A DNA stretch of 64,000 nt from contig NZ_KB899094.1 of NCBI RefSeq assembly GCF_000378045.1, forward strand, positions 1 through 64,000, written 5' to 3'. The stretch comes from Marinobacterium rhizophilum DSM 18822 (GTDB lineage: Bacteria > Pseudomonadota > Gammaproteobacteria > Pseudomonadales > Balneatricaceae). Every line of letters begins with the position of its first letter. Position 1 is the first letter of the stretch. The notes beneath the pieces are model-generated. The model made no database searches. It was not told the DNA's origin and saw nothing but the letters and a program-made list of their open reading frames with translations. Both the position numbers and the translations under genes were made by a program. This document shows positions 1-64,000 of this stretch, in pieces.

Positions 1-119
1 TTGTAGTAGGTTGCATCTGATATCCCATGTTCACGACAGACGTCTTTGACCATGCAGCCCGCCTCGACGGACTTCAGGATCTGAACGATCTGTGACTCGG
101 TGAAGCGTGACTTCCGCAT
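1..119 (-). CDS. IS3-family transposase OrfA, N-terminal fragment
   Basis: The minus strand from an ATG at 119 reads about 39 codons of a helix-turn-helix OrfA protein, including SRFTESQIVQILK and DVCREHGISDATYY, typical of the IS3 OrfA DNA-binding domain. OrfA binds the element ends and in IS3 elements is joined to the DDE catalytic OrfB by programmed frameshifting. The gene runs off the left edge, so whether the element is intact is unknown. Confidence 0.75.
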   Translation of the reverse strand, partial: MRKSRFTESQIVQILKSVEAGCMVKDVCREHGISDATYY

Positions 120-198
120 CGTGTGTTCTCCATCAGCATCGTTGAAGTATGCCGGAGAACTCTAGTTTTGGCTGGTCCGATTTTAAGGGAGGGTTACA
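1..198 (-). mobile_element. Left end of an IS3-family insertion sequence (partial)
   Basis: The first bases encode, on the minus strand, the start of an OrfA-type transposase. The likely outer end of the element is near 198, where the minus strand reads TGTAACCCTCCC, with the TG terminus usual for IS3 elements. The rest of the element lies outside the window, so the second inverted repeat and target duplication cannot be checked. Sequence to the right is AT-rich and unlike the GC-rich bulk, fitting an insertion in an acquired segment. Confidence 0.6.
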
Positions 199-487
199 AT
201 ACTAAGTAATGCATTTATAGTCAGTAATTTTTCCTAACACCTATGAGCCGTCCCCACGTCAATGGGCATTAAAAATTCTAGGCCTTTTGGAATTCCGCGG
301 ACAGTAAACCCGGTTCCGCGATCCGTACTAATATCGTCACATTATCGAACCCTCGTTGGACAAGGATGTTGATCGAAACGCCGGAAGGCAATCTCATGGC
401 CGAGGTCCAACGGCCTGCGTGTCTAAAACACAAATGTTATGTTTAAAATGGGCCGACATGGCTACATCGATATAGAGAATCATCGAA

Positions 488-766
488 ATGGCACCGAGCA
501 CAACAAAGACTATCAAGATATACGGTGGCTGGGTATTGGTCTGTCAGGCCGTTTCGGCGTACGGAGCATTGTTCGAAAGCCATGGCGAATACGGAATTAG
601 TTCTCATATGTGGCTGACAATCACGGGTTTACCCTCGTCGCTATTGTCATGGTTCATTGTTCCAAACGGCACATTTACAGGTGCACTGGCAGCAGGTTCC
701 TTAGGGCTAGTTCAATGGGCGGCGATTGCTGAAGGCGTCGTGAGGTGGCATGCTTGGCGCAAATAA
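488..766 (+). CDS. Small conserved-looking membrane protein, function unknown
   Basis: A 92-residue protein with about three hydrophobic stretches (roughly residues 12-27, 40-57 and 63-82), a GGW near the N-terminus and a basic C-terminal end rich in Trp (RWHAWRK). I recognise no enzyme motif. Integral membrane proteins of this size with the same SHMWLTITG-type core seem to recur as hypothetical proteins, but that is memory, not a search. It lies alone in AT-rich DNA between the IS end and the next small membrane gene and reads the same way as it. The start is the first in-frame ATG; no strong Shine-Dalgarno is visible, so it is not certain. Confidence 0.55.
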   Translation: MAPSTTKTIKIYGGWVLVCQAVSAYGALFESHGEYGISSHMWLTITGLPSSLLSWFIVPNGTFTGALAAGSLGLVQWAAIAEGVVRWHAWRK

Positions 767-840
767 AAGCTAAATGAAAAATAGCAATGGGGTCAAGATC
801 CTCACTGTTGTTCACTGGGCGTTATGTGTTACAGGGATGT

Positions 841-1131
841 ATGAAACTTAGTGCTTTTCAAGCGATTATTCTATCTGTAGCCGCTCCCGGTCTAATAGTT
901 TTTTTGGGTGTGCAATCGTCGTACTGGCTAAATCTACGATCAAACCTCGCTACGGTCGAAATGGCGTATTCGTTGTTAGCTATTCTTATTGGCGTTTACT
1001 CATTCAAGAACATAAAAATTATTTCAAAGCCAAAGCTTTTGATAGCATGGCTAATTTATTTGTTGGTTTTAGTTTTCATTATTTTTTGGGTTTGTTTATT
1101 AACTGCATGTGGTAATGGTGACTGCCTATGA
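841..1131 (+). CDS. Small hydrophobic membrane protein, function unknown
   Basis: About 96 residues from the ATG at 841, which has a short purine run (AGGGA) just upstream. An alternative start at 787 would add 18 residues that do not look like part of the fold. Three strongly hydrophobic segments (about residues 6-25, 40-55 and 68-88) suggest three membrane spans. The C-terminus carries two cysteines (TACGNGDC). Base composition is clearly lower in GC than the genes after 3200, a sign of foreign origin. No family recognised. Confidence 0.5.
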   Translation: MKLSAFQAIILSVAAPGLIVFLGVQSSYWLNLRSNLATVEMAYSLLAILIGVYSFKNIKIISKPKLLIAWLIYLLVLVFIIFWVCLLTACGNGDCL

Positions 1132-1226
1132 TAAAAAAACATCGCGCAGGGAACGAGCGAACCTTTCTTAATGGATCTATTGAGATTACGTTTGATCAGC
1201 AGCACCGAAAAGACAGACGTTATTAA
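1128..1226 (+). CDS. Possible 32-residue basic peptide overlapping the upstream stop
   Basis: An ATG shares its bases with the stop of the preceding membrane gene (ATGA arrangement at 1128-1131) and opens a 32-codon frame ending at 1226. The peptide is charged (many Lys, Arg, His). Such overlap often means translational coupling, but the frame is short and no homologue is known to me, so chance is quite possible. Confidence 0.2.
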   Translation: MIKKHRAGNERTFLNGSIEITFDQQHRKDRRY

Positions 1227-1512
1227 CTTGGCCTGCCAATAGGTTCATTCATATTCCTATTCGGGGATTAGGCGCCTATTACTGTGCTGCCATCGGTGGA
1301 TGTATAGCTGTTTGTAAGAAGACCACTCCGCGGGCGAATAGGGCTTTGGTGAGCAACCGATTCTCTGAAGACCGGGCTTCTACAAATTTTCGGCACTGCT
1401 CCGGCTGAGATGTATTTGTCAGCCGGGTTAATAATATCTTTTTATGCAGTGTGGCTGTATAACTATAGCGACGCAGATTATTTGAAGACTCTAACCCAAG
1501 GGAAAGAAAGGC

Positions 1513-3102
1513 ATGACCACCTCTAATATAAAAACACCCGGCGTGTACATAAATGAGATAGATGCATTTCCCAATTCTGTTGTCCCCGTGGCAACGGCGG
1601 TGCCGGCGTTTATCGGTTACACGCCCGCGGCGGAATGCGAAGGAAAGTCTTACTTTGATAAGACACAGAAAATTTCCTCGTTCGCTGAGTTTCAAGCCAT
1701 ATATATGAAGCCCGATCCGGCACCGCCGGCTGATCCTGCGTCGCAATATAGTCCAGAGTATTATCTGGTCGAACAAGAGCAGAAACCGTCCCAAGGGGAT
1801 TATCTGGCGATAAACGGCACTTTTTATGCTGTCATCCCTGACGCAAGCACCCTCTACTATCTCTACAACAGCGTTCGACTGTTTTATCAAAATGGCGGCG
1901 GGGATGCGTACATTGTTTCTGTAGGCTCCTATGGCGCGCCAAGTCGCAGGGCGGCGGATGTAGGAGCACAAATTGTCAATCCAAATGTTCAGCTGGCCGA
2001 TTTGCAGCGTGGCCTGGAGCTGCTCAAACATGAGCAGGAGCCAACCCTGTACATCTGTCCCGATGCGACTCTGTTGTCAGTGGACGACAACGGCACGCTA
2101 ATGCAAAGCATGTTGTTGCAGGCTGAGGAACTTCAAACAGCGATGTGCCTGTTCGACGTTATTGGCGGCAAAGCACCAGACCCCGTCACCTATACCCAGG
2201 ATATTGAGACATTCCGCAATCATACCGGGTCCAATGGTTTGATGTTTGGCGCCGCCTATTACCCGTTTATTGGCACGACCATCATGGGGAATGGCGATAT
2301 CAACTATACCCATCTGTTTGGTGGTGATATCAAACCACTGGCAGCTATTCTGAACCCGCCCTCTGCGCCCAATGCCGCGGTTGAGAAGATCATTGGCATG
2401 ATCGAAAATCCGCCGAATACCGGTGCATTGACCCGCTCTCAGCTTAATGCGGCGCTGCTATATGCGTCCAGGACCTATGGGCAGATTATTGAGCATGTGC
2501 TGGCGGACGCCAATATACTTCCGCCAAGTGGCGGTATGGCTGGGGTCTATACGGTCAACGATAATGAAAATGGCGTTTGGCATGCACCTGCCAATACCAG
2601 TATCGTCGGCGCGGCCAGTCTGCCCATTCGTTTGAATGATACACAGCAGGCAGGTCTGCATGTCGATGCGGTATCAGGCAAGTCCATCAATGCGATTCGC
2701 TTTTTCAACGGTCAGGGGATTCTGGTGTGGGGCGCCCGCACGCTGGATGGCAATAGCCAGGACTGGCGCTATATTTCGGTTCGCCGCACGATTACGTTCA
2801 TCGAACAGTCCGTCAGGCTTGCAGTGCGGGCTTACGGCTCTGAACCAAACGACGCTAATACATGGCTGGCGGTTCGAAGTGTGATCAGCAGTTTCCTGAC
2901 CGATATCTGGAAACAGGGCGGGGTGCAGGGCGCGAAAGCGTCGGATGCTTTCCAGGTTGAATGCGGCCTGGGTACAACCATGTCGTCGCAGGATATTCTC
3001 AACGGTGTCATGACGGTGACGGTTAAGGTCGCGGTCGTTCGTCCGGCTGAATTTATTGTCATCAGCCTTCAACAGGAAATGACGGACAATGTTTCCCGGT
3101 AG
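1513..3102 (+). CDS. Contractile tail sheath protein (phage / injection-system type), orphan
   Basis: The 529-residue protein opens with KTPGVYINEIDAFPNSVV and then VPAFIGYT, the classic N-terminus of tail sheath proteins of contractile phage tails, R-type tailocins and extracellular contractile injection systems. The C-terminal 120 residues (FIEQSVRLAVRAYG, ISSFLTDIWKQGGVQGA, AEFIVISLQQ) match the conserved sheath core domain that packs on the inner tube. Sheath proteins form the contracting outer cylinder and need tube, baseplate and cap partners. None lies downstream, where an unrelated hydrolase starts 116 bp later, and upstream there are only small membrane genes and an IS end. The sheath is therefore an orphan here. 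The start has an AAAGG-type ribosome site. The reading frame is intact. Confidence 0.9.
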   Translation: MTTSNIKTPGVYINEIDAFPNSVVPVATAVPAFIGYTPAAECEGKSYFDKTQKISSFAEFQAIYMKPDPAPPADPASQYSPEYYLVEQEQKPSQGDYLAINGTFYAVIPDASTLYYLYNSVRLFYQNGGGDAYIVSVGSYGAPSRRAADVGAQIVNPNVQLADLQRGLELLKHEQEPTLYICPDATLLSVDDNGTLMQSMLLQAEELQTAMCLFDVIGGKAPDPVTYTQDIETFRNHTGSNGLMFGAAYYPFIGTTIMGNGDINYTHLFGGDIKPLAAILNPPSAPNAAVEKIIGMIENPPNTGALTRSQLNAALLYASRTYGQIIEHVLADANILPPSGGMAGVYTVNDNENGVWHAPANTSIVGAASLPIRLNDTQQAGLHVDAVSGKSINAIRFFNGQGILVWGARTLDGNSQDWRYISVRRTITFIEQSVRLAVRAYGSEPNDANTWLAVRSVISSFLTDIWKQGGVQGAKASDAFQVECGLGTTMSSQDILNGVMTVTVKVAVVRPAEFIVISLQQEMTDNVSR

Positions 3103-3218
3103 CAACGCACAGGGCTGATGGGTGACCCTTTGACACGCCCATCCAGCCAAGTGCGCCCGTTTTGTCGTTATTGCGGACATCCAGGGAGTAAAGGTAATGA
3201 ATAGCCGCAGGAATTCAT

Positions 3219-4259
3219 ATGAAAATTAGCAGCGGTTTGCTAACCGCCATGCTGCCCCTTGCGCTGGTCGTGGGCAGTGTTGAGTCATACGCGACAGATG
3301 CCGTGGGTTTGCAGGTCAGGGAACTCGCGGTGCCGGGCCGGGACAATCCCATTAGCGTGAAGTTTTGGTATCCGGCACGAAGCGACGGCGATTTGCGTCG
3401 GGTTGGTGAAAACAAGGTTTTCGAAGGCGTCGCTGCCAGGCAGGACGCGAGTATTGCTGAAGGGCAATTTCCGCTTGTGCTGCTTTCCCATGGCGGCCTG
3501 AGGGCTGCACCGCACATGAGCAACTGGATTGCCGCTGACCTGGCATCGCGTGGCTTCCTGGTGGCTGTACCGCAACCGCCCCGCCTGGAATACAGCGATG
3601 CCGGTGTTGCTGTGCAAGAAATCTGGCGTCGGCCCAGCGATCTGAGGGCAACGCTAACCGTACTGGAGCGCGACGCAGCACTGGGCCCGCACCTTGATCC
3701 GAATAACGTGGGCGTTGTCGGGTTTTTCCTGGGTGCGACGTCGGCGCTTGCACTGGCCGGTGCACGGCTGGATCCGGCCAGTTACAAGCAATCATGCGAC
3801 AAGCCCGGTCTGGCAATGGACTGCGCATGGTTCGAGAAAAACGCGGTGGACCTGAGCCTGACCGACAACCATGACCTGGCACGTTCGCACAAAGACGCGC
3901 GGGTAAAGGTCGCTGTTGCAGTTGATCCTGAGCTGAGTCACGCCTTTACAGAAGCCAGCCTGGCCGAAATCACGATCCCGGTGGGTATTCTCAACCTTGG
4001 GCAGCCCGGTGGCATAACGCCTGAACTTGATGCCTCGGGTCTGGCGGTACGCATATCGGCATCCCACTACCAGACTGTGGCTGATGCCACCCCATTCAGT
4101 GCTTTTAGTCTGTGCAAAAACGGCGGGGCAGAGATCCTGCAGGATTTGGGTGAGGATGGAAGTATCTGTCGTGAAGAGGGCAAGCGCTCAGGTGCAGCAA
4201 TTCATGCGCACCTGACCGACTTGATCGAGGCCGCTCTTATGAACTCGGCAGGCAAATAG
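3219..4259 (+). CDS. Secreted predicted dienelactone-hydrolase-like protein lacking the nucleophile Ser
   Basis: A 346-residue protein with a signal peptide (about residues 1-25, ending SYA) followed by an alpha/beta-hydrolase domain of the predicted dienelactone hydrolase / PAF-acetylhydrolase-like group. LVLLSHGGLR gives the oxyanion-hole strand. The nucleophile elbow reads VGVVGFFLGATSAL, where the family normally has G-x-S-x-G. The Ser position is Phe (TTC), one C-to-T change from TCC. The frame is otherwise intact to the end, so the protein may be a recent loss-of-function allele or have a non-hydrolytic role. It sits alone between the sheath and nuclease genes. The fold assignment is firm; activity is doubtful. 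Confidence 0.75.
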   Translation: MKISSGLLTAMLPLALVVGSVESYATDAVGLQVRELAVPGRDNPISVKFWYPARSDGDLRRVGENKVFEGVAARQDASIAEGQFPLVLLSHGGLRAAPHMSNWIAADLASRGFLVAVPQPPRLEYSDAGVAVQEIWRRPSDLRATLTVLERDAALGPHLDPNNVGVVGFFLGATSALALAGARLDPASYKQSCDKPGLAMDCAWFEKNAVDLSLTDNHDLARSHKDARVKVAVAVDPELSHAFTEASLAEITIPVGILNLGQPGGITPELDASGLAVRISASHYQTVADATPFSAFSLCKNGGAEILQDLGEDGSICREEGKRSGAAIHAHLTDLIEAALMNSAGK

Positions 4260-4478
4260 GGATCGCGGAGAACAGCATAGCGATTTGTGCGATTCGGAAT
4301 TTCAGGCAAATACGGAAATTCGGGACTAAGCTGTCTGCTTTGGTGTCAGAGCCTTAATCGCATTGCTACCCAACTGCAATGATTCTGGCGTTAACTGACT
4401 AATCAGATGTGGCTGCGCTGTACCACCTGTGCGTGTTTGTGGCCGAACTTGCGGATTCCATGTAGAAGGGCGAGGTCG

Positions 4479-6686
4479 ATGCGAATGATAACGCGAGCAG
4501 TCGGGAGACTTGTCGGGGGTGGTACCCTTGCGGCGCTACTGACAGTCACGGCCACCGCCAGCCAGGCGGCAGAACCAACCGGCCTGGCATGCGGCGATCC
4601 GGCGACATTGATTCACCAGATTCAGGGCAGCGGCACGGTATTTGATTCCGACTATGGCGGCGTTCAGAGCGTCGAGGCGGTGGTCACCGCGGTGATGCCC
4701 GGTTTGAACGGTTTCTATGTTCAGGAAGAGGCGCCGGATGCGGATGGCGATGCGGCGACCTCAGAGGGGCTCTTCGTCTTTGTCGGCAATGCGTCGTTAC
4801 CCGGCATCTCCATCGGGGACCTGGTGCGCGTGACCGGTACCGTGCGGGAGTCTGTCACTGCGGGCGGTGCCAGTTCGCAAACCGAGATCAGCCAATCGCC
4901 GGTGACTACCGTTTGTAGCACGGCATCGCAGATAACCCCGACCGATATCGAGCTGCCGCTCGCCGACAGTGCCGATCTGGAAGCGGTCGAGGGCATGTTG
5001 GTGAGGCTGCCGCAGGCGCTGACCATCAGCGAATATTTCAATTTCGATCGCTTCGGGGAAGTGGTGCTGAGCCTGCCTAAAGAGGGGGATGATCGGCTGT
5101 ATACGCCGACGTCGGTGGTGCCGCCGGGCGCAGAGGCCAATGCGCTGGCGCAGGACAACGCCCTGCGCTCTATTCTGATCGATGACGGTCGCAGCATTTC
5201 GAACCCCGATCCCGCCATACACCCCGGCAACGGCGAAAGCTTCGATCTCGGCAACCGTTTCCGTGGCGCAGATCGCATCAGCGCCATCCAGGGCGTGATC
5301 GACGATTCCTTTGGCAGTTACCGCCTGCAGCCCAGCCTTTATGGCAGCTATGAAGCGGTGAATTCACGCCCCGAGACGCCGAACGATGTCGGTGGCAACG
5401 TGCACGTGGCCAGCCTGAATGTGCTGAACTATTTCCTCACGCTTCGCACCGGTGGCAGCTGCGGACCTGCGGGAGATCTGAATTGTCGTGGCGCCAGTAC
5501 AGCCGCGGAGCTGGAGCGGCAGCGGACCAAGTTGCTGGCCACGCTGGAAGGTCTCGATGCTGACGTCGTGGGCCTGGTTGAACTGGAAAACAGCATCGCG
5601 GTGGAGCCGGCCGCCGACCTGGTGGCGGGGCTCAATGCCCTGGACGGGGCCGGGAGCTGGGCCTACGTCGATACCGGCGTGATCGGCAATGATGCGGTCC
5701 GGGTCGGTTTAATCTACCGTCCCGCGATAGTTCAGCCCGTGGGTGGTTTCGCGATTCTGGATGCGAGTGTCGATCCCCGTTTTCTGGATAACAAGAATCG
5801 TCCGGCGCTGGCCCAGACGTTCGCGACGGTGGCGTCGGGTGAGCGCTTCACCCTGGTGGTGAATCACTTCAAGTCCAAGGGCTCGTCCTGCGACGATGTG
5901 GGCGACAGCGATGCCGGTGACGGCCAGGGCAACTGCAACCAGACCCGGACCAAGGCGGCCGCGGCGCTGGCAGACTGGCTGGCCAGCGATCCGACGGGGC
6001 ATGGCGAGGGCCGGACGTTGATCATCGGCGATCTCAACGCCTATGACCAGGAAGACCCGGTCGCGCTGCTGAAGGAGCAGGGGTACATCGATTTGATTGC
6101 CGCTTTCAACGGCGAGAAGGCCTACTCCTATCTGTTTGATGGCCAGCTGGGGTACCTTGACCATGCCCTGGCAAGCCCGGCCCTGGCGGGTGCGGTCACC
6201 GGTGCCACCGTCTGGCATATCAACGCCGACGAGCCCGATATCCTCGACTACCGCACCACCTTCAAGAAGCTGCCGCAGCAGGCCCTGTTCGAGGACAATG
6301 CCTTTCGCTCGTCCGACCATGATCCGGTGATCGTTGGGCTCGATCTGACACCGCCACAGCTGGAGGTTTCGGTCACCCCGGACCTGCTCTGGCCGCCGAA
6401 ACACCGGTATGTCGAGGTGGTGGCGACCGTCACCGCAACGGACGAAACGGATGCGACCCCGCTCATCAAGCTTCTGTCCGTGGTCTCCACTGAGCCCGAC
6501 AACGGTGATGACGATGGCAACACGACGGACGATGTCCGGATTATCGATGATTATCATTTCGAGCTACGCGCCGAACGCTCGGGCAGCGGGCTTGGACGTG
6601 CCTACATCATCACCTATAGCGCAGAGAATGCTGCCGGTACCAGTACCGAGGCTTCGGCGACGGTATGGGTTCCGTTGCAACGATAA
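4479..6686 (+). CDS. ExeM/NucH-family extracellular endonuclease
   Basis: A 735-residue secreted nuclease. The start at 4479 is preceded by GAGG and gives a clean signal peptide (basic MRMITRAVGR, hydrophobic core, cleavage near ASQA/AEP), so the longer frame from 4407 is unlikely. After an OB-fold-like lamin-tail/nuclease-associated region (about 50-300) comes an endonuclease/exonuclease/phosphatase domain. Its metal and catalytic motifs are VASLNVLNYF, VGLVELEN, NHFKSKG, IIGDLNAYDQEDP and SSDHDPVIVGL. The last 100 residues form an Ig-like acidic tail. There is no visible sorting signal. The likely role is degradation of extracellular DNA for nutrients or in biofilms. It stands alone. Confidence 0.85.
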   Translation: MRMITRAVGRLVGGGTLAALLTVTATASQAAEPTGLACGDPATLIHQIQGSGTVFDSDYGGVQSVEAVVTAVMPGLNGFYVQEEAPDADGDAATSEGLFVFVGNASLPGISIGDLVRVTGTVRESVTAGGASSQTEISQSPVTTVCSTASQITPTDIELPLADSADLEAVEGMLVRLPQALTISEYFNFDRFGEVVLSLPKEGDDRLYTPTSVVPPGAEANALAQDNALRSILIDDGRSISNPDPAIHPGNGESFDLGNRFRGADRISAIQGVIDDSFGSYRLQPSLYGSYEAVNSRPETPNDVGGNVHVASLNVLNYFLTLRTGGSCGPAGDLNCRGASTAAELERQRTKLLATLEGLDADVVGLVELENSIAVEPAADLVAGLNALDGAGSWAYVDTGVIGNDAVRVGLIYRPAIVQPVGGFAILDASVDPRFLDNKNRPALAQTFATVASGERFTLVVNHFKSKGSSCDDVGDSDAGDGQGNCNQTRTKAAAALADWLASDPTGHGEGRTLIIGDLNAYDQEDPVALLKEQGYIDLIAAFNGEKAYSYLFDGQLGYLDHALASPALAGAVTGATVWHINADEPDILDYRTTFKKLPQQALFEDNAFRSSDHDPVIVGLDLTPPQLEVSVTPDLLWPPKHRYVEVVATVTATDETDATPLIKLLSVVSTEPDNGDDDGNTTDDVRIIDDYHFELRAERSGSGLGRAYIITYSAENAAGTSTEASATVWVPLQR

Positions 6687-6925
6687 GCTGCAAAGTACGC
6701 CAAAACGGGCGCCAGGCCGGCTCCCGCAGGCTTTTTGTATAACAACGCCAGGACCTTCTTTGGCTTCGTCACTTCCCGCATCGGCGGGGTCTATACTGGG
6801 CTGAGATTTTTCAGCCCGTATTGATAACGGGTACTCGAACAGAAAAATAACCGCTCGTTCCACGCCTTGTTTTTTGGCTTCCGATTATGTGAAGCCCTCT
6901 ATGCACTTAAATGGGAAGGTCAACT

Positions 6926-7828
6926 ATGGGTAGTGCCGCCAGTCCGGTCAAAACGAGAGAGCTCAATAACCATCATTTCGATTCCACGATCTGGAATGAT
7001 TTCAAGTTTCGAAATGACGATATCATTATCTCGACCTATGCGAAGTCGGGCACAACCTGGATGCAGCAAATCATTACGCAGTTGCTGTTTAATGGCGAGG
7101 AAGGGTTGGAGGTTGCGGAAATGTCGCCGTGGCTGGACCTGCGGGTTCCTCCCAAGGACCTGAAGCTCGCGGCTGTCGAGGCGCAGACGCATCGACGATT
7201 CCTGAAGACGCATTTGCCGGTAGACGCCTTGGTATTTGGCGCCAAGGCAAAATATATCTACATTGGCCGGGACGGCCGCGATGTTGTCTGGAGCCTGTAC
7301 AACCATCATGTAAATGCCAACGCTGCCTGGTATGCAGCCTTGAATGATACGCCGGGCAGGGTCGGCCCGCCTATCGAACCACCGCCTGCCTCGATCCTTC
7401 AGTATTACAACGACTGGCTTGAAAAGGATGGCTTTCCGTTTTGGTCATTCTGGGAAAATGCCCGCACCTGGTGGGAAATCCGGGATTTGCCCAACGTGCT
7501 GTTCGTGCACTTCTCAAACTTGAAAAAAGACATGCCCGGTGAAATACGGCGGATTGCCGAATTCCTGGAAACACCGATAGACGAGTCCAAGTGGGACGAT
7601 ATATTACGCCACTGCAGTTTCGATTACATGAAAGCCCACGCGACCCAGTCCGTACCCCTGGGCGGCGCTTTCTGGGACGGCGGCGCAGAAACCTTTATTC
7701 ACAAGGGCACAAACGGCCGCTGGCGCGACGTACTCTCGGCTGAAGATAGCGCCCGATATGAAAAACGTGCCGCGTCTGAGCTTGAAAGTGACTGCGCACA
7801 CTGGCTCGCGACAGGCGAATTGAGGTAA
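6926..7828 (+). CDS. Sulfotransferase-domain protein
   Basis: A 300-residue cytosolic sulfotransferase of the sulfotransferase_1 family, which moves the sulfuryl group from PAPS to an acceptor hydroxyl or amine. AKSGTTWMQQI near residue 40 is the 5'-phosphosulfate loop. FLKTHLP holds the usual strand-loop before the catalytic region, and YIGRDGRDVVWSLYNHH is the 3'-phosphate-binding motif. The C-terminal KGTNGRWRDVLS resembles the RKGxxGDW cofactor motif. The start at 6926 is preferred because GGAAGG lies six bases upstream; the ATG at 6911 lies within that site. The acceptor is unknown, and no sulfate-activation genes are near. Confidence 0.85.
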   Translation: MGSAASPVKTRELNNHHFDSTIWNDFKFRNDDIIISTYAKSGTTWMQQIITQLLFNGEEGLEVAEMSPWLDLRVPPKDLKLAAVEAQTHRRFLKTHLPVDALVFGAKAKYIYIGRDGRDVVWSLYNHHVNANAAWYAALNDTPGRVGPPIEPPPASILQYYNDWLEKDGFPFWSFWENARTWWEIRDLPNVLFVHFSNLKKDMPGEIRRIAEFLETPIDESKWDDILRHCSFDYMKAHATQSVPLGGAFWDGGAETFIHKGTNGRWRDVLSAEDSARYEKRAASELESDCAHWLATGELR

Positions 7829-7986
7829 TGGCATAGAGGTGGGCGCTCCGCCTGGATACCGCCGGCTCGCGCTCTGACCCTTGCGCCTGATACAACGCTG
7901 GCAGCAGGATGCATCCGTGACAGCCGCAGTGGTAGTTCGTTACGATACCGGATTGATATGATCACCCGGTTTGGAAGGGCTTTTCT

Positions 7987-8340
7987 ATGGATATTCAACG
8001 TGTTAATCCTTGTGCTCGCTGGTCTGACGCCACGGTGTACAACGGCATCGCGCACTTTGTCGAAGTGGCCGATACGGATACCAGCGCGGACATGGCAGGG
8101 CAGGTTGCGCAGATATTCGCACAGGCCGAGGCGTCGCTTGCAAGTGTCGGCAGCGACAAGTCGCGAATTCTGTCGGTGACCATTTATGTCACGGATTTTG
8201 CCAATTTCAACGCCCTGAACGAAGCCTGGGAAGCATGGCTGCCGGCGGGCTGTGCGCCGAGCCGGGCCTGTGTGAAGGCGGAGCTCGCGAATCCGGCGTT
8301 GCTGGTGGAAATTGCCTTTGTTGCCGCGGCGGGGCAGTAA
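7987..8340 (+). CDS. RidA / YjgF family protein
   Basis: 117 residues with the whole RidA fold: ARWSDATVYNGIAHFVEVAD at the N-terminal strand, a central helix (AQIFAQAEASLASVGSDKSRI), then TIYVTDFANFNALNEAWEAWL and APSRACVKAELANPALLVEI. The Arg in SRACV corresponds to the residue that binds the carboxylate of 2-aminoacrylate/imine intermediates in deaminating RidA proteins, and the ending VEIAFVAA is typical. The likely job is hydrolysis of reactive enamines/imines in the cytosol. It is not obviously in an operon: the flanking gaps are about 160-170 bp. Confidence 0.85.
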   Translation: MDIQRVNPCARWSDATVYNGIAHFVEVADTDTSADMAGQVAQIFAQAEASLASVGSDKSRILSVTIYVTDFANFNALNEAWEAWLPAGCAPSRACVKAELANPALLVEIAFVAAAGQ

Positions 8341-8510
8341 AGCGCGGGCCAAAATGTTATCGCCGGGTTGCTGCATGGATGCCTCTCTATAACGTGGCAA
8401 ACCACTGCCCGGCGGCTGGCGCGATACGAATGGTAGCGCCATTCGGTGCTGAACAGGAGTCAGCACCGAATAGGCGCGTAAAAGAAATCGAGATATGGAA
8501 AGGCCCGAGC

Positions 8511-9161
8511 ATGATCAGGGATGTCGTCTTCCCCGCGGACAGTAACGCGCTGCGAACGCTCATTTATGAATATGTGGACTGGCTGGGCATTGACCTGAGC
8601 TATCAGGATTTTGCGGGCGAGATGGCAACACTTGAAAGTCTCTTCTCACTGCCCAGCGGCCAGTATACCTTTGCGATTGAGAACGCCGAGGTGGCGGGTG
8701 GGGTGGGGTTTCGAAGGATCGATCAGTTCACGGCGGAGGTCAAGCGGCTCTATGTGCGCCCCCAGTTCCAGGGCAGGGGTCTAGCAGCCTGTCGGACTTG
8801 GCCGGTCGTAGCGAGGGAAAGTCCGTTTTGAGGCAGTTTTTGGGCTCTTTTGAGGCGAATAGTGGTTCTATTTAACGAGAAAGAGTACGCAAAATGACCA
8901 AAATCGCCTTTTCCGCAGTAGATCAGTGTTAAGTCGGACAGGCTGCCAGGGTTGGCACTTATGGATAACCTGCTGGCCAGACTCCGGGGGCTGGGATACC
9001 AGCGCGTCGTGCTGGATGCCGTGCCGCCGACCCAAAATGCCCAGCAATTGTATGAGGCCATGGGCTTCTACGAGATACCGCCCTATTTTGTGAATCCAAC
9101 GCCCAATACCCGGTTTTATGCCTTTAATCTGCACGATGATGCCGCGAAGGCGCGTGCCTGA
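8511..9161 (+). pseudogene. GNAT acetyltransferase split by a 163-bp insertion
   Basis: The 5' part (8511 to about 8780, GGAAAGG ribosome site) encodes the first half of a GNAT N-acetyltransferase, ending in VKRLYVRPQFQGRG, the start of the acetyl-CoA pyrophosphate-binding loop. An inverted-repeat element follows and puts a stop at 8829-8831. Coding homology resumes at about 8949 with LALMDNLLARLRGLGY, then a normal C-terminal half (LYEAMGFYEI, FYAFNLHDDA) ending at 9161. Removing the element restores a contiguous protein of about 165 residues with only small junction uncertainty. As written, the acetyl-CoA loop is broken, so the gene should be inactive. Confidence 0.85.
8784..8946. mobile_element. 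MITE-like element with 16-bp terminal inverted repeats
   Basis: The left end 8784-8799 (GCAGCCTGTCGGACTT) and right end 8931-8946 (AAGTCGGACAGGCTGC) are inverted copies with one mismatch. The 163-bp body has no transposase frame. It interrupts an acetyltransferase reading frame. Short AGGG-containing flanks on both sides (8776-8780 and 8948-8951) may be a blurred target duplication, but its length is unclear. The size and structure fit a non-autonomous miniature element moved by a transposase elsewhere in the genome. I cannot name the parent IS. Confidence 0.8.
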
Positions 9162-9249
9162 TTTGAGCCGTCTGGCCGGGATCAAGCTGGGCCCTTTTCA
9201 ATGAGCCGAAATGCCGCCTGGCATGGGCTGGAAGTCCGGGAGAACATCA

Positions 9250-9567
9250 GTGTCCATGATCGCAGCTACACCCCAACCCCCTTACTATGCCGTGATTTTT
9301 ACGTCTCACCGTACGGATGGGGACCATGGCTATGATGCCATGTCGGAGAAAATGGTTGAGCTTGCCGCCCGGCAACCCGGCTTTTTGGGAATTGAGTCCG
9401 CCAGGGACACCCTGGGCATTACCGTTTCCTATTGGTCCGATCTTGAATCCATCCAGCGCTGGAGGGCCAATATCGAGCACCGGCAGGCGCAAGCATCCGG
9501 TCGCGAGACCTGGTATTCGTCCTTCAGGGTAAGGATATCCAGGGTGGAACGTGATTACGGCATCTAG
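9250..9567 (+). CDS. ABM-domain (antibiotic biosynthesis monooxygenase) family protein
   Basis: About 105 residues with one ferredoxin-like dimeric alpha+beta barrel domain: YYAVIFTSHRT, MVELAARQPGFLGIESARD, ITVSYWSDLESIQRWR and EHRQAQ match the ABM / YqjZ-like layout. Many members are small orphan oxygenases, heme-related proteins or non-catalytic dimers, so the reaction is unknown. The GTG at 9250 is favoured over the ATG at 9256 because GGGAG lies seven to nine bases before it. It is a neighbour of the broken acetyltransferase gene but separated by 88 bp. Confidence 0.75.
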   Translation: MSMIAATPQPPYYAVIFTSHRTDGDHGYDAMSEKMVELAARQPGFLGIESARDTLGITVSYWSDLESIQRWRANIEHRQAQASGRETWYSSFRVRISRVERDYGI

Positions 9568-9749
9568 CAGGCTGAGAAGTCACCGCCAGGGTGACGGCCA
9601 GCGGCCAGGGCCAGCGTGCTCCTGAGTTTGGGCAACGTTGGTGGTTGCCGGCACACTGCGGCTTGCCTCTGCATGAGCGGGGGCCCGCCGGTTCTCAGGC
9701 CGCGAGTGTTCCTTCATAATGACAGGCGTTCACACAAGGAGGTGAAGCC

Positions 9750-9797
9750 GTGCAGCACAGAGGAAGCCGTCTTGGTGTCGGTATTGAACATGGATAG
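9750..9797 (+). CDS. Possible 15-residue leader-like ORF after a perfect Shine-Dalgarno
   Basis: A full AAGGAGGT sits six bases before a GTG at 9750 that opens only 15 codons before a stop at 9795-9797, 68 bp ahead of the HD-domain gene. The rest of 9568-9865 shows no gene, and no hairpin of note was found. A start this strong is unusual for noise, but the peptide has no recognisable sequence. Confidence 0.15.
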   Translation: MQHRGSRLGVGIEHG

Positions 9798-9865
9798 GTG
9801 GCATGTCGGGGTTGTAAAGTGTGCTGTGCGTGGCCGAACACGCTATGTTGTCAAAGGAGTTTCTT

Positions 9866-10444
9866 TTGAATCCCATCGATAAGGTTCTGGATTTCATTGT
9901 TGAAATCGAAAAGCTCAAGAATGTTCAGCGCAAAACCCGTCCTGTCGGCCTTGATCGTTACGAAAATTCCGCCGAGCATAGCTGGCATGTCTGCCTGTCG
10001 GCGCTGATGCTCAAGGATTATGCGAACGAGGCGGTTAATATCGATCGCGTGATTAAAATGCTGCTGATCCATGACCTGGGCGAAATAGACGCGGGTGACA
10101 CCATCATCTATGCCAGCGAGACGCCGGAAATGAAAGCCAGTGAGGCCGCCGGGCTCAAGCGCATACTGGATATGCTGCCCGAAGGGGATGGAGAGGCGTA
10201 TATGGCGCTGTGGCACGAATTCGAACAGGGTGAAACGCCTGATGCGGCCTTTGCCAAAGCCATCGACCGCGTTCCTCCGCTGCTGCATAACCTGCATGGC
10301 AATGGGCACAGCTGGAAGGAAAATAATGTGCCCAAGGAAAAGGTATTTGAAATAAACAGCCGTATCGCTAAAGGCAGTGAAACGCTGTGGGCGTCGTTAG
10401 AGGAAAAGCTGGTGGCCGCGGTTAATGATGGCTTGATTAAATAG
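9866..10444 (+). CDS. HD-domain phosphohydrolase (YfbR-like)
   Basis: About 192 residues forming a single HD domain. AEHSWHVCLSALML supplies the first metal His, LLIHDLGEIDAGD the HD pair, and the region around AIDRVPPLLHN the last Asp, an arrangement like 5'-deoxynucleotidase YfbR and related HD hydrolases that act on nucleotides. The TTG at 9866 is chosen because AAGGAG lies exactly six bases upstream; in-frame ATGs at 9821 and 9845 would place this site inside the gene. The substrate cannot be told from sequence. No operon partner is visible. Confidence 0.8.
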   Translation: MNPIDKVLDFIVEIEKLKNVQRKTRPVGLDRYENSAEHSWHVCLSALMLKDYANEAVNIDRVIKMLLIHDLGEIDAGDTIIYASETPEMKASEAAGLKRILDMLPEGDGEAYMALWHEFEQGETPDAAFAKAIDRVPPLLHNLHGNGHSWKENNVPKEKVFEINSRIAKGSETLWASLEEKLVAAVNDGLIK

Positions 10445-10548
10445 GTTCCGCCTCCAGAATCCAGGCTATTGCGGCAGGAAACTATTAACCAGGTGATGAA
10501 ACAGGCCGTCCTGGACTGTTCCATCACCAGACGACAGGCGAGTGTGTA

Positions 10549-10698
10549 ATGGAGTCCAACGATACCCCGGAGTTACCGTCTGCCATTGAGACACTAGACA
10601 TCTCGACGACTGATGCGCCGGCGCCCATTGAAGTCGCATCGATGGATGAGTTCCATCAGCACGTCTTATCAAGGGAGCCTATGAATAAGTCTCAATGA
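10549..10698 (+). CDS. Possible small acidic protein, unknown
   Basis: A 49-codon frame encodes an acidic, Thr/Ser/Pro-rich peptide ending MNKSQ. After the stop, the same frame stays open for about 38 further codons with ordinary composition (for example GMPGPVEKLQQRVRF). This could mean a short gene, or one broken by a stop at 10696. No family recognised and the ribosome site is weak. Confidence 0.2.
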   Translation: MESNDTPELPSAIETLDISTTDAPAPIEVASMDEFHQHVLSREPMNKSQ

Positions 10699-11017
10699 GT
10701 CTCTGGCGTTCAGCGCGATCCGGAATCGCGGCGCAGTTTCGAAGGCATGCCGGGGCCTGTCGAGAAGCTGCAACAAAGAGTCCGGTTCGCGCTGAAAGCC
10801 CCGAAGGGCGGGGCCTGAGGCATGCATCTGCGTTGTTGCAGCGCTTGCCAAGGACTAAGGCCAAAGTGCCCTTTAGGGTATTGCCGGCACACTGCGTCGG
10901 GGTGCCGCATCACTTGCAGCTGCACGCTTCAGGACCCGCAGAGGACAACTGGGGCTTGTTTATAGGTTCCCTAGACTGCTTGCTTCGGCGGACACGCCGC
11001 TGCGTCTGAAAGGGAAT

Positions 11018-11269
11018 GTGGATTTCATCAGGCCGCTGACCGCGGGTCTTGAGTCCAGCCTCCCTGTTTTGTTATTGCCGCCCGTAGAGCTGCAGGGCAT
11101 AAAATCCATTGCGGACACACTGGATGCCTTGCTAAAGGCGATAACCGACTGGCTGCAGCACAATAGCCAGTTTTTACCCGGCACGTTGTCGGTCAGCCTG
11201 GGCGTTTCTGCGGCTGCTTGCGCTAAAGACGATGAGCGCTATGTTTACCTTATTGCCGTCAACCACTGA
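11018..11269 (+). CDS. Hypothetical protein, perhaps the 3' part of a decayed gene
   Basis: From a GTG at 11018 the frame encodes about 83 residues with a normal amphipathic pattern (LQGIKSIADTLDALLKAITDWLQ). The same frame is open upstream to about 10920 with plausible sequence (for example PRLLASADTPLRLKGN), so the true start is unclear. I could not assign a family. Together with the possible fragment at 10549-10780, it may be the remnant of a longer gene spanning 10.5-11.3 kb. The 226 bp after it, up to 11495, hold nothing visible. Confidence 0.3.
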   Translation: MDFIRPLTAGLESSLPVLLLPPVELQGIKSIADTLDALLKAITDWLQHNSQFLPGTLSVSLGVSAAACAKDDERYVYLIAVNH

Positions 11270-11495
11270 CCTGGTGGTTCAGTAGTTTCGACTTACCGCC
11301 TGGCCGAGCCCTCTTCGTGCGGTGATGCCCGGCTTTGATTTTGGCCCGTTGGCTTAGAATTTCGATACCTTTTCACATACACCCCTGCTCAGCTTCAAAA
11401 CCCCGCAATACAGGGTAGAACCCGCCTTCAGACCCCGGCTATAATGCGCCCGCCAAACGATAACCGTTACAAAACAGGCGCCTGCCGGAGCACCC

Positions 11496-12416
11496 ATGCA
11501 AGACATCCTGGACGATATCACCGCAACCCTGAGCACCCGGGAAGACCGGGGGGAAGTGGCGCAGTATATTCCGGAACTGGCCACCGTTGACCCGCAGCAG
11601 TTTGGTATCAGCGTGGCGCTGGCAGACGGGCGGGTGTTCAGTGCCGGCAGCGCGAACGAGCTGTTTTCCATCCAGAGCATTTCCAAAATGTTTACCCTCA
11701 CCATTGCGCTGGGCAAGCTGGGCGATGCGGTCTGGTCGCGGGTCGGGCGGGAGCCCTCGGGTGACCCGTTCAATTCCATCGTGCAGCTCGAGCATGAGAG
11801 CGGCAAACCGCGCAATCCCTTCATCAACGCCGGTGCCATCGCGATTGTGGATGCCATCATGATGGGGCACCAGCCCAAGGAAACCCTGGCGGAAATACTG
11901 CAGTTCGTGCGCTTTATCGCCAATGATTCGACCATCGGCATCGACGAGACCGTAGCGCGCTCCGAGCTGAAAACCGGTGATCGAAATGCCTCGCTGGCGC
12001 ACTTTATGGCTTCGTTCGGCCGGCTCAAGCATCCGGTGGACCAGGTACTGGGGACCTATTTCCATCACTGCTCCATTTCCATGACCTGCCAGCAGCTTGC
12101 CCAGGCCGGTCTGTTCCTGGTGGCCGATGGCGTGAACCCGAGCACCGGTGTGCGGGTGGTGTCGGCCCAGCGGGCGCGGCGTATTAATTCCCTGATGCTG
12201 ATGTGCGGCCATTACGATGGCTCCGGCGAATTCGCCTACCGGGTCGGCCTGCCGGGCAAAAGCGGTGTCGGCGGCGGCATTCTGGCCGTTGCCCCCGGCA
12301 AGGGGTCCATCGCGGTCTGGTCACCGGGACTGGATCAGATCGGCAACAGCAAGCTGGGCACCGAAGCGCTGGAAATGCTGGTGCAGAAAACCGGCTGGTC
12401 GGTGTTCGGGCACTAG
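11496..12416 (+). CDS. glsA: Glutaminase
   Basis: A 306-residue glutaminase of the serine-dependent GlsA/GlsB family, converting glutamine to glutamate and ammonia. The beta-lactamase-like fold is marked by [12 protein letters not shown], with the Ser-x-x-Lys catalytic pair. [37 protein letters not shown] and [15 protein letters not shown] are all diagnostic. Length matches the family (about 305-310). CCGGAG precedes the ATG. It lies upstream of the dimethylamine genes in the same direction but 457 bp away, so co-transcription is unlikely. Even so, glutamate supply is relevant to the glutamate-consuming methylamine pathway further on. Confidence 0.95.
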
Positions 12417-12873
12417 GCTTTTATCATGGCGACTACGGTGCAATGCCGTGGCCGCCGACGATTCGACTGCAACCCCTCTCCTTCGAATTCCCCCCCCCTC
12501 CAGGCGTTCCCCGATACATTCAGCACGAGCTGTCGCTAGCCGGCAGGCTGAGCATGACGGGGACCTTGCGTTCTCTTCCGGCCGCGCAATGTAGTGCACA
12601 TTCTTTGTGGTGCCGCTGCTGTGCAGTGATGCCCACTGTGAGCGGGGTTTTCATTAAGTCTGCTGCTGGCACTGAACCGGTGCGGGAACCATTGGGAGGC
12701 ACCCGCGTCGGGTTCTGCACCTTAATGGAACCGAGAAATGCACCTCTGCTGACCTCTTTTTATAAAATAATCAATAAATACAGATAGATAAGGGTATTGG
12801 CGCAAAACTTGTATATTCCTGCGGTGAAAATAACTATCTCTTTGGTAAACATTGAGTTCTTACGGGAGGTTAT
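12417..12873. other. Gene-free stretch between glsA and the dimethylamine operon
   Basis: No convincing coding frame. The last 120 bases turn AT-rich, as expected for a promoter region, and contain the sigma-54-like element listed separately. No clear terminator for glsA was found. Confidence 0.5.
12798..12813 (+). promoter_or_regulatory. Imperfect sigma-54-like promoter before dmmA
   Basis: TTGGCGCAAAACTTGTA carries GG at 12799-12800 and, ten bases later, GT at 12811-12812 instead of the GC of a canonical -12 element. It is about 60 bases before the dmmA start. The same architecture with a perfect GC occurs before amt1 and purU, which makes this weaker version worth noting. Confidence 0.3.
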
Positions 12874-13437
12874 ATGCAAGCCCCACCTGCGATCAAAAGC
12901 CGGCCGGTGTATGCGCCGGTCTGCCTGCAGCGGCAGGCGCAGTTTCATCTCTTTATCTGCGAGGCCGACGGGCTGGATATACTCAGGCCGCTGGTCCGCG
13001 AGGCATCCTGCCTGTCCAGTGCGCTGCTGGTGTTCGGTCGGTCGCCAGCGGCCAATATAGAGACTGGCCGGTTCTGCGACCCTGAACAGGCGTCGGCCGA
13101 GGTGGCAGCGACGCTGTTGCAGGCGCCGCTGGCGAGTGCGATCTATGTGGCCGGTCGCGAGGCCTTTCTCTGGCAAGTGCGCAATCAGGCACGGGAAGTG
13201 GGCTTTGCCGATGAGCAGATCCGGCTTTGTAGCCCGGTGAACCGGTTGCGCCGTGTGTTCTGCACGCACTGCTATGAGCTGACGGATGATGTCGGCCATA
13301 CGCCTGTTACCTGCGCCGGTTGCAAACGCCCGTTGCTGGTGCGCGATCACTTTTCGCGCTTTCTTGGCGCCTACGTCGGGGTTCAGATCAATGCCGAGGA
13401 CCCGACCGAGGAGCACGCTACAGAGGAGCTTTGCTGA
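12874..13437 (+). CDS. dmmA: Dimethylamine monooxygenase small zinc-ribbon subunit (DmmA family)
   Basis: 187 residues. The N-terminal 125 are a non-motif alpha/beta domain. The C-terminus has CTHCYELTDDVGHTPVTCAGC, two CxxC pairs 15 residues apart that should bind zinc or iron, followed by RDHFSRFLGAYVGVQ. This layout is that of the small subunit of the three-part dimethylamine monooxygenase, which oxidises dimethylamine to methylamine and formaldehyde. The identification rests strongly on the following genes: a ferredoxin reductase and the heme N-demethylase subunit, with a TGATG overlap into the former. Subunit letters vary between authors. GGGAGGT lies four bases before the ATG. Confidence 0.8.
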   Translation: MQAPPAIKSRPVYAPVCLQRQAQFHLFICEADGLDILRPLVREASCLSSALLVFGRSPAANIETGRFCDPEQASAEVAATLLQAPLASAIYVAGREAFLWQVRNQAREVGFADEQIRLCSPVNRLRRVFCTHCYELTDDVGHTPVTCAGCKRPLLVRDHFSRFLGAYVGVQINAEDPTEEHATEELC

Positions 13438-14387
13438 TGACTGTCTCCAAGCTCAGAGTCCGGGTGACCGGGGTTATCCCGGTGGCGCCGGCAATCCGGG
13501 AATTCCGCCTGGAACCCATTGAGGCGCAGCTGACGCCTTTTTCTGCAGGCAGCCATGTGATCGTTGAAATGCCGGGGGCGGGGCGCGTACTGCGTAACGC
13601 CTATTCACTGCTCAGTGATCCCGCAGATACCGGTGCCTACCGCATTGCCGTGCGGCTGCAGGAGAGCTCGCGCGGGGGATCGAAATTCATGCACGAGCAG
13701 GTCTCGGAGGGAACCGAGCTGCTGATTAGCCCGCCGGCGAATCTGTTTGCGCCGTCGTGGCAGGGGCGCAAGCATCTGCTCATTGCCGGCGGCGTCGGCA
13801 TTACGCCCTTCCTGTCGTATATCCCCGAAATGCTGCGCCGCGACGCCGATTTCGAGCTGCATTACCTGTATCGCAGCAGCCAGACCGGTGCCTATCGCGA
13901 GGCGTTGGCAGACCAGCTGGGCGAGCGCTATTTCGGTTACGACTCCGCCACGGGCGAGCGCTGCCGGTTAGAAAAGGTACTCGGCGGGCGAGCGCCCGGC
14001 ACCCATGTTTATGTGTGCGGCCCGCAAAGCCTGCTTGAGGCGGTACGCCGGACTGCAGCAGAGCTGGGCTGGCCGGCCAGTCACATTCACTTCGAGGCGT
14101 TCGCAGCGGCGCAGCCGGGCGAGCCTTTTCAGGTGGAACTGGCTGCGTCCCGGCAACGGCTGGAGGTGCCGGGCGAAAGCAGCCTGCTCGAGGCACTTGA
14201 GGACGCGGGTATCAACGTACCGAGTCTCTGTCGCGGCGGCGTCTGCGGCCAGTGCATGACCCGCGTACTGGACGGCGATATCGAACACCGTGACAGCTTT
14301 CTGTCCGAGGCCGAGAAGGCCAGACAGGACTGCATCATGCCTTGCGTATCCCGTGCCGCGAAGGCCGGGCTGACACTTGATCTGTAG
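13437..14387 (+). CDS. dmmB: Dimethylamine monooxygenase reductase (PDR/VanB-type ferredoxin reductase)
   Basis: 316 residues from the ATG overlapping the stop of dmmA; the frame open further upstream is not coding. An FMN/FAD-binding barrel (RNAYSLLSDP) comes first, then an NAD-binding domain (LLIAGGVGITPFLSYI, HVYVCGPQSLLEAV). A C-terminal plant-type 2Fe-2S domain has the cluster ligands in CRGGVCGQC and a later CIMPC. This order is that of phthalate-dioxygenase-reductase / VanB proteins, which pass electrons from NAD(P)H to an oxygenase. Here the partner is the heme subunit encoded 11 bp downstream. Confidence 0.9.
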   Translation: MTVSKLRVRVTGVIPVAPAIREFRLEPIEAQLTPFSAGSHVIVEMPGAGRVLRNAYSLLSDPADTGAYRIAVRLQESSRGGSKFMHEQVSEGTELLISPPANLFAPSWQGRKHLLIAGGVGITPFLSYIPEMLRRDADFELHYLYRSSQTGAYREALADQLGERYFGYDSATGERCRLEKVLGGRAPGTHVYVCGPQSLLEAVRRTAAELGWPASHIHFEAFAAAQPGEPFQVELAASRQRLEVPGESSLLEALEDAGINVPSLCRGGVCGQCMTRVLDGDIEHRDSFLSEAEKARQDCIMPCVSRAAKAGLTLDL

Positions 14388-14398
14388 GAGTAGAATTC

Positions 14399-15418
14399 AT
14401 GCGTTTGCACCCCAAACCGATTCAGACCTTTCGCGATGACTTCAGCTACAGCAACAGCGAAGAGGCGATCGCGCGCTTTCCGTTTCCGTTCCCGCAGGAC
14501 GACTACATGTACTCGGTGAACATCGAACCCCATGTAACGCCCGGGCCCGAGGGCTCTGTTTTTGAGCACCTGCTCGATATCGACGAGCACTACCTGTCCG
14601 AAATGGCTGAACGCGATATCGTATTACGGGAAAACGCCCAGCGCTGCCTGGCGATGCCCCACATGGACGTGGCGTGCTGGGATCTGATCGAACGGGCAAT
14701 GACGAGCCTGGCGGCGGATTATCCGCAACACTTCAGCCTCGTGCGCGAGGGCGAGCGCTGGACCTGGCAAAACCGGCTGCTCGATATTCACGACAGCTTT
14801 ACCTTTGGTGACAGCAGCACGCTGCCGCTGCCGCCGCTGGAATATATCGGTCGCCAGTTGCAGGGGGATTTCGCATTGCTGGATCAGCGTGACGGCGACC
14901 TTTTCATGGACGCCGGTATCGTAACCTGCCCGGCGGACTGGTCATTGCGCTTTGACGCCGGCATGAGCTTTTCCGAGTGGCATGGACCGGTGCCGCTGGC
15001 CCACGAAATGGGTGTATTCGAGCGCGCCTTGAAATACCTGACGGCGATCCCCGTGGGCCGGCCGGTACGACGGCTGAACTGGACCCTGACCATCAATGCG
15101 CGCATGGACTCCTCGCCCGAGACGTTTCCGAGCTGGGGGTCAGACCGCACGACGGTCACGCCGGACAACGTGGGCGAAAAGGTCTATCTGCGCGTTGAAC
15201 TGCAGGTGCTGGACCGAATGCCGCGCAGCAACGCGCTCATGTTCAGCATTCGTACCTACTTGATGAGCTTTGACGACCTGGTGACCAACCCCGACTGGGC
15301 ACGCCGCCTGCACCGGGTCATGAAAACGCTGCCGCCTGAGCTGGTCGAGTACAAGGGTCTGAGCCGCTTCCACCCCGCCGTGGTCGAGTGGCTGAGCCGC
15401 TTCGATCCGGCCAATTGA
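14399..15418 (+). CDS. dmmC: Heme-dependent oxidative N-demethylase subunit (dimethylamine monooxygenase, DUF3445)
   Basis: 339 residues of the heme-dependent oxidative N-demethylase alpha-like family. Recognisable are the proline-rich N-terminus (FPFPFPQDDY), the central HDSFTFGDSSTLPLPPLEYIGRQ-like segment, DAGIVTCPADWSLRFDAGMS, IPVGRPVRRLNWTLT and the end ALMFSIRTYLMSFDDL. It is the presumed catalytic subunit acting on dimethylamine. The family is named for a PAS-like fold with heme; ligands cannot be pointed to with certainty from the primary sequence. It is third in the dmm operon, with a GTAGGAG ribosome site between dmmB and its ATG. Confidence 0.88.
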   Translation: MRLHPKPIQTFRDDFSYSNSEEAIARFPFPFPQDDYMYSVNIEPHVTPGPEGSVFEHLLDIDEHYLSEMAERDIVLRENAQRCLAMPHMDVACWDLIERAMTSLAADYPQHFSLVREGERWTWQNRLLDIHDSFTFGDSSTLPLPPLEYIGRQLQGDFALLDQRDGDLFMDAGIVTCPADWSLRFDAGMSFSEWHGPVPLAHEMGVFERALKYLTAIPVGRPVRRLNWTLTINARMDSSPETFPSWGSDRTTVTPDNVGEKVYLRVELQVLDRMPRSNALMFSIRTYLMSFDDLVTNPDWARRLHRVMKTLPPELVEYKGLSRFHPAVVEWLSRFDPAN

Positions 15419-15444
15419 ACCGAACACTGTAACAGGGAGGTTTG

Positions 15445-15774
15445 ATGCAAAACTGGATTTATCTGTTACTGGCCGGTGTGCTTGAGTGTCTCTGGGCGAT
15501 CGGCCTCAAGTACAGCGACGGTTTTACCCGTTTGTGGCCGTCGCTTTTCAGCGCGGTGCTGATCGTCCTCAGTCTTGGCCTGCTCTCGCTGGCTATGCGC
15601 ACCATCCCCGTAGGAACCGCCTACGCCATCTGGTCCGGCATCGGTGCTTCGGCGCTGGCCGTGACCGGAATACTCTTCCTAAACGAGCCGGGCAACTGGG
15701 CCCGGATCGCCTGCATCCTGCTGATTGTCTTCGGCGTCATCGGTCTCAAACTGTTCGGCGGCGAGACCGCCTGA
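15445..15774 (+). CDS. SMR-family exporter, SugE/Gdx type
   Basis: 109 residues with four membrane spans. The first helix has GVLECLWAIGLKYSDGFTRL, carrying the essential membrane glutamate and the WAIGLKY signature of the Gdx/SugE subtype. PVGTAYAIWSGIGA is the conserved second signature. Gdx proteins are guanidinium/proton antiporters, and others in the SMR family export quaternary ammonium compounds. It follows dmmC by 26 bp with GGGAGG before the ATG, so it is almost certainly the last gene of the dmm operon. Export of a cationic amine or toxic by-product is a reasonable inference, unproved. Confidence 0.88.
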   Translation: MQNWIYLLLAGVLECLWAIGLKYSDGFTRLWPSLFSAVLIVLSLGLLSLAMRTIPVGTAYAIWSGIGASALAVTGILFLNEPGNWARIACILLIVFGVIGLKLFGGETA

Positions 15775-15784
15775 CCCCGTAGAA

Positions 15785-16501
15785 ATTGCGCCTCCGCCGA
15801 GAATGATTCTGGTCTTCCCGGCCAGGCTGTTCGCCGCGGGGACGCGGCTCCTACGAGGTATGAAGGTACGTTGCATGATCGTAGGAGCGACGCCCCGTCG
15901 CGAATAATTCTGGTCTTTCAGGCAACGCTGTTCGCCGCGGGGGCGCGACTCCTACGGGGTATGTAGGTGCGTTGGAGAATCGTGGGAGCGACGCCCCCGT
16001 CGCGAATGCTTCCGGTTTCACAGGTGAACGCTGTTCGCCGCGTGGGCGCGGCGCCTACGGGGTATGTAGGTGCGTTGGAGAATCGTGGGAGCGACGCCCC
16101 CGTCGCGAATGCTTCCGGTTTCACAGGTGAACGCTGTTCGCCTCGTGAGCGCCGGCGCCGACGGGAGCTGCGGTTGCGGTGGAGAATCGTGGGAGCGCCG
16201 CCCCGTCGCGAACGCTTCTGGTCTTCCAGGCAACGCTGTTCGCCGCGAGGCGCGGCGCCTACGGGGTATAGAGGTGCGGTGGCGAATCGTGGGAACGGCG
16301 CCTCCGCCGAGAATGATTCTGGTCTCTCCGGCCACGCTGTTCGCCGCGGGGACGCGGCTCCTTGTATAGAGGTGCGGTGGAAAATCGTGGGAGCGACGCC
16401 TCGTCGCGAATGCTTGCGGTGTTTCGGGCGATGCGGTGCGCCGCGAGGGCGCGGCGCCGACGGGTTGGTGGATGCTCGTAGGAGCGGCGTCTCGCCGCGA
16501 A
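15785..16501. repeat. Array of REP/BIME palindromes, about eight units of ~103 bp
   Basis: Alternating head and inverted copies of a GC-rich REP core. Forward copies such as GTAGGAGCGACGCCCCGTCG start at 15881, 15981, 16085, 16187, 16287, 16387 and 16478. Inverted copies beginning TTCGCCGCG lie at about 15829, 15930, 16033, 16239 and 16340, with decayed ones near 16137 and 16437. Each core can fold as a hairpin and the linkers are also similar, so whole ~103-bp units were multiplied. It fills the gap between the convergent sugE-like gene and tmm, and may act as a two-way transcription end. Confidence 0.9.
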
Positions 16502-16559
16502 TGATTGGGTTGAGGCCACTAGGGCACAGAGCGGGGCCGCACAGGGCCCCGATGATGCG

Positions 16560-17927
16560 TCAGCTCGCCTTGCGGGCGTCGGCCGGTGTGTCGGCAAGGT
16601 AGGCTTCGAGGGAATCGTCCAATGCTTCGAGCCAGGGGGTGTGGTGGGGGGGCGCCAGGGTTCCGGTCATTAACGAGCGGTAGGAGTGGTTGCGAAAGCC
16701 CATGATGTCCTCGTGCTTGTGATGCTCCCACGCCAGGAAGGTATCGCGCACGCCGTCAATATCAAAGCTGGGGTAGTCGGTGGCGTCGATCAGAGAGCGG
16801 ATGTAATCGCCCTGGAAGGTGATCATCTCCTCGTCGGTTTGCAGGGTTTCCTCCCGGGCACGCCAGGCCAGGCTGTCAGCGGTCATCACATCCTTGGCCG
16901 GCAGCGTGATCTGGCCAAGAATGATATCGCGCACGTACCAGGCCTGTGCATCGAACATGTTGAAGGTGTACCACTGATCCTGCATGCCGAGATAAAAGAA
17001 CTTCGGGTTGTCTTCCCAGACCACGCCCTTGTACAGGCCCAGTGGCCAGAGGCGATTGTTGGTTTTCAGCCGCAGGTCTTCGGGCAGGTAGGGGAAGTGG
17101 TGCAGGTAGCCGGTACAGAGGATGATGGCGTCAATTTTTTTCGAACTGCCATCGGAAAACCAGACGGTGTCTTTGTCACAGCGCACCAGCAGGGGTTTTT
17201 CTTCCCAGTTTTCAGGCCATTTGAAGCCCATCGGCGCGCTGCGGTAACTGGTGGTGATGCTGCGTGCGCCATACTTGTAGCACTGGGAACCAATGTCTTC
17301 GGCCGAGTAACTGCTGCCGACCAACAGGATATCCTTGTCCTGGAATTCCAGTGCATCGCGGAAATCGTGCGCATGCAGAATGCGGCCGTTGAATGACTCG
17401 AAGCCCTCGAATGTCGGCACGTTGGGGGTGGAGAAGTGGCCGCCGGCACAGATCACATGATCGTACTGTTCGCAGCTGAGGGTATCGGTGTTGTGGTCAA
17501 AGGCACTGACGCTGAATTTGCCAGTGGCCTCGTCGTATTCGACCTGGCGCACCGGGCAGTTGAAGCGAATTAGGTCACGCACGCCGGCTTTTTCGACGCG
17601 GCCCTTGATGTAGTCCCAGAGTACGGCCCTGGGCGGATAGGACGCGATGGGTTTGCCGAAGTGCTCCTCGAAGCTGTAGTCCGCGAACTCAAGGCATTCC
17701 TTGGGGCCGTTCGACCACAGATAGCGATACATGCTGCAGTGTACCGGTTCGCCGTTTTCGTCCAGACCGGTGCGCCAGCTGTAGTTCCACAGACCTCCCC
17801 AGTCGCTCTGCTTTTCATAACAGACCAGCTCTGGAATCTGCGCGCCTTTGGCTGCTGCGGACTGGAAGGCGCGCAACTGCGCCAGACCGCTTGGACCTGC
17901 ACCGATGATGGCTACTCGTAACGTCAT
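16560..17927 (-). CDS. tmm: Trimethylamine monooxygenase
   Basis: 455 residues, a bacterial flavin-containing monooxygenase oxidising trimethylamine to TMAO with NADPH and oxygen. [11 protein letters not shown] (residues about 5-15) binds [14 protein letters not shown] matches the FMO fingerprint FxGxxxHxxxF. [13 protein letters not shown] is the NADPH loop and [13 protein letters not shown] the late FMO motif. The aromatic WSNGPKE and YRYLWSNGP stretch near the substrate pocket is like other Tmm proteins. The gene is transcribed away from the signalling cassette, with possible operator repeats in its 138-bp upstream gap. It converges on the dmm operon. Confidence 0.95.
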
Positions 17928-18032
17928 GGGTCTCTCCTTGTGCTTTCGCTGTGAAGCTTGGCGGCCCGTGTTGAACGGGCCCGGATAGACTTAACGGTAA
18001 AAGCTTGGGACGGCGGCTGAAATTCCCCGTTG

Positions 18033-18060
18033 AAGGTAGGTAAAAGGAGGTACCCCTGGT
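18033..18060 (-). promoter_or_regulatory. Candidate NarL-like operator upstream of tmm
   Basis: The spacer before tmm contains GGAGGTACCCCT (18046-18057) preceded by AAGGTAGGTAAAA. Read on the minus strand this gives several TACCTNC-like heptamers (TACCTCC, TACCTAC, TACCTTC). The 9-mer GGTACCCCT and the 8-mer GGAGGTAC also both occur in the spacer before the kinase/tdm pair. NarL-class regulators bind such heptamers; binding here is inference. Confidence 0.35.
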
Positions 18061-18065
18061 TCGAT

Positions 18066-18848
18066 TCAGTTGCCGTCCAGCGCGAGAATGATTCCCTCGA
18101 CACCGAGGATTGCACCGGTTCCGGCATAGAGACCACGGCCTTTTTCGCTGACTCGGCGAATGCGCCCGTCTGCGTGCTGCAGGCGATAGTGCAGTTCAAA
18201 GTTGTTGCGCTCGGCGAGCGCCAGCTGGACCTGTTGCCATACGGTACCGGCATCTTCGGGGTGGATAAGGGCGCCGAAGCTCGGTCCGGTCTGGTTGATT
18301 AATGCCTCGGGGCAGTAGCCGGTAAGCTCCAGGCAACCGGCACTGACGTATTCCATGCTCCAGTCGTGGTTGTTACGGGCGCGGTAGAGCATGGCGGGCA
18401 GGCCGTTGAGCAGCTGTTCGAGACTGCGGTGGCTGGCATCGCGCAGCTGCTGCTGGCGCACTCGGGCACTGATATCGCGCAGCGTCAGGCTGACCGGCCA
18501 GGGGTTGCCGGCTGCCAGCGGGCGGGCCTGCAGTTCGCACCAGTACAGTTCGGCGTCTGAGCCAAGCAGGCGTAGCGACAGGGGCGCTGATACCTCGTTC
18601 GTGTTGAGCCTGGCGAAAAAACGCTGCCAGAGTGGCCGGTCGGCCGGATGCAGACAGTCAGAGAACAGGAAGCCGAGCCCGCGCGGGGTGTCGGCCCGCA
18701 GATAGTTCCAGCTGCGGTTGGCATATAACAGTCGTTCATCGGCATCGATGACCAGTACGGTTTCATCCAGGCTGTCGAGCAGCCTGTGTGGATCTATATC
18801 TTCCTGCACGTGGGGCCAGCAGCCGAATGCCCCGAAGTGTTCGCTCAT
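18066..18848 (-). CDS. Double-PAS sensor protein without output domain
   Basis: 260 residues with two PAS domains. The first (about 20-130) includes LDETVLVIDADERLLYANRSW and its PAC-like end WCELQARPL...VSLTLRDIS. The second (about 140-255) includes LPAMLYRARNNHDWSMEYVSAGCLELTGY, FGALIHPEDAGTV and FELHYRLQHADGRIRRVSEKG. No kinase, GGDEF, HTH or membrane segment follows, so it must act through another protein. It overlaps the response regulator gene by four bases (ATGA), and its best partner is the adjacent soluble kinase. The ligand is unknown; a methylated amine is a fair guess from location. Confidence 0.85.
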   Translation of the reverse strand: MSEHFGAFGCWPHVQEDIDPHRLLDSLDETVLVIDADERLLYANRSWNYLRADTPRGLGFLFSDCLHPADRPLWQRFFARLNTNEVSAPLSLRLLGSDAELYWCELQARPLAAGNPWPVSLTLRDISARVRQQQLRDASHRSLEQLLNGLPAMLYRARNNHDWSMEYVSAGCLELTGYCPEALINQTGPSFGALIHPEDAGTVWQQVQLALAERNNFELHYRLQHADGRIRRVSEKGRGLYAGTGAILGVEGIILALDGN

Positions 18849-19525
18849 GACTCAAGTTCCAGTTCAAATTCGGGATGGTTATGGACCCAGGCGGCGAGTT
18901 CCAGCCGAGTGTGCAGATTGAGCTTGCGCAGCAGTGCCTTGACGTAAACCTTGACCGTGCCATCGCTGATGCCCAGTTCCCGCGCGATCAGCTTGTTGCT
19001 AAGACCGCGGGCAATCAGCGCCAGCGTTTGATGTTCGCGCAGCGTCAGGTCTGCGCAGTGCTGGGGCTCGGTGCCGGTGGGCCTGTCTTGCGGGGCTTCA
19101 CGTAATCCCAGTGTCAGGCGCTGCAGCGACTCGTCGTCCAGCGCGACCTTGCCTTCGAGCACCGCGTCCAGCCGTGTCAGGATCACGTCGGCGTCGGTTT
19201 CCTTTAACAGATAGCCATCGGCACCGGCGCGCAGCGCCTGCAGCAGGTGCTGGCTGTCGTCGGAGGCGGTCAGCAGCACGACGCGGATGCGATCGTTGAA
19301 TGCCTTTACCTGCGGTAAAAGCTCAAGGCCGCCGATACCGGGCATCTGCAGATCCAGCAACAGCAGGTCCGGCTGCAGTACTTGCAGTTGCTCCATGACC
19401 GACTCGGCCTGGTCGAATTCGGCCAGCACCTGAAACCGGCCGCTGTCGTTCAGTAACTCGGCGACGCCGCGGCGAAAGAGGGGGTGGTCGTCTACCAGCA
19501 CGACGCCGGCTCGGTTCTGCTTCAT
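18845..19525 (-). CDS. NarL/FixJ-family response regulator
   Basis: 226 residues: an N-terminal receiver (VVLVDDHPLFRRGV acid pocket; phospho-acceptor Asp58 in LLLLDLQMPG; VLLTASDD; YLLKE lysine) and a C-terminal LuxR-type HTH (LTLREHQTLALIARGLSNKLIARELGI, then VKVYVKALLRKL). This is the NarL arrangement. It overlaps both the kinase and the PAS gene by four bases, so the three are co-translated. It probably controls tmm and tdm on either side, but no experimental link is visible in sequence. Confidence 0.93.
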   Translation of the reverse strand: MKQNRAGVVLVDDHPLFRRGVAELLNDSGRFQVLAEFDQAESVMEQLQVLQPDLLLLDLQMPGIGGLELLPQVKAFNDRIRVVLLTASDDSQHLLQALRAGADGYLLKETDADVILTRLDAVLEGKVALDDESLQRLTLGLREAPQDRPTGTEPQHCADLTLREHQTLALIARGLSNKLIARELGISDGTVKVYVKALLRKLNLHTRLELAAWVHNHPEFELELES

Positions 19526-20727
19526 GGCTGTGGGCTCTTGTTAAGGTCGTCCAGTGACAGGGCTATTTCGATGCGCGTGCCGCCGCCCGGCCTGTCACCG
19601 ATACGGTAGCTCGCGCCCATGCGGCGGGCCCGCTCCTGCATGATGCCCAGACCAAAACTGTCCGGGCGGGCCGCCAGGGTGTCTATGCCACGGCCGTTGT
19701 CGTCGATGCGCAGCACCAGACTGGCGCCTTGCGGACGCAGCAACTGAATGCGCACGTGGCTTGCATGGGCATGGCGCACGGCATTGCTTAACGCCTCGCG
19801 CACAATAAACAGCAGTTGCACCGCGGCTGCCTCTGGCAGGTCGAGCGGGTGGGAACGGTCGTCCAGTTCAAAAACCAGCGCGGAGCCCTGCTCGAACACC
19901 CGTACTGTGGATTCCAGTGCACTGTGCAGGTGCCCGCCGTCGAGTTCCAGGCGTGCACTGCCAATCAGTTCGCGGGTCTGGCGACAGGCGAGCCGGGTTT
20001 GTATTGCAAGATCGTCCGCCAATGACCGCAGCTCTGCATTCTCCTGCGCATGGGCCAGGGACTGCAGTTTCGAGGTCCGCAAGCGTAGATACCCCAGTAC
20101 CTGGGTAACGGAGTCGTGCAGTTCGGCGGCGAACGCCCGCCTTTCGTCGCAGACGGCCCTGTCCCGCCAGTGTTGCTGCCGGTGCCAGATGCTCAGGCCG
20201 CGCTCAAGCGCCTGCTGCAGCGGTGCAATTTGCTCGGCAATCCTTTCAGTGCCCGGCAGCGGGCCCAAAAAATCGAGCAGCAGCCAGGCACTGTTTTCGG
20301 GGCCGGCCTGCAGGCGCAGGGCCTGCAACGGTGCGCCGCCACCGGGTCGGCGAAATGGCAGCAGCGCGGTTTCCTCGATGGCAGGGCCGCTGAGCTGGTA
20401 GGTGATGGCTGCGGCCAGGCCCGGTGCGGGCAGCGTTCGAGGGGCGTGAAACAGTCGCAGTGCAGGGCTTCCCGCAAACTGCAGGGCAACGTAAAGATTG
20501 CAGGCCGGCAGTTGTGGATTGCCGAGCGCCAGTGTCTGTTGCAGCGGCGCGAGCAGTGCCGGCAACTCGGCGGGCAGGTCTTCGCAGCCGGCGATTTCCA
20601 GTGCCAGCGATCCGACCAGTGATGCCGGCAGCAGGGGGGCCGCCGGGCGTGCTTGCACCTCAGGCGATGTGCGACTTGTGCCGATACGATGGATCCAGTA
20701 AGCCAGGCCTGTATTCACGCTGTTCAT
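19522..20727 (-). CDS. Soluble NarX-like sensor histidine kinase (HisKA_3)
   Basis: 401 residues. There is no membrane segment, unlike NarX. The N-terminal 185 residues form a GAF-like region without recognisable motifs. The dimerisation box AFAAELHDSVTQVLGYL carries the phospho-acceptor His204. An HATPase_c domain follows (IVREALSNAVRHAHA N-box, DDNGRGID G1, FGLGIMQERA G2, GGGTRIEIAL). It starts the kinase-regulator-PAS operon, whose promoter must lie in the 289-bp gap shared with tdm. The absence of membrane spans implies a cytoplasmic signal, possibly relayed by the double-PAS protein. Confidence 0.9.
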   Translation of the reverse strand: MNSVNTGLAYWIHRIGTSRTSPEVQARPAAPLLPASLVGSLALEIAGCEDLPAELPALLAPLQQTLALGNPQLPACNLYVALQFAGSPALRLFHAPRTLPAPGLAAAITYQLSGPAIEETALLPFRRPGGGAPLQALRLQAGPENSAWLLLDFLGPLPGTERIAEQIAPLQQALERGLSIWHRQQHWRDRAVCDERRAFAAELHDSVTQVLGYLRLRTSKLQSLAHAQENAELRSLADDLAIQTRLACRQTRELIGSARLELDGGHLHSALESTVRVFEQGSALVFELDDRSHPLDLPEAAAVQLLFIVREALSNAVRHAHASHVRIQLLRPQGASLVLRIDDNGRGIDTLAARPDSFGLGIMQERARRMGASYRIGDRPGGGTRIEIALSLDDLNKSPQP

Positions 20728-20820
20728 TCCTCCGCGCCGATCGCGCCTGGCTCCCTGTTTGTGGGGCGCCAGATGCCTGATTTGTCGCTGTTTTCGCAGC
20801 AGAATTCATGCCAGACAGCA

Positions 20821-20842
20821 AGGGTACCCCTTCGGAGGTACG
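20821..20842. promoter_or_regulatory. Inverted heptamer site between kinase operon and tdm
   Basis: TACCCCT-TC-GGAGGTA (20825-20840) is a 7-2-7 inverted arrangement, the spacing used by NarL for high-affinity sites (heptamer TACYYMT; one half matches fully, the other at six of seven). It shares GGTACCCCT and GGAGGTAC with the spacer upstream of tmm. It is a candidate binding site for the neighbouring NarL-like regulator, controlling its own operon and/or tdm. Confidence 0.4.
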
Positions 20843-21016
20843 TCTTAAGGCACATTGCCTGCGCAATCACTGTAGGTAAATATTTTTTATCGAAAGGAAA
20901 TAACCAGTCGGCTCTGATCCTCACAGGTTCCAGTGCACCGGTTTGGCGAAGCACGCTGGCGCATGCGCCTAAATAAGGCGCGATTGGGCCGGGAAAACGA
21001 ATCACGGAGGTTACGC

Positions 21017-23314
21017 ATGAACAGTGGCTGGACAGGACCGGCAGTGCCGGTCAGCCGGCGTTACGCAGTGCCAGGGCAGCAGGCACTTTACCTGGAGCTG
21101 ATGCCCGGGGAGCGCTTGCAGTTACGCAGCGAGGACGGCGAGCAGTGCTGCGAGCTGATTCCGTTCGATGCACAGGCCCGCGACACGCTTGTGCCGCTCC
21201 TGGGCGAAATGACGACTGCCGTGGCGGCACGCGCGCAGCTGGCCGGGGCGGGGCACTCGGCACGTGCATTGGGCGAGCAACTGGAACGCTGGCAGTTGAG
21301 GGACGAGCAGCTGGACCAGGCTTGGCACCTCGTGCCTTCGCAACTGCCGCTGACGCTTGCGCTGCCGCCAAAGGCATCTTCTGTGCGCGTGCTGGTGCTG
21401 GCGCCCGGTGTCGATATGCCGGTGGATGGGCAGATACCGGCCACCGGGCTGCAGCTTGAGGTCACCGGCGCGACTGCAGCGGCGCTGCCGCCACCGCTGG
21501 CCACACCGTTGCGCGAATTGCGTGTGCCACACAGCAGCGCCCGTGCCTACGAGGTAAAGGCGGGTGAGTGGATCCAGGTGATTGATGTTGCCGGCAAGCA
21601 GTGCTCGGACTTTGTTGCCTTTGACCGGGCGGCCCTGGAGGCGGGTGAGGAGCTGATGCTGGACGGCACGGCTACGCGCACGCTGGCCGGCACTGCGCTG
21701 CCGCAACCGGGCCTGTTTTCGCGTTTCTGTGACCAGCGGTTACGGCCGATGCTTGAAGTGGTGCAGGACACCGTTGGGCGCCACGACAGCTTTCTGCTCG
21801 CCTGCTCGCCGAAATATTACGAAGACAGCGGCTATTTCGGCCATTCCAGTTGCACTGACAACTTCAACCGGGCACTGGCCCCCTTTGGCATTGGGCCACG
21901 ATTTGGCTGGCCGGCAATCAACTTTTTCTTCAATACCCGGGTGGAGCCGTGCGGAGCCATCGGCGTTGACGAGCCCTGGTCGCAACCCGGTGATTATGTG
22001 CTGATGCGGGCCCAGCGGGATCTGATCTGCGCCTCGTCCGCCTGCCCGGATGATATCGACCCGGCCAATGGCTGGTGTCCGAGCGATATTCATGTCCGCA
22101 TTTATGGCGCCGAACACCGGTTCCCGCGGGCGATTGCCCACCGAATCCGACCCGAGGAACCTGCGCTGATGACCAGGCAAACCGCTTTTCACGACCCTGT
22201 AACCGCCCTGACCCGGCAGCTTGTCGAATACAAGGGGTACTGGCTTGCGTCCGCCTTTGATGGCTGGGGGGCCCGCGCCGAGTACCTCGCGTGCCGCGAA
22301 CGCGTGGCGGTGATGGACCTGTCGCCGCTGCGCAAGTTCGAGGTGCTGGGGCCGGATGCCGAGGCGCTGCTGGATCTCGCGCTGACCCGCAACGTGCGCC
22401 GCGTGGCCGTGGGCGAGGTGGTCTATTCGGCGTTGTGCCAGGCCACCGGCGGCATGATCGACGACGGCACCCTGTTCCGCATGGGGCAGCAGGCGTTCCG
22501 CTGGATTTGCGGCGACCCCTACAGCGGCACCTGGCTGCGCGAGCTTGCCGTTCGGGAGGGCATGCGTGTCAGCGTGCGTGAATCCACCGACCAGCTGCAC
22601 AACCTTGCCGTACAAGGCCCCGAGAGCCGGCGCCTGCTTGAGTCACTGATCTGGAACGCGGAAGCGCAGCCGTCGGTGACACAGCTGCGCTGGTTCCATT
22701 TCATGATCGGTCGCCTCGGCGGGCCTGAGGGTATCCCGCTGATGATTTCCCGCACCGGCTATACCGGAGAGCTGGGGTTCGAGGTCTGGTGTCATCCCGA
22801 TCATGGCGCACAGCTGTGGGATTCGATCTGGCAGGCCGGTCAGCCGCTGGGCATCGCGCCGCTGGGGCTGGAGGCGCTGGATATGCTGCGCGTTGAGGCC
22901 GGGCTGATCTTTGCCGGCCACGAGTTCTGCCCTGAAACCAGTCCGTTCGAGGCCGGTATCGGCTTCACTGTTGCGTTGAAGACCAAGGAGACCGATTTCG
23001 TCGGCCGGGCGGCACTTGTGGCGCAGGCGCCGGCCAGTCGCAAGCGGCTGGTCGGGCTGCGGCTATACAGCGACGAGCCGGTGGCACACGGCGACCAGGT
23101 GTACAGCGGGCGCTTTCCGGTCGGAGTTGTCACCAGTGCCGTGCCGTCGCCGCTGCTCGGGTACCAGATCGCTCTGTGTCGGCTGGCCCCGGAGCACGCT
23201 GAAGCGGGCACTGAACTGGAGGTCGGGCAGCTGGACGGCCTGCGCAAGCGACTCAAGGCGGTGGTCGCGCCGTTGCCATTCCATGATCCGCAGCGCCTGC
23301 GGGTGCGCAGCTAA
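21017..23314 (+). CDS. tdm: Trimethylamine N-oxide demethylase
   Basis: 765 residues from the ATG at 21017 (GGAGG seven bases upstream). The N-terminal half is a DUF1989-type domain. Cys263, His276, Cys279 and Cys343 (LACSPKYY, GHSSC, SSACPDD) form the 3-Cys/1-His metal site described for TMAO demethylase. The C-terminal half (about 385-765) is a GcvT-type tetrahydrofolate-binding aminomethyltransferase fold (VMDLSPLRKFEV, MISRTGYTGELGFEVW, ALDMLRVEAGL). Tdm converts TMAO to dimethylamine and formaldehyde, and the GcvT part traps formaldehyde on THF. Its position between the two-component cassette and amt1, with tmm and dmm nearby, confirms the call. Confidence 0.95.
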   Translation: MNSGWTGPAVPVSRRYAVPGQQALYLELMPGERLQLRSEDGEQCCELIPFDAQARDTLVPLLGEMTTAVAARAQLAGAGHSARALGEQLERWQLRDEQLDQAWHLVPSQLPLTLALPPKASSVRVLVLAPGVDMPVDGQIPATGLQLEVTGATAAALPPPLATPLRELRVPHSSARAYEVKAGEWIQVIDVAGKQCSDFVAFDRAALEAGEELMLDGTATRTLAGTALPQPGLFSRFCDQRLRPMLEVVQDTVGRHDSFLLACSPKYYEDSGYFGHSSCTDNFNRALAPFGIGPRFGWPAINFFFNTRVEPCGAIGVDEPWSQPGDYVLMRAQRDLICASSACPDDIDPANGWCPSDIHVRIYGAEHRFPRAIAHRIRPEEPALMTRQTAFHDPVTALTRQLVEYKGYWLASAFDGWGARAEYLACRERVAVMDLSPLRKFEVLGPDAEALLDLALTRNVRRVAVGEVVYSALCQATGGMIDDGTLFRMGQQAFRWICGDPYSGTWLRELAVREGMRVSVRESTDQLHNLAVQGPESRRLLESLIWNAEAQPSVTQLRWFHFMIGRLGGPEGIPLMISRTGYTGELGFEVWCHPDHGAQLWDSIWQAGQPLGIAPLGLEALDMLRVEAGLIFAGHEFCPETSPFEAGIGFTVALKTKETDFVGRAALVAQAPASRKRLVGLRLYSDEPVAHGDQVYSGRFPVGVVTSAVPSPLLGYQIALCRLAPEHAEAGTELEVGQLDGLRKRLKAVVAPLPFHDPQRLRVRS

Positions 23315-23651
23315 GCCGGTCGGGCGTCCATTCTGGTGCGCCCTGCTGATAAAGGCGCCGTTATGTAGCGCAGGTTGCATAGCGGGACACGGGTGCCCGC
23401 CCGGATTCAATCCGGCCTGGATCGACGGGGCTGCTCTTAATTATCAATGAAATTAACGGCTTATCGAAAAAAAGGGGTGCGAGGCGAGGGTGAATGATTG
23501 GAATAATCGGCATCTGGCATACACATTGCTTTTCCTGGTGGGAAATAAAATTTATCTAAAGGAATTTTAAGTCCGCTCCGGTTGGGCCTGAAAGCCGCCG
23601 GGAATGCCCTGAAACTGCTCATATTTTGATTCCATAAACGAGGATAAGGCT
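23315..23651. other. Spacer between tdm and amt1
   Basis: There is no gene here. GC content falls sharply after 23440. A sigma-54-type promoter (separate entry) sits at 23514-23530, leaving an untranslated leader of about 110 bases before amt1. No convincing terminator for tdm was seen, so some read-through into amt1 is possible. Confidence 0.6.
23514..23530 (+). promoter_or_regulatory. Sigma-54 promoter upstream of amt1
   Basis: CTGGCATACACATTGCT has the invariant GG (23516-23517) and GC (23528-23529) exactly ten bases apart, within TGGCA and TTGC consensus blocks. This is the RpoN (-24/-12) promoter form, usual for nitrogen-regulated ammonium transporter genes and needing an NtrC-like activator. 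Confidence 0.7.
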
Positions 23652-24977
23652 ATGTCGCTGGAAACACTGCAAAGCACTTTCGAGATGCACCAGGCCATGA
23701 ACGTGGAAGTGTTCTATTGGTGGTGCACCGCCATCATGTTCATGATCCACACCGGGTTCCTGGCGTATGAAATCGGCGCTTCGCGCGTCAAGAACGCACT
23801 GACGTCGGGAATGAAAAATATCCTCACGCTGTCGGTCATCATTCCGACCTTTTATTTCTTCGGCTGGTGGATCTATAACGCTTTCCCGGGCGGCCTGGTG
23901 CCGGGTGATGCAGCATCGTCATTGCCCTGGAGCCTGCACATGGGACCGGATGTGCAGGATATGGGCACGGGCATCTTCTTTGCGGCCTTTGCACTGTTCG
24001 GCGCCACAACCGGTTCGATCCTCTCCGGTGCGGTAATCGAACGCATTCGTCTGAGTGCCTTTCTTATTCTGGCGGCGATACTGGGGTCGGCCGTCTGGAT
24101 CCTGGCCGCTGCCTGGGGATGGCATCCGCAGGGCTGGCTGCTGACTGAGCTGGGCTATCACGATGTCGGTGCCTCCGGCGTAGTGCATGCGGTGGCGGGC
24201 TTCTTCGCCCTGGGCGTGTTGCTGAACCTGGGCGCGCGCGTCGGCAAGTACGAAAACGGCACCCCAATGTACATTCCGCCCCATAACCTGCCCATGGCCC
24301 TGATCGGCCTGATGATGATTATCGTTGGCTTCTTCGGTTTCCTGGGCGGCTGCATCATCTTTAACGGTGGCGAGACTGGCTGGACCACCATCTATGGCAA
24401 CCCGACCAACCTGTCTGCCTTTGGTTTCAATACCCTGATGGGCTTTGCCGGCGGCGTGATCGGCGCCTATCTGGCCTCCCGCGAGCCGTTCTGGACCATG
24501 TCCGGCGGCCTGGCCGGCATCATCACTGTGGCGGCTGGACTGGATCTCTACTACCCCGGCCTGACTTTCGTGCTGGCGGCCAGCGGCGGCGTACTGATGC
24601 CGATGATCGGTCGCAAGCTCGAGAAAATGGGCGTCGATGATGCGGTCGGCGCCGTCGCGGTGCACGGCTTCTGCGGTTTCTACGGCGTGGTGCTGGTCGG
24701 GGTTTTCGCAGCGGGCTTTCCAAACGTGGGCGAAGGCATGCCGTCCATCACCTTCAGCGGACAGGTCACCGGCGCCATCATCATGGCCCTCGTTGGCTTC
24801 ATTCCGGGCTGGGGCATCTCCTGGGCGATGAAGAAATTCGGTGCGCTGCGGGTACCGCCGCAGGTTGAAGTGCTGGGTCTGGATCTGGTTGAAATCCCGG
24901 CCAGGCCCTACCCCGAATCGGTGCCGGCCCAGGCCATTGTCGAAAATACCCTGAAACCGGGCCAGGAAGTGGCCTGA
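23652..24977 (+). CDS. Ammonium transporter family protein (Amt-type, copy 1)
   Basis: 441 residues, about eleven membrane spans, of the Amt/Mep/Rh family. Both pore histidines are in place: one in GASGVVHAVAGF, the other in DDAVGAVAVHGFCGF. FGWWIYNAF, FALFGATTGSILSGAVIERI and the cytoplasmic tail are also family-like. The N-terminal segment (FEMHQAMNVEVFYWWCTAIMF) differs from E. coli AmtB and there is no classical signal peptide. About three-quarters of residues look identical to the second copy at 39.5-40.8 kb. No glnK/glnB gene is next to it; instead a 55-residue single-TM protein follows. It may carry methylammonium as well as ammonium, which is inference from context. Confidence 0.92.
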   Translation: MSLETLQSTFEMHQAMNVEVFYWWCTAIMFMIHTGFLAYEIGASRVKNALTSGMKNILTLSVIIPTFYFFGWWIYNAFPGGLVPGDAASSLPWSLHMGPDVQDMGTGIFFAAFALFGATTGSILSGAVIERIRLSAFLILAAILGSAVWILAAAWGWHPQGWLLTELGYHDVGASGVVHAVAGFFALGVLLNLGARVGKYENGTPMYIPPHNLPMALIGLMMIIVGFFGFLGGCIIFNGGETGWTTIYGNPTNLSAFGFNTLMGFAGGVIGAYLASREPFWTMSGGLAGIITVAAGLDLYYPGLTFVLAASGGVLMPMIGRKLEKMGVDDAVGAVAVHGFCGFYGVVLVGVFAAGFPNVGEGMPSITFSGQVTGAIIMALVGFIPGWGISWAMKKFGALRVPPQVEVLGLDLVEIPARPYPESVPAQAIVENTLKPGQEVA

Positions 24978-25059
24978 TGACCCGAGCCGGGTGGTGTTTG
25001 CATCACCCGGCTTTAATTCCTGCAATGAACCGGCGCCCTGCGCGCCACTGGAGACTGCG

Positions 25060-25227
25060 ATGAATACAAGTCCGATTACCAGTTGGGAAGGCGTGTCCGC
25101 ATACTTCACCTTTGCTGACAGCCCGACCGGCATCGCCATCAGCCTGGCTGCGGCGGTGGGGGTTTACCTGCTGCTGAACGCCACCATCATCCGTCACGAA
25201 AAGGCGTCATTCGACAAGCACAAGTAA
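25060..25227 (+). CDS. Tiny single-TM protein paired with Amt copy 1
   Basis: 55 residues from the ATG at 25060 (GGAG seven bases upstream). The polar N-terminus has WEGVSAYFTFADSP. One hydrophobic helix (about residues 24-44) is followed by a basic tail IIRHEKASFDKHK. A paralogue with the same three parts lies directly behind the second Amt gene, so the pairing is unlikely to be chance. No named family is known to me. A transporter subunit or assembly factor is the simplest idea, comparable in size to small accessory subunits of other carriers. After its stop, CAGGTG...CACCTG (25236-25265) can fold as a hairpin without a T-run. Confidence 0.8.
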   Translation: MNTSPITSWEGVSAYFTFADSPTGIAISLAAAVGVYLLLNATIIRHEKASFDKHK

Positions 25228-25372
25228 GTGTATCCAGGTGTTCGGCCGCTCGGTCGGGCACCTGTGCTGCGCAACCGGTTGTAGTGGCCGGTTCCTGTTC
25301 AGATTTTCAGCTACATCGGCCCGGAACCGCTCGGCGGTTCCGACAGGCCTACTTTATTTCAAGGAGAATAAC

Positions 25373-26503
25373 ATGGCTCAATCCTGGCGATTTTCCGCGC
25401 TGGCTGACCGTCATCGCGCCCTGGGGTCCAACCTCGAAGACTGGAACGGCATGGGCACGGCCTGGACCTATAACAGCGAGCTGGCGGATGAGCATGAGGC
25501 GATTCGCACCCGTGCCGGCCTGATGGATGTTTCGGGCCTGAAAAAGGTGCATTACGTGGGGCCCCATGCCGAAAGCCTGCTCGAATACGCCACGACGCGC
25601 GATATCTCCAAGCTCTATCCCGGTAAGTCGGTGTATGCCTCCATGCTTAACGAGGCCGGTAAATTTGTCGATGACTGCATCGTCTATCGCACCGGGCCCA
25701 ATGCGTTCATGGTGGTGCACGGTACCGGTAGCGGGCATGAAATGCTGGTGCGCTCGGCCCAGGGGCGCCAGGTAGCAATACTGTTTGATGACGATATGCA
25801 CGACCTGTCACTGCAGGGGCCGCTGGCGGTGAATTTTCTCGCCGAGTACGTGCCGGGGATTCGCGACCTGCCGTATTTCCATCACCTGCAGACGCGGCTG
25901 TTTGACCGCCCGGTGATGATCTCCCGCACCGGCTACACCGGCGAGCGCGGCTACGAGATCTTCTGCAAGGCGGCCGACGCACCGGTTATCTGGGATTCGA
26001 TTGTCGAGAAGGGACGGGCCATGGGGATTGTGCCCTGTTCGTTCACGGCACTGGACTGGCTGCGAGTCGAAAGTTCACTGCTGTTCTTCCCGTACGACAA
26101 TTCAGAGATGTACCCCTTCGCCGACCAGCCGGCGGGCGACACGCTGTGGGAGCTCGGGCTCGATTTCACGGTCTCCAGGGACAAGACGGAGTTTCGTGGC
26201 GCAACGGAGCACTTCAGGCTCAAGGGCAAGGAGCGCTTCAGGATTTTTGGCGTCATGCTCGAGGGGGATCAGGCTGCGGAAGCCGGCGATACCCTGCATG
26301 TCGACGGCACGGAGGTCGGCGTGATTACCTGTGGCATGTATTCGCGCCTGACCGGCAAGTCGATGGCCATTGCCCGCATGAAGGTGGATTGTGCCGAGCA
26401 GGGCATGCCGCTGCAGGTGCAGGGCAGCCTCGACGTCGGCGCCATTGCCCATACGCTGCCCTTCGATGACCCGGAGAAAAAGAAGCGCACTGCCAGGGGC
26501 TGA
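25373..26503 (+). CDS. GcvT-like aminomethyltransferase / THF-binding protein (DmmD candidate)
   Basis: 376 residues from the ATG at 25373; AAGGAG lies six bases upstream and the longer open frame is rejected. It is a stand-alone GcvT-fold protein: GLMDVSGLKKVHYVGP, MLNEAGKFVDDCIVYR, LSLQGPLAVNF, MISRTGYTGERGYEIF and ALDWLRVESSLL line up with the folate-binding regions of T-protein. It is not part of a glycine cleavage operon. A GcvT-like gene named dmmD accompanies dimethylamine monooxygenase in roseobacters, and this is the likely counterpart, capturing formaldehyde as methylene-THF. A hairpin (GGAACCGC-TCG-GCGGTTCC, 25323-25341) lies in its leader. Confidence 0.82.
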   Translation: MAQSWRFSALADRHRALGSNLEDWNGMGTAWTYNSELADEHEAIRTRAGLMDVSGLKKVHYVGPHAESLLEYATTRDISKLYPGKSVYASMLNEAGKFVDDCIVYRTGPNAFMVVHGTGSGHEMLVRSAQGRQVAILFDDDMHDLSLQGPLAVNFLAEYVPGIRDLPYFHHLQTRLFDRPVMISRTGYTGERGYEIFCKAADAPVIWDSIVEKGRAMGIVPCSFTALDWLRVESSLLFFPYDNSEMYPFADQPAGDTLWELGLDFTVSRDKTEFRGATEHFRLKGKERFRIFGVMLEGDQAAEAGDTLHVDGTEVGVITCGMYSRLTGKSMAIARMKVDCAEQGMPLQVQGSLDVGAIAHTLPFDDPEKKKRTARG

Positions 26504-26521
26504 GTTCATTCTTGCCCCCAT

Positions 26522-26557
26522 CGAGCCCGAAGCATGTTGCGTGCGTCGGGCTTTTTA
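26522..26557 (+). terminator. Rho-independent terminator after the GcvT-like gene
   Basis: AGCCCGA (26524-26530) pairs with TCGGGCT (26546-26552), followed directly by TTTTTATT. It lies 20 bp after the stop codon, so it ends the amt1 transcript on the plus strand. Confidence 0.85.
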
Positions 26558-26580
26558 TTGCGCGCACGTCAGAGTCACAT

Positions 26581-26700
26581 TCCCGGCGGGCACGCCGGTC
26601 CTACGAGGGGAGAAGTCCCGCAGGCGCGGCGCCTCGCCGCGAACAGGCCTTGCGCGGTAGCGAAGGACGTTCCTTGCCGGAGCGCCGCTCCCAATCAAGG
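26581..26700. repeat. Decayed REP-type palindromes
   Basis: Segments such as GGCGCGGCGCCTCGCCGCGAA (near 26622-26642) and GGAGCGCCGCTCCC (near 26679-26692) resemble the REP cores of the 15.8-16.5 kb array, though more decayed. They lie in the gap between two convergent genes. Confidence 0.5.
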
Positions 26701-26740
26701 CCGTGCTTCCGTGCTTCCGTGCTTCCGTGCTTCCGTGCAT
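26701..26740. repeat. Five tandem copies of an 8-bp repeat
   Basis: CCGTGCTT occurs four times in perfect tandem, followed by one variant CCGTGCAT. It lies 19 bp past the 3' end of the minus-strand regulator gene, outside any gene. Copy number is likely to vary by slippage. Confidence 0.9.
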
Positions 26741-26758
26741 CCGTTCACCGAACCCAAC

Positions 26759-27352
26759 TCAATCCTCGTCGTAATGGATGACCGACAGCAGCTGGATCGG
26801 TACTTCGCGCAGCAATTCCGGTCCGTGCGGTACCTCGGCATCGAAGGAAAGGGCGTCACCGGGTTCCATCTCATAAAGATGGTTGCCGTGGCGGTACTGG
26901 ATGCGCCCCTGCAGCAGGTAAATGAACTCCTGACCCGGATGCGAAAAGGTCGGGAACACCTCGGCGGCATCGTCCATGGTGATCAGGAAGGGCTCGTAAC
27001 TTTTCTTTTTACCGCGATGGTAGCTCAGCAACTGGTAGGTGTGACCTTTCTCGGTACCGCGGCGCACCACCTCCATGCCTTCACCTGCCTTGACCAGCTG
27101 AGCACTGCCGGTGGGGCGGTCGTAGTCGCTGAACAGCTGCGAAATCGACAGTCCGATAGCGTCGCACAGGCGGTTGAGGGTATCGAGGCTGGTGGAGACC
27201 TGGGCATTTTCGATCTTGCTGATCATGCCCTGGCTGAGTCCGGCGATTCGCGCCACATCGGTGATCTTGAGCCCCTGTTCCGAGCGTTTCTGTTTCACCT
27301 TCATGGCGATGTACTGCTCCAGCTGGAGCTTCGGGTTCTGCGCTTCATTCAT
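26759..27352 (-). CDS. XRE-family transcriptional regulator with C-terminal cupin
   Basis: 197 residues. The N-terminal helix-turn-helix (about 15-72) reads VKQKRSEQGLKITDVARIAGLSQGMISKIEN, followed by LNRLCDAIGLSISQLF. The C-terminal cupin domain (about 115-190) includes FSHPGQEFIYLLQGRIQYRHGNHLYEMEPGDALSFDAEVPHGP, with several possible metal His/Glu. Such HTH-cupin regulators often govern catabolism or amino acid use in response to a small ligand. It is divergent from the purU-mgd-gma operon with a 250-bp spacer and likely controls it or the GcvT-like transcript it faces. Confidence 0.88.
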   Translation of the reverse strand: MNEAQNPKLQLEQYIAMKVKQKRSEQGLKITDVARIAGLSQGMISKIENAQVSTSLDTLNRLCDAIGLSISQLFSDYDRPTGSAQLVKAGEGMEVVRRGTEKGHTYQLLSYHRGKKKSYEPFLITMDDAAEVFPTFSHPGQEFIYLLQGRIQYRHGNHLYEMEPGDALSFDAEVPHGPELLREVPIQLLSVIHYDED

Positions 27353-27536
27353 GATGACGTTGCTCTTTATCAGTGCAGCTCTGTGACAGGTTGGTGCATC
27401 TTTTCGGGCCTGTCGGGCTCGATTTCAGAGCAGCTGACCCGCTCTGCGTATTCCTCATGAGAAAAAATATTTCTTTATAGTAACCAAATCAACAGTTTAG
27501 GGCATCTTCGCATTTTTTGCCTGGAGCCTTTAAAAG

Positions 27537-27554
27537 TTGGCAAAGAGATTGCTT
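27537..27554 (+). promoter_or_regulatory. Sigma-54 promoter upstream of purU
   Basis: TTGGCAAAGAGATTGCTT has GG at 27539-27540 and GC at 27551-27552 with exactly ten bases between, and full TTGGCA and TTGC blocks. It lies about 50 bases before the ATG of purU. It suggests RpoN control of the whole purU-mgd-gmaS-mgs-folD run, in keeping with nitrogen acquisition. Confidence 0.72.
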
Positions 27555-27602
27555 TATCTTTGGTAATAAAAATTTCCTGCTAAGAAAATTAGGAGCAAGC
27601 AC

Positions 27603-28475
27603 ATGGCTAACGATATTGAAAGTGCCCGCAAGTACCGCCTTACGATCTCCTGTCCCGATCGTGTCGGGATTGTCTCGACAGTGACGCAGTTTCTCTCCGC
27701 GCACAATGGCTGGATCAATGAGGCCCATCAGTTTGCCGATACTGAAACCTGCACCTTCTTCATGCGCTACGAAGTGCTGGCCGACTCGCTGCCGTTCGAT
27801 CTCGAAACGTTGAAAGCGAAATTCGCGCCAGTTGCCAAAGAATTCGACATGCAGTGGCAGATTACCGATTCGTCGGTGAAAAAGCGCGTGCTGCTGATGG
27901 TCTCCAAAGAGGCGCACTGCCTGTCCGATCTGCTGTACCGCTGGCGCAGTGGCGACATGCCGTTCGAGATTCCCTGCGTGTTGTCCAACCACGATGATCT
28001 GCGTCCCTACGTGGAGTTCCACGATATTCCCTATATTCACCTGCCCGTGGACAAGGATAACAAGGAGCCGCATTTCCGGGCCATCAAGGAGCAGATTGCA
28101 GCGGCCGATGCCGATGTGATCGTGCTGGCGCGCTACATGCAGATATTGCCGGAAGACCTCTGCGAGCTTTACCCCTCAAGGATCATCAACATTCACCACA
28201 GCTTCCTGCCGTCCTTTATCGGCGCGCGGCCGTATCACCAGGCCGGCGTGCGCGGCGTCAAGCAGATCGGCGCGACCTGTCACTACGTGACCTCGGAACT
28301 CGATGGCGGCCCGATCATCGAGCAGGACGTGCATCGCGTGACCCATCACAACACAACCAGCGACATGGTGCGTATCGGCAAGGATGTCGAGAAGGCAGTG
28401 CTGGCCCGCGGCCTTCGGTACCACATCGAGGATCGCGTACTGGTGTACGGCAATAAAACCGTCGTTTTTGCCTGA
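27603..28475 (+). CDS. purU: Formyltetrahydrofolate deformylase
   Basis: 290 residues. An ACT domain (about 10-90: LTISCPDRVGIVSTVTQFL) precedes a formyltransferase-fold catalytic domain with LLMVSKEAHCLSDLLYRW, VLARYMQILPEDLC and the active-site segment IINIHHSFLPSFIGARPY. PurU hydrolyses 10-formyl-THF to formate and THF, regenerating free THF for C1 capture from methylated amines. AGGAG precedes the ATG. It heads a tightly packed operon: mgdA starts 28 bp later. PurU together with FolD is a usual companion of the N-methylglutamate pathway. Confidence 0.95.
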   Translation: MANDIESARKYRLTISCPDRVGIVSTVTQFLSAHNGWINEAHQFADTETCTFFMRYEVLADSLPFDLETLKAKFAPVAKEFDMQWQITDSSVKKRVLLMVSKEAHCLSDLLYRWRSGDMPFEIPCVLSNHDDLRPYVEFHDIPYIHLPVDKDNKEPHFRAIKEQIAAADADVIVLARYMQILPEDLCELYPSRIINIHHSFLPSFIGARPYHQAGVRGVKQIGATCHYVTSELDGGPIIEQDVHRVTHHNTTSDMVRIGKDVEKAVLARGLRYHIEDRVLVYGNKTVVFA

Positions 28476-28503
28476 TAGCCGTTTAGTTTAACAGGAGAGC
28501 AAC

Positions 28504-29745
28504 ATGCCCTGGCGCTTATTGAAATACGGCCTGAAGAAGACGCATGACGAACCGCGTTTCTTTCCCGCAGCCAAACCGCTCAAATCCGGCTACGACGTCG
28601 TCATCATCGGCGGCGGCGGGCACGGCATGGCCTGCGCCTACTATCTGGCCAAGGAACATGGCATCACCAACGTTGCGGTGCTCGAGCAGGGGTATATCGG
28701 TGGCGGTAACACCGGGCGCAACACCACCATTGTGCGCTCCAACTACCTGACCCCCGAGGGCGTGCGGTTTTACGACACCAGCCTCAAGCTGTTCGAGGAC
28801 CTGTCGGACGATTTCGATCTGAATATTTTCTATTCGACCCGGGGCCATTTCACCCTGGCGCACACCGACAGCGCGCTGCGCACCATGCGCTGGCGCGCCG
28901 AAGTGAACAAGCGCCACGGTATCGACAGCGAGGTGGTGGACCGCGAGTTTATCGCCCGCGAAGTGCCGTACATGGATCTTGACTGCGCCGGTCACAGTGC
29001 CGTGCAGGGTGCGCTCTACCATGCGCCGGGAGCGGTGGCGCGTCACGATGCGGTGGCCTGGGGTTACGCCCGTGGTGCCTACAACCGCGGTGTCGAGATT
29101 CACCAGAAAACCCGTGTCACCGAGATCCGTACGCAGGGCGACCAGGTGGTGGGTGTACAGACCGACCGCGGCTTTATCAGCTGCAACAGGGTGATCTCGA
29201 TGGTGGCCGGCTCTACGCCCCGCATCACCGAGATGGTCGGGCTGCGCACGCCCATCGAGATCTTTCCGCTGCAGGCCTGCGTGTCGGAGCCGGTCAAGCC
29301 GTTCATGGATACCATCGTCGTCTCAGGCAGCCTGCACGTGTATGTCAGCCAGTCGTCCCGTGGCGAAATGGTCATGGGCGCTTCGGTGGACCCCTCGGTG
29401 CTGCACTCAACCCGCTCAAGCTTCGATTTCGTCGAGGGCCTGACCGACAAGATGCTGGACCTGTTCCCGTTCATGAGCCGCATGAAGGTCATGCGCCAGT
29501 GGGCCGGCATGAGCGACATCACGCCGGACTTCGCGCCGATCATGGGCAAGACACCGATTAAGGGTTTTTACCTCGATGGGGGCTGGGGCACCTGGGGCTT
29601 CAAGGCCACGCCCGTCAGTGGCAAGACCATGGCCTGGACAATTGCCCACGACAAGACACACGAACTGATCGAGCCCTTCCGGCTGTCCCGTTTCGCCGAC
29701 TTCGACCTGGTCGGCGAGAAGGGTGCGGCATCGGTCGGGCACTGA
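28504..29745 (+). CDS. mgdA: N-methylglutamate dehydrogenase subunit A (sarcosine oxidase beta-like)
   Basis: 413 residues of the SoxB-like flavoprotein family. YDVVIIGGGGHGMACAYYLAK binds FAD, and the GGGNTGRNTTIVRSNY segment is where the sister family carries its covalent FMN histidine region. DFAPIMGKTPIKGFYLDGGWG is the typical late FAD motif. In sarcosine oxidase this subunit oxidises the N-methyl group. Here the complete mgdABCD-gmaS-mgsABC order points to N-methylglutamate dehydrogenase, which releases glutamate and methylene-THF. mgdB starts 9 bp later. Confidence 0.93.
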   Translation: MPWRLLKYGLKKTHDEPRFFPAAKPLKSGYDVVIIGGGGHGMACAYYLAKEHGITNVAVLEQGYIGGGNTGRNTTIVRSNYLTPEGVRFYDTSLKLFEDLSDDFDLNIFYSTRGHFTLAHTDSALRTMRWRAEVNKRHGIDSEVVDREFIAREVPYMDLDCAGHSAVQGALYHAPGAVARHDAVAWGYARGAYNRGVEIHQKTRVTEIRTQGDQVVGVQTDRGFISCNRVISMVAGSTPRITEMVGLRTPIEIFPLQACVSEPVKPFMDTIVVSGSLHVYVSQSSRGEMVMGASVDPSVLHSTRSSFDFVEGLTDKMLDLFPFMSRMKVMRQWAGMSDITPDFAPIMGKTPIKGFYLDGGWGTWGFKATPVSGKTMAWTIAHDKTHELIEPFRLSRFADFDLVGEKGAASVGH

Positions 29746-29754
29746 GGAGGGGTT

Positions 29755-30021
29755 ATGAAACTGTTCGATTGTCCCGTGATCGGCAAGCGCCCGATCAGTG
29801 AGTTCGATTACTGCGGCGAGGTACGCCGGCCGCCGCTGGATGCCGACGAGACGGCCTGGGCGGACTTTGTCTTCAACCGTAACGGCGCGCCCCAGGTGCT
29901 GCGCGAATGGTGGTACCACCGGCCGACCGGGCGCTGGTACATCATGGAGCGCGACACCCTGAAGGATGAAGTGCAGCGTTTTATTGACCCGCAGGAGGTG
30001 CGTTATGACATCCCGGCTTGA
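29755..30021 (+). CDS. mgdB: N-methylglutamate dehydrogenase subunit B (sarcosine oxidase delta-like)
   Basis: 88 residues with the SoxD-like sequence: LFDCPVIGKRPISEFDYCGE at the start, then WADFVFNRNGAPQVLREWWYHRPTGRWY. In heterotetrameric enzymes this zinc-binding subunit holds the complex together; the zinc Cys/His set here is Cys5 and Cys23 with a His in the YHRPTG region. AGGAGG lies directly before the ATG. The 3' end overlaps the start of mgdC by 17 bases. Confidence 0.92.
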   Translation: MKLFDCPVIGKRPISEFDYCGEVRRPPLDADETAWADFVFNRNGAPQVLREWWYHRPTGRWYIMERDTLKDEVQRFIDPQEVRYDIPA

Positions 30022-32914
30022 TCCGCAACCGCTGGAATGGCTCGATCGCAACGAGACCTACCGTTTCACCTTTGAGGGCCAGGCCTATACCGGCTTTCGC
30101 GGTGACAGTGTGACCTCGGCGCTGCTGGCCTGTGGCCAGACGCTGCTGGGGCGCAGTTTCAAGTACCACCGTCCACGCGGTGCCCTGACACTGGCCAACC
30201 ACGACGTCAATGCACTGATGCAGAGTGCGGACGCCACCAATATCCGCGCCGATGTGACGCCGCTGCAAGCGGGGCTGGATTTGCGGGCGTGCAACGTCAA
30301 CGGCACGCTTGTAAACGATCGCGACCGCTTTATCGAGCGCCTGTCGGCCTTCCTGCCGGTGGGGTTTTACTACAAGACGTTCCACAAGCCCAAGCGCTTC
30401 TTCCCGTTCTGGGAGCGCAAGATCCGCGAAAAGGCGGGCCTTGGCAGCATTGATACCCGCTGGACGGCCAGGCGTCAGGCCAAGTCCTACGGCTTCTGCG
30501 ACCTGTTGGTCATTGGTGCCGGCGCCTCCGGCATGCAGGCGGCGCTCACCGCGGCCGACGCCGGGCTCGATGTCGTGCTGGTGGATGAAAACCCCCGCAT
30601 CGGCGGCAGCCTGGACTATCAGCTGGCGAACGACGCCGATGCGGCGCCCGTGCGCGAACGCCTTAAGACGGGCGTTGAGGGGCACGCCAATATCCGCGTG
30701 TTGCCGTCGCACTACGCCGCCGGCTGGTACACCGATCACTATGTGCCGCTGTCTGGGCCGACGGGCATCATCAAGATGCGCGCCGGCGCCGTGATCAGCG
30801 CCACCGGGGTAATGGAGCAGCCGTCGGTGTTCCGCTTTAACGACCTGCCCGGCGTGATGATGGCTTCCGGCGCGCAGCGCCTGATCGCCCGTCATGCGAT
30901 CAGGCCGGGCAAGCGCGCGGTGGTGCTGAGCGCCAACGGCGAAGGCTATCGTGCCGCCTTGGACCTGCTGCAGGCCGGTATCGACGTGGCGGCGGTGGTG
31001 GATCTGGAACAGGGGGCCGAACGCGGCCACTGGGCGTCCCAGCTGGCAGCGGCGCGCATTCCGGTCATCGAGGGGCACGCGATCTACGAAGCCCAGGGCA
31101 AGGGGCGGTTGGAGCGCGTCATTGTTGCGCCGTTCGATGGCCATCGCTGCAACCCGGCAACCGCCCGCGAGATCCCCTGCGATCTGCTGCTGATGAGTGT
31201 GGGCTGGGCGCCCGCGTCACAGCTGCTCTATCAGGCCGGCGCCAGGCTGGCGTACGACGACACACTGCAGCAGCTGCTGCCACAGCAGTTGCCCGCCGGC
31301 ATTTTCGCCTGCGGCCGCCTTAATGGCGCCTTCAGCCTCGAGCAGCGCCTGGCAGACGGCCAGCGTGCGGCAAAAGATGCCTGTGCCCATCTGCGCGGTG
31401 AAAGCCTGCAGCCGGATCTCGCAGCCTGTCGCGACACACGCGCACACAGCCACCCCTGGCCGATCATTGAACATCCCAGGGGCAAGAACTTCATCGACTT
31501 TGACGAAGACCTGCAGCTCAAGGATCTGGTCAACGCGGCAAAGGAAGGCTTTGACAATATCGAACTGATAAAGCGCTTCTCGACCATCGGCATGGGGCCG
31601 AGCCAGGGCAAACACAGCAACATGAACGGCATTCGAGTGCTGGCCTCGGTGATTGGTCGCAGCATCGACGAGACCGGATCGACCACGGCAAGGCCGATGT
31701 TCCATCCGGTGCCGGTCAGCGACCTGGCGGGACGCCGTTTTCGCCCCGAGCGCCTGAGCGCGCTGCATGATCGTCACTTGGGCCTTGGCGCGCAGATGAT
31801 GGAAGCCGGCGCCTGGTTGCGTCCGGAGTACTACGGTATGCCGGACCAGCGCGAGCCGTCGATTCTGCGCGAAGTGCAGGCCGTGCGCACCGCGCTGGGC
31901 CTGATCGATGTCTCGACGCTCGGCAAGATCGAGGTGATGGGGCCGGATGCCGCCAAGCTGCTCGATGGCAGCTACACCATGCGCATGTCGACCATCAGAA
32001 CGGGTATGACTCGCTACGCGCTGATGGTCGACGACAGCGGCGTGATCGTCGATGACGGCATCGTTGGCCGTGTGGCCGAGGATCGCTTCTATGTCACCGC
32101 CACCACCAGTCACAGTGAGGCCACCTACCGTACCCTGTCGCGCCATATCGTCGAGTGGGGTCTCGATGTCCGGCTGGTGAACCGCACCGGCGTGCTGGCG
32201 GCCATGAACCTGGCCGGTCCCCATGCCCGCCAGTTGCTGGCGCCGCTGACCGACATCGACCTTGCCGAAGACGCATTCCCTTATCTGGGCATGCGTGAAG
32301 GGCAGCTCTGCGGCATTCCTGTACGGCTGATCCGGGTCGGCTTCGTCGGCGAACTGGGTTACGAGATTCACCTGCCGGTTGATGCGGCCGCCACACTATG
32401 GGACCGCCTGATGAGCGCCGGTGCCGAATTCGGTATTCGTCCGTTCGGCGTTGAAGCCCAGCGCGTGCTGCGCCTTGAAAAGGGTCACATCATCGTCGGT
32501 CAGGACACCGATGGCCTGACCAATCCGTTCGAGGCCGCCATGGCCTGGGCCGTGCCGCTCAAGAGCAAGCCTTACTTTGTTGGCCGCCCATCGCTGGCGC
32601 TGCTGAAGGCGCGCTGCAGTCGCAAGCTTATCGGCTTTCGGTTGCCCAAGGGCTACAGCGGCGAAAGGCCCAAGGAGTGTCATCTCATTATCGAGAACGG
32701 CGAGATGGCCGGACGCATCACCAGCATCGCCTACAGCCCGAGTCTTGGGCAGCTGATCGGCTTGGCGATGGTTGACCTGCCGCTGGCCGAGGCTTCGCTG
32801 TCGCTGAGCGTCTGTGTCGACAGCGGCGACCTGATTCAGATCGAACCCTGCGCGCTGCCGTTCTACGACGCCGAAGGCAAACGACAAACCGCAGATCTTA
32901 CGGAGGTGGCCTGA
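30005..32914 (+). CDS. mgdC: N-methylglutamate dehydrogenase subunit C (sarcosine oxidase alpha-like)
   Basis: 969 residues from the ATG at 30005 (GAGG upstream; the frame open to 29966 is inside mgdB). A 2Fe-2S/NAD-linked N-terminal fold (about 20-110, GDSVTSALLACG, SFKYHRPRG) is followed by an FAD/NAD-binding domain (about 160-470: LLVIGAGASGMQAALTAADAG, DENPRIGGSL). A C-terminal GcvT domain (about 600-960: ALGLIDVSTLGKIEVMG, GELGYEIHLP, EKGHIIVGQDTDG) binds THF. It is the large catalytic subunit of the complex. Its last codons (ADLTEVA) are repeated 80 bp downstream (see the repeat entry). Confidence 0.94.
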   Translation: MTSRLDPQPLEWLDRNETYRFTFEGQAYTGFRGDSVTSALLACGQTLLGRSFKYHRPRGALTLANHDVNALMQSADATNIRADVTPLQAGLDLRACNVNGTLVNDRDRFIERLSAFLPVGFYYKTFHKPKRFFPFWERKIREKAGLGSIDTRWTARRQAKSYGFCDLLVIGAGASGMQAALTAADAGLDVVLVDENPRIGGSLDYQLANDADAAPVRERLKTGVEGHANIRVLPSHYAAGWYTDHYVPLSGPTGIIKMRAGAVISATGVMEQPSVFRFNDLPGVMMASGAQRLIARHAIRPGKRAVVLSANGEGYRAALDLLQAGIDVAAVVDLEQGAERGHWASQLAAARIPVIEGHAIYEAQGKGRLERVIVAPFDGHRCNPATAREIPCDLLLMSVGWAPASQLLYQAGARLAYDDTLQQLLPQQLPAGIFACGRLNGAFSLEQRLADGQRAAKDACAHLRGESLQPDLAACRDTRAHSHPWPIIEHPRGKNFIDFDEDLQLKDLVNAAKEGFDNIELIKRFSTIGMGPSQGKHSNMNGIRVLASVIGRSIDETGSTTARPMFHPVPVSDLAGRRFRPERLSALHDRHLGLGAQMMEAGAWLRPEYYGMPDQREPSILREVQAVRTALGLIDVSTLGKIEVMGPDAAKLLDGSYTMRMSTIRTGMTRYALMVDDSGVIVDDGIVGRVAEDRFYVTATTSHSEATYRTLSRHIVEWGLDVRLVNRTGVLAAMNLAGPHARQLLAPLTDIDLAEDAFPYLGMREGQLCGIPVRLIRVGFVGELGYEIHLPVDAAATLWDRLMSAGAEFGIRPFGVEAQRVLRLEKGHIIVGQDTDGLTNPFEAAMAWAVPLKSKPYFVGRPSLALLKARCSRKLIGFRLPKGYSGERPKECHLIIENGEMAGRITSIAYSPSLGQLIGLAMVDLPLAEASLSLSVCVDSGDLIQIEPCALPFYDAEGKRQTADLTEVA

Positions 32915-32996
32915 TGGATTGCATGACTCGCACGACACCGCAGTACAGCCAGGGCAAAAGGTCCACGGCCGCAGATCTTACGGAGGTGGCCTGATG
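32891..32996 (+). repeat. 80-bp-period duplication of the mgdC tail and ribosome site
   Basis: The 26 bases from 32891 and from 32971 are identical; each contains the end of an ADLTEVA-stop reading frame, CGGAGG and a TGATG junction. The segment between resembles a diverged copy of the preceding mgdC end (EGKRQTADLTEVA against QGKRSTAADLTEVA). The original junction has thus been doubled, so that mgdD now starts 80 bp later than the first TGATG. Confidence 0.85.
32914..32994 (+). CDS. 26-codon mini-ORF between mgdC and mgdD
   Basis: The ATG overlaps the mgdC stop (TGATG), has CGGAGG upstream, and the frame ends in a second TGATG that starts mgdD. Its C-terminal residues copy those of mgdC. 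It probably arose by duplication. It keeps ribosomes moving into mgdD; the 26-residue product itself is likely meaningless. Confidence 0.4.
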   Translation: MDCMTRTTPQYSQGKRSTAADLTEVA

Positions 32997-33470
32997 ATCG
33001 CAACGAATGTAAGCGTGCGCGACGGGCTGGGCTGCTATCTGCTGACGGGGCCCGAGAGCGCCCAGGCCCTGGACGGTGCCGGACTGCCGGCACCGTCCCA
33101 GGTGATGAGTGCCCGAATGGAGCAGGGCGCGCTGGTTGCCCGTACCGGACGCGACGAATTCATGGCAATCCTGCCGTTGGATCGCCGCGCGCCCGAAGGC
33201 GACTGGTGCTTTCGTCGCTTCGACCGGGTGCTGGCGATCGATGGGGACTGGGTCGGCGTGATGGCCCAGTTGTGCCAGTTCGATTTTCGCACGCTGCAGC
33301 CCGGTGACTGGCTGATGAGTTCGGTTGCCGGCGTCAGCTGCTGGCTTTACCGCGACGGGGAGGTGCTGCTGATCGGCTGCGATCCCGGCTACGGCGCCTA
33401 CCTCAGTGAAACGATTCAAACCGTGGTCGAAGACCTCGGCACTGCTTACCTAACAGGAGGTGCATCATGA
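32994..33470 (+). CDS. mgdD: N-methylglutamate dehydrogenase subunit D (sarcosine oxidase gamma-like)
   Basis: 158 residues from the ATG at 32994, preceded by CGGAGG; the longer frame from 32919 overlaps the duplicated junction and is not likely. It has the weakly conserved SoxG fold: [54 protein letters not shown]. It is somewhat shorter than usual gamma subunits. The stop overlaps the gmaS start by four bases. It completes the four-subunit dehydrogenase. Confidence 0.85.
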
Positions 33471-34801
33471 TGCCCGCAGAGATTGGAAAAATCATCACCG
33501 ATACCAAGATCAAGTACGTGCTGGCCCAGTTCGTCGACATTCATGGCGTTGCAAAAACCAAATCCGTACCGGCACGTAACCTGATGGATGTCGTGGAGAA
33601 GGGGGCGGGCTTTGCCGGTTTCGCGGTCTGGGGACTGGGCATGGAGCCCCACGGGCCCGACTTCCTGGCCCGTGGCGATCTCAGCACCCTGAGCGCCGTG
33701 CCCTGGCAGCCGGGCTATGCCCGTATCGTCTGCGACGGTTATGTCAATGATGAGCCGCACCCTTACTGCAGCCGCGTGGTGCTGAAGCGCCAGCTGGCAC
33801 GGCTGGAAAAGCGCGGCTGGACCCTGAACACCGGTCTTGAACCCGAGTTTTCGCTGTTCAGCCGCGGCCCCGACGGTGAACTGCTGCCGGTCGACAAGAG
33901 CGATACGCTGGACAAGCCCTGTTACGACTACAAGGGCCTGTCCCGTGCCAGCGAATTTCTCGAACAGCTGGTCGAGTCGCTGCAGGCGGTCGATTTCGAC
34001 GTCTACCAGATCGACCACGAGGATGCCAATGGCCAGTTCGAGATCAACTATACCTACAGCGATGCGCTGACCTCGGCCGACCGCTTCACGTTCGTGCGCA
34101 TGGCCGCCGGCGAAATCGCCAACAAGCTGGGCATGGTCTGCTCCTTCATGCCCAAGCCCGCCTCGAATCGCCCCGGTAACGGCATGCACTACCACCTGTC
34201 GATCACCGACAGGGATGGCCGCAACCTGTTCAACGACGACAGCGACGCCAACGGCATGGGCCTGTCGAAACTGGCCTACCACTTCACCGCCGGCATTCTG
34301 GCCCATGCCCCGGCGCTCTGCGCCCTGGCGGCACCGACCGTGAACTCCTACAAGCGCCTTGTCGTAGGTGGCAGTACCTCCGGGGCGACCTGGGCGCCGG
34401 CCTACATCTGCTACGGCGACAACAACCGCTCGGCGATGGTGCGCATTCCCTACGGCCGGCTCGAGTTCCGTCTGCCGGATTCAGGCTGCAACCCGTACCT
34501 GGTGCATGCGGCACTGATCGCTGCGGGTCTTGACGGCGTCGAGCGTGAACTGGACGCGGGCGAGCCGACCAACTTCAACCTCTATGGCAAGAGCCTCGAG
34601 GAGATTCAGGAGCTGGGCATCGGCATCTTGCCGCAGAACCTCGACCAGGCCCTGGATGCGCTCGAAGCGGACACGCTGTTCACCGACGCCATGGGGCCGG
34701 AGATCGTGTCGGAATTTATCAAGGTCAAGCGGGCCGAGTGGATCGAGTACAGCCGCCATGTGTCGGACTGGGAACTCAATCGCTACGCCGAATTTTTCTA
34801 A
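33467..34801 (+). CDS. gmaS: Gamma-glutamylmethylamide synthetase (glutamate-methylamine ligase)
   Basis: 444 residues of the glutamine synthetase superfamily. [52 protein letters not shown] and [25 protein letters not shown] mark the ATP, glutamate and metal sites. A true GlnA is longer (about 470) and sits next to ntrBC. The order mgdABCD-gmaS-mgsABC identifies this as the enzyme joining methylamine to glutamate with ATP, first step of the indirect methylamine route. Overlapping ATGA with mgdD shows coupling. Confidence 0.95.
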
Positions 34802-34838
34802 TCGCGGTGCTGACAGTGTTTTTTCGAGGTAATCGACT

Positions 34839-35744
34839 ATGTGTGGAATCGTAGGACTCTATTTGAAGAACCCGGCGCTGGAAAGCCAGCTGGGTGAACT
34901 GTTCGCACCGATGCTGATCGCCATGACCGACCGCGGTCCTGACAGCGCCGGCTTCGCCATCTACGGCGATGAGGTGGACGCGGGCTGGACCAAGCTGACG
35001 CTGCGTCACCCCGATGCTGATTTTGACTGGGAGGCGCTGGCTACCGCGGTGAAGACGTTGCTCAACGTCAACATCAGCTGGTTCCAGAATGCCAACGTGG
35101 CGGTTTTCAAGGTGGCCGCCGACGAAACACGGCTACGCACCTGGCTCGAGGCGCAGGCGCCCGAGGTGCTGATCCTGAGTGTTGGCCAGTCCATCGAGAT
35201 CCTCAAGGAGGTTGGCCTGCCGGAGCAGATCGTCGACACCTTTAACCTGGCGGGCATGAAAGGCAGCCATATTATCGGCCATACCCGCATGGCGACCGAG
35301 TCGGCGGTGACCATGGAAGGCAGCCATCCGTTTTCCACCGGCATGGACCTGTGCCTGGTGCATAACGGGTCCCTGTCCAACCACAACCGCCTGCGCGATG
35401 TCCTCAAGCGTGAAGGCATCGCCTTCCAGACAGAGAACGACTCCGAAGTGGCAGCCGGCTACCTGGCCTGGCGCCTGCGCAACGGTGACAGCCTGAAGCA
35501 GGCGCTGGAAAACGCGCTCAAGGATCTGGATGGTTTCTTCACCTTCACCATCGGTACCCGCGACGGCTTTGCCGTGATGCGCGACCCGATTGCCTGCAAG
35601 CCTGCGGTGCTGGCTGAAACCGACGACTACGTGGCGATGGCGTCCGAATACCAGGCGCTGACGACGCTGCCCGGCATCGAGAATGCCCGGGTATGGGAGC
35701 CGGAACCGGCGACCTTTTACATCTGGGAACGTGGCAGCCACTGA
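34839..35744 (+). CDS. mgsA: N-methylglutamate synthase subunit A (class II glutamine amidotransferase)
   Basis: 301 residues. The N-terminal MCGIVGLYLKNP puts the catalytic cysteine at position 2 after Met removal, and RGPDSAGFAIYG, GHTRMATESAVTMEGSHPF and LVHNGSLSNHNRLRDVL are the class II (Ntn) amidotransferase motifs. With MgsB and MgsC it moves the methylamine from gamma-glutamylmethylamide to form N-methylglutamate. It follows gmaS by 37 bp with a CGAGG ribosome site. Confidence 0.93.
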   Translation: MCGIVGLYLKNPALESQLGELFAPMLIAMTDRGPDSAGFAIYGDEVDAGWTKLTLRHPDADFDWEALATAVKTLLNVNISWFQNANVAVFKVAADETRLRTWLEAQAPEVLILSVGQSIEILKEVGLPEQIVDTFNLAGMKGSHIIGHTRMATESAVTMEGSHPFSTGMDLCLVHNGSLSNHNRLRDVLKREGIAFQTENDSEVAAGYLAWRLRNGDSLKQALENALKDLDGFFTFTIGTRDGFAVMRDPIACKPAVLAETDDYVAMASEYQALTTLPGIENARVWEPEPATFYIWERGSH

Positions 35745-35758
35745 GGGGAGAGAGAACG

Positions 35759-36442
35759 ATGAAAACAATTGATCTGACAAGCAGCACCGTACGCGACCTC
35801 AACCAGGCGCTGCACGAGCAGGCCCTGGAGTGCACCGAGCGTGAATGGGCGGTGACCAACCCCAAAGGACAGCACAACCTGGCGGTGGGCCTGGATCAGA
35901 AGCTGGCGGTCGATATTCATGGCCACGCCGGATATTTCTGCGCCGGCATGAACAAGAAGGCGCACATCGTGGTGCACGGCAACGCCGGCCAGGGTCTGGC
36001 CGAGAATATGATGTCCGGCACCGTGCGGGTGAAGGGCGATGCCTCCCAGGCGGCCGGTGCCACGGCCCAGGGCGGCCTGCTGGTGATCGAAGGCAATGCC
36101 GGCGCGCGTTGCGGCATCTCGATGAAGGGCGTCGACATCGTCGTCAAGGGCAGCGTGGGTCACATGAGCTGTTTCATGGGCCAGTCCGGCTCCCTGGTGG
36201 TGTGTGGCGATGCCGGCGAGGCGCTGGGCGACTCCCTTTACGAGGTACATATCTACGTCAAGGGCGAGGTGAAGTCCCTCGGTGCCGACTGCATCGAGAA
36301 AGACATGCGTGCCGAGCATATCGAAGAGCTGAGCGGCCTGCTGAACCGCGCCGGTGTCGACGAGGATCCGGCGGCGTTTCGTCGCTACGGCTCCGCGCGC
36401 CAGCTGTATACGTTCAAGGTCGACAATGCATCTGCTTACTGA
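35759..36442 (+). CDS. mgsB: N-methylglutamate synthase subunit B (GltB C-terminal-like)
   Basis: 227 residues from the ATG at 35759 (GAGGGGAGAG upstream). It forms the right-handed beta-helix seen at the C-terminus of glutamate synthase alpha chains: a run of repeated Gly/Val-rich turns (KKAHIVVHGNAGQGLAENM, GAGRVKGDA-like, GGLLVIEGNAGARCGISMKG, GSLVVCGDAG). It probably scaffolds MgsA and MgsC. The position, 14 bp after mgsA, is the standard order. Confidence 0.92.
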   Translation: MKTIDLTSSTVRDLNQALHEQALECTEREWAVTNPKGQHNLAVGLDQKLAVDIHGHAGYFCAGMNKKAHIVVHGNAGQGLAENMMSGTVRVKGDASQAAGATAQGGLLVIEGNAGARCGISMKGVDIVVKGSVGHMSCFMGQSGSLVVCGDAGEALGDSLYEVHIYVKGEVKSLGADCIEKDMRAEHIEELSGLLNRAGVDEDPAAFRRYGSARQLYTFKVDNASAY

Positions 36443-36518
36443 ACAACGGGCTGAGAAAGCGACCTGCGTTGCCAGCGCTTTTACAGCCCGTTGATTTTGC
36501 ATGATTGAGGATTTGGAT

Positions 36519-37847
36519 ATGAGCAATGACAACAGCGTAAAAACCGGCCTGCGTGAATCGGCAACCTTTGATCGCAACACCATGGCGGAGATTCGCCGTG
36601 CCGCCGACACCGGCATCTATGACATCCGCGGCTTTGGCGCCAAGCGCAAGCTGCCCCATTTCGACGACCTGCTGTTCCTGGGTGCCAGCATGTCGCGCTA
36701 CCCGCTGGAAGGCTACCGCGAGAAGTGCAACACCTCGGTGACCCTGGGTGATCGTTTCGCCAAGAAGCCCATCGTGCTGGATATTCCGGTGACCATCGCC
36801 GGCATGAGCTTTGGTGCACTCTCGGCCAATGCCAAGGAAGCCCTGGGCCGTGGTGCCTCGATCGCCGGCACGTCCACCACCACCGGTGACGGCGGCATGA
36901 CGCCGGAGGAGCGCGGCCAGTCGAAAAAGCTGGTGTACCAGTACCTGCCATCGCGTTACGGCATGAACCCGGATGACCTGCGCAAGGCCGACGCCATCGA
37001 AGTGGTGCTGGGGCAGGGCGCCAAGCCCGGCGGCGGCGGCATGCTGCTGGGTCAGAAAATCACTGACCGCGTGGCCCAGATGCGCAACCTGCCCAAGGGT
37101 ATCGATCAGCGCTCTGCCTGCCGCCACCCGGACTGGACCGGTCCCGATGACTTGGCGATCAAGATCCAGGAACTGCGCGAGATCACCGACTGGCAGGTGC
37201 CGATCTACATCAAGGTCGGTGCAACCCGAACCTACTACGACGTCAAGCTGGCGGTGAAGGCCGGTGCCGATGTCATCGTCGTCGACGGCATGCAGGGCGG
37301 TACCGCGGCGACCCAGGACGTTTTTATCGAGCACGTCGGCATTCCGACCCTGGCGGCCATTCCGCAGGCCGTGCAGGCGCTGAAGGAAATGGGCATGCAC
37401 CGCAAGGTGCAGCTGATTGTCTCCGGCGGCATCCGTAACGGTGCCGATGTCGCCAAGTGCATGGCGCTGGGTGCTGATGCCGTGGCCATCGGAACCGCCG
37501 CCCTGGTCGCGCTGGGCTGCAACGACCCTAGATGGGACGAGGAGTACCAGAAGCTCGGTTCGGCTGCCGGTTTCTACGACGACTACCAGGAAGGCAAGGA
37601 CCCGGCCGGTATCTCGACCCAGGATCCCGAACTCATGAAGCGGCTCGATCCGGTGGAGGGCGGTCGCCGCCTGGCCAACTACCTGCGCGTGCTGACGCTC
37701 GAAGCCCAGACCCTGGCACGGGCGTGCGGCAAGAACGATCTGCGCAACCTGGAGCCGGAGGACCTGGTGGCCCTGACGGTTGAATCCGCCGCCATGGCAC
37801 GGGTCCCGCTGGCGGGCACGAGCTGGATTCCCGGCCAGTCATTCTGA
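36519..37847 (+). CDS. mgsC: N-methylglutamate synthase subunit C (glutamate synthase large-subunit domain)
   Basis: 442 residues from ATG 36519 (TGAGG eight bases upstream; 36501 is an alternative). This is the FMN-binding TIM barrel of glutamate synthase: [103 protein letters not shown], with late cysteines for a 3Fe-4S-like cluster. It catalyses the synthesis of N-methylglutamate. It is 76 bp after mgsB, within the same operon. Confidence 0.94.
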
Positions 37848-37857
37848 GGAGCCAGAG

Positions 37858-38742
37858 ATGAATCAGCAGCTGAATATTGACGACAAACGGATCGATGGCA
37901 AGGCAGTCGCGGCGCAGTTGCGCCGCGATATTGCCGGCCAGGTCCGCGCCCGGCGCGAGGCTGGGCTTGCACCACCGGGACTCGCGGTGGTGCTGGTCGG
38001 GGAAGACCCGGCTTCAAAGGTCTACGTCGGCAGCAAGGTCAAGGCCTGCGCCGAGGCCGGCTTTGTTTCAAAGACCTATCGTCTGGAAGCCGACACCGGT
38101 GAGGCAGAATTGCTGGCACTGATCGATGGGCTCAATGCCGATGCCGAGATTCACGGTATTCTGGTGCAATTGCCGCTGCCACCGCAGATCGATGTGCAGG
38201 CGGTGATCGAGCGCATCGATCCGGCCAAGGATGTGGATGGCTTCCATCCCTACAACCTGGGCCGCCTGGCCGGCAAGGCGCCGACGCTGCGGCCCTGTAC
38301 GCCCTATGGCTGCATGCGCCTGCTGAAAAATGCCGGCGTGGACTGCGTTGGCAAGAAGGCGGTGGTGATCGGGGCGTCGAACATCGTCGGCCGGCCAGTG
38401 GCGCTGGAGCTGCTGCTTGAGCGCGCCACTGTCACCGTCTGTCACAGCAAGACGGTCAATCTGGCCGATGAGGTGGCCCAGGCCGATATCGTCATTGCGG
38501 CGGTGGGTATTCCGGGCTTTATCAAGGGCAAGTGGATAAAGCCCGGCGCGGTGGTGATCGACGTGGGCATCAACCGTCTTGAGAGTGGCAAGCTGGCAGG
38601 GGATGTCGAGTACGACAGCGCGCAGCTCAGGGCGTCGAAGATCACCCCGGTACCCGGCGGCGTCGGGCCCATGACCATCGCCTGCCTGCTGCAGAACACG
38701 CTGGAGGCCTGCGAAGCGGTGGAAGCGTCGTTGTTGCACTGA
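37858..38742 (+). CDS. folD: Methylene-THF dehydrogenase / methenyl-THF cyclohydrolase
   Basis: 294 residues from ATG 37858 (GAGGAG before it). [24 protein letters not shown] is the substrate-binding signature with the catalytic Lys. [52 protein letters not shown] (NADP) and [28 protein letters not shown] complete FolD. It turns methylene-THF made from N-methyl groups into 10-formyl-THF, which PurU then empties. It closes the purU-to-folD operon; a terminator follows at once. The genome may hold another, housekeeping copy. Confidence 0.95.
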
Positions 38743-38760
38743 GCAAATGCTGCACTGAGC

Positions 38761-38797
38761 AAAGCCGCCCCCCGAAGATCCGGTGGGCGGCTTTTCT
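38761..38797 (+). terminator. Rho-independent terminator after folD
   Basis: AGCCGCCC (38763-38770) pairs with GGGCGGCT (38785-38792), followed by TTTTCTGTT. It lies 20 bp after the folD stop and ends the purU-folD transcript. Confidence 0.85.
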
Positions 38798-38881
38798 GTT
38801 GCAGCGCCGATTTTCAGGCAAGCCCGGCGGCGTAACACCATCGGTGCCGGCGACATTCTCGGTGCTGAACAGAGGCCCCAT

Positions 38882-39133
38882 GATGGGTTACACGTCGCAC
38901 GGGCGGCATCAGGCGCTGATATGCAGTGCCCAGGCGTCGTTCCACCCATCCTGCCTGATGTGAGCGGTTGTCCGGGTTAGCACGACATCAGGTGCAGAAA
39001 CCGTACGATGGGCTACAGGCCGCACGGGCGGCATCGGGCGCTGATATTCACTGCCCAGGCGTCGTTCCACCCATCCTGCCTGTGTGCGCGGATTTCCGGG
39101 TTAGCGCGACATCAGGTGCAGAAACCGTAGGAT
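38882..39133. repeat. Tandem duplication with 125-bp period
   Basis: Segments beginning GATGGGTTACACG at 38882 and GATGGGCTACAGG at 39007 run in parallel for about 120 bp with roughly nine of ten bases matching (shared CGTCGTTCCACCCATCCTGC and GACATCAGGTGCAGAAACCG). Each unit contains inverted CGTA-GGATGGG / CCCATCCT pieces. A third partial start is at about 39130. No coding frame is shared between the copies, so it looks like an intergenic palindromic repeat family. Confidence 0.85.
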
Positions 39134-39239
39134 GGGAGAAGCGATGACGCTGGTGCCGCTTGAGGTTTTCGCGGAATGTGCGCATCGCGTAGCCCATCAA
39201 TGTCGCCAGTTTTAGTGCAGGTTCGCTACCCGAACAAAC

Positions 39240-39278
39240 GGAAAAACCGCACGCCGGGTGGCCGGCGTGCGGTTTTTG
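39240..39278 (-). terminator. Rho-independent terminator for the eut-amt2 transcript
   Basis: AAAAACCGCACGCCGG (39242-39257) pairs perfectly with CCGGCGTGCGGTTTTT (39261-39276), a 16-bp stem with a three-base loop. The minus strand then reads TTTTTCC. It lies 17 bp past the stop of the small Amt partner and would work in both directions. Confidence 0.85.
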
Positions 39279-39294
39279 TTAGCGGGGCCGGCCC

Positions 39295-39459
39295 CTATTT
39301 ATGCTGCTTGAATGCTTCGTTTTCGTGCTTGATGATCGAGCGGATCAGCCCGACCACGATCACCGTGGCGCCGGCGACGAAGAGTCCCAGGGCCATTGGG
39401 TTGTCGGCGAAAGTGAAGTAGGCGCTGACGTTTTCCCAGGTGGTAATGGAGGTTCCCAT
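39295..39459 (-). CDS. Tiny single-TM protein paired with Amt copy 2
   Basis: 54 residues on the minus strand, from the ATG at 39459 (GGGAG-type site inside the end of the Amt gene). Parts in order: polar MGTSITTWENVSAYFTFADNP, one hydrophobic helix (about 23-42), then a tail IIKHENEAFKQHK. It aligns along its length with the 55-residue protein after Amt copy 1, most strongly in the WE-x-VSAYFTFAD core and the HE...HK tail. Only two bases separate it from the Amt stop, so it is surely co-translated. Function unknown; see findings. Confidence 0.85.
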   Translation of the reverse strand: MGTSITTWENVSAYFTFADNPMALGLFVAGATVIVVGLIRSIIKHENEAFKQHK

Positions 39460-39461
39460 GA

Positions 39462-40829
39462 TCAGGCTCCCTGCAGTTCAGTGTTGGCCAGTTTGTTCGG
39501 CACGTCGCTGGCGGCAATCGCCGGGACGCCCGCTTCCGGGTAAGGCTTGGCAAGGATCTCGACTTCGTCGATGCCGAGCTCTTCGCACTTCTCAGGTACC
39601 CGCAGCATGTTGAGCTTCTTCAGCAGCAGCGACAATCCGTAGCCCGGCAGGAAGCCGAGCGCAATCATCACGCCGGCAGAGGTCAGCTGGCCCATGAAGC
39701 TGATCGGCGGCAAGCCGTTGACGTTGGGTGTACCGGCGGCGAACACGCCGACCAGAATCACGGCAACAACACCGGTGAATCCGTGCACGGCGACCGCACC
39801 AACGGCATCGTCAATACCGAGGTTTTCCAGCAGTTTGGCGAAGTAGACTGCGGCGACACCCATGCAGGTGGCGATGATGAACGCCAGCCCCGGGTCGTAC
39901 AGATCCAGGCCCGCGGCCACGGAGATGATGCCGACCAGGCCGCCGGACATGGTCCAGAACGGGTCGCGGGTGGCAACGTAGCAGCCGATGATGCCGCCGG
40001 AAAAGCCCATCAGGGTATTGAAGGCAAACGCGGACAGGTTGGTCGGGTTACCGTAGATGGTGGTCCAGCCGGTGTCGCCGCCGTTGAAGATGATGCAGCC
40101 ACCGAGAAAGCCGAAGAAGCCGACGATGATCAGCATCAGTCCGATCAGGGTCATCGGCAGGCTGTGCGGCGAGATGGTCTGCGCCACGCCGTCGATAAAC
40201 TTGCCTTTGCGCGCACCCAGGTTGAGCAGAACGCCAAGGGTGAAGAAACCGGCAATGGCATGCACCACACCGGACGCGCCCACGTCGTGGTACCCAAGCT
40301 TAGTCAGCAGCCAGCCATCAGGATGCCAGCCCCAGGCCCCGCCCAGAATCCAGACCCCGCTGCCGAGTACGATGGTCAGGATAAGGAAAGCGCTGACGCG
40401 AATACGCTCGATCACGGCGCCCGACAGAATCGAGCCGGTGGTGGCACCAAAGAGTGCAAAGGCGGCCCAGAACACGCCGGTGCCCAGGTCCTTGGCATCG
40501 GGGCCCATGCTCTGCGACCAGGGCAGTGCGGCCGACGCCTCGGCGGGAATGAATCCGCCCGGGAAGGCGTTGTAGATCCACCAGCCGAACAGGTAGAAGG
40601 TTGGGATGATCACCACCAGGGCGAGAATGTTCTTGATGCCGGCGGCCAGCGCGTTCTTGCTGCGCGAAGCACCCATCTCGTAGGCCAGGAAGCCTGCGTG
40701 AATCAGGAACATAATGGCGGTACACCACCAGTAGAACACTTCCATGTTCATGGACTGGTGCATTTCGAAAATCGCTTGCTGGGCATCAAGCGCTGCCTGC
40801 AAGGACTCCAGGGTTGGCGTTTCAGACAT
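39462..40829 (-). CDS. Ammonium transporter family protein (Amt-type, copy 2)
   Basis: 455 residues, a paralogue of the protein at 23.7-25.0 kb with a 14-residue longer N-terminus. Pore His residues are in GASGVVHAIAGF and DDAVGAVAVHGFTG. The spans FGWWIYNAFPGG and FALFGATTGSILSGAVIERIR are nearly unchanged between copies. It begins 16 bp after eutC on the same strand, so ethanolamine ammonia-lyase, this transporter and the small partner form one transcript. In an ethanolamine operon it may recover ammonium that leaks out, or import the amine itself; the sequence alone does not decide. Confidence 0.92.
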   Translation of the reverse strand: MSETPTLESLQAALDAQQAIFEMHQSMNMEVFYWWCTAIMFLIHAGFLAYEMGASRSKNALAAGIKNILALVVIIPTFYLFGWWIYNAFPGGFIPAEASAALPWSQSMGPDAKDLGTGVFWAAFALFGATTGSILSGAVIERIRVSAFLILTIVLGSGVWILGGAWGWHPDGWLLTKLGYHDVGASGVVHAIAGFFTLGVLLNLGARKGKFIDGVAQTISPHSLPMTLIGLMLIIVGFFGFLGGCIIFNGGDTGWTTIYGNPTNLSAFAFNTLMGFSGGIIGCYVATRDPFWTMSGGLVGIISVAAGLDLYDPGLAFIIATCMGVAAVYFAKLLENLGIDDAVGAVAVHGFTGVVAVILVGVFAAGTPNVNGLPPISFMGQLTSAGVMIALGFLPGYGLSLLLKKLNMLRVPEKCEELGIDEVEILAKPYPEAGVPAIAASDVPNKLANTELQGA

Positions 40830-40845
40830 GGTTGTTTCCTCGTCT

Positions 40846-41694
40846 TTAGCAGTGGGAAAGGTTGGGGAGCAGAAAATTAGTGGCGGCTTTTGCGCCTTCG
40901 ATAACAGGGTCTTGCGAGCGGTCTTTGAGCTGTACGCCGGAGAGCCGGCGCTGGCGTGATTCCTTGAGCAGCAAGGTCAGTTTGTGCACCGCATCGCCGT
41001 AGATCAGCCCTGCCTTGCGTACATTGGATATGCAGTTGCGGCTGGCGTCGGTCAGTCCGACACGCGGCGCCCAGGTCATGTAGAGCCCCAGGCTGTCGGG
41101 CGAACTCAGGCCCGGCCGCTCGCCCACCAGGACCAGGGTGGTACGGGCATTGAGCAGTTCGCCCACCTCATCGCCGACAGCAACCCGGCCCTGGCGCACG
41201 ACGGTCAGCGGTGCGACGCTCCACTCTTCGCTGTCATGTTTGAGTGCGCTCAGCAGTGCGGTGAGAAATGGCAGGGTGTTTTCGCTGATTGCGCGGGAAG
41301 ACAGGCCATCGACAATCGCGATCGACAGGTCGAACCCGCTCGAGAGACTGGAGGCGCAGTCACGCAGGGCTTCGGCCGAGGTTTCATCCAGCCTGCGCCC
41401 AAGGTCAGGGCGTTGCAGGTAGGTGGGGCGATCTGGCGCTCGGCTATGCACCTGGAGTGTTTCGCCCAGGTTATAGGCCTGGGCCAGCGGCGCGAGCTGT
41501 GCCTCCAGCGCTGCCGTGTCCAGTGCCTGGTGTACTGCATCCTGGGCCTGGGCATGGGCCAGCTGGAAGTCAAGCAGGGCGGCGGTGGGAAGACTCACCC
41601 CGGCCCGCCCCAGGCCGATGCGCGCATCGGTATGGACGCGCAGTGCCTGCCACGCATTGGCGGTAACGAACCCGGCCTGTTTTCGCTGGCTCAT
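40846..41694 (-). CDS. eutC: Ethanolamine ammonia-lyase small subunit
   Basis: 282 residues. EutC signature stretches: TDARIGLGRAGVSLPTAALLDFQLAHAQAQDAVH near the N-terminus, IVDGLSSRAI, LVGERPGLSSPDSLGLYMTWAPRVGLTDASRNCISNVR, and the C-terminal YGDAVHKLTLLLKES. With EutB it makes the adenosylcobalamin enzyme that splits ethanolamine to acetaldehyde and ammonia. It overlaps eutB by four bases. No microcompartment (eutSKLMN), reactivase eutA or aldehyde dehydrogenase eutE is in the window. Confidence 0.95.
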   Translation of the reverse strand: MSQRKQAGFVTANAWQALRVHTDARIGLGRAGVSLPTAALLDFQLAHAQAQDAVHQALDTAALEAQLAPLAQAYNLGETLQVHSRAPDRPTYLQRPDLGRRLDETSAEALRDCASSLSSGFDLSIAIVDGLSSRAISENTLPFLTALLSALKHDSEEWSVAPLTVVRQGRVAVGDEVGELLNARTTLVLVGERPGLSSPDSLGLYMTWAPRVGLTDASRNCISNVRKAGLIYGDAVHKLTLLLKESRQRRLSGVQLKDRSQDPVIEGAKAATNFLLPNLSHC

Positions 41695-43130
41695 TGCATG
41701 TCTCCCTGCAGGGCCCGCGCGAGCGAGCCTGCGAAGGACGGCGGCATGCCCGCATTGGGGGTGAAACGCCCGGCATCCTGGAAAATCTGCATGCGTGTGA
41801 GCCAGTGCCCGAACTCGGGGGCCGGGCGCAAACCCAGGGCGCGGCGGGCGTAGAGCGCATCGTGGAACGAGGTGGTCTGGTAGTTCAGCATGATGTCATC
41901 GGAGCCGGGGATGCCCATGATGAAGGTACAGCCGGCCACGCCCAGCAGGGTGAGCAGGTTGTCCATGTCGTTCTGATCCGCCTGGGCGTGGTTGGTGTAG
42001 CAGATATCGCAGCCCATCGGCAGGCCAAGCAGCTTGGCACAGAAGTGATCTTCCAGGCCCGCGCGGATGATCTCCTTGCCGTTGAACAGGTACTCGGGGC
42101 CGATGAAGCCGACCACGGTGTTCACCAGCAGCGGCGAGAACTTGCGCGCCACCGCGTACGCGCGGGTTTCACAGGTTTGCTGATCCAGGCCATGGTGAGC
42201 ATTGGCGGAGAGCGAGCTGCCCTGGCCGGTTTCGAAATACATCACGTTATTGCCCACGGTACCGCGCTTGAGCGACAGGGCGGCGTCCTGGGCTTCTGCC
42301 AGGGTCGCGAGGTTGAAGCCGAAACTGCTGTTGGTGGCCTCGGTACCGCCGATCGACTGGAACACCAGGTCTACCGGTGCGCCTTTTTCCATGGCCTCCA
42401 GCGTGTTGGTGACATGGGTGAGGACGCAGGACTGGGTCGGAATGCCGTACTCCTGTATCACCCCGTCCATCATCTTCATCAGCTTGATCGCCTGGGCCAG
42501 GTTATCGGTCGCCGGGTTGATGCCGATGACCGCGTCGCCGTTACCGTAGAGCAGGCCGTCGAGGATACTGGCGGCGATGCCGGTAACGTCATCGGTGGGG
42601 TGGTTGGGTTGCAAACGCGTCGAAAGATGACCGGGCAGGCCGAGCGTATTGCGAAACGCCGAAGAGACATGGCACTTCTGTGCCACCAGGATCAGGTCCT
42701 GGTTGCGCATCAGCTTGCACACGGCGGCGGCCATCTCCGGTGTAATGCCGGGGCGTAGCGCGATCAGGCGCTCGATGCTGGCGTCGTCGCTGAGCAGCCA
42801 GTTGCGAAAATCACCCACGGTCAGGTGGCTTATCGGCGCAAAGGCGACGGGGTCGTGGTCGTCGATGATCAGGCGGGTGACCTCATCCTGCTCGTAGGGG
42901 ATGAGCAGGTCCTGCAGGAACTGCTGCAGCGGAACATCGGCCAGCACCCGCTGTGCCACGGCGCGTTCTTCGGCCGATTCGGCCGCGACACCGGCCAGCC
43001 GGTCGCCGGAGCGCTCGGGCGTGGCTTTGGCCATCACATCGGCGAGATCGCGAAAACCGTAGGTGCGGGTGCCAAGCACGTAACGGTAAGCGCTGCGTGC
43101 GGGTCGGGTTGGGTGTGGATCGGCAACCAT
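41691..43130 (-). CDS. eutB: Ethanolamine ammonia-lyase large subunit
   Basis: 479 residues, slightly longer than the usual 453-465. Typical segments: RTYGFRDLADVMAKATPERSGDRLAGVAA, DEVTRLIIDDHD, ITPEMAAAVCKLMRNQDLILVAQKC, GDAVIGINPATDN, VDLVFQSIGGTEATNSSFGFNL, YFETGQGSSLSANAHHG, GFIGPEYLFNGKEIIRAGLEDHFCAKLLGLPMGCDICYTNH. It is the catalytic TIM-barrel subunit. The gene diverges from an AraC-type regulator across 188 bp. A CCCGCCA/TGGCGGG hairpin (43152-43172) lies in its leader. Confidence 0.95.
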   Translation of the reverse strand: MVADPHPTRPARSAYRYVLGTRTYGFRDLADVMAKATPERSGDRLAGVAAESAEERAVAQRVLADVPLQQFLQDLLIPYEQDEVTRLIIDDHDPVAFAPISHLTVGDFRNWLLSDDASIERLIALRPGITPEMAAAVCKLMRNQDLILVAQKCHVSSAFRNTLGLPGHLSTRLQPNHPTDDVTGIAASILDGLLYGNGDAVIGINPATDNLAQAIKLMKMMDGVIQEYGIPTQSCVLTHVTNTLEAMEKGAPVDLVFQSIGGTEATNSSFGFNLATLAEAQDAALSLKRGTVGNNVMYFETGQGSSLSANAHHGLDQQTCETRAYAVARKFSPLLVNTVVGFIGPEYLFNGKEIIRAGLEDHFCAKLLGLPMGCDICYTNHAQADQNDMDNLLTLLGVAGCTFIMGIPGSDDIMLNYQTTSFHDALYARRALGLRPAPEFGHWLTRMQIFQDAGRFTPNAGMPPSFAGSLARALQGDMQ

Positions 43131-43318
43131 GCGTTTACCTTTATGTCTAACCCCGCCAGAGGATATGGCGGGAATGGTTTTTGCTTATAACCAAGGTATC
43201 AAGGTGACGATGCTGCCCGTTATCGGATTTCGGCAAATCGTTAAAAATTCATTTAATTCAATTACTTATGATGGATCATTGCGATTGTCCGTAATATCTG
43301 GCGTAGATAAGCACCGAC

Positions 43319-44296
43319 ATGAATCACCTGAACCCGCGCACCTTTGCACCAAATGAGTGCCCCCATCTGGCCACCGCCATCGCATACGATGCCGACGAGC
43401 ACGCCTGCAACCTGACCAACTGGCAGCAGCGCTACGATCAGATTAGCGCCGGCCAGTTTCTCGGCAGCATTGCTGAGCTGAGTGGGGAGCAACTGCAGGT
43501 GTTCCACGAGTTCACCAACCAGAGCCTGCATCAGACCTGCAACGTATGGCCCGACAGCATTTGGCTGGGGATTGCCGCAGAGCCCGGCGCCGATAGCCGG
43601 ATCAACGGTATCGGGGTGGGTGACAATGAACTGATGTGCCGCCCCGGTAATTGCGAATTCGAGCTGATGACGCCGGAACAGCACCATATCTACGGTATCG
43701 TCGCGCGCAAGGCGGAGCTGGTTCGCTCAGCCGAGCTACAGGGCATCGAAATCGACTGGCGCGACTTCAGCGCCCATGCGCGTTTGAGCATCCCGGCGCA
43801 GACGATGGCCAACCTGCGCTTCCTGCTGCACCGCTTGCTGCGCGAACCCACGGTACTGCCAGGGGCGCGCCTGCAGCAGGACATCATCATGATGGTGCTG
43901 CTGGAGATTCTGGATCGGGAGAGCCCGAGCGCGGAAACCGCCCCGAGCTACACGCGGCGCAAGCGCGTGGTCGATCGGGTTATCGCCTATATGGAGGCGA
44001 ACCGGGAACAGCCGGTGATGATTACCGAGCTGTGCAGCCGGGTTGGCGCCAGCCGGCGCACACTGCAATACAGCTTCGAAAGCATTGTTGGCCTCAGCCC
44101 CGTGCAATACCTGCGTGCGACCCGCCTGAACGGGGTGCGTCGAGGGCTGCTGAAGGCGAAGCCGGGGACGACCGTGGCGGATGTCGCCGCCGAATGGGGC
44201 TTTGTGCACCTGAGCCAGTTCGCCAAGGACTACCGCGAACTGTTTGGCGAGAAGCCTTCAGACACACTGGAAAAGTACGCGCCGCTCCCGTTTTAA
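43319..44296 (+). CDS. AraC-family regulator, probable ethanolamine regulator (EutR-like)
   Basis: 325 residues. The N-terminal 210 form an effector domain; the C-terminal 100 hold a double AraC helix-turn-helix (RVIAYMEANREQPVMITELCSRVGASRRTLQYSFES, then YLRATRLNGVRRGLL and VADVAAEWGFVHLSQFAKDYRELFGEKPSDTL). In enterobacteria EutR senses ethanolamine with adenosylcobalamin. Here the divergent position next to eutB argues for the same job. Symbol withheld because the N-terminus is not diagnostic by eye. Confidence 0.85.
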   Translation: MNHLNPRTFAPNECPHLATAIAYDADEHACNLTNWQQRYDQISAGQFLGSIAELSGEQLQVFHEFTNQSLHQTCNVWPDSIWLGIAAEPGADSRINGIGVGDNELMCRPGNCEFELMTPEQHHIYGIVARKAELVRSAELQGIEIDWRDFSAHARLSIPAQTMANLRFLLHRLLREPTVLPGARLQQDIIMMVLLEILDRESPSAETAPSYTRRKRVVDRVIAYMEANREQPVMITELCSRVGASRRTLQYSFESIVGLSPVQYLRATRLNGVRRGLLKAKPGTTVADVAAEWGFVHLSQFAKDYRELFGEKPSDTLEKYAPLPF

Positions 44297-44474
44297 GCAG
44301 CACTGCCCGTTACTGGGTGAAGGGCGCAGGGCGCAGGGTGAAGGACGCAGAGGTGCAGGCATCGCTGCGCGTAATGTTGCAGGCACAGGGCGGACGTTTC
44401 AGTGAGTGCGGCCAGGATACTCTGCATGGCACAGAGCGTCTCATTGAAGTCACAGCCGCCGATATCCGGTCGCA

Positions 44475-44960
44475 CTAAACCAACAGTGTCACCAAGCCGA
44501 GTAAAAGCACCCCACCCAGAACGACATATCTGGCATACGGCCTGGTGGTAGCTCCGGGTTCCTGTTCAGCCTGTGAGGCAGGCACCGGCTGCGCTTGCAA
44601 TACTTCAGCCTGCGGTAACGCCTCGATTTGCGGAACGGTTTTATGCACCGGTGCCGCTGTTGAATCTCGCCCGAATTCCCTCTCATCTGCTGGCACCGGT
44701 GTGGATTCTGGCGACCCTGGCTGGACTAACGGTGGTTCCGGATCGGGTGCAATCTGGAACACGGGCGCCTGTATGGTGCCCAACTCCGGTGCAGCCTCCT
44801 GTGCCCTTGCTCTATCAACCGTATCATCGGGAACCTGGGCGGTTTCGGTCCTCTCGGTCTCAAGCGAAGCCTCTTTCTTCTTCCATGCCGCCGCCTCTTC
44901 AGGCGTCAAGGGCGCAAGTTGAGCGGCAAAATCTTCAAGCTCATCCAATCCATTAAACAT
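44475..44960 (-). CDS. Proline/glutamate-rich tail-anchored hypothetical protein
   Basis: About 161 residues from the ATG at 44960 (GGAG nine bases upstream); the frame is open to 45023. The N-terminal 40 residues look folded (FNGLDELEDFAAQLAPLTPEEAAAWKKKE), followed by a long low-complexity acidic stretch rich in Pro, Glu, Gln and Ala. A single C-terminal hydrophobic helix (about 145-161, VLGGVLLLGLVTLLV) ends the protein, giving a tail-anchor layout with the bulk in the cytoplasm. No family recognised. It stands alone between two regulators and a REP pair. Confidence 0.6.
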   Translation of the reverse strand: MFNGLDELEDFAAQLAPLTPEEAAAWKKKEASLETERTETAQVPDDTVDRARAQEAAPELGTIQAPVFQIAPDPEPPLVQPGSPESTPVPADEREFGRDSTAAPVHKTVPQIEALPQAEVLQAQPVPASQAEQEPGATTRPYARYVVLGGVLLLGLVTLLV

Positions 44961-45323
44961 TGAAAGGTTGCTCCTTAATCCCGATGAATCCCAGGTCGAC
45001 ACTCCAGCTAGAGTAGCCAGCAATCTTTATTCCATGTCGAGACTTACTGTTGATGACCTCACAGATGTGACGCGACCAGGCTGCCGAAGACGCACGGTCA
45101 CGGTGTCCAGGCCCATTGAGCCAGATGGCATTGTGGCAAAAGACGATGAACCTGGGCTTGCACCGAATACAACCGAAGGAGCAGGCCAAAAGAGCGCCGT
45201 TGAGCGACCCGGCTGTGTCGTGCCTCGACGGTGGATTCAATGGGTGAGCTGGGTAACAGGTATGCTGTCCACGGAAATAGGCCCGGTAATCGGTTTCAGC
45301 CCATTAATGGCTGGAACAGTCTG

Positions 45324-45394
45324 TGTAGGAGCCAGCTCCGCGGGCGAACCCAGTATTCATCCAAGCCTGATTCGCCCGCAGCGCGGGCTCCTGC
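45324..45394. repeat. REP-type inverted pair
   Basis: GTAGGAGCCAGCTCCGCGGG at 45324 and its inverted counterpart TTCGCCCGCAGCGCGGGCTC at 45371 face each other over a 22-bp linker. They resemble the cores in the 15.8-16.5 kb array and form a BIME-like unit. Confidence 0.75.
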
Positions 45395-45494
45395 AATTTT
45401 TGGATACCACCTTGACGGCCTGACTGAAAACAGTCGGCCAGGTGGCACGGGGCATGTAGAAAAAAGTGCGAACAAGATGCGCCTGCGGCGGTGA

Positions 45495-45521
45495 AAAACC
45501 GGGCAGTGGACTGCCCGGTCG
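45495..45521 (-). terminator. Terminator of the multicopper oxidase transcript
   Basis: CCGGGCAGT/ACTGCCCGG (45499-45518) forms a nine-base stem with a two-base centre, and the minus strand continues TTTTTCACC. It lies 14 bp beyond the stop of the oxidase. Confidence 0.8.
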
Positions 45522-45534
45522 TGTGCCTGCTTAC

Positions 45535-47703
45535 CTAGTGATGTCCCTGCGTGGTTGTGCCGCCCTTGCCGTCGGGCAGGGCGACCATCACGTTCTGCAT
45601 CATGCCTGCGTCTTCGTGGTCGAGGATGTGGCAGTGCAGCACGTACTCGCCGATGTAGCGCTGGTAGCGGGTGCGGGTCTTGATCACCACCCCGCTTTGG
45701 ACAAAGAGCGTGTCGCGCCAGCGACCCTGCAGGCCGTAGTACTGGCTGGTGGGATCGGCGGTGAGATCGACCCAGCTGGCGGGATCGGTACAGTTGCTCT
45801 GGGTGCATTGCTGTATCGAGACCACCTGGAAGGGATTGACGTGGATATGGAAGGGGTGACCGGCGAGGAAGGACGTCAGGGTCCATTCGTCCACGCCGCC
45901 GAGCCGCAGCACCCGGTTCACCTTGTTGGCGGAATAGGGGCTGGCGTCCTGCAGGCTGTACAGCCCGGTGGCGGGGTCATGTTCAAGGTTGCCGATCTCA
46001 AAGCTCGTGGGGTTGGCGCTCGTATCGATGTTGAATCCCAGGGACTGGCTGCCGGTGACTTCAGCTGCCTCGATGGAGGGGTGGTCGACAAAGGCCGTGA
46101 GCCTGAGCCCGTTTTCAAGGTCCGTTACCACAGCGTCTTTCACATCGTCGGGCATGAATTTGAGTGCCGACGCGACCAGCCAGTCCCGTACCCAGTCCCG
46201 CAGGGCATCTGTGAGGGAGCGGCCTTCGAGGGAGGCCAGGGTTTCCATTGCAGCGCTACTGCTTTCCAGGGCGGGAAGTACCTCCACATACCCCAGCAGT
46301 TCGCGGCTGTGCGCCTGGGTGTTGACCGTCTGATCAGCGGTCACGTCGCTGTCGATCACGCAATAGATACCGGGGGCGGGAAAGACCATGAGCAAATCTT
46401 CCCGGTAGCCGGGCTGCAGCAGGGTCTTGTCCTGGCTCGCAATCTTCGCCCGGGTCAGGCCGTCCGAGGCAACGGAAAACTGGGGCAGGGTGGCACCGTC
46501 GCAGAATTCATCCACCCGGTCGGCACGGGCATCGAGTGAGCCGGGTTGATAGAGCGCCTCGGTAGCGCCGGCCCTGGCTTTGCGCAGCTGCAGATTGATG
46601 GTATCCCGTACGCCGGCATGGATAAGGCGCCAGCGCTCCAGATCGCCGGCCCTGGCCTGGCGGAAGGTCGGCATCACCACGCCATTGATGCTGGTGTAGC
46701 GGCCGGATGCGTTCCAGACGCTCGTAGTGGCACCGACGCCAAACTGGTCGTAAGACTCTATCTGGCCGACCCTTTCGGATTCGTGGGGGCTGTTCTTGTC
46801 GCAGATCCAGTTGCCGTCCTTGTCTTTGAGGATGGGGCCCAGCGCATTCGGTTGGTCACCGGGTTTGCGGCAGGCATAGCCGATCTGCTGGAACACCAGG
46901 GTGCGTTCTTCGATAGGGTTGGGCGCAGGGGCGTTTACCTTGACCAGCAGGGTATCCAGATCGCCCGACTCGATTTGCCCGTCGGCCGGCCGCGGGTAGC
47001 GGTTGCCGCGGATGATCAACGGGCCCGCCATGCCGCTGGATACCTGCAGGGCGGTGGAGCCGTGCACGTGCGGGTGGTACCAGAAGGTGCCCGCCGGGTG
47101 ATCGACCGGGATGTTGTATTCATACTGGAAGCTGACGTCCGGCTGGATGCGCAGCAGCACGTTGTCGCTGTTGCCCGCCGGGCTGATCCACAAACCGTGG
47201 GTGTGCATATTGGTAGTGTTGAAGCAGTGCCCGCCGTTGCCGTCTGCGCTGGTGCCGGGGCAGGAGGGATCGTCGGCGGGCAGGTTGTTATTCAGTGTCA
47301 GGCGGAAGGTTTCGCCGGGGTAGAGTTCCACCACGGGGCCGATGTAGGGCACGGCCTTGCTCGTCACGCTGCCGGTCAGGGCCCTGAGCCGGGTGGTATC
47401 GTATTGCTGGGTGGAGGGGTTGAACAGTTCGCCGTCCACGTATCGCAGGGCCAGGTCATAGAAGACTTCGGTGCCGGGCCCGCGCCTGGGCGGGCTGACC
47501 AGCTTGGCCATGGGCTGCACCGATTCGCTTGATGCAGGTTCTATCGCTTCGTCCACGAATTGCAGCTTGGCGAGGGGCAGTTCGGGCAGATCCCGGGGTT
47601 CGGCGGCCGACAGACTTGCCGGCAGTTGGGCGCAAACGAGCAGGCTGGCGACAGCCACTGGCCGCCAGCACGGTGGTTTTTTATGGGTGGAATGCGTGGT
47701 CAT
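45535..47703 (-). CDS. Secreted multicopper oxidase
   Basis: 722 residues. A signal peptide (about 1-33, ending LSAAE) is followed by three cupredoxin domains. Copper motifs in order: HTHGLW (about 167), HPHVHG (about 210), HPFHIHVNPFQ (about 625) and HCHILDHEDAGMMQN (about 690), giving the type 1 and trinuclear type 2/3 sites; the Cys-His-Met set for T1 is present. Large inserts between domains 2 and 3 make it longer than CotA-like enzymes. Substrate (metal, phenol or amine) unknown. lodB/lodA-like genes lie just upstream on the same strand, with a 65-bp gap, so co-expression is plausible. Confidence 0.9.
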   Translation of the reverse strand: MTTHSTHKKPPCWRPVAVASLLVCAQLPASLSAAEPRDLPELPLAKLQFVDEAIEPASSESVQPMAKLVSPPRRGPGTEVFYDLALRYVDGELFNPSTQQYDTTRLRALTGSVTSKAVPYIGPVVELYPGETFRLTLNNNLPADDPSCPGTSADGNGGHCFNTTNMHTHGLWISPAGNSDNVLLRIQPDVSFQYEYNIPVDHPAGTFWYHPHVHGSTALQVSSGMAGPLIIRGNRYPRPADGQIESGDLDTLLVKVNAPAPNPIEERTLVFQQIGYACRKPGDQPNALGPILKDKDGNWICDKNSPHESERVGQIESYDQFGVGATTSVWNASGRYTSINGVVMPTFRQARAGDLERWRLIHAGVRDTINLQLRKARAGATEALYQPGSLDARADRVDEFCDGATLPQFSVASDGLTRAKIASQDKTLLQPGYREDLLMVFPAPGIYCVIDSDVTADQTVNTQAHSRELLGYVEVLPALESSSAAMETLASLEGRSLTDALRDWVRDWLVASALKFMPDDVKDAVVTDLENGLRLTAFVDHPSIEAAEVTGSQSLGFNIDTSANPTSFEIGNLEHDPATGLYSLQDASPYSANKVNRVLRLGGVDEWTLTSFLAGHPFHIHVNPFQVVSIQQCTQSNCTDPASWVDLTADPTSQYYGLQGRWRDTLFVQSGVVIKTRTRYQRYIGEYVLHCHILDHEDAGMMQNVMVALPDGKGGTTTQGHH

Positions 47704-47768
47704 GTTGACACCTTCCCTGATGATGGTTGGTTTATTTTTTTAAGGTGGTTACGAATATAGCGCCAGGC

Positions 47769-48863
47769 TCAGGGGCCTGGCAGCTGTTGCCGCCGCTGCC
47801 AGAAGGGGTAGCGGCTAAAACGGCTCGGGCCCCGGTAGGTCCCCTGCCAGTGCCAAAGGTAATGTTCGGCCACCGCCTGCATTTCCCGCCGGTGATCACG
47901 CAGGGCGTCGGCCGAACCCGCCTCGATGGCTTTGGCTGCACTGGCGGCCGAAGCCAGGGAATGAAACAGCCCCTGGGACGAGATGGGGTCGAACGCGAAC
48001 AGCGCATCGCCGATGGCCAGAAAGTCGTCCCCGGCCTGGTGCAATTCATCAACGTTGAGCAGAACGGTACCCGCGGCCCGGCATTGCATGCGACCAGGGA
48101 CAAGGCCCTCCAGGCATTCTGCCAGCAGCGGGTGCTGCCGGGCCCGGGCCAGGAACTGCGCCGGCCGTTTCAGCTGCCGCCAGAGCGGGTTGTCGGTATC
48201 CAGATGATAGGCCAGCACCCGCCTGCCCAGCGGTAGCGGCACCGTGTACCACCAGCCGTGTGCATCGGCCTGGATGCGCATGGCCCTGTCCGGTGCATTC
48301 GGGGGGCTGGCCAGAAAGCTGTAGAGGCACAGCAGCGGATCGGCGGCGGTTTTTCGCAGCCCCAGCTGGCGGGCAATGCCGCCGGAACGGCCGGTGGCGT
48401 CCACCAGTACCGGCGCCCGGTACAGGGTGCTGCCGGTATCCAATTGCCAGCCGCCCGAGTAGCGGCCGATGCGGGTTTGCCGGCAGCCTTGTGCCAATCC
48501 GGCGCCGGCTTGCAATGCCCGCCGGCGCAGCATCAGCTCAAAGCCCCGCCGGTCAAGGTACCAGCCCGGTCCCGCCGGATCGCTGATGGCATCCTTCCAC
48601 ACCGGCGTTTCCGTATCCCAGACCGCAATGGCCGGTCCGCGTTCGGGATGGCCGGCCAGACGAAAGTGCTCCAGCACCCCCAGCCTGTGCAGCAGCGGGG
48701 CCGCGGCACCCGGCAGGGATTCACCAATGTGCGGGCCGTTGCCGGGGCTGGCCCTGCGCTCCACCACCTGCACCCGCATTCGTGGCGCCAGCAGGGTGGC
48801 CAGGGCATGGCCTGCTGGCCCCGCACCGCAGATGATCACGTCGGCGTCGTGCTGCCTGGCCAT
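47769..48863 (-). CDS. LodB-like FAD-dependent maturation factor
   Basis: 364 residues of the tryptophan-halogenase/geranylgeranyl-reductase-like flavoprotein group. VIICGAGPAGHALATLLA binds FAD, DATGRSGGIARQLG is the mid motif, and DDFLAIGDALFAFDPISSQGLFHSLASAASAAKAI is the GD-x7-P region. In Marinomonas LodB is needed to build the cysteine tryptophylquinone cofactor of LodA. The gene shares one base (TGATG) with the upstream LodA-type gene, which makes that role the best inference. Confidence 0.85.
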   Translation of the reverse strand: MARQHDADVIICGAGPAGHALATLLAPRMRVQVVERRASPGNGPHIGESLPGAAAPLLHRLGVLEHFRLAGHPERGPAIAVWDTETPVWKDAISDPAGPGWYLDRRGFELMLRRRALQAGAGLAQGCRQTRIGRYSGGWQLDTGSTLYRAPVLVDATGRSGGIARQLGLRKTAADPLLCLYSFLASPPNAPDRAMRIQADAHGWWYTVPLPLGRRVLAYHLDTDNPLWRQLKRPAQFLARARQHPLLAECLEGLVPGRMQCRAAGTVLLNVDELHQAGDDFLAIGDALFAFDPISSQGLFHSLASAASAAKAIEAGSADALRDHRREMQAVAEHYLWHWQGTYRGPSRFSRYPFWQRRQQLPGP

Positions 48864-50701
48864 CAGGGTTTGCGGCGCCGGCTTGCCAGTACTTCGCGCA
48901 TGGCACGGTCGGTGTCATGGCGCTCTTTGGGCGTCATATCCTCGCCGCCACGGTCTTCGACCTGCATCACCGGCGGGAAGTCGGGGTCCTCGGGTATGCC
49001 GGGGCGCAACTCGACGATGCCCTGGTTATCGAAGTGCTTGACCATGTTGGCCAGCTGGGTGGGCTTGCCCACACCCAGGGTGCGGTCCCAGTCCGAGCGC
49101 GTATGGTAGGCGGCCAGGCGTTCTTCGCGCGTCAGGTCCGTGTTGAGCACTGTCTGGTAGTTCTCTTCGCTGAGCACCTGGTTGGGTACTCGGGCGGGCC
49201 AGAAGGTGGGCAGGTACGGATCGTACTCGGCGTCATAGCCGGAGCGGCAGCTCGCCGTGTCGGTCTGCCAGGGAATGGCCATCCAGCGGGTGATGCTACC
49301 GGGCGACTGGCCATAGAGCGGGCCGTCGCAGGACAGCGCCATGGCCGGGGTCAGGGTGGTGCCGTAATCGGGCTCGGGGTTGTTCGCGGCGCGGTGACGC
49401 CAGCGATAGGGCTCCATGTACATGGTGCTGTGGCGTACCGGCCAGGTCATCTCGCAGCCGGGGTGGAAGGCATCGGCGAGACAGAACTCCAGCGCAGCGC
49501 GGTCCAGCATGGCCGGTTGTTCGGCCAGGGGCACGGCATCAATAGACGGCGGCGGCTGGTAACAGGGGTCATAATCCGCCTCGAAGTCGCCATCGGCCCA
49601 TTTTTCCAGCAGCGCCAGCTGAACCGGGGTCAGGGCATTCATGGCATTGGCGAGCTGCGGCATGGGCACATCCATGGTATCGCCGTATACCCAGGGCCAG
49701 GGCTTCATGGATATATCTTTCTCTGGGTTGCGAAAGCCATGGAACACGGTGCGCCGCAGTTCGGCGTAGGTTTCCTCGGGGGACGCCAGCTGGCCGAGGT
49801 AGCGCGGCTCAAGAAAATGCTGTGGCATGCCGTAACCGAAGCCGGCCGCAAAGCCCGCGTTCATCCATTGCAGGTCGCACATGGCCTTGAGCACCGGCAG
49901 TATGTCGCGGCTGAAGGACGGTCGGCTGGGGGCCGGTAACTGGCCGGCGCGAATGGCGAGATCCGTCATCAGGGCATACAGGGTACGCACGCCTTTTTGC
50001 TGGGGACCGTAGTTGGGTGGCGCCACCACCACCCAGGCGGGTGCCACCTTGATGGACTGCCCATCCACCACCACAGTGGCCGTGACGGGACCGTCACTGG
50101 TGTCGTCATACCAGGTATCGTTATTGGCAAAGGTAACGGGTGGCTCATTGAGGTAGGAGGCCGATTTACCCTGACCGCCAAAGACATGCAGGCGGCCGGC
50201 GTTGTCGGTGCGCAGCTCCCCCAGCGAGACGTCAATGGCCATGAAACGGCCGCCACTGAACCGGTATTCGGGCCCGAGGCTCGCAGCGGTACAGATGCTT
50301 CGCGGGCCCGGGGTAATGGAGAGTTTGTGCCTGTCTTCGAGGGCAATATCGGCATTGCGTCTTGTCGAGGGCGGTGCGGTCGCTGCCTGAGGAATGTCCA
50401 GCGCCAGTTCGAAGTTGTACCAGGCCGCCTTGTGGTTGGCGAGTTCCACCGTCCATTCAATGCGGGTGTGTTCGTCCATGCTGAGTTCCCGCACCACCTG
50501 ACCACTGGCGTCGTAACCGTAGATGCGAAATTCCGCCACCTCGCGCTTGAGGGCGCCGGTGTCGTCCCGGTAGGCGCCGGGCTCCCTGGGAGGCGGTTCT
50601 GTTACCTGGGGGCCTATATAGTAGCCGTCGGTCTGGGTCGAGTTGCCCACCCTGGCGATGCCGATGGCAGGGTGGATCTTGGCGTAAACAATCTCAGCCA
50701 T
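48863..50701 (-). CDS. LodA/GoxA-family CTQ-dependent amine/amino acid oxidase
   Basis: 612 residues, cytosolic in sequence and without a signal peptide, as in LodA. IHPAIGIARVGNS at the N-terminus, RFSGGRFMAIDVSLGELR, APAWVVVAPPNYGP, MCDLQWMNAGFAAG and NALTPVQLALLEKWADGDF are family features. The cofactor would come from a Cys and a Trp: candidates are Cys416 (HPGCEMTW) and Trp501 (PTFWPARVPN). Members oxidise lysine epsilon-amino or glycine alpha-amino groups, giving hydrogen peroxide and ammonia; the substrate here is not readable. Next to a matched lodB, it is surely functional as a pair. Confidence 0.9.
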   Translation of the reverse strand: MAEIVYAKIHPAIGIARVGNSTQTDGYYIGPQVTEPPPREPGAYRDDTGALKREVAEFRIYGYDASGQVVRELSMDEHTRIEWTVELANHKAAWYNFELALDIPQAATAPPSTRRNADIALEDRHKLSITPGPRSICTAASLGPEYRFSGGRFMAIDVSLGELRTDNAGRLHVFGGQGKSASYLNEPPVTFANNDTWYDDTSDGPVTATVVVDGQSIKVAPAWVVVAPPNYGPQQKGVRTLYALMTDLAIRAGQLPAPSRPSFSRDILPVLKAMCDLQWMNAGFAAGFGYGMPQHFLEPRYLGQLASPEETYAELRRTVFHGFRNPEKDISMKPWPWVYGDTMDVPMPQLANAMNALTPVQLALLEKWADGDFEADYDPCYQPPPSIDAVPLAEQPAMLDRAALEFCLADAFHPGCEMTWPVRHSTMYMEPYRWRHRAANNPEPDYGTTLTPAMALSCDGPLYGQSPGSITRWMAIPWQTDTASCRSGYDAEYDPYLPTFWPARVPNQVLSEENYQTVLNTDLTREERLAAYHTRSDWDRTLGVGKPTQLANMVKHFDNQGIVELRPGIPEDPDFPPVMQVEDRGGEDMTPKERHDTDRAMREVLASRRRKP

Positions 50702-51059
50702 CTGTCACTCCCTTGTACAGTGGTAATGTGTAGTCCAGACCGCGAGCCTATGGCAAAAGCGCAACCAGTGAACAGGACAGGCAGCCGGGGCGTCTTGCCG
50801 AACCAACCGGATCTTGCGTAAACGATACTGCCAGATCAGTCAGAGGGCAGGGGAAGTATAGGAGGTGATGGCGATCAGGGGCTGCGCCCCGCGTTTTTGT
50901 TTAGCTCGGATTAGCCTGGAGTGAACCGGGGCTGTCACGGCAGCAGCTCGCCTGGCCATGGGCCTTGATTCTCAGGCGCAGGGTGCGCGCAGCCGGGCTA
51001 ACGTTCGCTGCGCCGCTGCGCTCGCTGATCCTGGCACCTGGGTTGAGCCTCGCTGTGTT
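50702..51059. other. Gene-free stretch between lodA-like and GGDEF genes
   Basis: 358 bp without a supported frame. The lodA-like promoter must lie at its left end. No repeat family or strong hairpin was noticed, apart from a GC-rich tract near 50980-51030. Confidence 0.5.
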
Positions 51060-52139
51060 TCAGGTCGTGGATGTCTCTTGCGGCGGGCTTTCGTGTCGCA
51101 CAGGCCTGGACCTGATTTCGCTTTCAACCCGGTTGCGGCCCAGCGCCTTGGCGCGATAGAGGGCCTCGTCGGCGCGGCGCAGCAGGTCTTCGAAGGTGTC
51201 ATCGGGTTGAAACAGACTGACGCCAAAGCTGGAGGTGATACAGAGCCCCGGTTCTATCTGGTGCTGCTGGATGAGGGTGCGCAATTTCTCGCATGCCTGC
51301 ACGGCCTGCTCCAGTTCCATACTGGGAAAGATGAGGGTGAACTCCTCGCCGCCCCAGCGGGCGAAACAGTCCACGCTCCTGATATAGCTTCGCACCAGGT
51401 TGACGGTGCTTCTTAGCACGTTATCGCCGGTATTGTGACCATGGGTGTCGTTGATTTCCTTGAACAGGTCCAGGTCGAAGATGGCCAGTGACAGCGGATG
51501 CTTGTAGCGCCGGGCGCGGTAGATTTCCTGTTGAATTTCCTCTTCGAAACGCTTGCGGTTGGCGATCTCGGTAAGCTGGTCGATATTGGATATGTATTCC
51601 ACCTCGCGGATTTTTGCTTCTAGCTCGTGGTTCTTGGCTTCCAGTTCACGTGCTTTCTGCTGCAAGGTGTTTTCCAGCGTAAGGCTGCCATCGCGCAGGT
51701 GCCTGTTTTGCTCAATCAGCTCATCCTCAATGTTTTTCTGCGCCTGAATATTCTCATGAGCGCCGATAATCCGGGAGGCGGTGCCGTCGGGGTAGCGGGT
51801 GATAATCCGGGCACGATCCCGTATCCAGAGATAATCGCCATTGGCTTTCTTGCAGCGATACTCGATGCTGTAATCATCCCGCGCGCCACTGATAAAACTC
51901 TCTATGTAACTGATTACGCGGGTATAGTCGTCTGGGTGAATGATGTTTTCCCAGGTAAAGACGTCTTCTGTCAGGCTGCCGACCGTATAACCCAGCATGC
52001 GGTACCAGCCGGGGCTTCGCACGACCTGACCGGTGTCGGCGTGCCAGTCCCAGGTACCTTCAGCGATAACGTCCAACAGGTGATTCAGGGTTGCGTCAGC
52101 ATCGCTCAGGGTGCCGTGATGGTAGGTTCTGTGCATCAT
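51060..52139 (-). CDS. PAS-GGDEF diguanylate cyclase
   Basis: 359 residues. A PAS/PAC sensor (about 15-135: GTWDWHADTGQVVRSPGWYRMLGY, FTWENIIHPDDYTRV) is joined by a coiled coil (about 135-185, repeated Glu/Lys/Leu) to a GGDEF domain (about 190-350). The active site FARWGGEEFTLIFPS is intact, and RSVD five residues upstream is the inhibitory I-site. It should make cyclic di-GMP from GTP, soluble and feedback-inhibited. No receiver or membrane span. It stands alone, with an unknown PAS ligand. Confidence 0.93.
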   Translation of the reverse strand: MMHRTYHHGTLSDADATLNHLLDVIAEGTWDWHADTGQVVRSPGWYRMLGYTVGSLTEDVFTWENIIHPDDYTRVISYIESFISGARDDYSIEYRCKKANGDYLWIRDRARIITRYPDGTASRIIGAHENIQAQKNIEDELIEQNRHLRDGSLTLENTLQQKARELEAKNHELEAKIREVEYISNIDQLTEIANRKRFEEEIQQEIYRARRYKHPLSLAIFDLDLFKEINDTHGHNTGDNVLRSTVNLVRSYIRSVDCFARWGGEEFTLIFPSMELEQAVQACEKLRTLIQQHQIEPGLCITSSFGVSLFQPDDTFEDLLRRADEALYRAKALGRNRVESEIRSRPVRHESPPQETSTT

Positions 52140-52377
52140 TTACAGCCCCAAATTGCTGCAAATGAATGCCTGAAAAGGCCACGATATCGGGAGTCTGAAC
52201 CGGGCAGGCAGGTTATGAGAGTCATGTTGGCCGGCTTCCTTACGGTCATGCGGGATACAAATACCTTGTACTCGCACAGGGGTAACCGGCCCGTCGGTTG
52301 CCAGAATACCCACTGTCGCTTTATGGATAATCCTAGCAGGAGTTGCGATTTTCAACCGGATTGTTTTTCAGCTTGCG

Positions 52378-52716
52378 TCAAGCCGGCTCATCCGCTTCAT
52401 CGGAATAAACACAGACATTCCAGGCTTCCGCCAGGCCGTCGGGTGACTCGCAGTAGCGACTGAAGAACTCGCTGATCTCGCGGCGCTGGCAATGTTGTTC
52501 AAATGCATTCATGTCCTGCCAGATTTCATGGAACACGACGGGGTAGCTTGTGCCTTCGGCAAACGGGCTGCTTATCTGGCGCGTGAGGCGGTACTGCACA
52601 CATCCGTCTTCACGCAGGGAGTTGGGTTCAAGGGTCTGCAGCTTGGCAAAAAGTTCAGCTTCCTTGCCGGGGCGGGGTTTGAACTGGGCGGTACAGTAAA
52701 CGAGGGATGACATCAC
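52378..52716 (-). CDS. ABM-domain (antibiotic biosynthesis monooxygenase) family protein
   Basis: 112 residues, one ABM domain: VYCTAQFKPRPGKEAELFAKLQTLEPNSLREDGCVQYRL, VVFHEIWQDMNAFEQHCQRREISEFF. This resembles YgiN-type quinol monooxygenases and related small proteins. The reaction is not assignable from sequence. GGAGCCAAG precedes the ATG on the minus strand. There are no operon partners; it faces the globin gene. Confidence 0.82.
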   Translation of the reverse strand: MMSSLVYCTAQFKPRPGKEAELFAKLQTLEPNSLREDGCVQYRLTRQISSPFAEGTSYPVVFHEIWQDMNAFEQHCQRREISEFFSRYCESPDGLAEAWNVCVYSDEADEPA

Positions 52717-52985
52717 TTGGCTCCTTGTGGTGTGAAGTACAAGGCTGAAAGTATACTGTCTTGCTGCGGTTTTGTGGCCCCAGCAACGGCATGGCCGCCC
52801 GGCGTGACGGTATTCTGCATTGGCGTTTGTATTTGGCGTTTGTATTTGGCGCGGTACAGCGACGTTGTTGGTTTTTTTATCCTATACACTGAAAGTTAGC
52901 CACAGCAGACCTGCTGTGGTGGACGCGGCCTTGTCTTGGCATAAGGCAACGTTATTCGTTTTGTGGCAATCAGGCGGAGGTGTGT

Positions 52986-53459
52986 ATGTTTATTTTCAGG
53001 CGCAAGCACCTGAGTGTGTACTGCTTAACGGTGTTATTAATGACCGGGTCGGTCGGGGCACTGGCGCAGGATGAAACGCCAGCGGTATCCCTGTTCGACA
53101 GGCTGGGCGGGCTTATGCCCCTTTCGGTGGTGGTGAGCGACTTCATTGATGTGGTGGTCACGGATAGCATGCTCAACGCAAATCCGGCGGTGGATGCCAG
53201 CCGCAAGGTGGTCCCGGCGCCTTACCTTAAATATCGGGTAACGGCGATGGTCTGCGAGGCGACAGGTGGGCCCTGCACCTACCAGGGCCGTGACATGAAA
53301 TCGGCCCACGCGCATCTGAACATCACGGCAGCGGAATGGGACCAGATGGTCATGCTGTTTAAAGAAGTGTTGGCAAAGCATCAGGTGCCCGAGACCGAGA
53401 CCCAGGAGTTGCTGGATATTGTTGGCTCGACCCGCGCGGATATCGTGGCCACGCCCTGA
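52986..53459 (+). CDS. Secreted group I truncated hemoglobin-like protein
   Basis: 157 residues from the ATG at 52986 (CGGAGG five bases upstream). A signal peptide or anchor (about 1-28, RRKHLSVYCLTVLLMTGSVGALA) precedes a 2/2 globin domain: VSLFDRLGGLMPLSVVVSDFID, then LKYRVTAMVCEATGGPCTYQGRDMKSAHAHLNIT with the proximal heme His in SAHAHL, then MVMLFKEVLAKHQVP. Export is unusual for truncated globins, which are mostly cytosolic. The role (NO, oxygen or sulfide handling in the periplasm) is open. An EcsC gene follows after 54 bp on the same strand. Confidence 0.82.
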   Translation: MFIFRRKHLSVYCLTVLLMTGSVGALAQDETPAVSLFDRLGGLMPLSVVVSDFIDVVVTDSMLNANPAVDASRKVVPAPYLKYRVTAMVCEATGGPCTYQGRDMKSAHAHLNITAAEWDQMVMLFKEVLAKHQVPETETQELLDIVGSTRADIVATP

Positions 53460-53513
53460 TGGGTGCGGTGCGTGCTGGCTTTACCTGACAGCGTGAAAAA
53501 TGCAGGAGCCTTT

Positions 53514-54326
53514 ATGCCACAGACGCTGGCAGCGAAGGACATGGATGCGTTAGTCGTTGCAAAACGGCTGCTGGAAAACCCCGGCGTGGCGGCGCGCATT
53601 GCCGGGTCACTGGCCATGCCGATCGACCGGGCGATGGCGCTGGTGCCGGCACCGGCTCAAAAGACCGTCCTGGCGGCGGCGACCAAGTCCCTCGAGATGG
53701 CACTCGACATGGCGCTGCGTACCCTGGGTGAGCGTCAGCAGGCGCCGTCGATGCGCAGTCACAGGATCGGGGCTGCGCTCAGTGGTGCCGCCGGCGGTGC
53801 CTTCGGGCTGGCGGCCCTGGCCATTGAACTGCCGGTTTCCACCACCATCATGCTGCGCTCCATCGCGGATATTGCCCGCGGGGAGGGGGAGGACCTGGCG
53901 CTGGCGGAATCCAGGCTGGCCTGCCTGGAAGTGTTTGCGCTCGGGGGAAGCAGCAAGAGCGATGACGCGGCGGAATCGGGCTACTTTGGTGTCAGGGCGG
54001 CGCTGGCCAGTGCCATCACTGATGCCGCACGCTACGTGGCAACCCAGGCGACCATAAAGGACGGTGCACCGGTGATGGTGCGGCTGGTCAGCCAGATTGC
54101 CGCCCGTTTCAGCATTCCGGTGACGCAGAAAGCGGCGGCCCAGGCCGTACCGCTGGTGGGTGCCGCGGGGGGCGCACTGATCAATACACTGTTTATCGGA
54201 CATTTCCAGGATGTGGCCCGCGGGCATTTTACCGTGCGCCGGCTGGAGCGAATCTACGGCGCGGACCCGGTTCGGGCGGCCTATATGTCGTTGGAGCTTG
54301 CGACGGGCAGCAACGGGCAGGATTGA
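53514..54326 (+). CDS. EcsC family protein
   Basis: 270 residues from ATG 53514 (AGGAG six bases upstream). EcsC-family features: an amphipathic N-terminus, the glycine-rich hydrophobic ALSGAAGGAFGLAALAIELPVSTTIMLRSIADIARGEGED, CLEVFALGGSSKSDD, and the later AAAQAVPLVGAAGGALINTLFIGHFQDVARGHFTVRRLER. The biochemical role of the family is unknown. It may be co-transcribed with the globin gene. Confidence 0.88.
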   Translation: MPQTLAAKDMDALVVAKRLLENPGVAARIAGSLAMPIDRAMALVPAPAQKTVLAAATKSLEMALDMALRTLGERQQAPSMRSHRIGAALSGAAGGAFGLAALAIELPVSTTIMLRSIADIARGEGEDLALAESRLACLEVFALGGSSKSDDAAESGYFGVRAALASAITDAARYVATQATIKDGAPVMVRLVSQIAARFSIPVTQKAAAQAVPLVGAAGGALINTLFIGHFQDVARGHFTVRRLERIYGADPVRAAYMSLELATGSNGQD

Positions 54327-54559
54327 GGTCAGCGCGGCGTAACGTCCTCGTTCGAGTGTCCTGCGCCCACCTGATGGCTGCTGCTCCCGGTTTTGCTCTC
54401 GTGAGCGAAGCAGCAGCGATTTTATCGCTGTGCTACGCCGCCTTGATCTACCCCGAATCAGAGCACAGCTGTTACACTGCCGGCGCCTAATTCTGGCGGG
54501 TCGTACACGCGCAGTCATCGTTCAGATCAACAAACAGATCAACAGAGCCGAGCAACGCT

Positions 54560-55825
54560 ATGGGATTTTCCACCACCGGTCTTCACCCGTCACTGATTGA
54601 TGCAGTCACGGAGCAGGGCTATACCGAACCCACGCCGATTCAGGCGGCCACCATTCCGGCCATCCTGGCGGGGCAGGACATCATGGCCGGCGCCCAGACC
54701 GGCACCGGGAAGACCGCTGCCTTCGCGCTCCCCATCCTGCAAATGCTGAGTCAGGCGCCCATCGCAGGCACCGGCAGGCGAGCCATACGGGCGCTGGTAC
54801 TCACGCCGACACGCGAACTGGCCCAGCAGGTGTATAAAAGCTTTGTCGATTATGGCAAACACAGCCCGTTACAGACGGCGCTGGTGTACGGGGGGGCCAG
54901 CGTCAATACCCAGATGGCGGCGCTGGCGGGTGACGTGGATATTCTGGTGGCTACCCCCGGCCGCCTGCTGGACCTGATCGGCCGTGGCGCTGCGGATCTG
55001 TCCCGGGTACAGCACCTGGTGTTCGATGAAGCCGACCGTATGCTCGATATGGGGTTTATCGACGAGATCCGTCGTATTCTGAAGCCGATCCCGGCAGTCC
55101 GGCAGACACTGCTGTTCTCCGCCACCTTTGATGCGGAGATTTTTGACCTCAGTAAAAGCCTGCTGACTAACCCCACCCTGATCGAAGTGGATGCCCGCAA
55201 CACCGTTGCCAGCCAGGTTGAGCAGATGGTTTACGCGGTCGATGCCGACCGCAAGCGCGAGCTGCTCTCCTACCTGATCGGCAGCAAAAACTGGCACCAG
55301 GTGCTGGTCTTCACCCGCACCAAGCAGGGTGCCGACGAGCTGGCCAGCGAGATGTGCAAGGACGGCCTGAAAACCCAGTCGATCCACGGCGACAAATCCC
55401 AGGGCGCGCGTGAACGGGCGCTGGAAGCCTTCCGGGAGGGCGCCATCCGCGTGCTGGTTGCCACCGATGTGGCGGCACGCGGGCTGGACATCGATCAGCT
55501 GGCCTATGTGGTCAACTATGAGCTGCCCTATAACGCCGAGGACTACATTCACCGTATCGGTCGTACCGGTCGCGCGGGGGGCTCCGGCATTGCGATCTCG
55601 CTGCTGAGCCCGGCGGAAAACTACCTGCTGGAAGAGATCGAGACCATCCTCGACAGCCGTCTGCCGCAGCAATGGCTGCCCGGTTATGAACCGGACCCCA
55701 CGAAAGAGGTGAAAAGACCCCGCAACGCCAGCAAGGGCGCCCAGAAAAAACGCGCCCGGGAGCGCGCCCTGGGACAGAAACCGGGCAAGAAACCGGGCCA
55801 GCAGCAGGGCCGGGGCCGCCGTTAA
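54560..55825 (+). CDS. rhlE: DEAD-box RNA helicase RhlE
   Basis: 421 residues. Motifs in order: Q motif (YTEPTPIQ), AQTGTGKT (I), PTREL (Ia), ATPGR, VFDEADRMLDMGF (DEAD), SAT (III), then the second RecA domain with VFTRTKQGADELA, HGDKSQGARERALEAF, VLVATDVAARGLDI and HRIGRTGRAG. A short basic C-terminal tail (RKKRARERALGQK, GRGRR) is typical of RhlE. It acts in ribosome maturation and RNA decay. It is a single gene. Confidence 0.93.
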   Translation: MGFSTTGLHPSLIDAVTEQGYTEPTPIQAATIPAILAGQDIMAGAQTGTGKTAAFALPILQMLSQAPIAGTGRRAIRALVLTPTRELAQQVYKSFVDYGKHSPLQTALVYGGASVNTQMAALAGDVDILVATPGRLLDLIGRGAADLSRVQHLVFDEADRMLDMGFIDEIRRILKPIPAVRQTLLFSATFDAEIFDLSKSLLTNPTLIEVDARNTVASQVEQMVYAVDADRKRELLSYLIGSKNWHQVLVFTRTKQGADELASEMCKDGLKTQSIHGDKSQGARERALEAFREGAIRVLVATDVAARGLDIDQLAYVVNYELPYNAEDYIHRIGRTGRAGGSGIAISLLSPAENYLLEEIETILDSRLPQQWLPGYEPDPTKEVKRPRNASKGAQKKRARERALGQKPGKKPGQQQGRGRR

Positions 55826-55884
55826 CGGTAGGCTGCTAGCGCGGGGAAAGGTGCCCGAGCCTCACTGAGGCTCGCAAAGCAGTT

Positions 55885-57306
55885 TTATTTCGCAGCTTCC
55901 AGCGCCAGGTAATTGTCGATCCCCTGGATCTGGTCTTCCGGGTGATGGTTGACGTAAATTACCGAGGTTTCGGTACCGGCACAGATCTTCTCGATCAGGG
56001 CCAGTACCAGCTGGCGGTTCATGTCGTCCAGACCCAGGCAGGGCTCGTCCAGAATCAGCAGGGGCGGGTGCTTCACCATGGCGCGGGCGATCAGCAGCAG
56101 GCGCTGGTCACCGTAGGACAGCTTGTTGAACGGCTGGTCGGCCCGCCCGCTCATGCCCAGCAGCGCCAGCCACTGGTCGGCAATCTGGCGCTGGCGTTTC
56201 GTGCTCTTGGTGTACAGGCCGATACTGTCGTAGAAACCGGAGATGATCACATTGCGCAGGCCCGTGCCGACCCGGTAATCCCACTGCAGGGCCGTCGACA
56301 CGTAACCGATATACTGCTTGATCTGCCAGATACTTTCACCGCTGCCGCGCTGGAAGCCAAACACGAAGATATCGTTCACATAGCACTGCGGATGGTCGCC
56401 GGTGATCAGCGACAGCAGGCCGGTCTTGCCACTGCCGTTGGGGCCGCTGAGCTGCCAGTGCTGGTTGCGCTCGATGGTCCAGTGCAGATCCTTGATCAGC
56501 TCCCGGTCACCGTACTTGATGTTGATGCCGTTGAGTTTTACCAGCGGTTGCGTCGGGTCCAGCGCTGCAATGGCGGCGTCCGGGTCGGCCCCGGGTACCT
56601 GCAGGTCGGTGGTTTTCAGATGCAGCAGCTGGTAGAGATCGGCATACGCACTCGCATCGTTGCGATCCACCTGGTGTTCCAGCCGGCCTTTGTCGACATA
56701 GGCAATATGGGTGATGAAGTCCGGGAATTCGTCGAACCGGTTCAGTACCAGCACCATTGGCGTGGTCTCGACCAGTGTTGCGAGGTACTGCTGCAGCATG
56801 GCCAGGGTGTGTACATCCAGGCCATCGAACGGCTCGTCCAGCACCAGCAGATCCGGTTGGCTCGCCAGGGCGCGGACCAGCAGCATTTTGCGTGACTCCC
56901 CGGTGGAGAGCTTGCGAAAAGGCTGGTCCAGCAGGGATTCCAGGCCAAACAGGCTCGCCAGTTCGGCCACCAGGGCCGGATCGGTTTCACCGTTGAGCAG
57001 AATCTCCCGCACCGGGGTGCCTTCGGCGATGACGTCCATAATGTCGGCATCGTCCTTTTTCAGTTCAGCTTCGATCAGTGCTGCCTGGGCTTCAAATGAC
57101 ACCAGCCCGACCCGGGGGGGCACGCCGGACAATTGCCCGCCAACGCAGTTACCGGCGCCGGCGAGTACTGCCGCCAGTGCAGACTTGCCCGAACCATTGG
57201 CACCGGTCACGACCCAGTGCTGGTTGTCTTCAATCTGCCAGTTGATGTTGTTGAGCTGGAAACGTTCGTCGAAATTAACGGTTAGATCTTCTAAACGAAT
57301 AGTCAT
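55885..57306 (-). CDS. modF: ModF-type double ABC ATPase
   Basis: 473 residues with two ABC domains: first ANGSGKSALA (Walker A), RKLSTGESRKMLLVRAL (signature) and LLVLDEPFDGLD (Walker B); second GPNGSGKTGLLSLI, FNKLSYGDQRLLLIARAM and LLILDEPCLGLDDMNR. No membrane partner gene is nearby and there is no signal peptide. ModF (PhrA) proteins accompany molybdate genes in E. coli but their function is unclear; no modABC is in the window. Separate from ilvC by a terminator. Confidence 0.88.
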   Translation of the reverse strand: MTIRLEDLTVNFDERFQLNNINWQIEDNQHWVVTGANGSGKSALAAVLAGAGNCVGGQLSGVPPRVGLVSFEAQAALIEAELKKDDADIMDVIAEGTPVREILLNGETDPALVAELASLFGLESLLDQPFRKLSTGESRKMLLVRALASQPDLLVLDEPFDGLDVHTLAMLQQYLATLVETTPMVLVLNRFDEFPDFITHIAYVDKGRLEHQVDRNDASAYADLYQLLHLKTTDLQVPGADPDAAIAALDPTQPLVKLNGINIKYGDRELIKDLHWTIERNQHWQLSGPNGSGKTGLLSLITGDHPQCYVNDIFVFGFQRGSGESIWQIKQYIGYVSTALQWDYRVGTGLRNVIISGFYDSIGLYTKSTKRQRQIADQWLALLGMSGRADQPFNKLSYGDQRLLLIARAMVKHPPLLILDEPCLGLDDMNRQLVLALIEKICAGTETSVIYVNHHPEDQIQGIDNYLALEAAK

Positions 57307-57331
57307 GGGCCCGCCCGTGCGAATTCTGCCT

Positions 57332-57370
57332 AAAAAAAAGGCCAGGAATCACTTCCCAGCCTTTATTTTT
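57332..57370 (-). terminator. Terminator after ilvC
   Basis: On the minus strand AAAGGC-tg-GGAA pairs with TTCC-tg-GCCTTT, followed by a run of T (the A-run at 57332-57339 on the plus strand). It lies about 45 bp past the ilvC stop and before modF, separating the two. Confidence 0.75.
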
Positions 57371-57376
57371 CCGTCG

Positions 57377-57402
57377 ATCAACCGGGCAGTGCCCGGTTGA
57401 TA
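57377..57402. repeat. Perfect 12-bp inverted repeat after ilvC
   Basis: ATCAACCGGGCA and TGCCCGGTTGAT flank a single base just beyond the ilvC stop. It can fold as a hairpin directly before the terminator and may protect the mRNA end or be a recombination remnant. Confidence 0.7.
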
Positions 57403-57413
57403 GTGCGGCTGTC

Positions 57414-58889
57414 TTAAACGATTTTCTTCATGTCAGCCATGTGGCCGCGCAGAGTCGCACCAATCGCTTCAACCGGGTGGCTGCGCAGGGCAGCATTCAC
57501 CTGGATCAGGCGGGCGTTGTCGACACCGTTGTCGTCGACCGCCAGGCCACGACCGATAACGTCGGACTTGATGCCCTTCATGAAGTCGCCCAGCAGCGGC
57601 AGGCACGCGTGGTTGTACAGGTAGCAACCGTATTCTGCCGTATCGGAGATGGTTGCGTTCATCTCGTACAGCTTCTTGCGTGCAATGGTGTTGGCGATCA
57701 GCGGCGTTTCGTGCAGCGACTCGTAGTAGGCAGAATCAGCCACGATGCCGGCAGCGGTCATGGTTTCAAAGGCCAGCTCAACGCCCGCGCGAACCATGGC
57801 GACCATCAGGATGCCGTGGTCGAAGTATTCCTGCTCGGAGATTTCTACATCGCCAGCCGGTGTTTTCTCAAAGGCTGTTTCAGCCGTTTCTGCACGCCAG
57901 CCCAGCAGTTTGGCGTCATCGTTGGCCCAGTCTTCCATCATTCCGCTGGAGAAGGTGCCATCCATGATGTCGTCCTGGTGCTTGTTGTACAGCGGACGCA
58001 TGATGTCTTTCAGCTCTTCGGACAGATCGAATGCCTTGATCTTGGCCGGGTTGGACAGGCGGTCCAGCATGTTGGTTACGCCACCGTATTTCAGTGCTTC
58101 GGTAATGGTTTCCCAACCGTACTGAATCAGTTTGGAGGCGTAGCCAGGCTCGATACCTTCTTCAATCATCTTGTCGAAGCACAGCAGGGAGCCGGTCTGC
58201 AGCATGCCGCAAAGGATGGTCTGCTCGCCCATCAGGTCGGACTTAACTTCAGCGATGAAAGAGGACATCAGAACGCCCGCCTTGTGACCGCCGGTACCCG
58301 CAGCGTATGCCTTGGCCAGGGCGAGGCCTTCGCCTTTGGGATCGTTGTCTTCGTGAACCGCGATCAGTGTCGGTACACCGAAGCCACGCACGTATTCGTT
58401 ACGGACTTCTGAACCCGGGCACTTGGGTGCAACCATGATGACCGTCAGGTCGTCACGGATCTTCATGCCTTCTTCAACGATGTTGAAACCGTGGGAGTAA
58501 GACAGGCAGGCGCCTTGCTTCATCAGCGGCATAACTGCGTTGACAACAGAGGTGTGCTGCTTGTCAGGCGTCAGGTTCAGTACGACGTCTGCAGTCGGGA
58601 TCAGTTCTTCGTAGGTACCTACGGTGAAACCGTTTTCGGTGGCATTTTTCCAGGACTGACGCTTTTCAGCGATGGCGGAATCACGCAGGGCGTAAGAAAC
58701 ATCGCAGCCGCTGTCGCGCAGGTTCATACCCTGGGCCAGACCCTGGGCGCCACAACCGATAACAACCATTTTCTTGCCTTTCAGAGCTTCAACGCCATCG
58801 CTGAACTCGTCCATGGACATGAAACGGCATTTAGCCAGTTGCTCAAGCTGCACGCGCAGCGGCAGGGTATTAAAGTAGTTATTAGACAT
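57414..58889 (-). CDS. ilvC: Ketol-acid reductoisomerase, class II
   Basis: 491 residues, the long class II form. [20 protein letters not shown] (NADPH), [67 protein letters not shown] and [23 protein letters not shown] contain the Mg-binding and duplicate C-terminal domains. It performs the second common step of valine and isoleucine synthesis. Divergent from ilvY across 249 bp, which is where IlvY would bind. Confidence 0.97.
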
Positions 58890-59138
58890 GACTTAAGTTT
58901 CCGTTGATTTAAGTAGCTGCCAGGGCAGCACATTCAGCAAGTAAGTCGGGCGTGCGAGGACGATACAGGGGCGGCCTCAACAGGCCCAGCCAACTATTAT
59001 ACGCCCCGGCCGGGACAGACGTGCAGCCCAATCCGACTTTTCAATGGCGCTACTTTAACGAAGTCACATCCTTTCGTAAATCGATATAAACGCAACGTAA
59101 TGCACCAGATTATGCAATATGGGTTAATATGCGCTCTT

Positions 59139-60026
59139 ATGGATATACGTAACCTGAAACATTTCCTCGCACTGGCGGACAACCTGCATTTTGGCCGTGC
59201 CAGCGCGGCCTGCCACATCAGCCTTTCCGCCCTGTCGCGCAATATTCGCCAGCTGGAGGACGAGCTGGGGGTCGAGTTGTTCAGCCGGGACAACCGCACG
59301 GTGGTGCTGACCAGCGAGGGGCAGAAATTCCAGCAGTATGCCCGCCAGGCGATTTCCCAGTGGAACCTGATCCGCAATGAGCTGGCGGACGGTTCTGACC
59401 GGCTGCATGGCGAAGTCAGCCTGTACTGCTCGGTGACAGCGGTGTACAGCCTGCTGTTCGATCTGCTCAACCGCTTCCGCCACGACTACCCGGGCATTGA
59501 GATCAAGCTGCATACCGGCGACCCGGAGCTCGCCGTCGCCCGCGTCATTGCCGGCGAAGAAGACATCAGCATCGCCGCGCACCCCCGCTCGCTGCCAAGG
59601 GGCCTGGCGTTTAAGCCCATCCGGGTTTCGCCGCTGGTCTTTATTGCACCGGTGGAGCGCACGGATCTGGATGTGCCGGTCGTTGCGCCGGCCTCACCCG
59701 AGCAATGGGCACAAACGCCGATGATCCTGGCAGAAGGTGGCTTGGCCCGTAACCGGATCGATTCCTGGTTTCGAAATATGGAGGTTAACCCACGCATTTA
59801 TGCCCAGGTCGCGGGTAACGAAGCGATCGTCAGCATGGTCAGCCTGGGGCTGGGGATCGGCGTGGTGCCGCAAATCGTGCTGGAGCACGCGCCTCTGGCT
59901 GACCGCGTTCAGATACTGGATGTACAGCCGGCACTGGAGCCCTACGACGTCGGCATGTTTGCGCTGAAGAAAAATCTGAAGAACCCGCTGGTGAATGCGT
60001 TCTGGTCGCTGGTGGCGGATAGCTAA
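59139..60026 (+). CDS. ilvY: LysR-type activator IlvY
   Basis: 295 residues from ATG 59139 (MDIRNLKHFLALADNLHFGRA, the LysR helix-turn-helix start); the open frame before it (from 59100) is non-coding. SALSRNIRQLEDELGVELFSRDNRTVVLTSEG completes the HTH. A periplasmic-binding-like effector domain follows (AVARVIAGEEDISIAAHP, VAGNEAIVSMVSLGLGIGVVPQIVL). IlvY activates ilvC in response to acetolactate-type substrates; the divergent pairing is diagnostic. Confidence 0.9.
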   Translation: MDIRNLKHFLALADNLHFGRASAACHISLSALSRNIRQLEDELGVELFSRDNRTVVLTSEGQKFQQYARQAISQWNLIRNELADGSDRLHGEVSLYCSVTAVYSLLFDLLNRFRHDYPGIEIKLHTGDPELAVARVIAGEEDISIAAHPRSLPRGLAFKPIRVSPLVFIAPVERTDLDVPVVAPASPEQWAQTPMILAEGGLARNRIDSWFRNMEVNPRIYAQVAGNEAIVSMVSLGLGIGVVPQIVLEHAPLADRVQILDVQPALEPYDVGMFALKKNLKNPLVNAFWSLVADS

Positions 60027-60087
60027 ACCTGCCGAGGCTCGCCGAATGTTCCAATCCGGCGGGCCTGCACAGGGCACCTGATCGGGG

Positions 60088-61227
60088 CTATTTTTTCCAG
60101 TGTTTGGTAACGGGGTAGAGCATCTGTCCGAGGTAGCTTCGGGGCAGTGGCACCGTGGTTCCATAGACCGCGGGCCAGTGCTCGTTGGGCATGTGGTAGG
60201 TGCCGAACAGCCGGTCGAACAGCACCGTATGGGCCGAGTAATTGGTATCGATGGCGGGTTTTTCCGAGCTGTGGTGCCAGTGATGGAACTGCGGCGTGAC
60301 GAGGATATATTTCAGCGGGCCGAACGAAAGCCCCAGGTTGCAGTGAATCAGAATGGCCTGCAATGCTGCAAAGGCCACATAGATATCCAGCGCCGCCTTG
60401 TCGGCACCCAGCAGATAGAGCGGCACCATCACCATGGCACGTTCCGAGAACACCTGAACAAAATGGCCCCGCGAGCCGGCCAGCCAGTCGAGGTGTTCGA
60501 TCGAATGGTGCACGGCATGGATCGGCCAGAGCAGCTGCACTTCATGGTACAGGCGGTGTTCCCAGTAGAGCACGAAATCGGCACACAGGATGATGATCAC
60601 GACCTGCAGCAGTAACGGCACCGAGCGCACCGTATCCTGCACAGCCTGGCTGAGTGCCCAGTCGAAGTGGCTGGCGTGGTAGTTGGCATAAATCAGGATG
60701 GCCGAGATGGCCAAATGATTGAAGCAGAAATAGAACAGGTCCAGTCCCCATTCGCTGCGCAGAATCACCTGGTTGCGGTACTTGGGAAAGAGCTTTTCCA
60801 GGGTCATGAAAACGATGGTCGAGCCCAGAAAGGCGAGTATCAGCCAGTCGACCCCCAGTGACAGCCGGCGCGGTTCCACCGGCCCGACTGGCACAGTGTA
60901 ACCGCCCAGCGCAAAGGCGATCAGGGTCAGCAGGATGCCGGCTGCACCCAGGCGCTTGTAGCCGTTCAACACGAAGCTGAGCACGCCAAAAAGCAGCGAG
61001 AAATACATGCCGTATTTTAGAAAGTGTTGCAGAAAGGCCGCATCGTAGGCCTGGCGCAGTTCGATGGTCGTCAACCAGGCCGGGTAGAGGTAAGCCAGCA
61101 CGGCAAGCAGGCTCAGCGTGCCGAGCGCCACCGAGCAGTAACCGCTGATCTTACCTTCACCAAAGCGAAACTGGCGTTCGGGGTCGAGCGCCAGTTCCCG
61201 TTCGCGGTAGGGGTAGTCGTTTTTCAT
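60088..61227 (-). CDS. Sterol desaturase / fatty acid hydroxylase family membrane protein
   Basis: 379 residues, about six or seven membrane spans. The di-iron histidine motifs are EHRLYHE, HAVHHS and HHWHHSS, with a further HCNLGLSFG. GPVEPRRLSLGVDWL-like linkers precede the domain, and the C-terminal APPROX 60 residues (THTVLFDRLFGTYHMPNEHWP-type) end the fold. The family hydroxylates or desaturates lipids; the substrate is not readable. Three residues of the usual HxxxH / HxxHH sets are all present. No operon partner. Confidence 0.88.
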   Translation of the reverse strand: MKNDYPYRERELALDPERQFRFGEGKISGYCSVALGTLSLLAVLAYLYPAWLTTIELRQAYDAAFLQHFLKYGMYFSLLFGVLSFVLNGYKRLGAAGILLTLIAFALGGYTVPVGPVEPRRLSLGVDWLILAFLGSTIVFMTLEKLFPKYRNQVILRSEWGLDLFYFCFNHLAISAILIYANYHASHFDWALSQAVQDTVRSVPLLLQVVIIILCADFVLYWEHRLYHEVQLLWPIHAVHHSIEHLDWLAGSRGHFVQVFSERAMVMVPLYLLGADKAALDIYVAFAALQAILIHCNLGLSFGPLKYILVTPQFHHWHHSSEKPAIDTNYSAHTVLFDRLFGTYHMPNEHWPAVYGTTVPLPRSYLGQMLYPVTKHWKK

Positions 61228-61333
61228 TGTGGGCTTGTACCTGTCGTTCCGTGACGCCGCCGGGTTGCGGGTGGGGCCGGTGGCGGTGCTGTCTCGAGGG
61301 ATAGCACCGCTTGAGACCAGTCCTCAATACTAT

Positions 61334-61380
61334 CCCTTGAGACCAGCCCTTGAGAGCAGCCCTTGAGAGCAGCCCTTGAG
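61334..61380. repeat. 13-bp tandem repeat, 3.6 copies
   Basis: CCCTTGAGACCAG (61334) is followed by two perfect CCCTTGAGAGCAG copies (61347, 61360) and a partial CCCTTGAG (61373). It ends just before the stop codon of the dienelactone hydrolase gene on the minus strand. Confidence 0.9.
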
Positions 61381-61381
61381 C

Positions 61382-62287
61382 CTACCCCTTTAAGTACTGG
61401 TTGAAAAACTCGATCGTTCGGCTCCATGCCAGCTCCGCCGCGGGCTCATTGTAACGCTCGGTGGAATCGTTGTGGAAGCCGTGGTTGACCCCGTCGTACA
61501 TGTGCATGCTGTACTGTTTTTCCCCGGCCTTGAGGTCCGCTTCATAGTCGGGCCAGGTGGCATTGACGCGCTTGTCCAGTTCCGCCAGGTGAATCAGCAG
61601 GGGGGCCTTGATGTTCATGCGGATGTCCTTGGCCGGCGGCGTACCGTAGAACGGCGCCGCGGCATCCACCACATCGGGAAGGCTTGCCGCCAGCATGTTG
61701 GCGATATAACCGCCAAAACAGAAACCCACCACGCCCAGCTTGCCATTGCTCAGCGGGTGCGCTTTGAGGAACCTGGCCGCGGCCATAAAGTCCTGCTCGA
61801 TCTTGGCCTTGTCCATCGAGCTTTGCATTGCCCGGCCTTCATCATCATTGCCCGGATAGCCCCCCAGGCTGTACAGAATGTCGGGGGCAAAGGCGATAAA
61901 GCCGGCCTTGGCAGCCCGGCGCGCCACATCCTCGATGTAGGGATTCAAGCCGCGGTTTTCATGCACAACCAGCACCACCGGCGCTGAGGCGGTTACGGAT
62001 GTGGGAACGACCAGGTAGCCCCGACCTTCGCCGAAGCCTTCGGGCGAGGGGAAGGTGACATATTCCGCCTTGATATCGGCGTCATTGAACGACACCTGTT
62101 CGGCCAGCGCGTAATTGGGCAGCAGCGCCGCTGACAGCACACTCATGCTGAACCCCAATGCCGTGAGGGTCGACAGGCGAGACAGGAACTCGCGCCGGGT
62201 GATGTCGCCGTGGGCGTATTCGTCGTACCAGTCAAAGGCTTCCTGGGGTATCACCTGTGGCGCGCTGTTACTCTTGTGAGCATGCAT
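61382..62287 (-). CDS. Tat-exported dienelactone hydrolase family protein
   Basis: 301 residues. The N-terminus carries TRREFLSRL followed by a hydrophobic run (SMSVLSAALLPNYALAE), a Tat-type signal preceded by about 30 residues. The hydrolase domain has VVLVVHENRGLNPYIEDVARR, GVVGFCFGGYIANML with the Cys nucleophile (GFCFGG) as in true dienelactone hydrolase, and VNHGFHNDSTERYNEPAA supplying the His. Substrates are lactones or esters, unknown here. Transcribed alone. Confidence 0.9.
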   Translation of the reverse strand: MHAHKSNSAPQVIPQEAFDWYDEYAHGDITRREFLSRLSTLTALGFSMSVLSAALLPNYALAEQVSFNDADIKAEYVTFPSPEGFGEGRGYLVVPTSVTASAPVVLVVHENRGLNPYIEDVARRAAKAGFIAFAPDILYSLGGYPGNDDEGRAMQSSMDKAKIEQDFMAAARFLKAHPLSNGKLGVVGFCFGGYIANMLAASLPDVVDAAAPFYGTPPAKDIRMNIKAPLLIHLAELDKRVNATWPDYEADLKAGEKQYSMHMYDGVNHGFHNDSTERYNEPAAELAWSRTIEFFNQYLKG

Positions 62288-63054
62288 AACATAACCTCCT
62301 GGTCATCGGCCAAAATCAGCGTTATTCAGGCTAGCAGAAAGCGGCGCAAGCACCTGCCATGCCGCTGAACTTTACAATCATTTACACACGCGTGGGGCAC
62401 ACGGCATGCGTGTAGCCCACGGTTGTACGGCTGATTGCCGCTGGAAGATCAATCCGTCGTAGTTGCCGAGTAGTTGCGAGTCTTTTGGTTATGCAAGCAC
62501 AGGTGCTGGCGATGCAGTCTTTTTGTGCTGCGTATGATTCTGCTGGTCCGCGGTACGACTATCCATTCGCAGAAAGAGCCCTTCCGATCCTTCGTGGGGG
62601 CTGGCACGCGGCAAGACCACAGAACCCGATCTTCAGGCGAGCGGTAGCTGCGCGGGCGGGCATATCAAGGTTGTTTGATAATTCACATTGCGCCTTGCTG
62701 GGCGCAGGGATGCTTAGTCAAGGGCCGCAGGCCGTTGCGAACGTCACCTCTTGCCCTGAAAAAAAACAGCAGGTCCGCGTAACTGCGCCTACTCTTTTGG
62801 GGGCTAAAGGGCCCGCTGCGTGTTTGGGCTAAAGGGCCTCCTGCGTGTTTGGGCTAAAGGGCCCGCTGCGTGGCGGGCAATGGGGTTTCCCCGCGTATTT
62901 ATCCTTCGCACCCGCAGGTACCGGTATATCGGTGTGGAGCTGCAGGCTATTGCGGTGCGCGGGTTGGCCACGGGCAATGATGATGCGGAATGCGCCGTCC
63001 GCTTGCTTGCCGGATTATCGAAAACGCTGTGCATTAACGTCGGGAGGGCGTGTC
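62288..63054. other. Gene-free stretch with 25-bp repeats
   Basis: 767 bp without a supported frame. It contains three tandem 25-bp units at 62801-62873, separately listed. Several short frames exist but none has family character. Confidence 0.5.
62801..62873. repeat. 25-bp tandem repeat, three copies
   Basis: GGGCTAAAGGGCCCGCTGCG starts the units at 62801, 62826 (one or two changes) and 62851, each about 25 bp. The last unit runs into the sequence before the ABC binding-protein gene. Not coding. Confidence 0.88.
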
Positions 63055-64000
63055 ATGGTCGAGCGTGTCGGCTTTAAGCCGTTGCCGAGCCGAACGGAGC
63101 CACTGCCCGGTCGCCGCCGTTTTCTCGAAAATGCAGGCATGCTGGCTGCGGCCTCTGTGCTGCCCTGGTCATCGGGTGCGGTGCAGGCCGCGGGCGACGA
63201 GGTGCTGCACGTCGGGATTATGGGGCCCTTTAGCGGGCCTGCGCGGGGCACCGGGCGCGATATTCGCCAGGGCGCACTCATGGCGCTGGACGATGCCCGT
63301 GCCGAAGGCGAGATACCGGTCAGGATCCAGGGGCGGCTGCAGGAGGTCGAACCCGTCTGGATCGACAGCCAGTCGAACCCGGCGACGGCCAGCGCGGCCG
63401 TGACCGAGGCGTTTTCCCGCTACCCGATAACCCTGATGGTCGGGGGCTGGCATTCTGCTGTCGCCCTGTCGGTGATGGATATTGAGACAGAGTACGGCGT
63501 TATGCACCTGAACCTCGGTTCCGCCCAGGCGATTGCTGACAAGATCAATCATGACCCGCTGAAATACCGTTTCTGGTTCAAGGGCTGGCCGTCACCGGCC
63601 AGACTGAATCCGCTGTACCGCGACCCACTGAATCATTTTCGTCAGCAGGGGCTCTGGACGCCGGCCAGCCTGAAAGTGGCGATTGCCGCCGAAGACACGC
63701 CCTGGGGCCAAAGCTGGGGGGAGGCGATGCGCTCGACACTCAAGGGCATGGGGTTCGATCCGCTTGCTGTTGATTTAATGCGCCTCGATCAAACCGATTA
63801 CTATGAGCTGCTTCAGCGTTACCGCCAGGAAAAGGTTGCGCTCGTCGCGTTCACCAATACGGGGAATCTCGCGGCCACCAGTTTTGTCAGGCAGTTTCGC
63901 GAGGTTGGTGTAGAGGCCCTGTTGGTTGCGGATTCCTTGCGGGGCAGCAGCGACTGGTATGAACAGAGCGGTGAGGCTTCAAATTATATCATCAGCATGG
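63055..64000 (+). CDS. ABC transporter substrate-binding protein, Leu/Ile/Val or urea type (cut by window end)
   Basis: Open from an ATG at 63055 (GGGAGGG seven bases upstream) to the right edge, 315 codons without a stop. The N-terminus has GRRRFLENAGMLAAASVLPW, a Tat-like RR signal, then the periplasmic type I binding fold: LHVGIMGPFSGPARGTGRDIRQGALMALDDA, DSQSNPATASAAVTEAFS, VGGWHSAVALSVMDI, VAIAAEDTPWGQSWGEAM. Such proteins (LivJ, UrtA-like) bind branched amino acids, amides or urea for import. The partner permease genes would lie beyond the window. Confidence 0.88.
   Translation, partial: MVERVGFKPLPSRTEPLPGRRRFLENAGMLAAASVLPWSSGAVQAAGDEVLHVGIMGPFSGPARGTGRDIRQGALMALDDARAEGEIPVRIQGRLQEVEPVWIDSQSNPATASAAVTEAFSRYPITLMVGGWHSAVALSVMDIETEYGVMHLNLGSAQAIADKINHDPLKYRFWFKGWPSPARLNPLYRDPLNHFRQQGLWTPASLKVAIAAEDTPWGQSWGEAMRSTLKGMGFDPLAVDLMRLDQTDYYELLQRYRQEKVALVAFTNTGNLAATSFVRQFREVGVEALLVADSLRGSSDWYEQSGEASNYIISM

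Follow-up and report, generated by a model that had tools for sequence, protein, structure and literature searches.

A predicted single-helix partner protein conserved beside a divergent, amine-operon clade of Amt proteins

The window, a 64,000-nucleotide stretch of the Marinobacterium rhizophilum DSM 18822 genome, carries two Amt genes, each followed on its own strand by a short open reading frame (ORF). Pair 1, on the plus strand, comprises Amt 1 (441 aa, positions 23652–24977), a member of a divergent amine-operon clade, and small partner 1 (55 aa, positions 25060–25227; MNTSPITSWEGVSAYFTFADSPTGIAISLAAAVGVYLLLNATIIRHEKASFDKHK), which starts 82 bp after the Amt stop and displays a predicted periplasmic motif, one transmembrane (TM) helix, and an HE tail. 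Pair 2, on the minus strand, comprises Amt 2 (455 aa, positions 39462–40829), from another subclade of the same clade, and small partner 2 (54 aa, positions 39295–39459; MGTSITTWENVSAYFTFADNPMALGLFVAGATVIVVGLIRSIIKHENEAFKQHK), with a start codon exactly 2 bp (39460–39461) past the Amt stop. The two partners share 49% identity over 55 columns (E = 6e-18), and the two Amts are 71% identical. In the host genome, a search detected four Amts and the small protein twice; its copies adjoin the two clade Amts only, and the other two Amts (33% and 29% identical) are without a small partner. An initial sequence-only reading of this DNA had described a W-E-x-V-SAYFTFAD motif, one hydrophobic helix, and an HE...HK tail in both small ORFs, all of which are present, and had placed each ORF directly after its Amt gene with 2 bp in the second pair, an order confirmed by the gaps given above. 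That reading gave no strand for the second small ORF; read on the plus strand, 39295–39459 yields an unrelated frame, and the small ORF is that of the minus strand.

Pair 1 reads as part of an apparent methylated-amine operon on the plus strand. Upstream lies a TMAO demethylase-like gene (Tdm candidate, 20933–23314) with DUF1989 and GCV_T matches, scoring 1052.5 bits against NF053776, just below the cut-off of 1100, and a GcvT-like gene (DmmD candidate, 25373–26503) directly follows partner 1. Further downstream are PurU (27603–28475, above its cut-off), NMG-dehydrogenase/sarcosine-oxidase-like subunits (28504–33470; soxB and soxA families below their cut-offs) with small subunits of the same kind at 29755 and 32919 recognized by eye only, a type III glutamine-synthetase-like gene (GmaS candidate, 33467–34801; TIGR03105 above cut-off), and MgsA/B/C-like N-methylglutamate synthase candidates within 33467–37847, comprising a GATase match, a gene at 35693 assigned by eye, and the stretch 36501–37847, where only a weak glutamate synthase match below cut-off was found. 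A Thioclava plasmid is annotated with amt, small ORF, aminomethyltransferase, and dmmA in that order. Pair 2 lies beside EutB (41691–43130) and EutC (40846–41694), both above their NCBIfam cut-offs and on the minus strand like Amt 2, which EutC immediately precedes. As annotated here, the operons of the two window pairs contain no GlnK.

Several other features occupy the same region. An XRE-cupin type regulator (HTH_3 and Cupin_2, 26759–27352, minus strand) lies inside the methylated-amine operon, and ORF308 (26534–27460, plus strand, 308 codons), left uncounted as a neighbour query, is probably a spurious antisense frame of this real regulator. Genes for a PAS protein, a LuxR-type response regulator, and a histidine kinase (18066–20727, minus strand) diverge from the Tdm candidate and possibly form a local two-component regulator. 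An FMO-like monooxygenase gene at 16560–17927 on the minus strand is a candidate for Tmm (trimethylamine monooxygenase) and, if so, would bring a TMA-to-ammonium pathway in one region closer to completion. Between the two operons, a stretch of ~125 bp is duplicated at 38870–39136, its two copies being 88–91% identical.

Scanning genome contigs with Amt 2 retrieved 210 relatives, the best 80 of which were kept as clade loci. A downstream same-strand small ORF is present in all of these 80 loci, whose hosts include Marinobacterium, Methylophaga, Marinomonas, Oceanobacter, Thalassospira, Jiella, and Methyloceanibacter, spanning Gamma- and Alphaproteobacteria. The distance from Amt stop to small ORF ranges from 2 to 138 bp in the 78 loci placed by script and is exactly 2 bp in 17 of them; the two loci that failed the placement filter (L052 and L069), with small ORFs visible at 84 and 89 bp, do not figure in the tree, in the distance test, or in the clade residue comparison. 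A partner profile built from 38 sequences (A2) matches 80/80 clade loci at E ≤ 1e-3, a count that is partly circular because 36 of the 38 rows come from those loci; the pairing rests on ORF position too. An apparent Amt-partner gene fusion in five loci was discarded after closer reading, which revealed normal stops and a separate partner.

Small ORFs are easily over-read, and 213 ORFs of at least 40 aa overlap window positions 20000–45000, a density that would suit a chance or non-coding open frame. That reading is refuted by the 80/80 conservation, by a dN/dS of 0.089 pooled over 14 author-chosen within-group pairs, indicative of purifying selection on the small gene, and by ribosome-binding sites, with a Shine-Dalgarno-like tetramer upstream of the small gene in 77 of 78 loci.

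Among 398 genomes of the host's phylum, 15 clade Amts occur in 14 genomes, and 13 of the 15 have a recognizable partner beside them. Profile A2 detects twelve of these partners at E < 1e-4, and the thirteenth (L123) is a homologous, Rhodobacterales-type variant (A2 versus A4, probability 96.4%, E 1.2e-9). The other two Amts (L125 and L126) neighbour a small hydrophobic ORF for which profile comparison detected no demonstrable homology to the partner (probability 3.8%). Searches starting from the partner, in order- and phylum-level samples that share genomes (e.g., G000, G037, G065, and G191), lead back to the Amt: the P0003 query found 14 places in 13 genomes among 194 order-level genomes, 14/14 adjoining a clade Amt, and A2 found 16 places among the 398 phylum-level genomes, with all 12 at E < 1e-4 adjoining a clade Amt. 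The remaining four are weak (E 0.002–0.005), do not lie beside a clade Amt, and look like chance. On plasmids, tblastn with P0003 gave no match; an Amt search there returned 10 records with a clade Amt, and in all five inspected a CDS of 58–71 aa annotated 'hypothetical protein' directly follows amt, although in one (L131) the small ORF is of the kind with unproven homology to the partner. Twelve stretches of viral contigs matched a pattern, and none encodes a relative. Taken over these searches, the pairing of Amt and small ORF is close to obligate in the clade.

Beside the deep-branching Amts L125, L126, and L131 stands another kind of small hydrophobic ORF, which bears the signature A-x-YPF-x-G-x-E and represents either an independent replacement or an extreme divergence; glutamine amidotransferase, GXGXG, and FMN-glutamate-synthase genes come after it in L131. 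An Amt C-terminus ending in -PAE occurs in 26 Amts of the 80 loci (e.g., L078 and L087), as well as on the L128–L131 Amts and on the small ORF that neighbours the Amt of L126, and is possibly a C-terminal recognition motif.

Controls consisted of 30 ordinary Amt loci from 76 order-level genomes, retrieved with the host's own glnK-linked Amt as query. The partner profile matches 0/30 of them at E ≤ 0.05, and one has, within 150 bp, a 45–85-codon ORF that contains a TM-strength segment and is unlike the family. Conservation of the pair across operons, as put forward in the sequence-only reading, thus holds from Amt to partner and from partner to Amt, with 80/80 related loci against 0/30 ordinary-Amt loci; the opposite outcome, small ORFs unconserved next to Amt genes in other genomes, was looked for and not seen. 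A GlnK match is present in 27/30 control loci (about 3–4 kb each) and in 4/80 clade loci (flanks up to 6 kb, at a laxer threshold than in the controls), a comparison in which the control count is favoured because the control query is itself glnK-linked and the controls are mostly one family.

Neighbouring genes were sought in flanks of up to 6 kb, some of them short, using window and plasmid sequences as tblastn queries. Methylated-amine or EutB genes are present in 70/80 clade loci: methylated-amine genes only in 36, EutB only in 28, both in 6, and neither in 10. In 21/80, EutC immediately precedes the Amt on its strand. The amine-catabolism setting first suggested for both Amts, Tdm/GcvT-like at pair 1 and EutBC beside pair 2, is supported in the window and across these 70 loci. 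Methylated-amine and ethanolamine pathways alike act on a small amine cation and liberate ammonium. Ethanolamine itself as the substrate of Amt 2 is weakened by a strong match to an Eat-type permease elsewhere in the genome. The recurrence of amt next to TMA/DMA/MMA degradation genes is already in print (PMC7574528, PMC5520151); these published methylated-amine amt/amtB clusters share the amt gene with the loci described here, and the small ORF is unmentioned in the available portions of both papers.

Both window Amts match PF00909 (185.9 and 186.3 bits, cut-off 23.2) and fall below the cut-off of the canonical Amt subfamily TIGR00836 (198.1 and 190.8 bits against 343.3) and below those of the TIGR03644 and AmtB models. 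The clade is discrete, because in the 398 phylum-level genomes its weakest match has an E value of 4.8e-79 and none further appears at E ≤ 1e-43. A quick, midpoint-rooted tree of 96 rows splits 93 clade rows from three ordinary Amts with an SH-aLRT of 100, a join to be read with caution because of its long branches. Amt 1 is placed with Nitrincola tapanii and Marinobacterium and Amt 2 with Leucothrix arctica, and each window partner is nearest to the partners of its own Amt's tree group. Because the Amts fall in different subclades and their partners match the same groups, the window pairs look like two old pairs with no recent duplication. Amt and partner distances correlate with r = 0.805, a value that includes shared ancestry, against a maximum of 0.150 in 2000 label permutations.

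H168, H318, F107, F215, D160, and W148 (AmtB numbering), among them the pore histidines, the Phe gate, and the filter Trp, are conserved in 80/80 rows (78 clade loci, omitting the too-short L052 and L062, plus the two window Amts). Comparison of 93 clade rows with 33 ordinary rows (including one duplicate, most of them from one family) yielded 55 positions that are clade-specific by filter, of which we picked four for discussion. At AmtB position 219, in the filter, Cys occupies 93/93 clade rows and Ser 33/33 ordinary rows; at 212, beside the Phe gate, Phe occurs in 92/93 clade rows and Trp in 33/33 ordinary ones. Leu replaces Asn at P0004 position 231 in 89/93 clade rows, and His occupies P0004 position 33, in TM1, in 92/93 clade rows and 1/33 ordinary rows. 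The selectivity filter of Ks-Amt5 consists of the equivalent Ser and a Trp (PMC5764959). We infer that the changed filter is the best sequence hint of a substrate other than plain ammonium.

The nearest solved sequences are the sensor Amts 6eu6 and 8qj3 (103.7 and 96.4 bits, versus 48.1 for AmtB 1xqe), which raises the alternative that the clade Amt is a sensor or transceptor reporting external (methyl)ammonium, with the small protein as a signal relay and not a transport subunit. The Ks-Amt5 pore is reported to be closed by the bulky TM1 residues F27, Y30, and F34 (PMC5764959), two of which have equals in F36 and Y39 of P0004, each in 80/80 rows; the Tyr is clade-specific (92/93 clade rows, 0/33 ordinary rows), and the window holds the kinase, response regulator, and PAS cluster that diverges from the Tdm candidate. 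The third TM1 position, however, is Ala in 80/80 rows, smaller than Phe, the Phe of the first position is found also in the host's glnK-linked Amt, and the partner is too short for any known signalling domain. The clade Amts also keep both pore histidines, the Phe gate, and the filter Trp, residues that do not discriminate a channel from a sensor because Ks-Amt5 keeps them too (PMC5764959). On balance we consider a sensory role unlikely, and the most probable function of the clade Amt is that of a methylammonium/ammonium channel linked to amine catabolism.

The small protein is composed of two conserved ends joined by a helix that is variable in sequence. Its N-terminal motif, [PS]-I-T-x-W-[ED]-G-[AV]-x-A-Y-F-T-F-A-D, is matched at the C-terminus by a conserved H-E...F; in the 38 rows of A2, H46 is present in all and W9 and E47 in >90%. 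The L061 and L064 partners lack SAYFTFAD and keep HE, and in L066 and L069, both outside A2, HE is replaced by QE and DE, respectively. A TM-strength segment is present in 78/78 scored partners. The N-terminal 20 residues contain no K/R in 76/78, and the C tails average 3.0 K/R and 2.8 D/E. By the positive-inside rule, a K/R-free N-terminus and a K/R-rich C tail suggest an integral, single-helix protein oriented N-out/C-in, a charge argument that rests on K/R alone because the tails also average those 2.8 acidic residues. Folded alone by AF2, the small protein is predicted to form a short helix (residues 12–15) and a long helix (residues 22–52) with a mean pLDDT of 83.7.

An AF2 model of Amt and partner as one read-through chain (22 joined rows in a 50-row alignment) reached a pTM of 0.84, and a Foldseek search with the chain model of relative L030 returned Amt structures as top matches; the chain contains an isolated beta-bridge at residue 472. 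Docking of the partner is not confident because the pLDDT of its N-terminal motif block is only 48 and 61 in the chain, versus 60 and 73 in another member folded alone. No face of the helix stands out as conserved (conservation moment p = 0.74), which counts against tight packing because a packed TM subunit would be expected to have a conserved one. Both results would suit a protein that serves the amine pathway or the membrane, is merely co-transcribed with the Amt gene, and never touches its product. The small ORF nevertheless follows Amt in two operon types and in the 10 loci where neither was found, and every match at E < 1e-4 in the 194 and 398 genomes adjoins a clade Amt, which makes mere co-transcription very unlikely.

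No fitting family for the small protein was found in Pfam, NCBIfam, PHROGs (two window proteins only), or PDB, in line with the sequence-only reading, to which no described family with this layout was known. Its best PDB profile match has an E value of 0.028; the KdpF, DUF3185, and MscL models each match one of the 38 members (E 0.0021–0.0083), and P0003 scores 15 bits against DUF3185, below the cut-off of 25.3. KdpF and CydX are single-helix accessory proteins of transporters, and the small protein fits the profile of such accessories, being small, with one TM helix, and tied to one transporter. Full-text literature searches, including AYFTFAD and SPO1578 and with subscription journals and preprints mostly outside their coverage, returned no description of it.

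Known Amt-associated proteins differ from the small partner in form. GlnK, a PII protein, is likewise encoded beside Amt and controls it, its T-loop plugging the pore exit (PMC4274968), but it is a soluble, trimeric, cytoplasmic protein, whereas the partner is a 55-aa membrane helix. sP36 of Methanosarcina mazei, like the partner, has fewer than 70 aa and acts on Amt; it is cytoplasmic under nitrogen limitation, moves to the membrane on ammonium upshift, and acts through GlnK1 (PMC10714827), whereas the partner is a predicted integral protein with glnK seldom in its vicinity. AcrZ, WatS1, and MgtS/MgtR are small proteins that each serve one transporter or pump and affect stability or specificity (PMC10710835), and no sequence family in common with the partner was found. 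In the available sections of the same source, the Amt family appears with PII proteins only. RhCG, an Rh glycoprotein, has an extra helix, TM0, at the subunit interface of its Amt-fold trimer (PMC10794816); TM0 is an N-terminal helix of the same chain, and the partner is a separate polypeptide. The available text of that Amt/Mep/Rh review contains none of the terms 'accessory', 'small protein', 'partner', or 'sP36' (PMC10794816). The small protein would therefore represent a new family of single-helix transporter partner, none such having been found described for the Amt/Mep/Rh superfamily.

Small-protein regulators also furnish a different model, in which the partner, like MgtR or SgrT, would bind the Amt and either shut it off or direct it to degradation when amine-derived ammonium accumulates. 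Small proteins acting in this way have been described for other bacterial transporters (PMC10710835), inhibition of AmtB1 in Methanosarcina has been proposed to run through the 61-aa sP36 (PMC10714827), and another off-switch might be needed where glnK is rarely near, as with the clade Amts. A gene placed right after Amt, at 2 bp in 17/78 loci, fits a stoichiometric component more readily than an inhibitor that acts conditionally, and we judge turnover control improbable.

The reading we favour, with a probability of roughly 0.6, gives the amine-operon Amt an integral accessory subunit with a single helix, namely the small protein, which would act in place of PII control. Encoded 2–138 bp downstream, often at 2 bp, it would be made in step with the Amt and, judging from its charge distribution, would insert N-out/C-in. 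The motif W-[ED]-G-x-x-A-Y-F-T-F-A-D on the periplasmic face and HE...F on the cytoplasmic face may dock onto the Amt, while the variable helix would mainly cross the bilayer. The protein would most likely aid Amt assembly or stability and set its open state, and it appears to occupy the genomic place held by glnK beside the sampled ordinary Amts. The filter-altered Amt may in turn carry methylammonium and/or ammonium across the membrane for methylated-amine and ethanolamine catabolism. A bolder and more tentative version, which we hold possible without expecting it, is that small protein and filter-modified Amt together form a two-protein methylammonium (amine) permease free of PII control. 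If true, it would provide the Amt/Mep/Rh superfamily with a dedicated transmembrane subunit and with a physiological amine channel that is not an ammonium scavenger.

Being tiny and unnamed, the small gene would be missed in knock-outs and in heterologous tests of Amt function. The clade Amt is a candidate route for methylammonium movement (or ammonium disposal) in marine bacteria during methylated-amine breakdown, and methylated-amine flux is relevant to the ammonium cross-feeding of diatoms (PMC7574528). Bacterial Amts are usually described as homotrimers that soluble PII proteins regulate; in this much-studied channel family, a near-obligate partner in the membrane of one discrete clade's Amts would mean a further level of mechanism and control.
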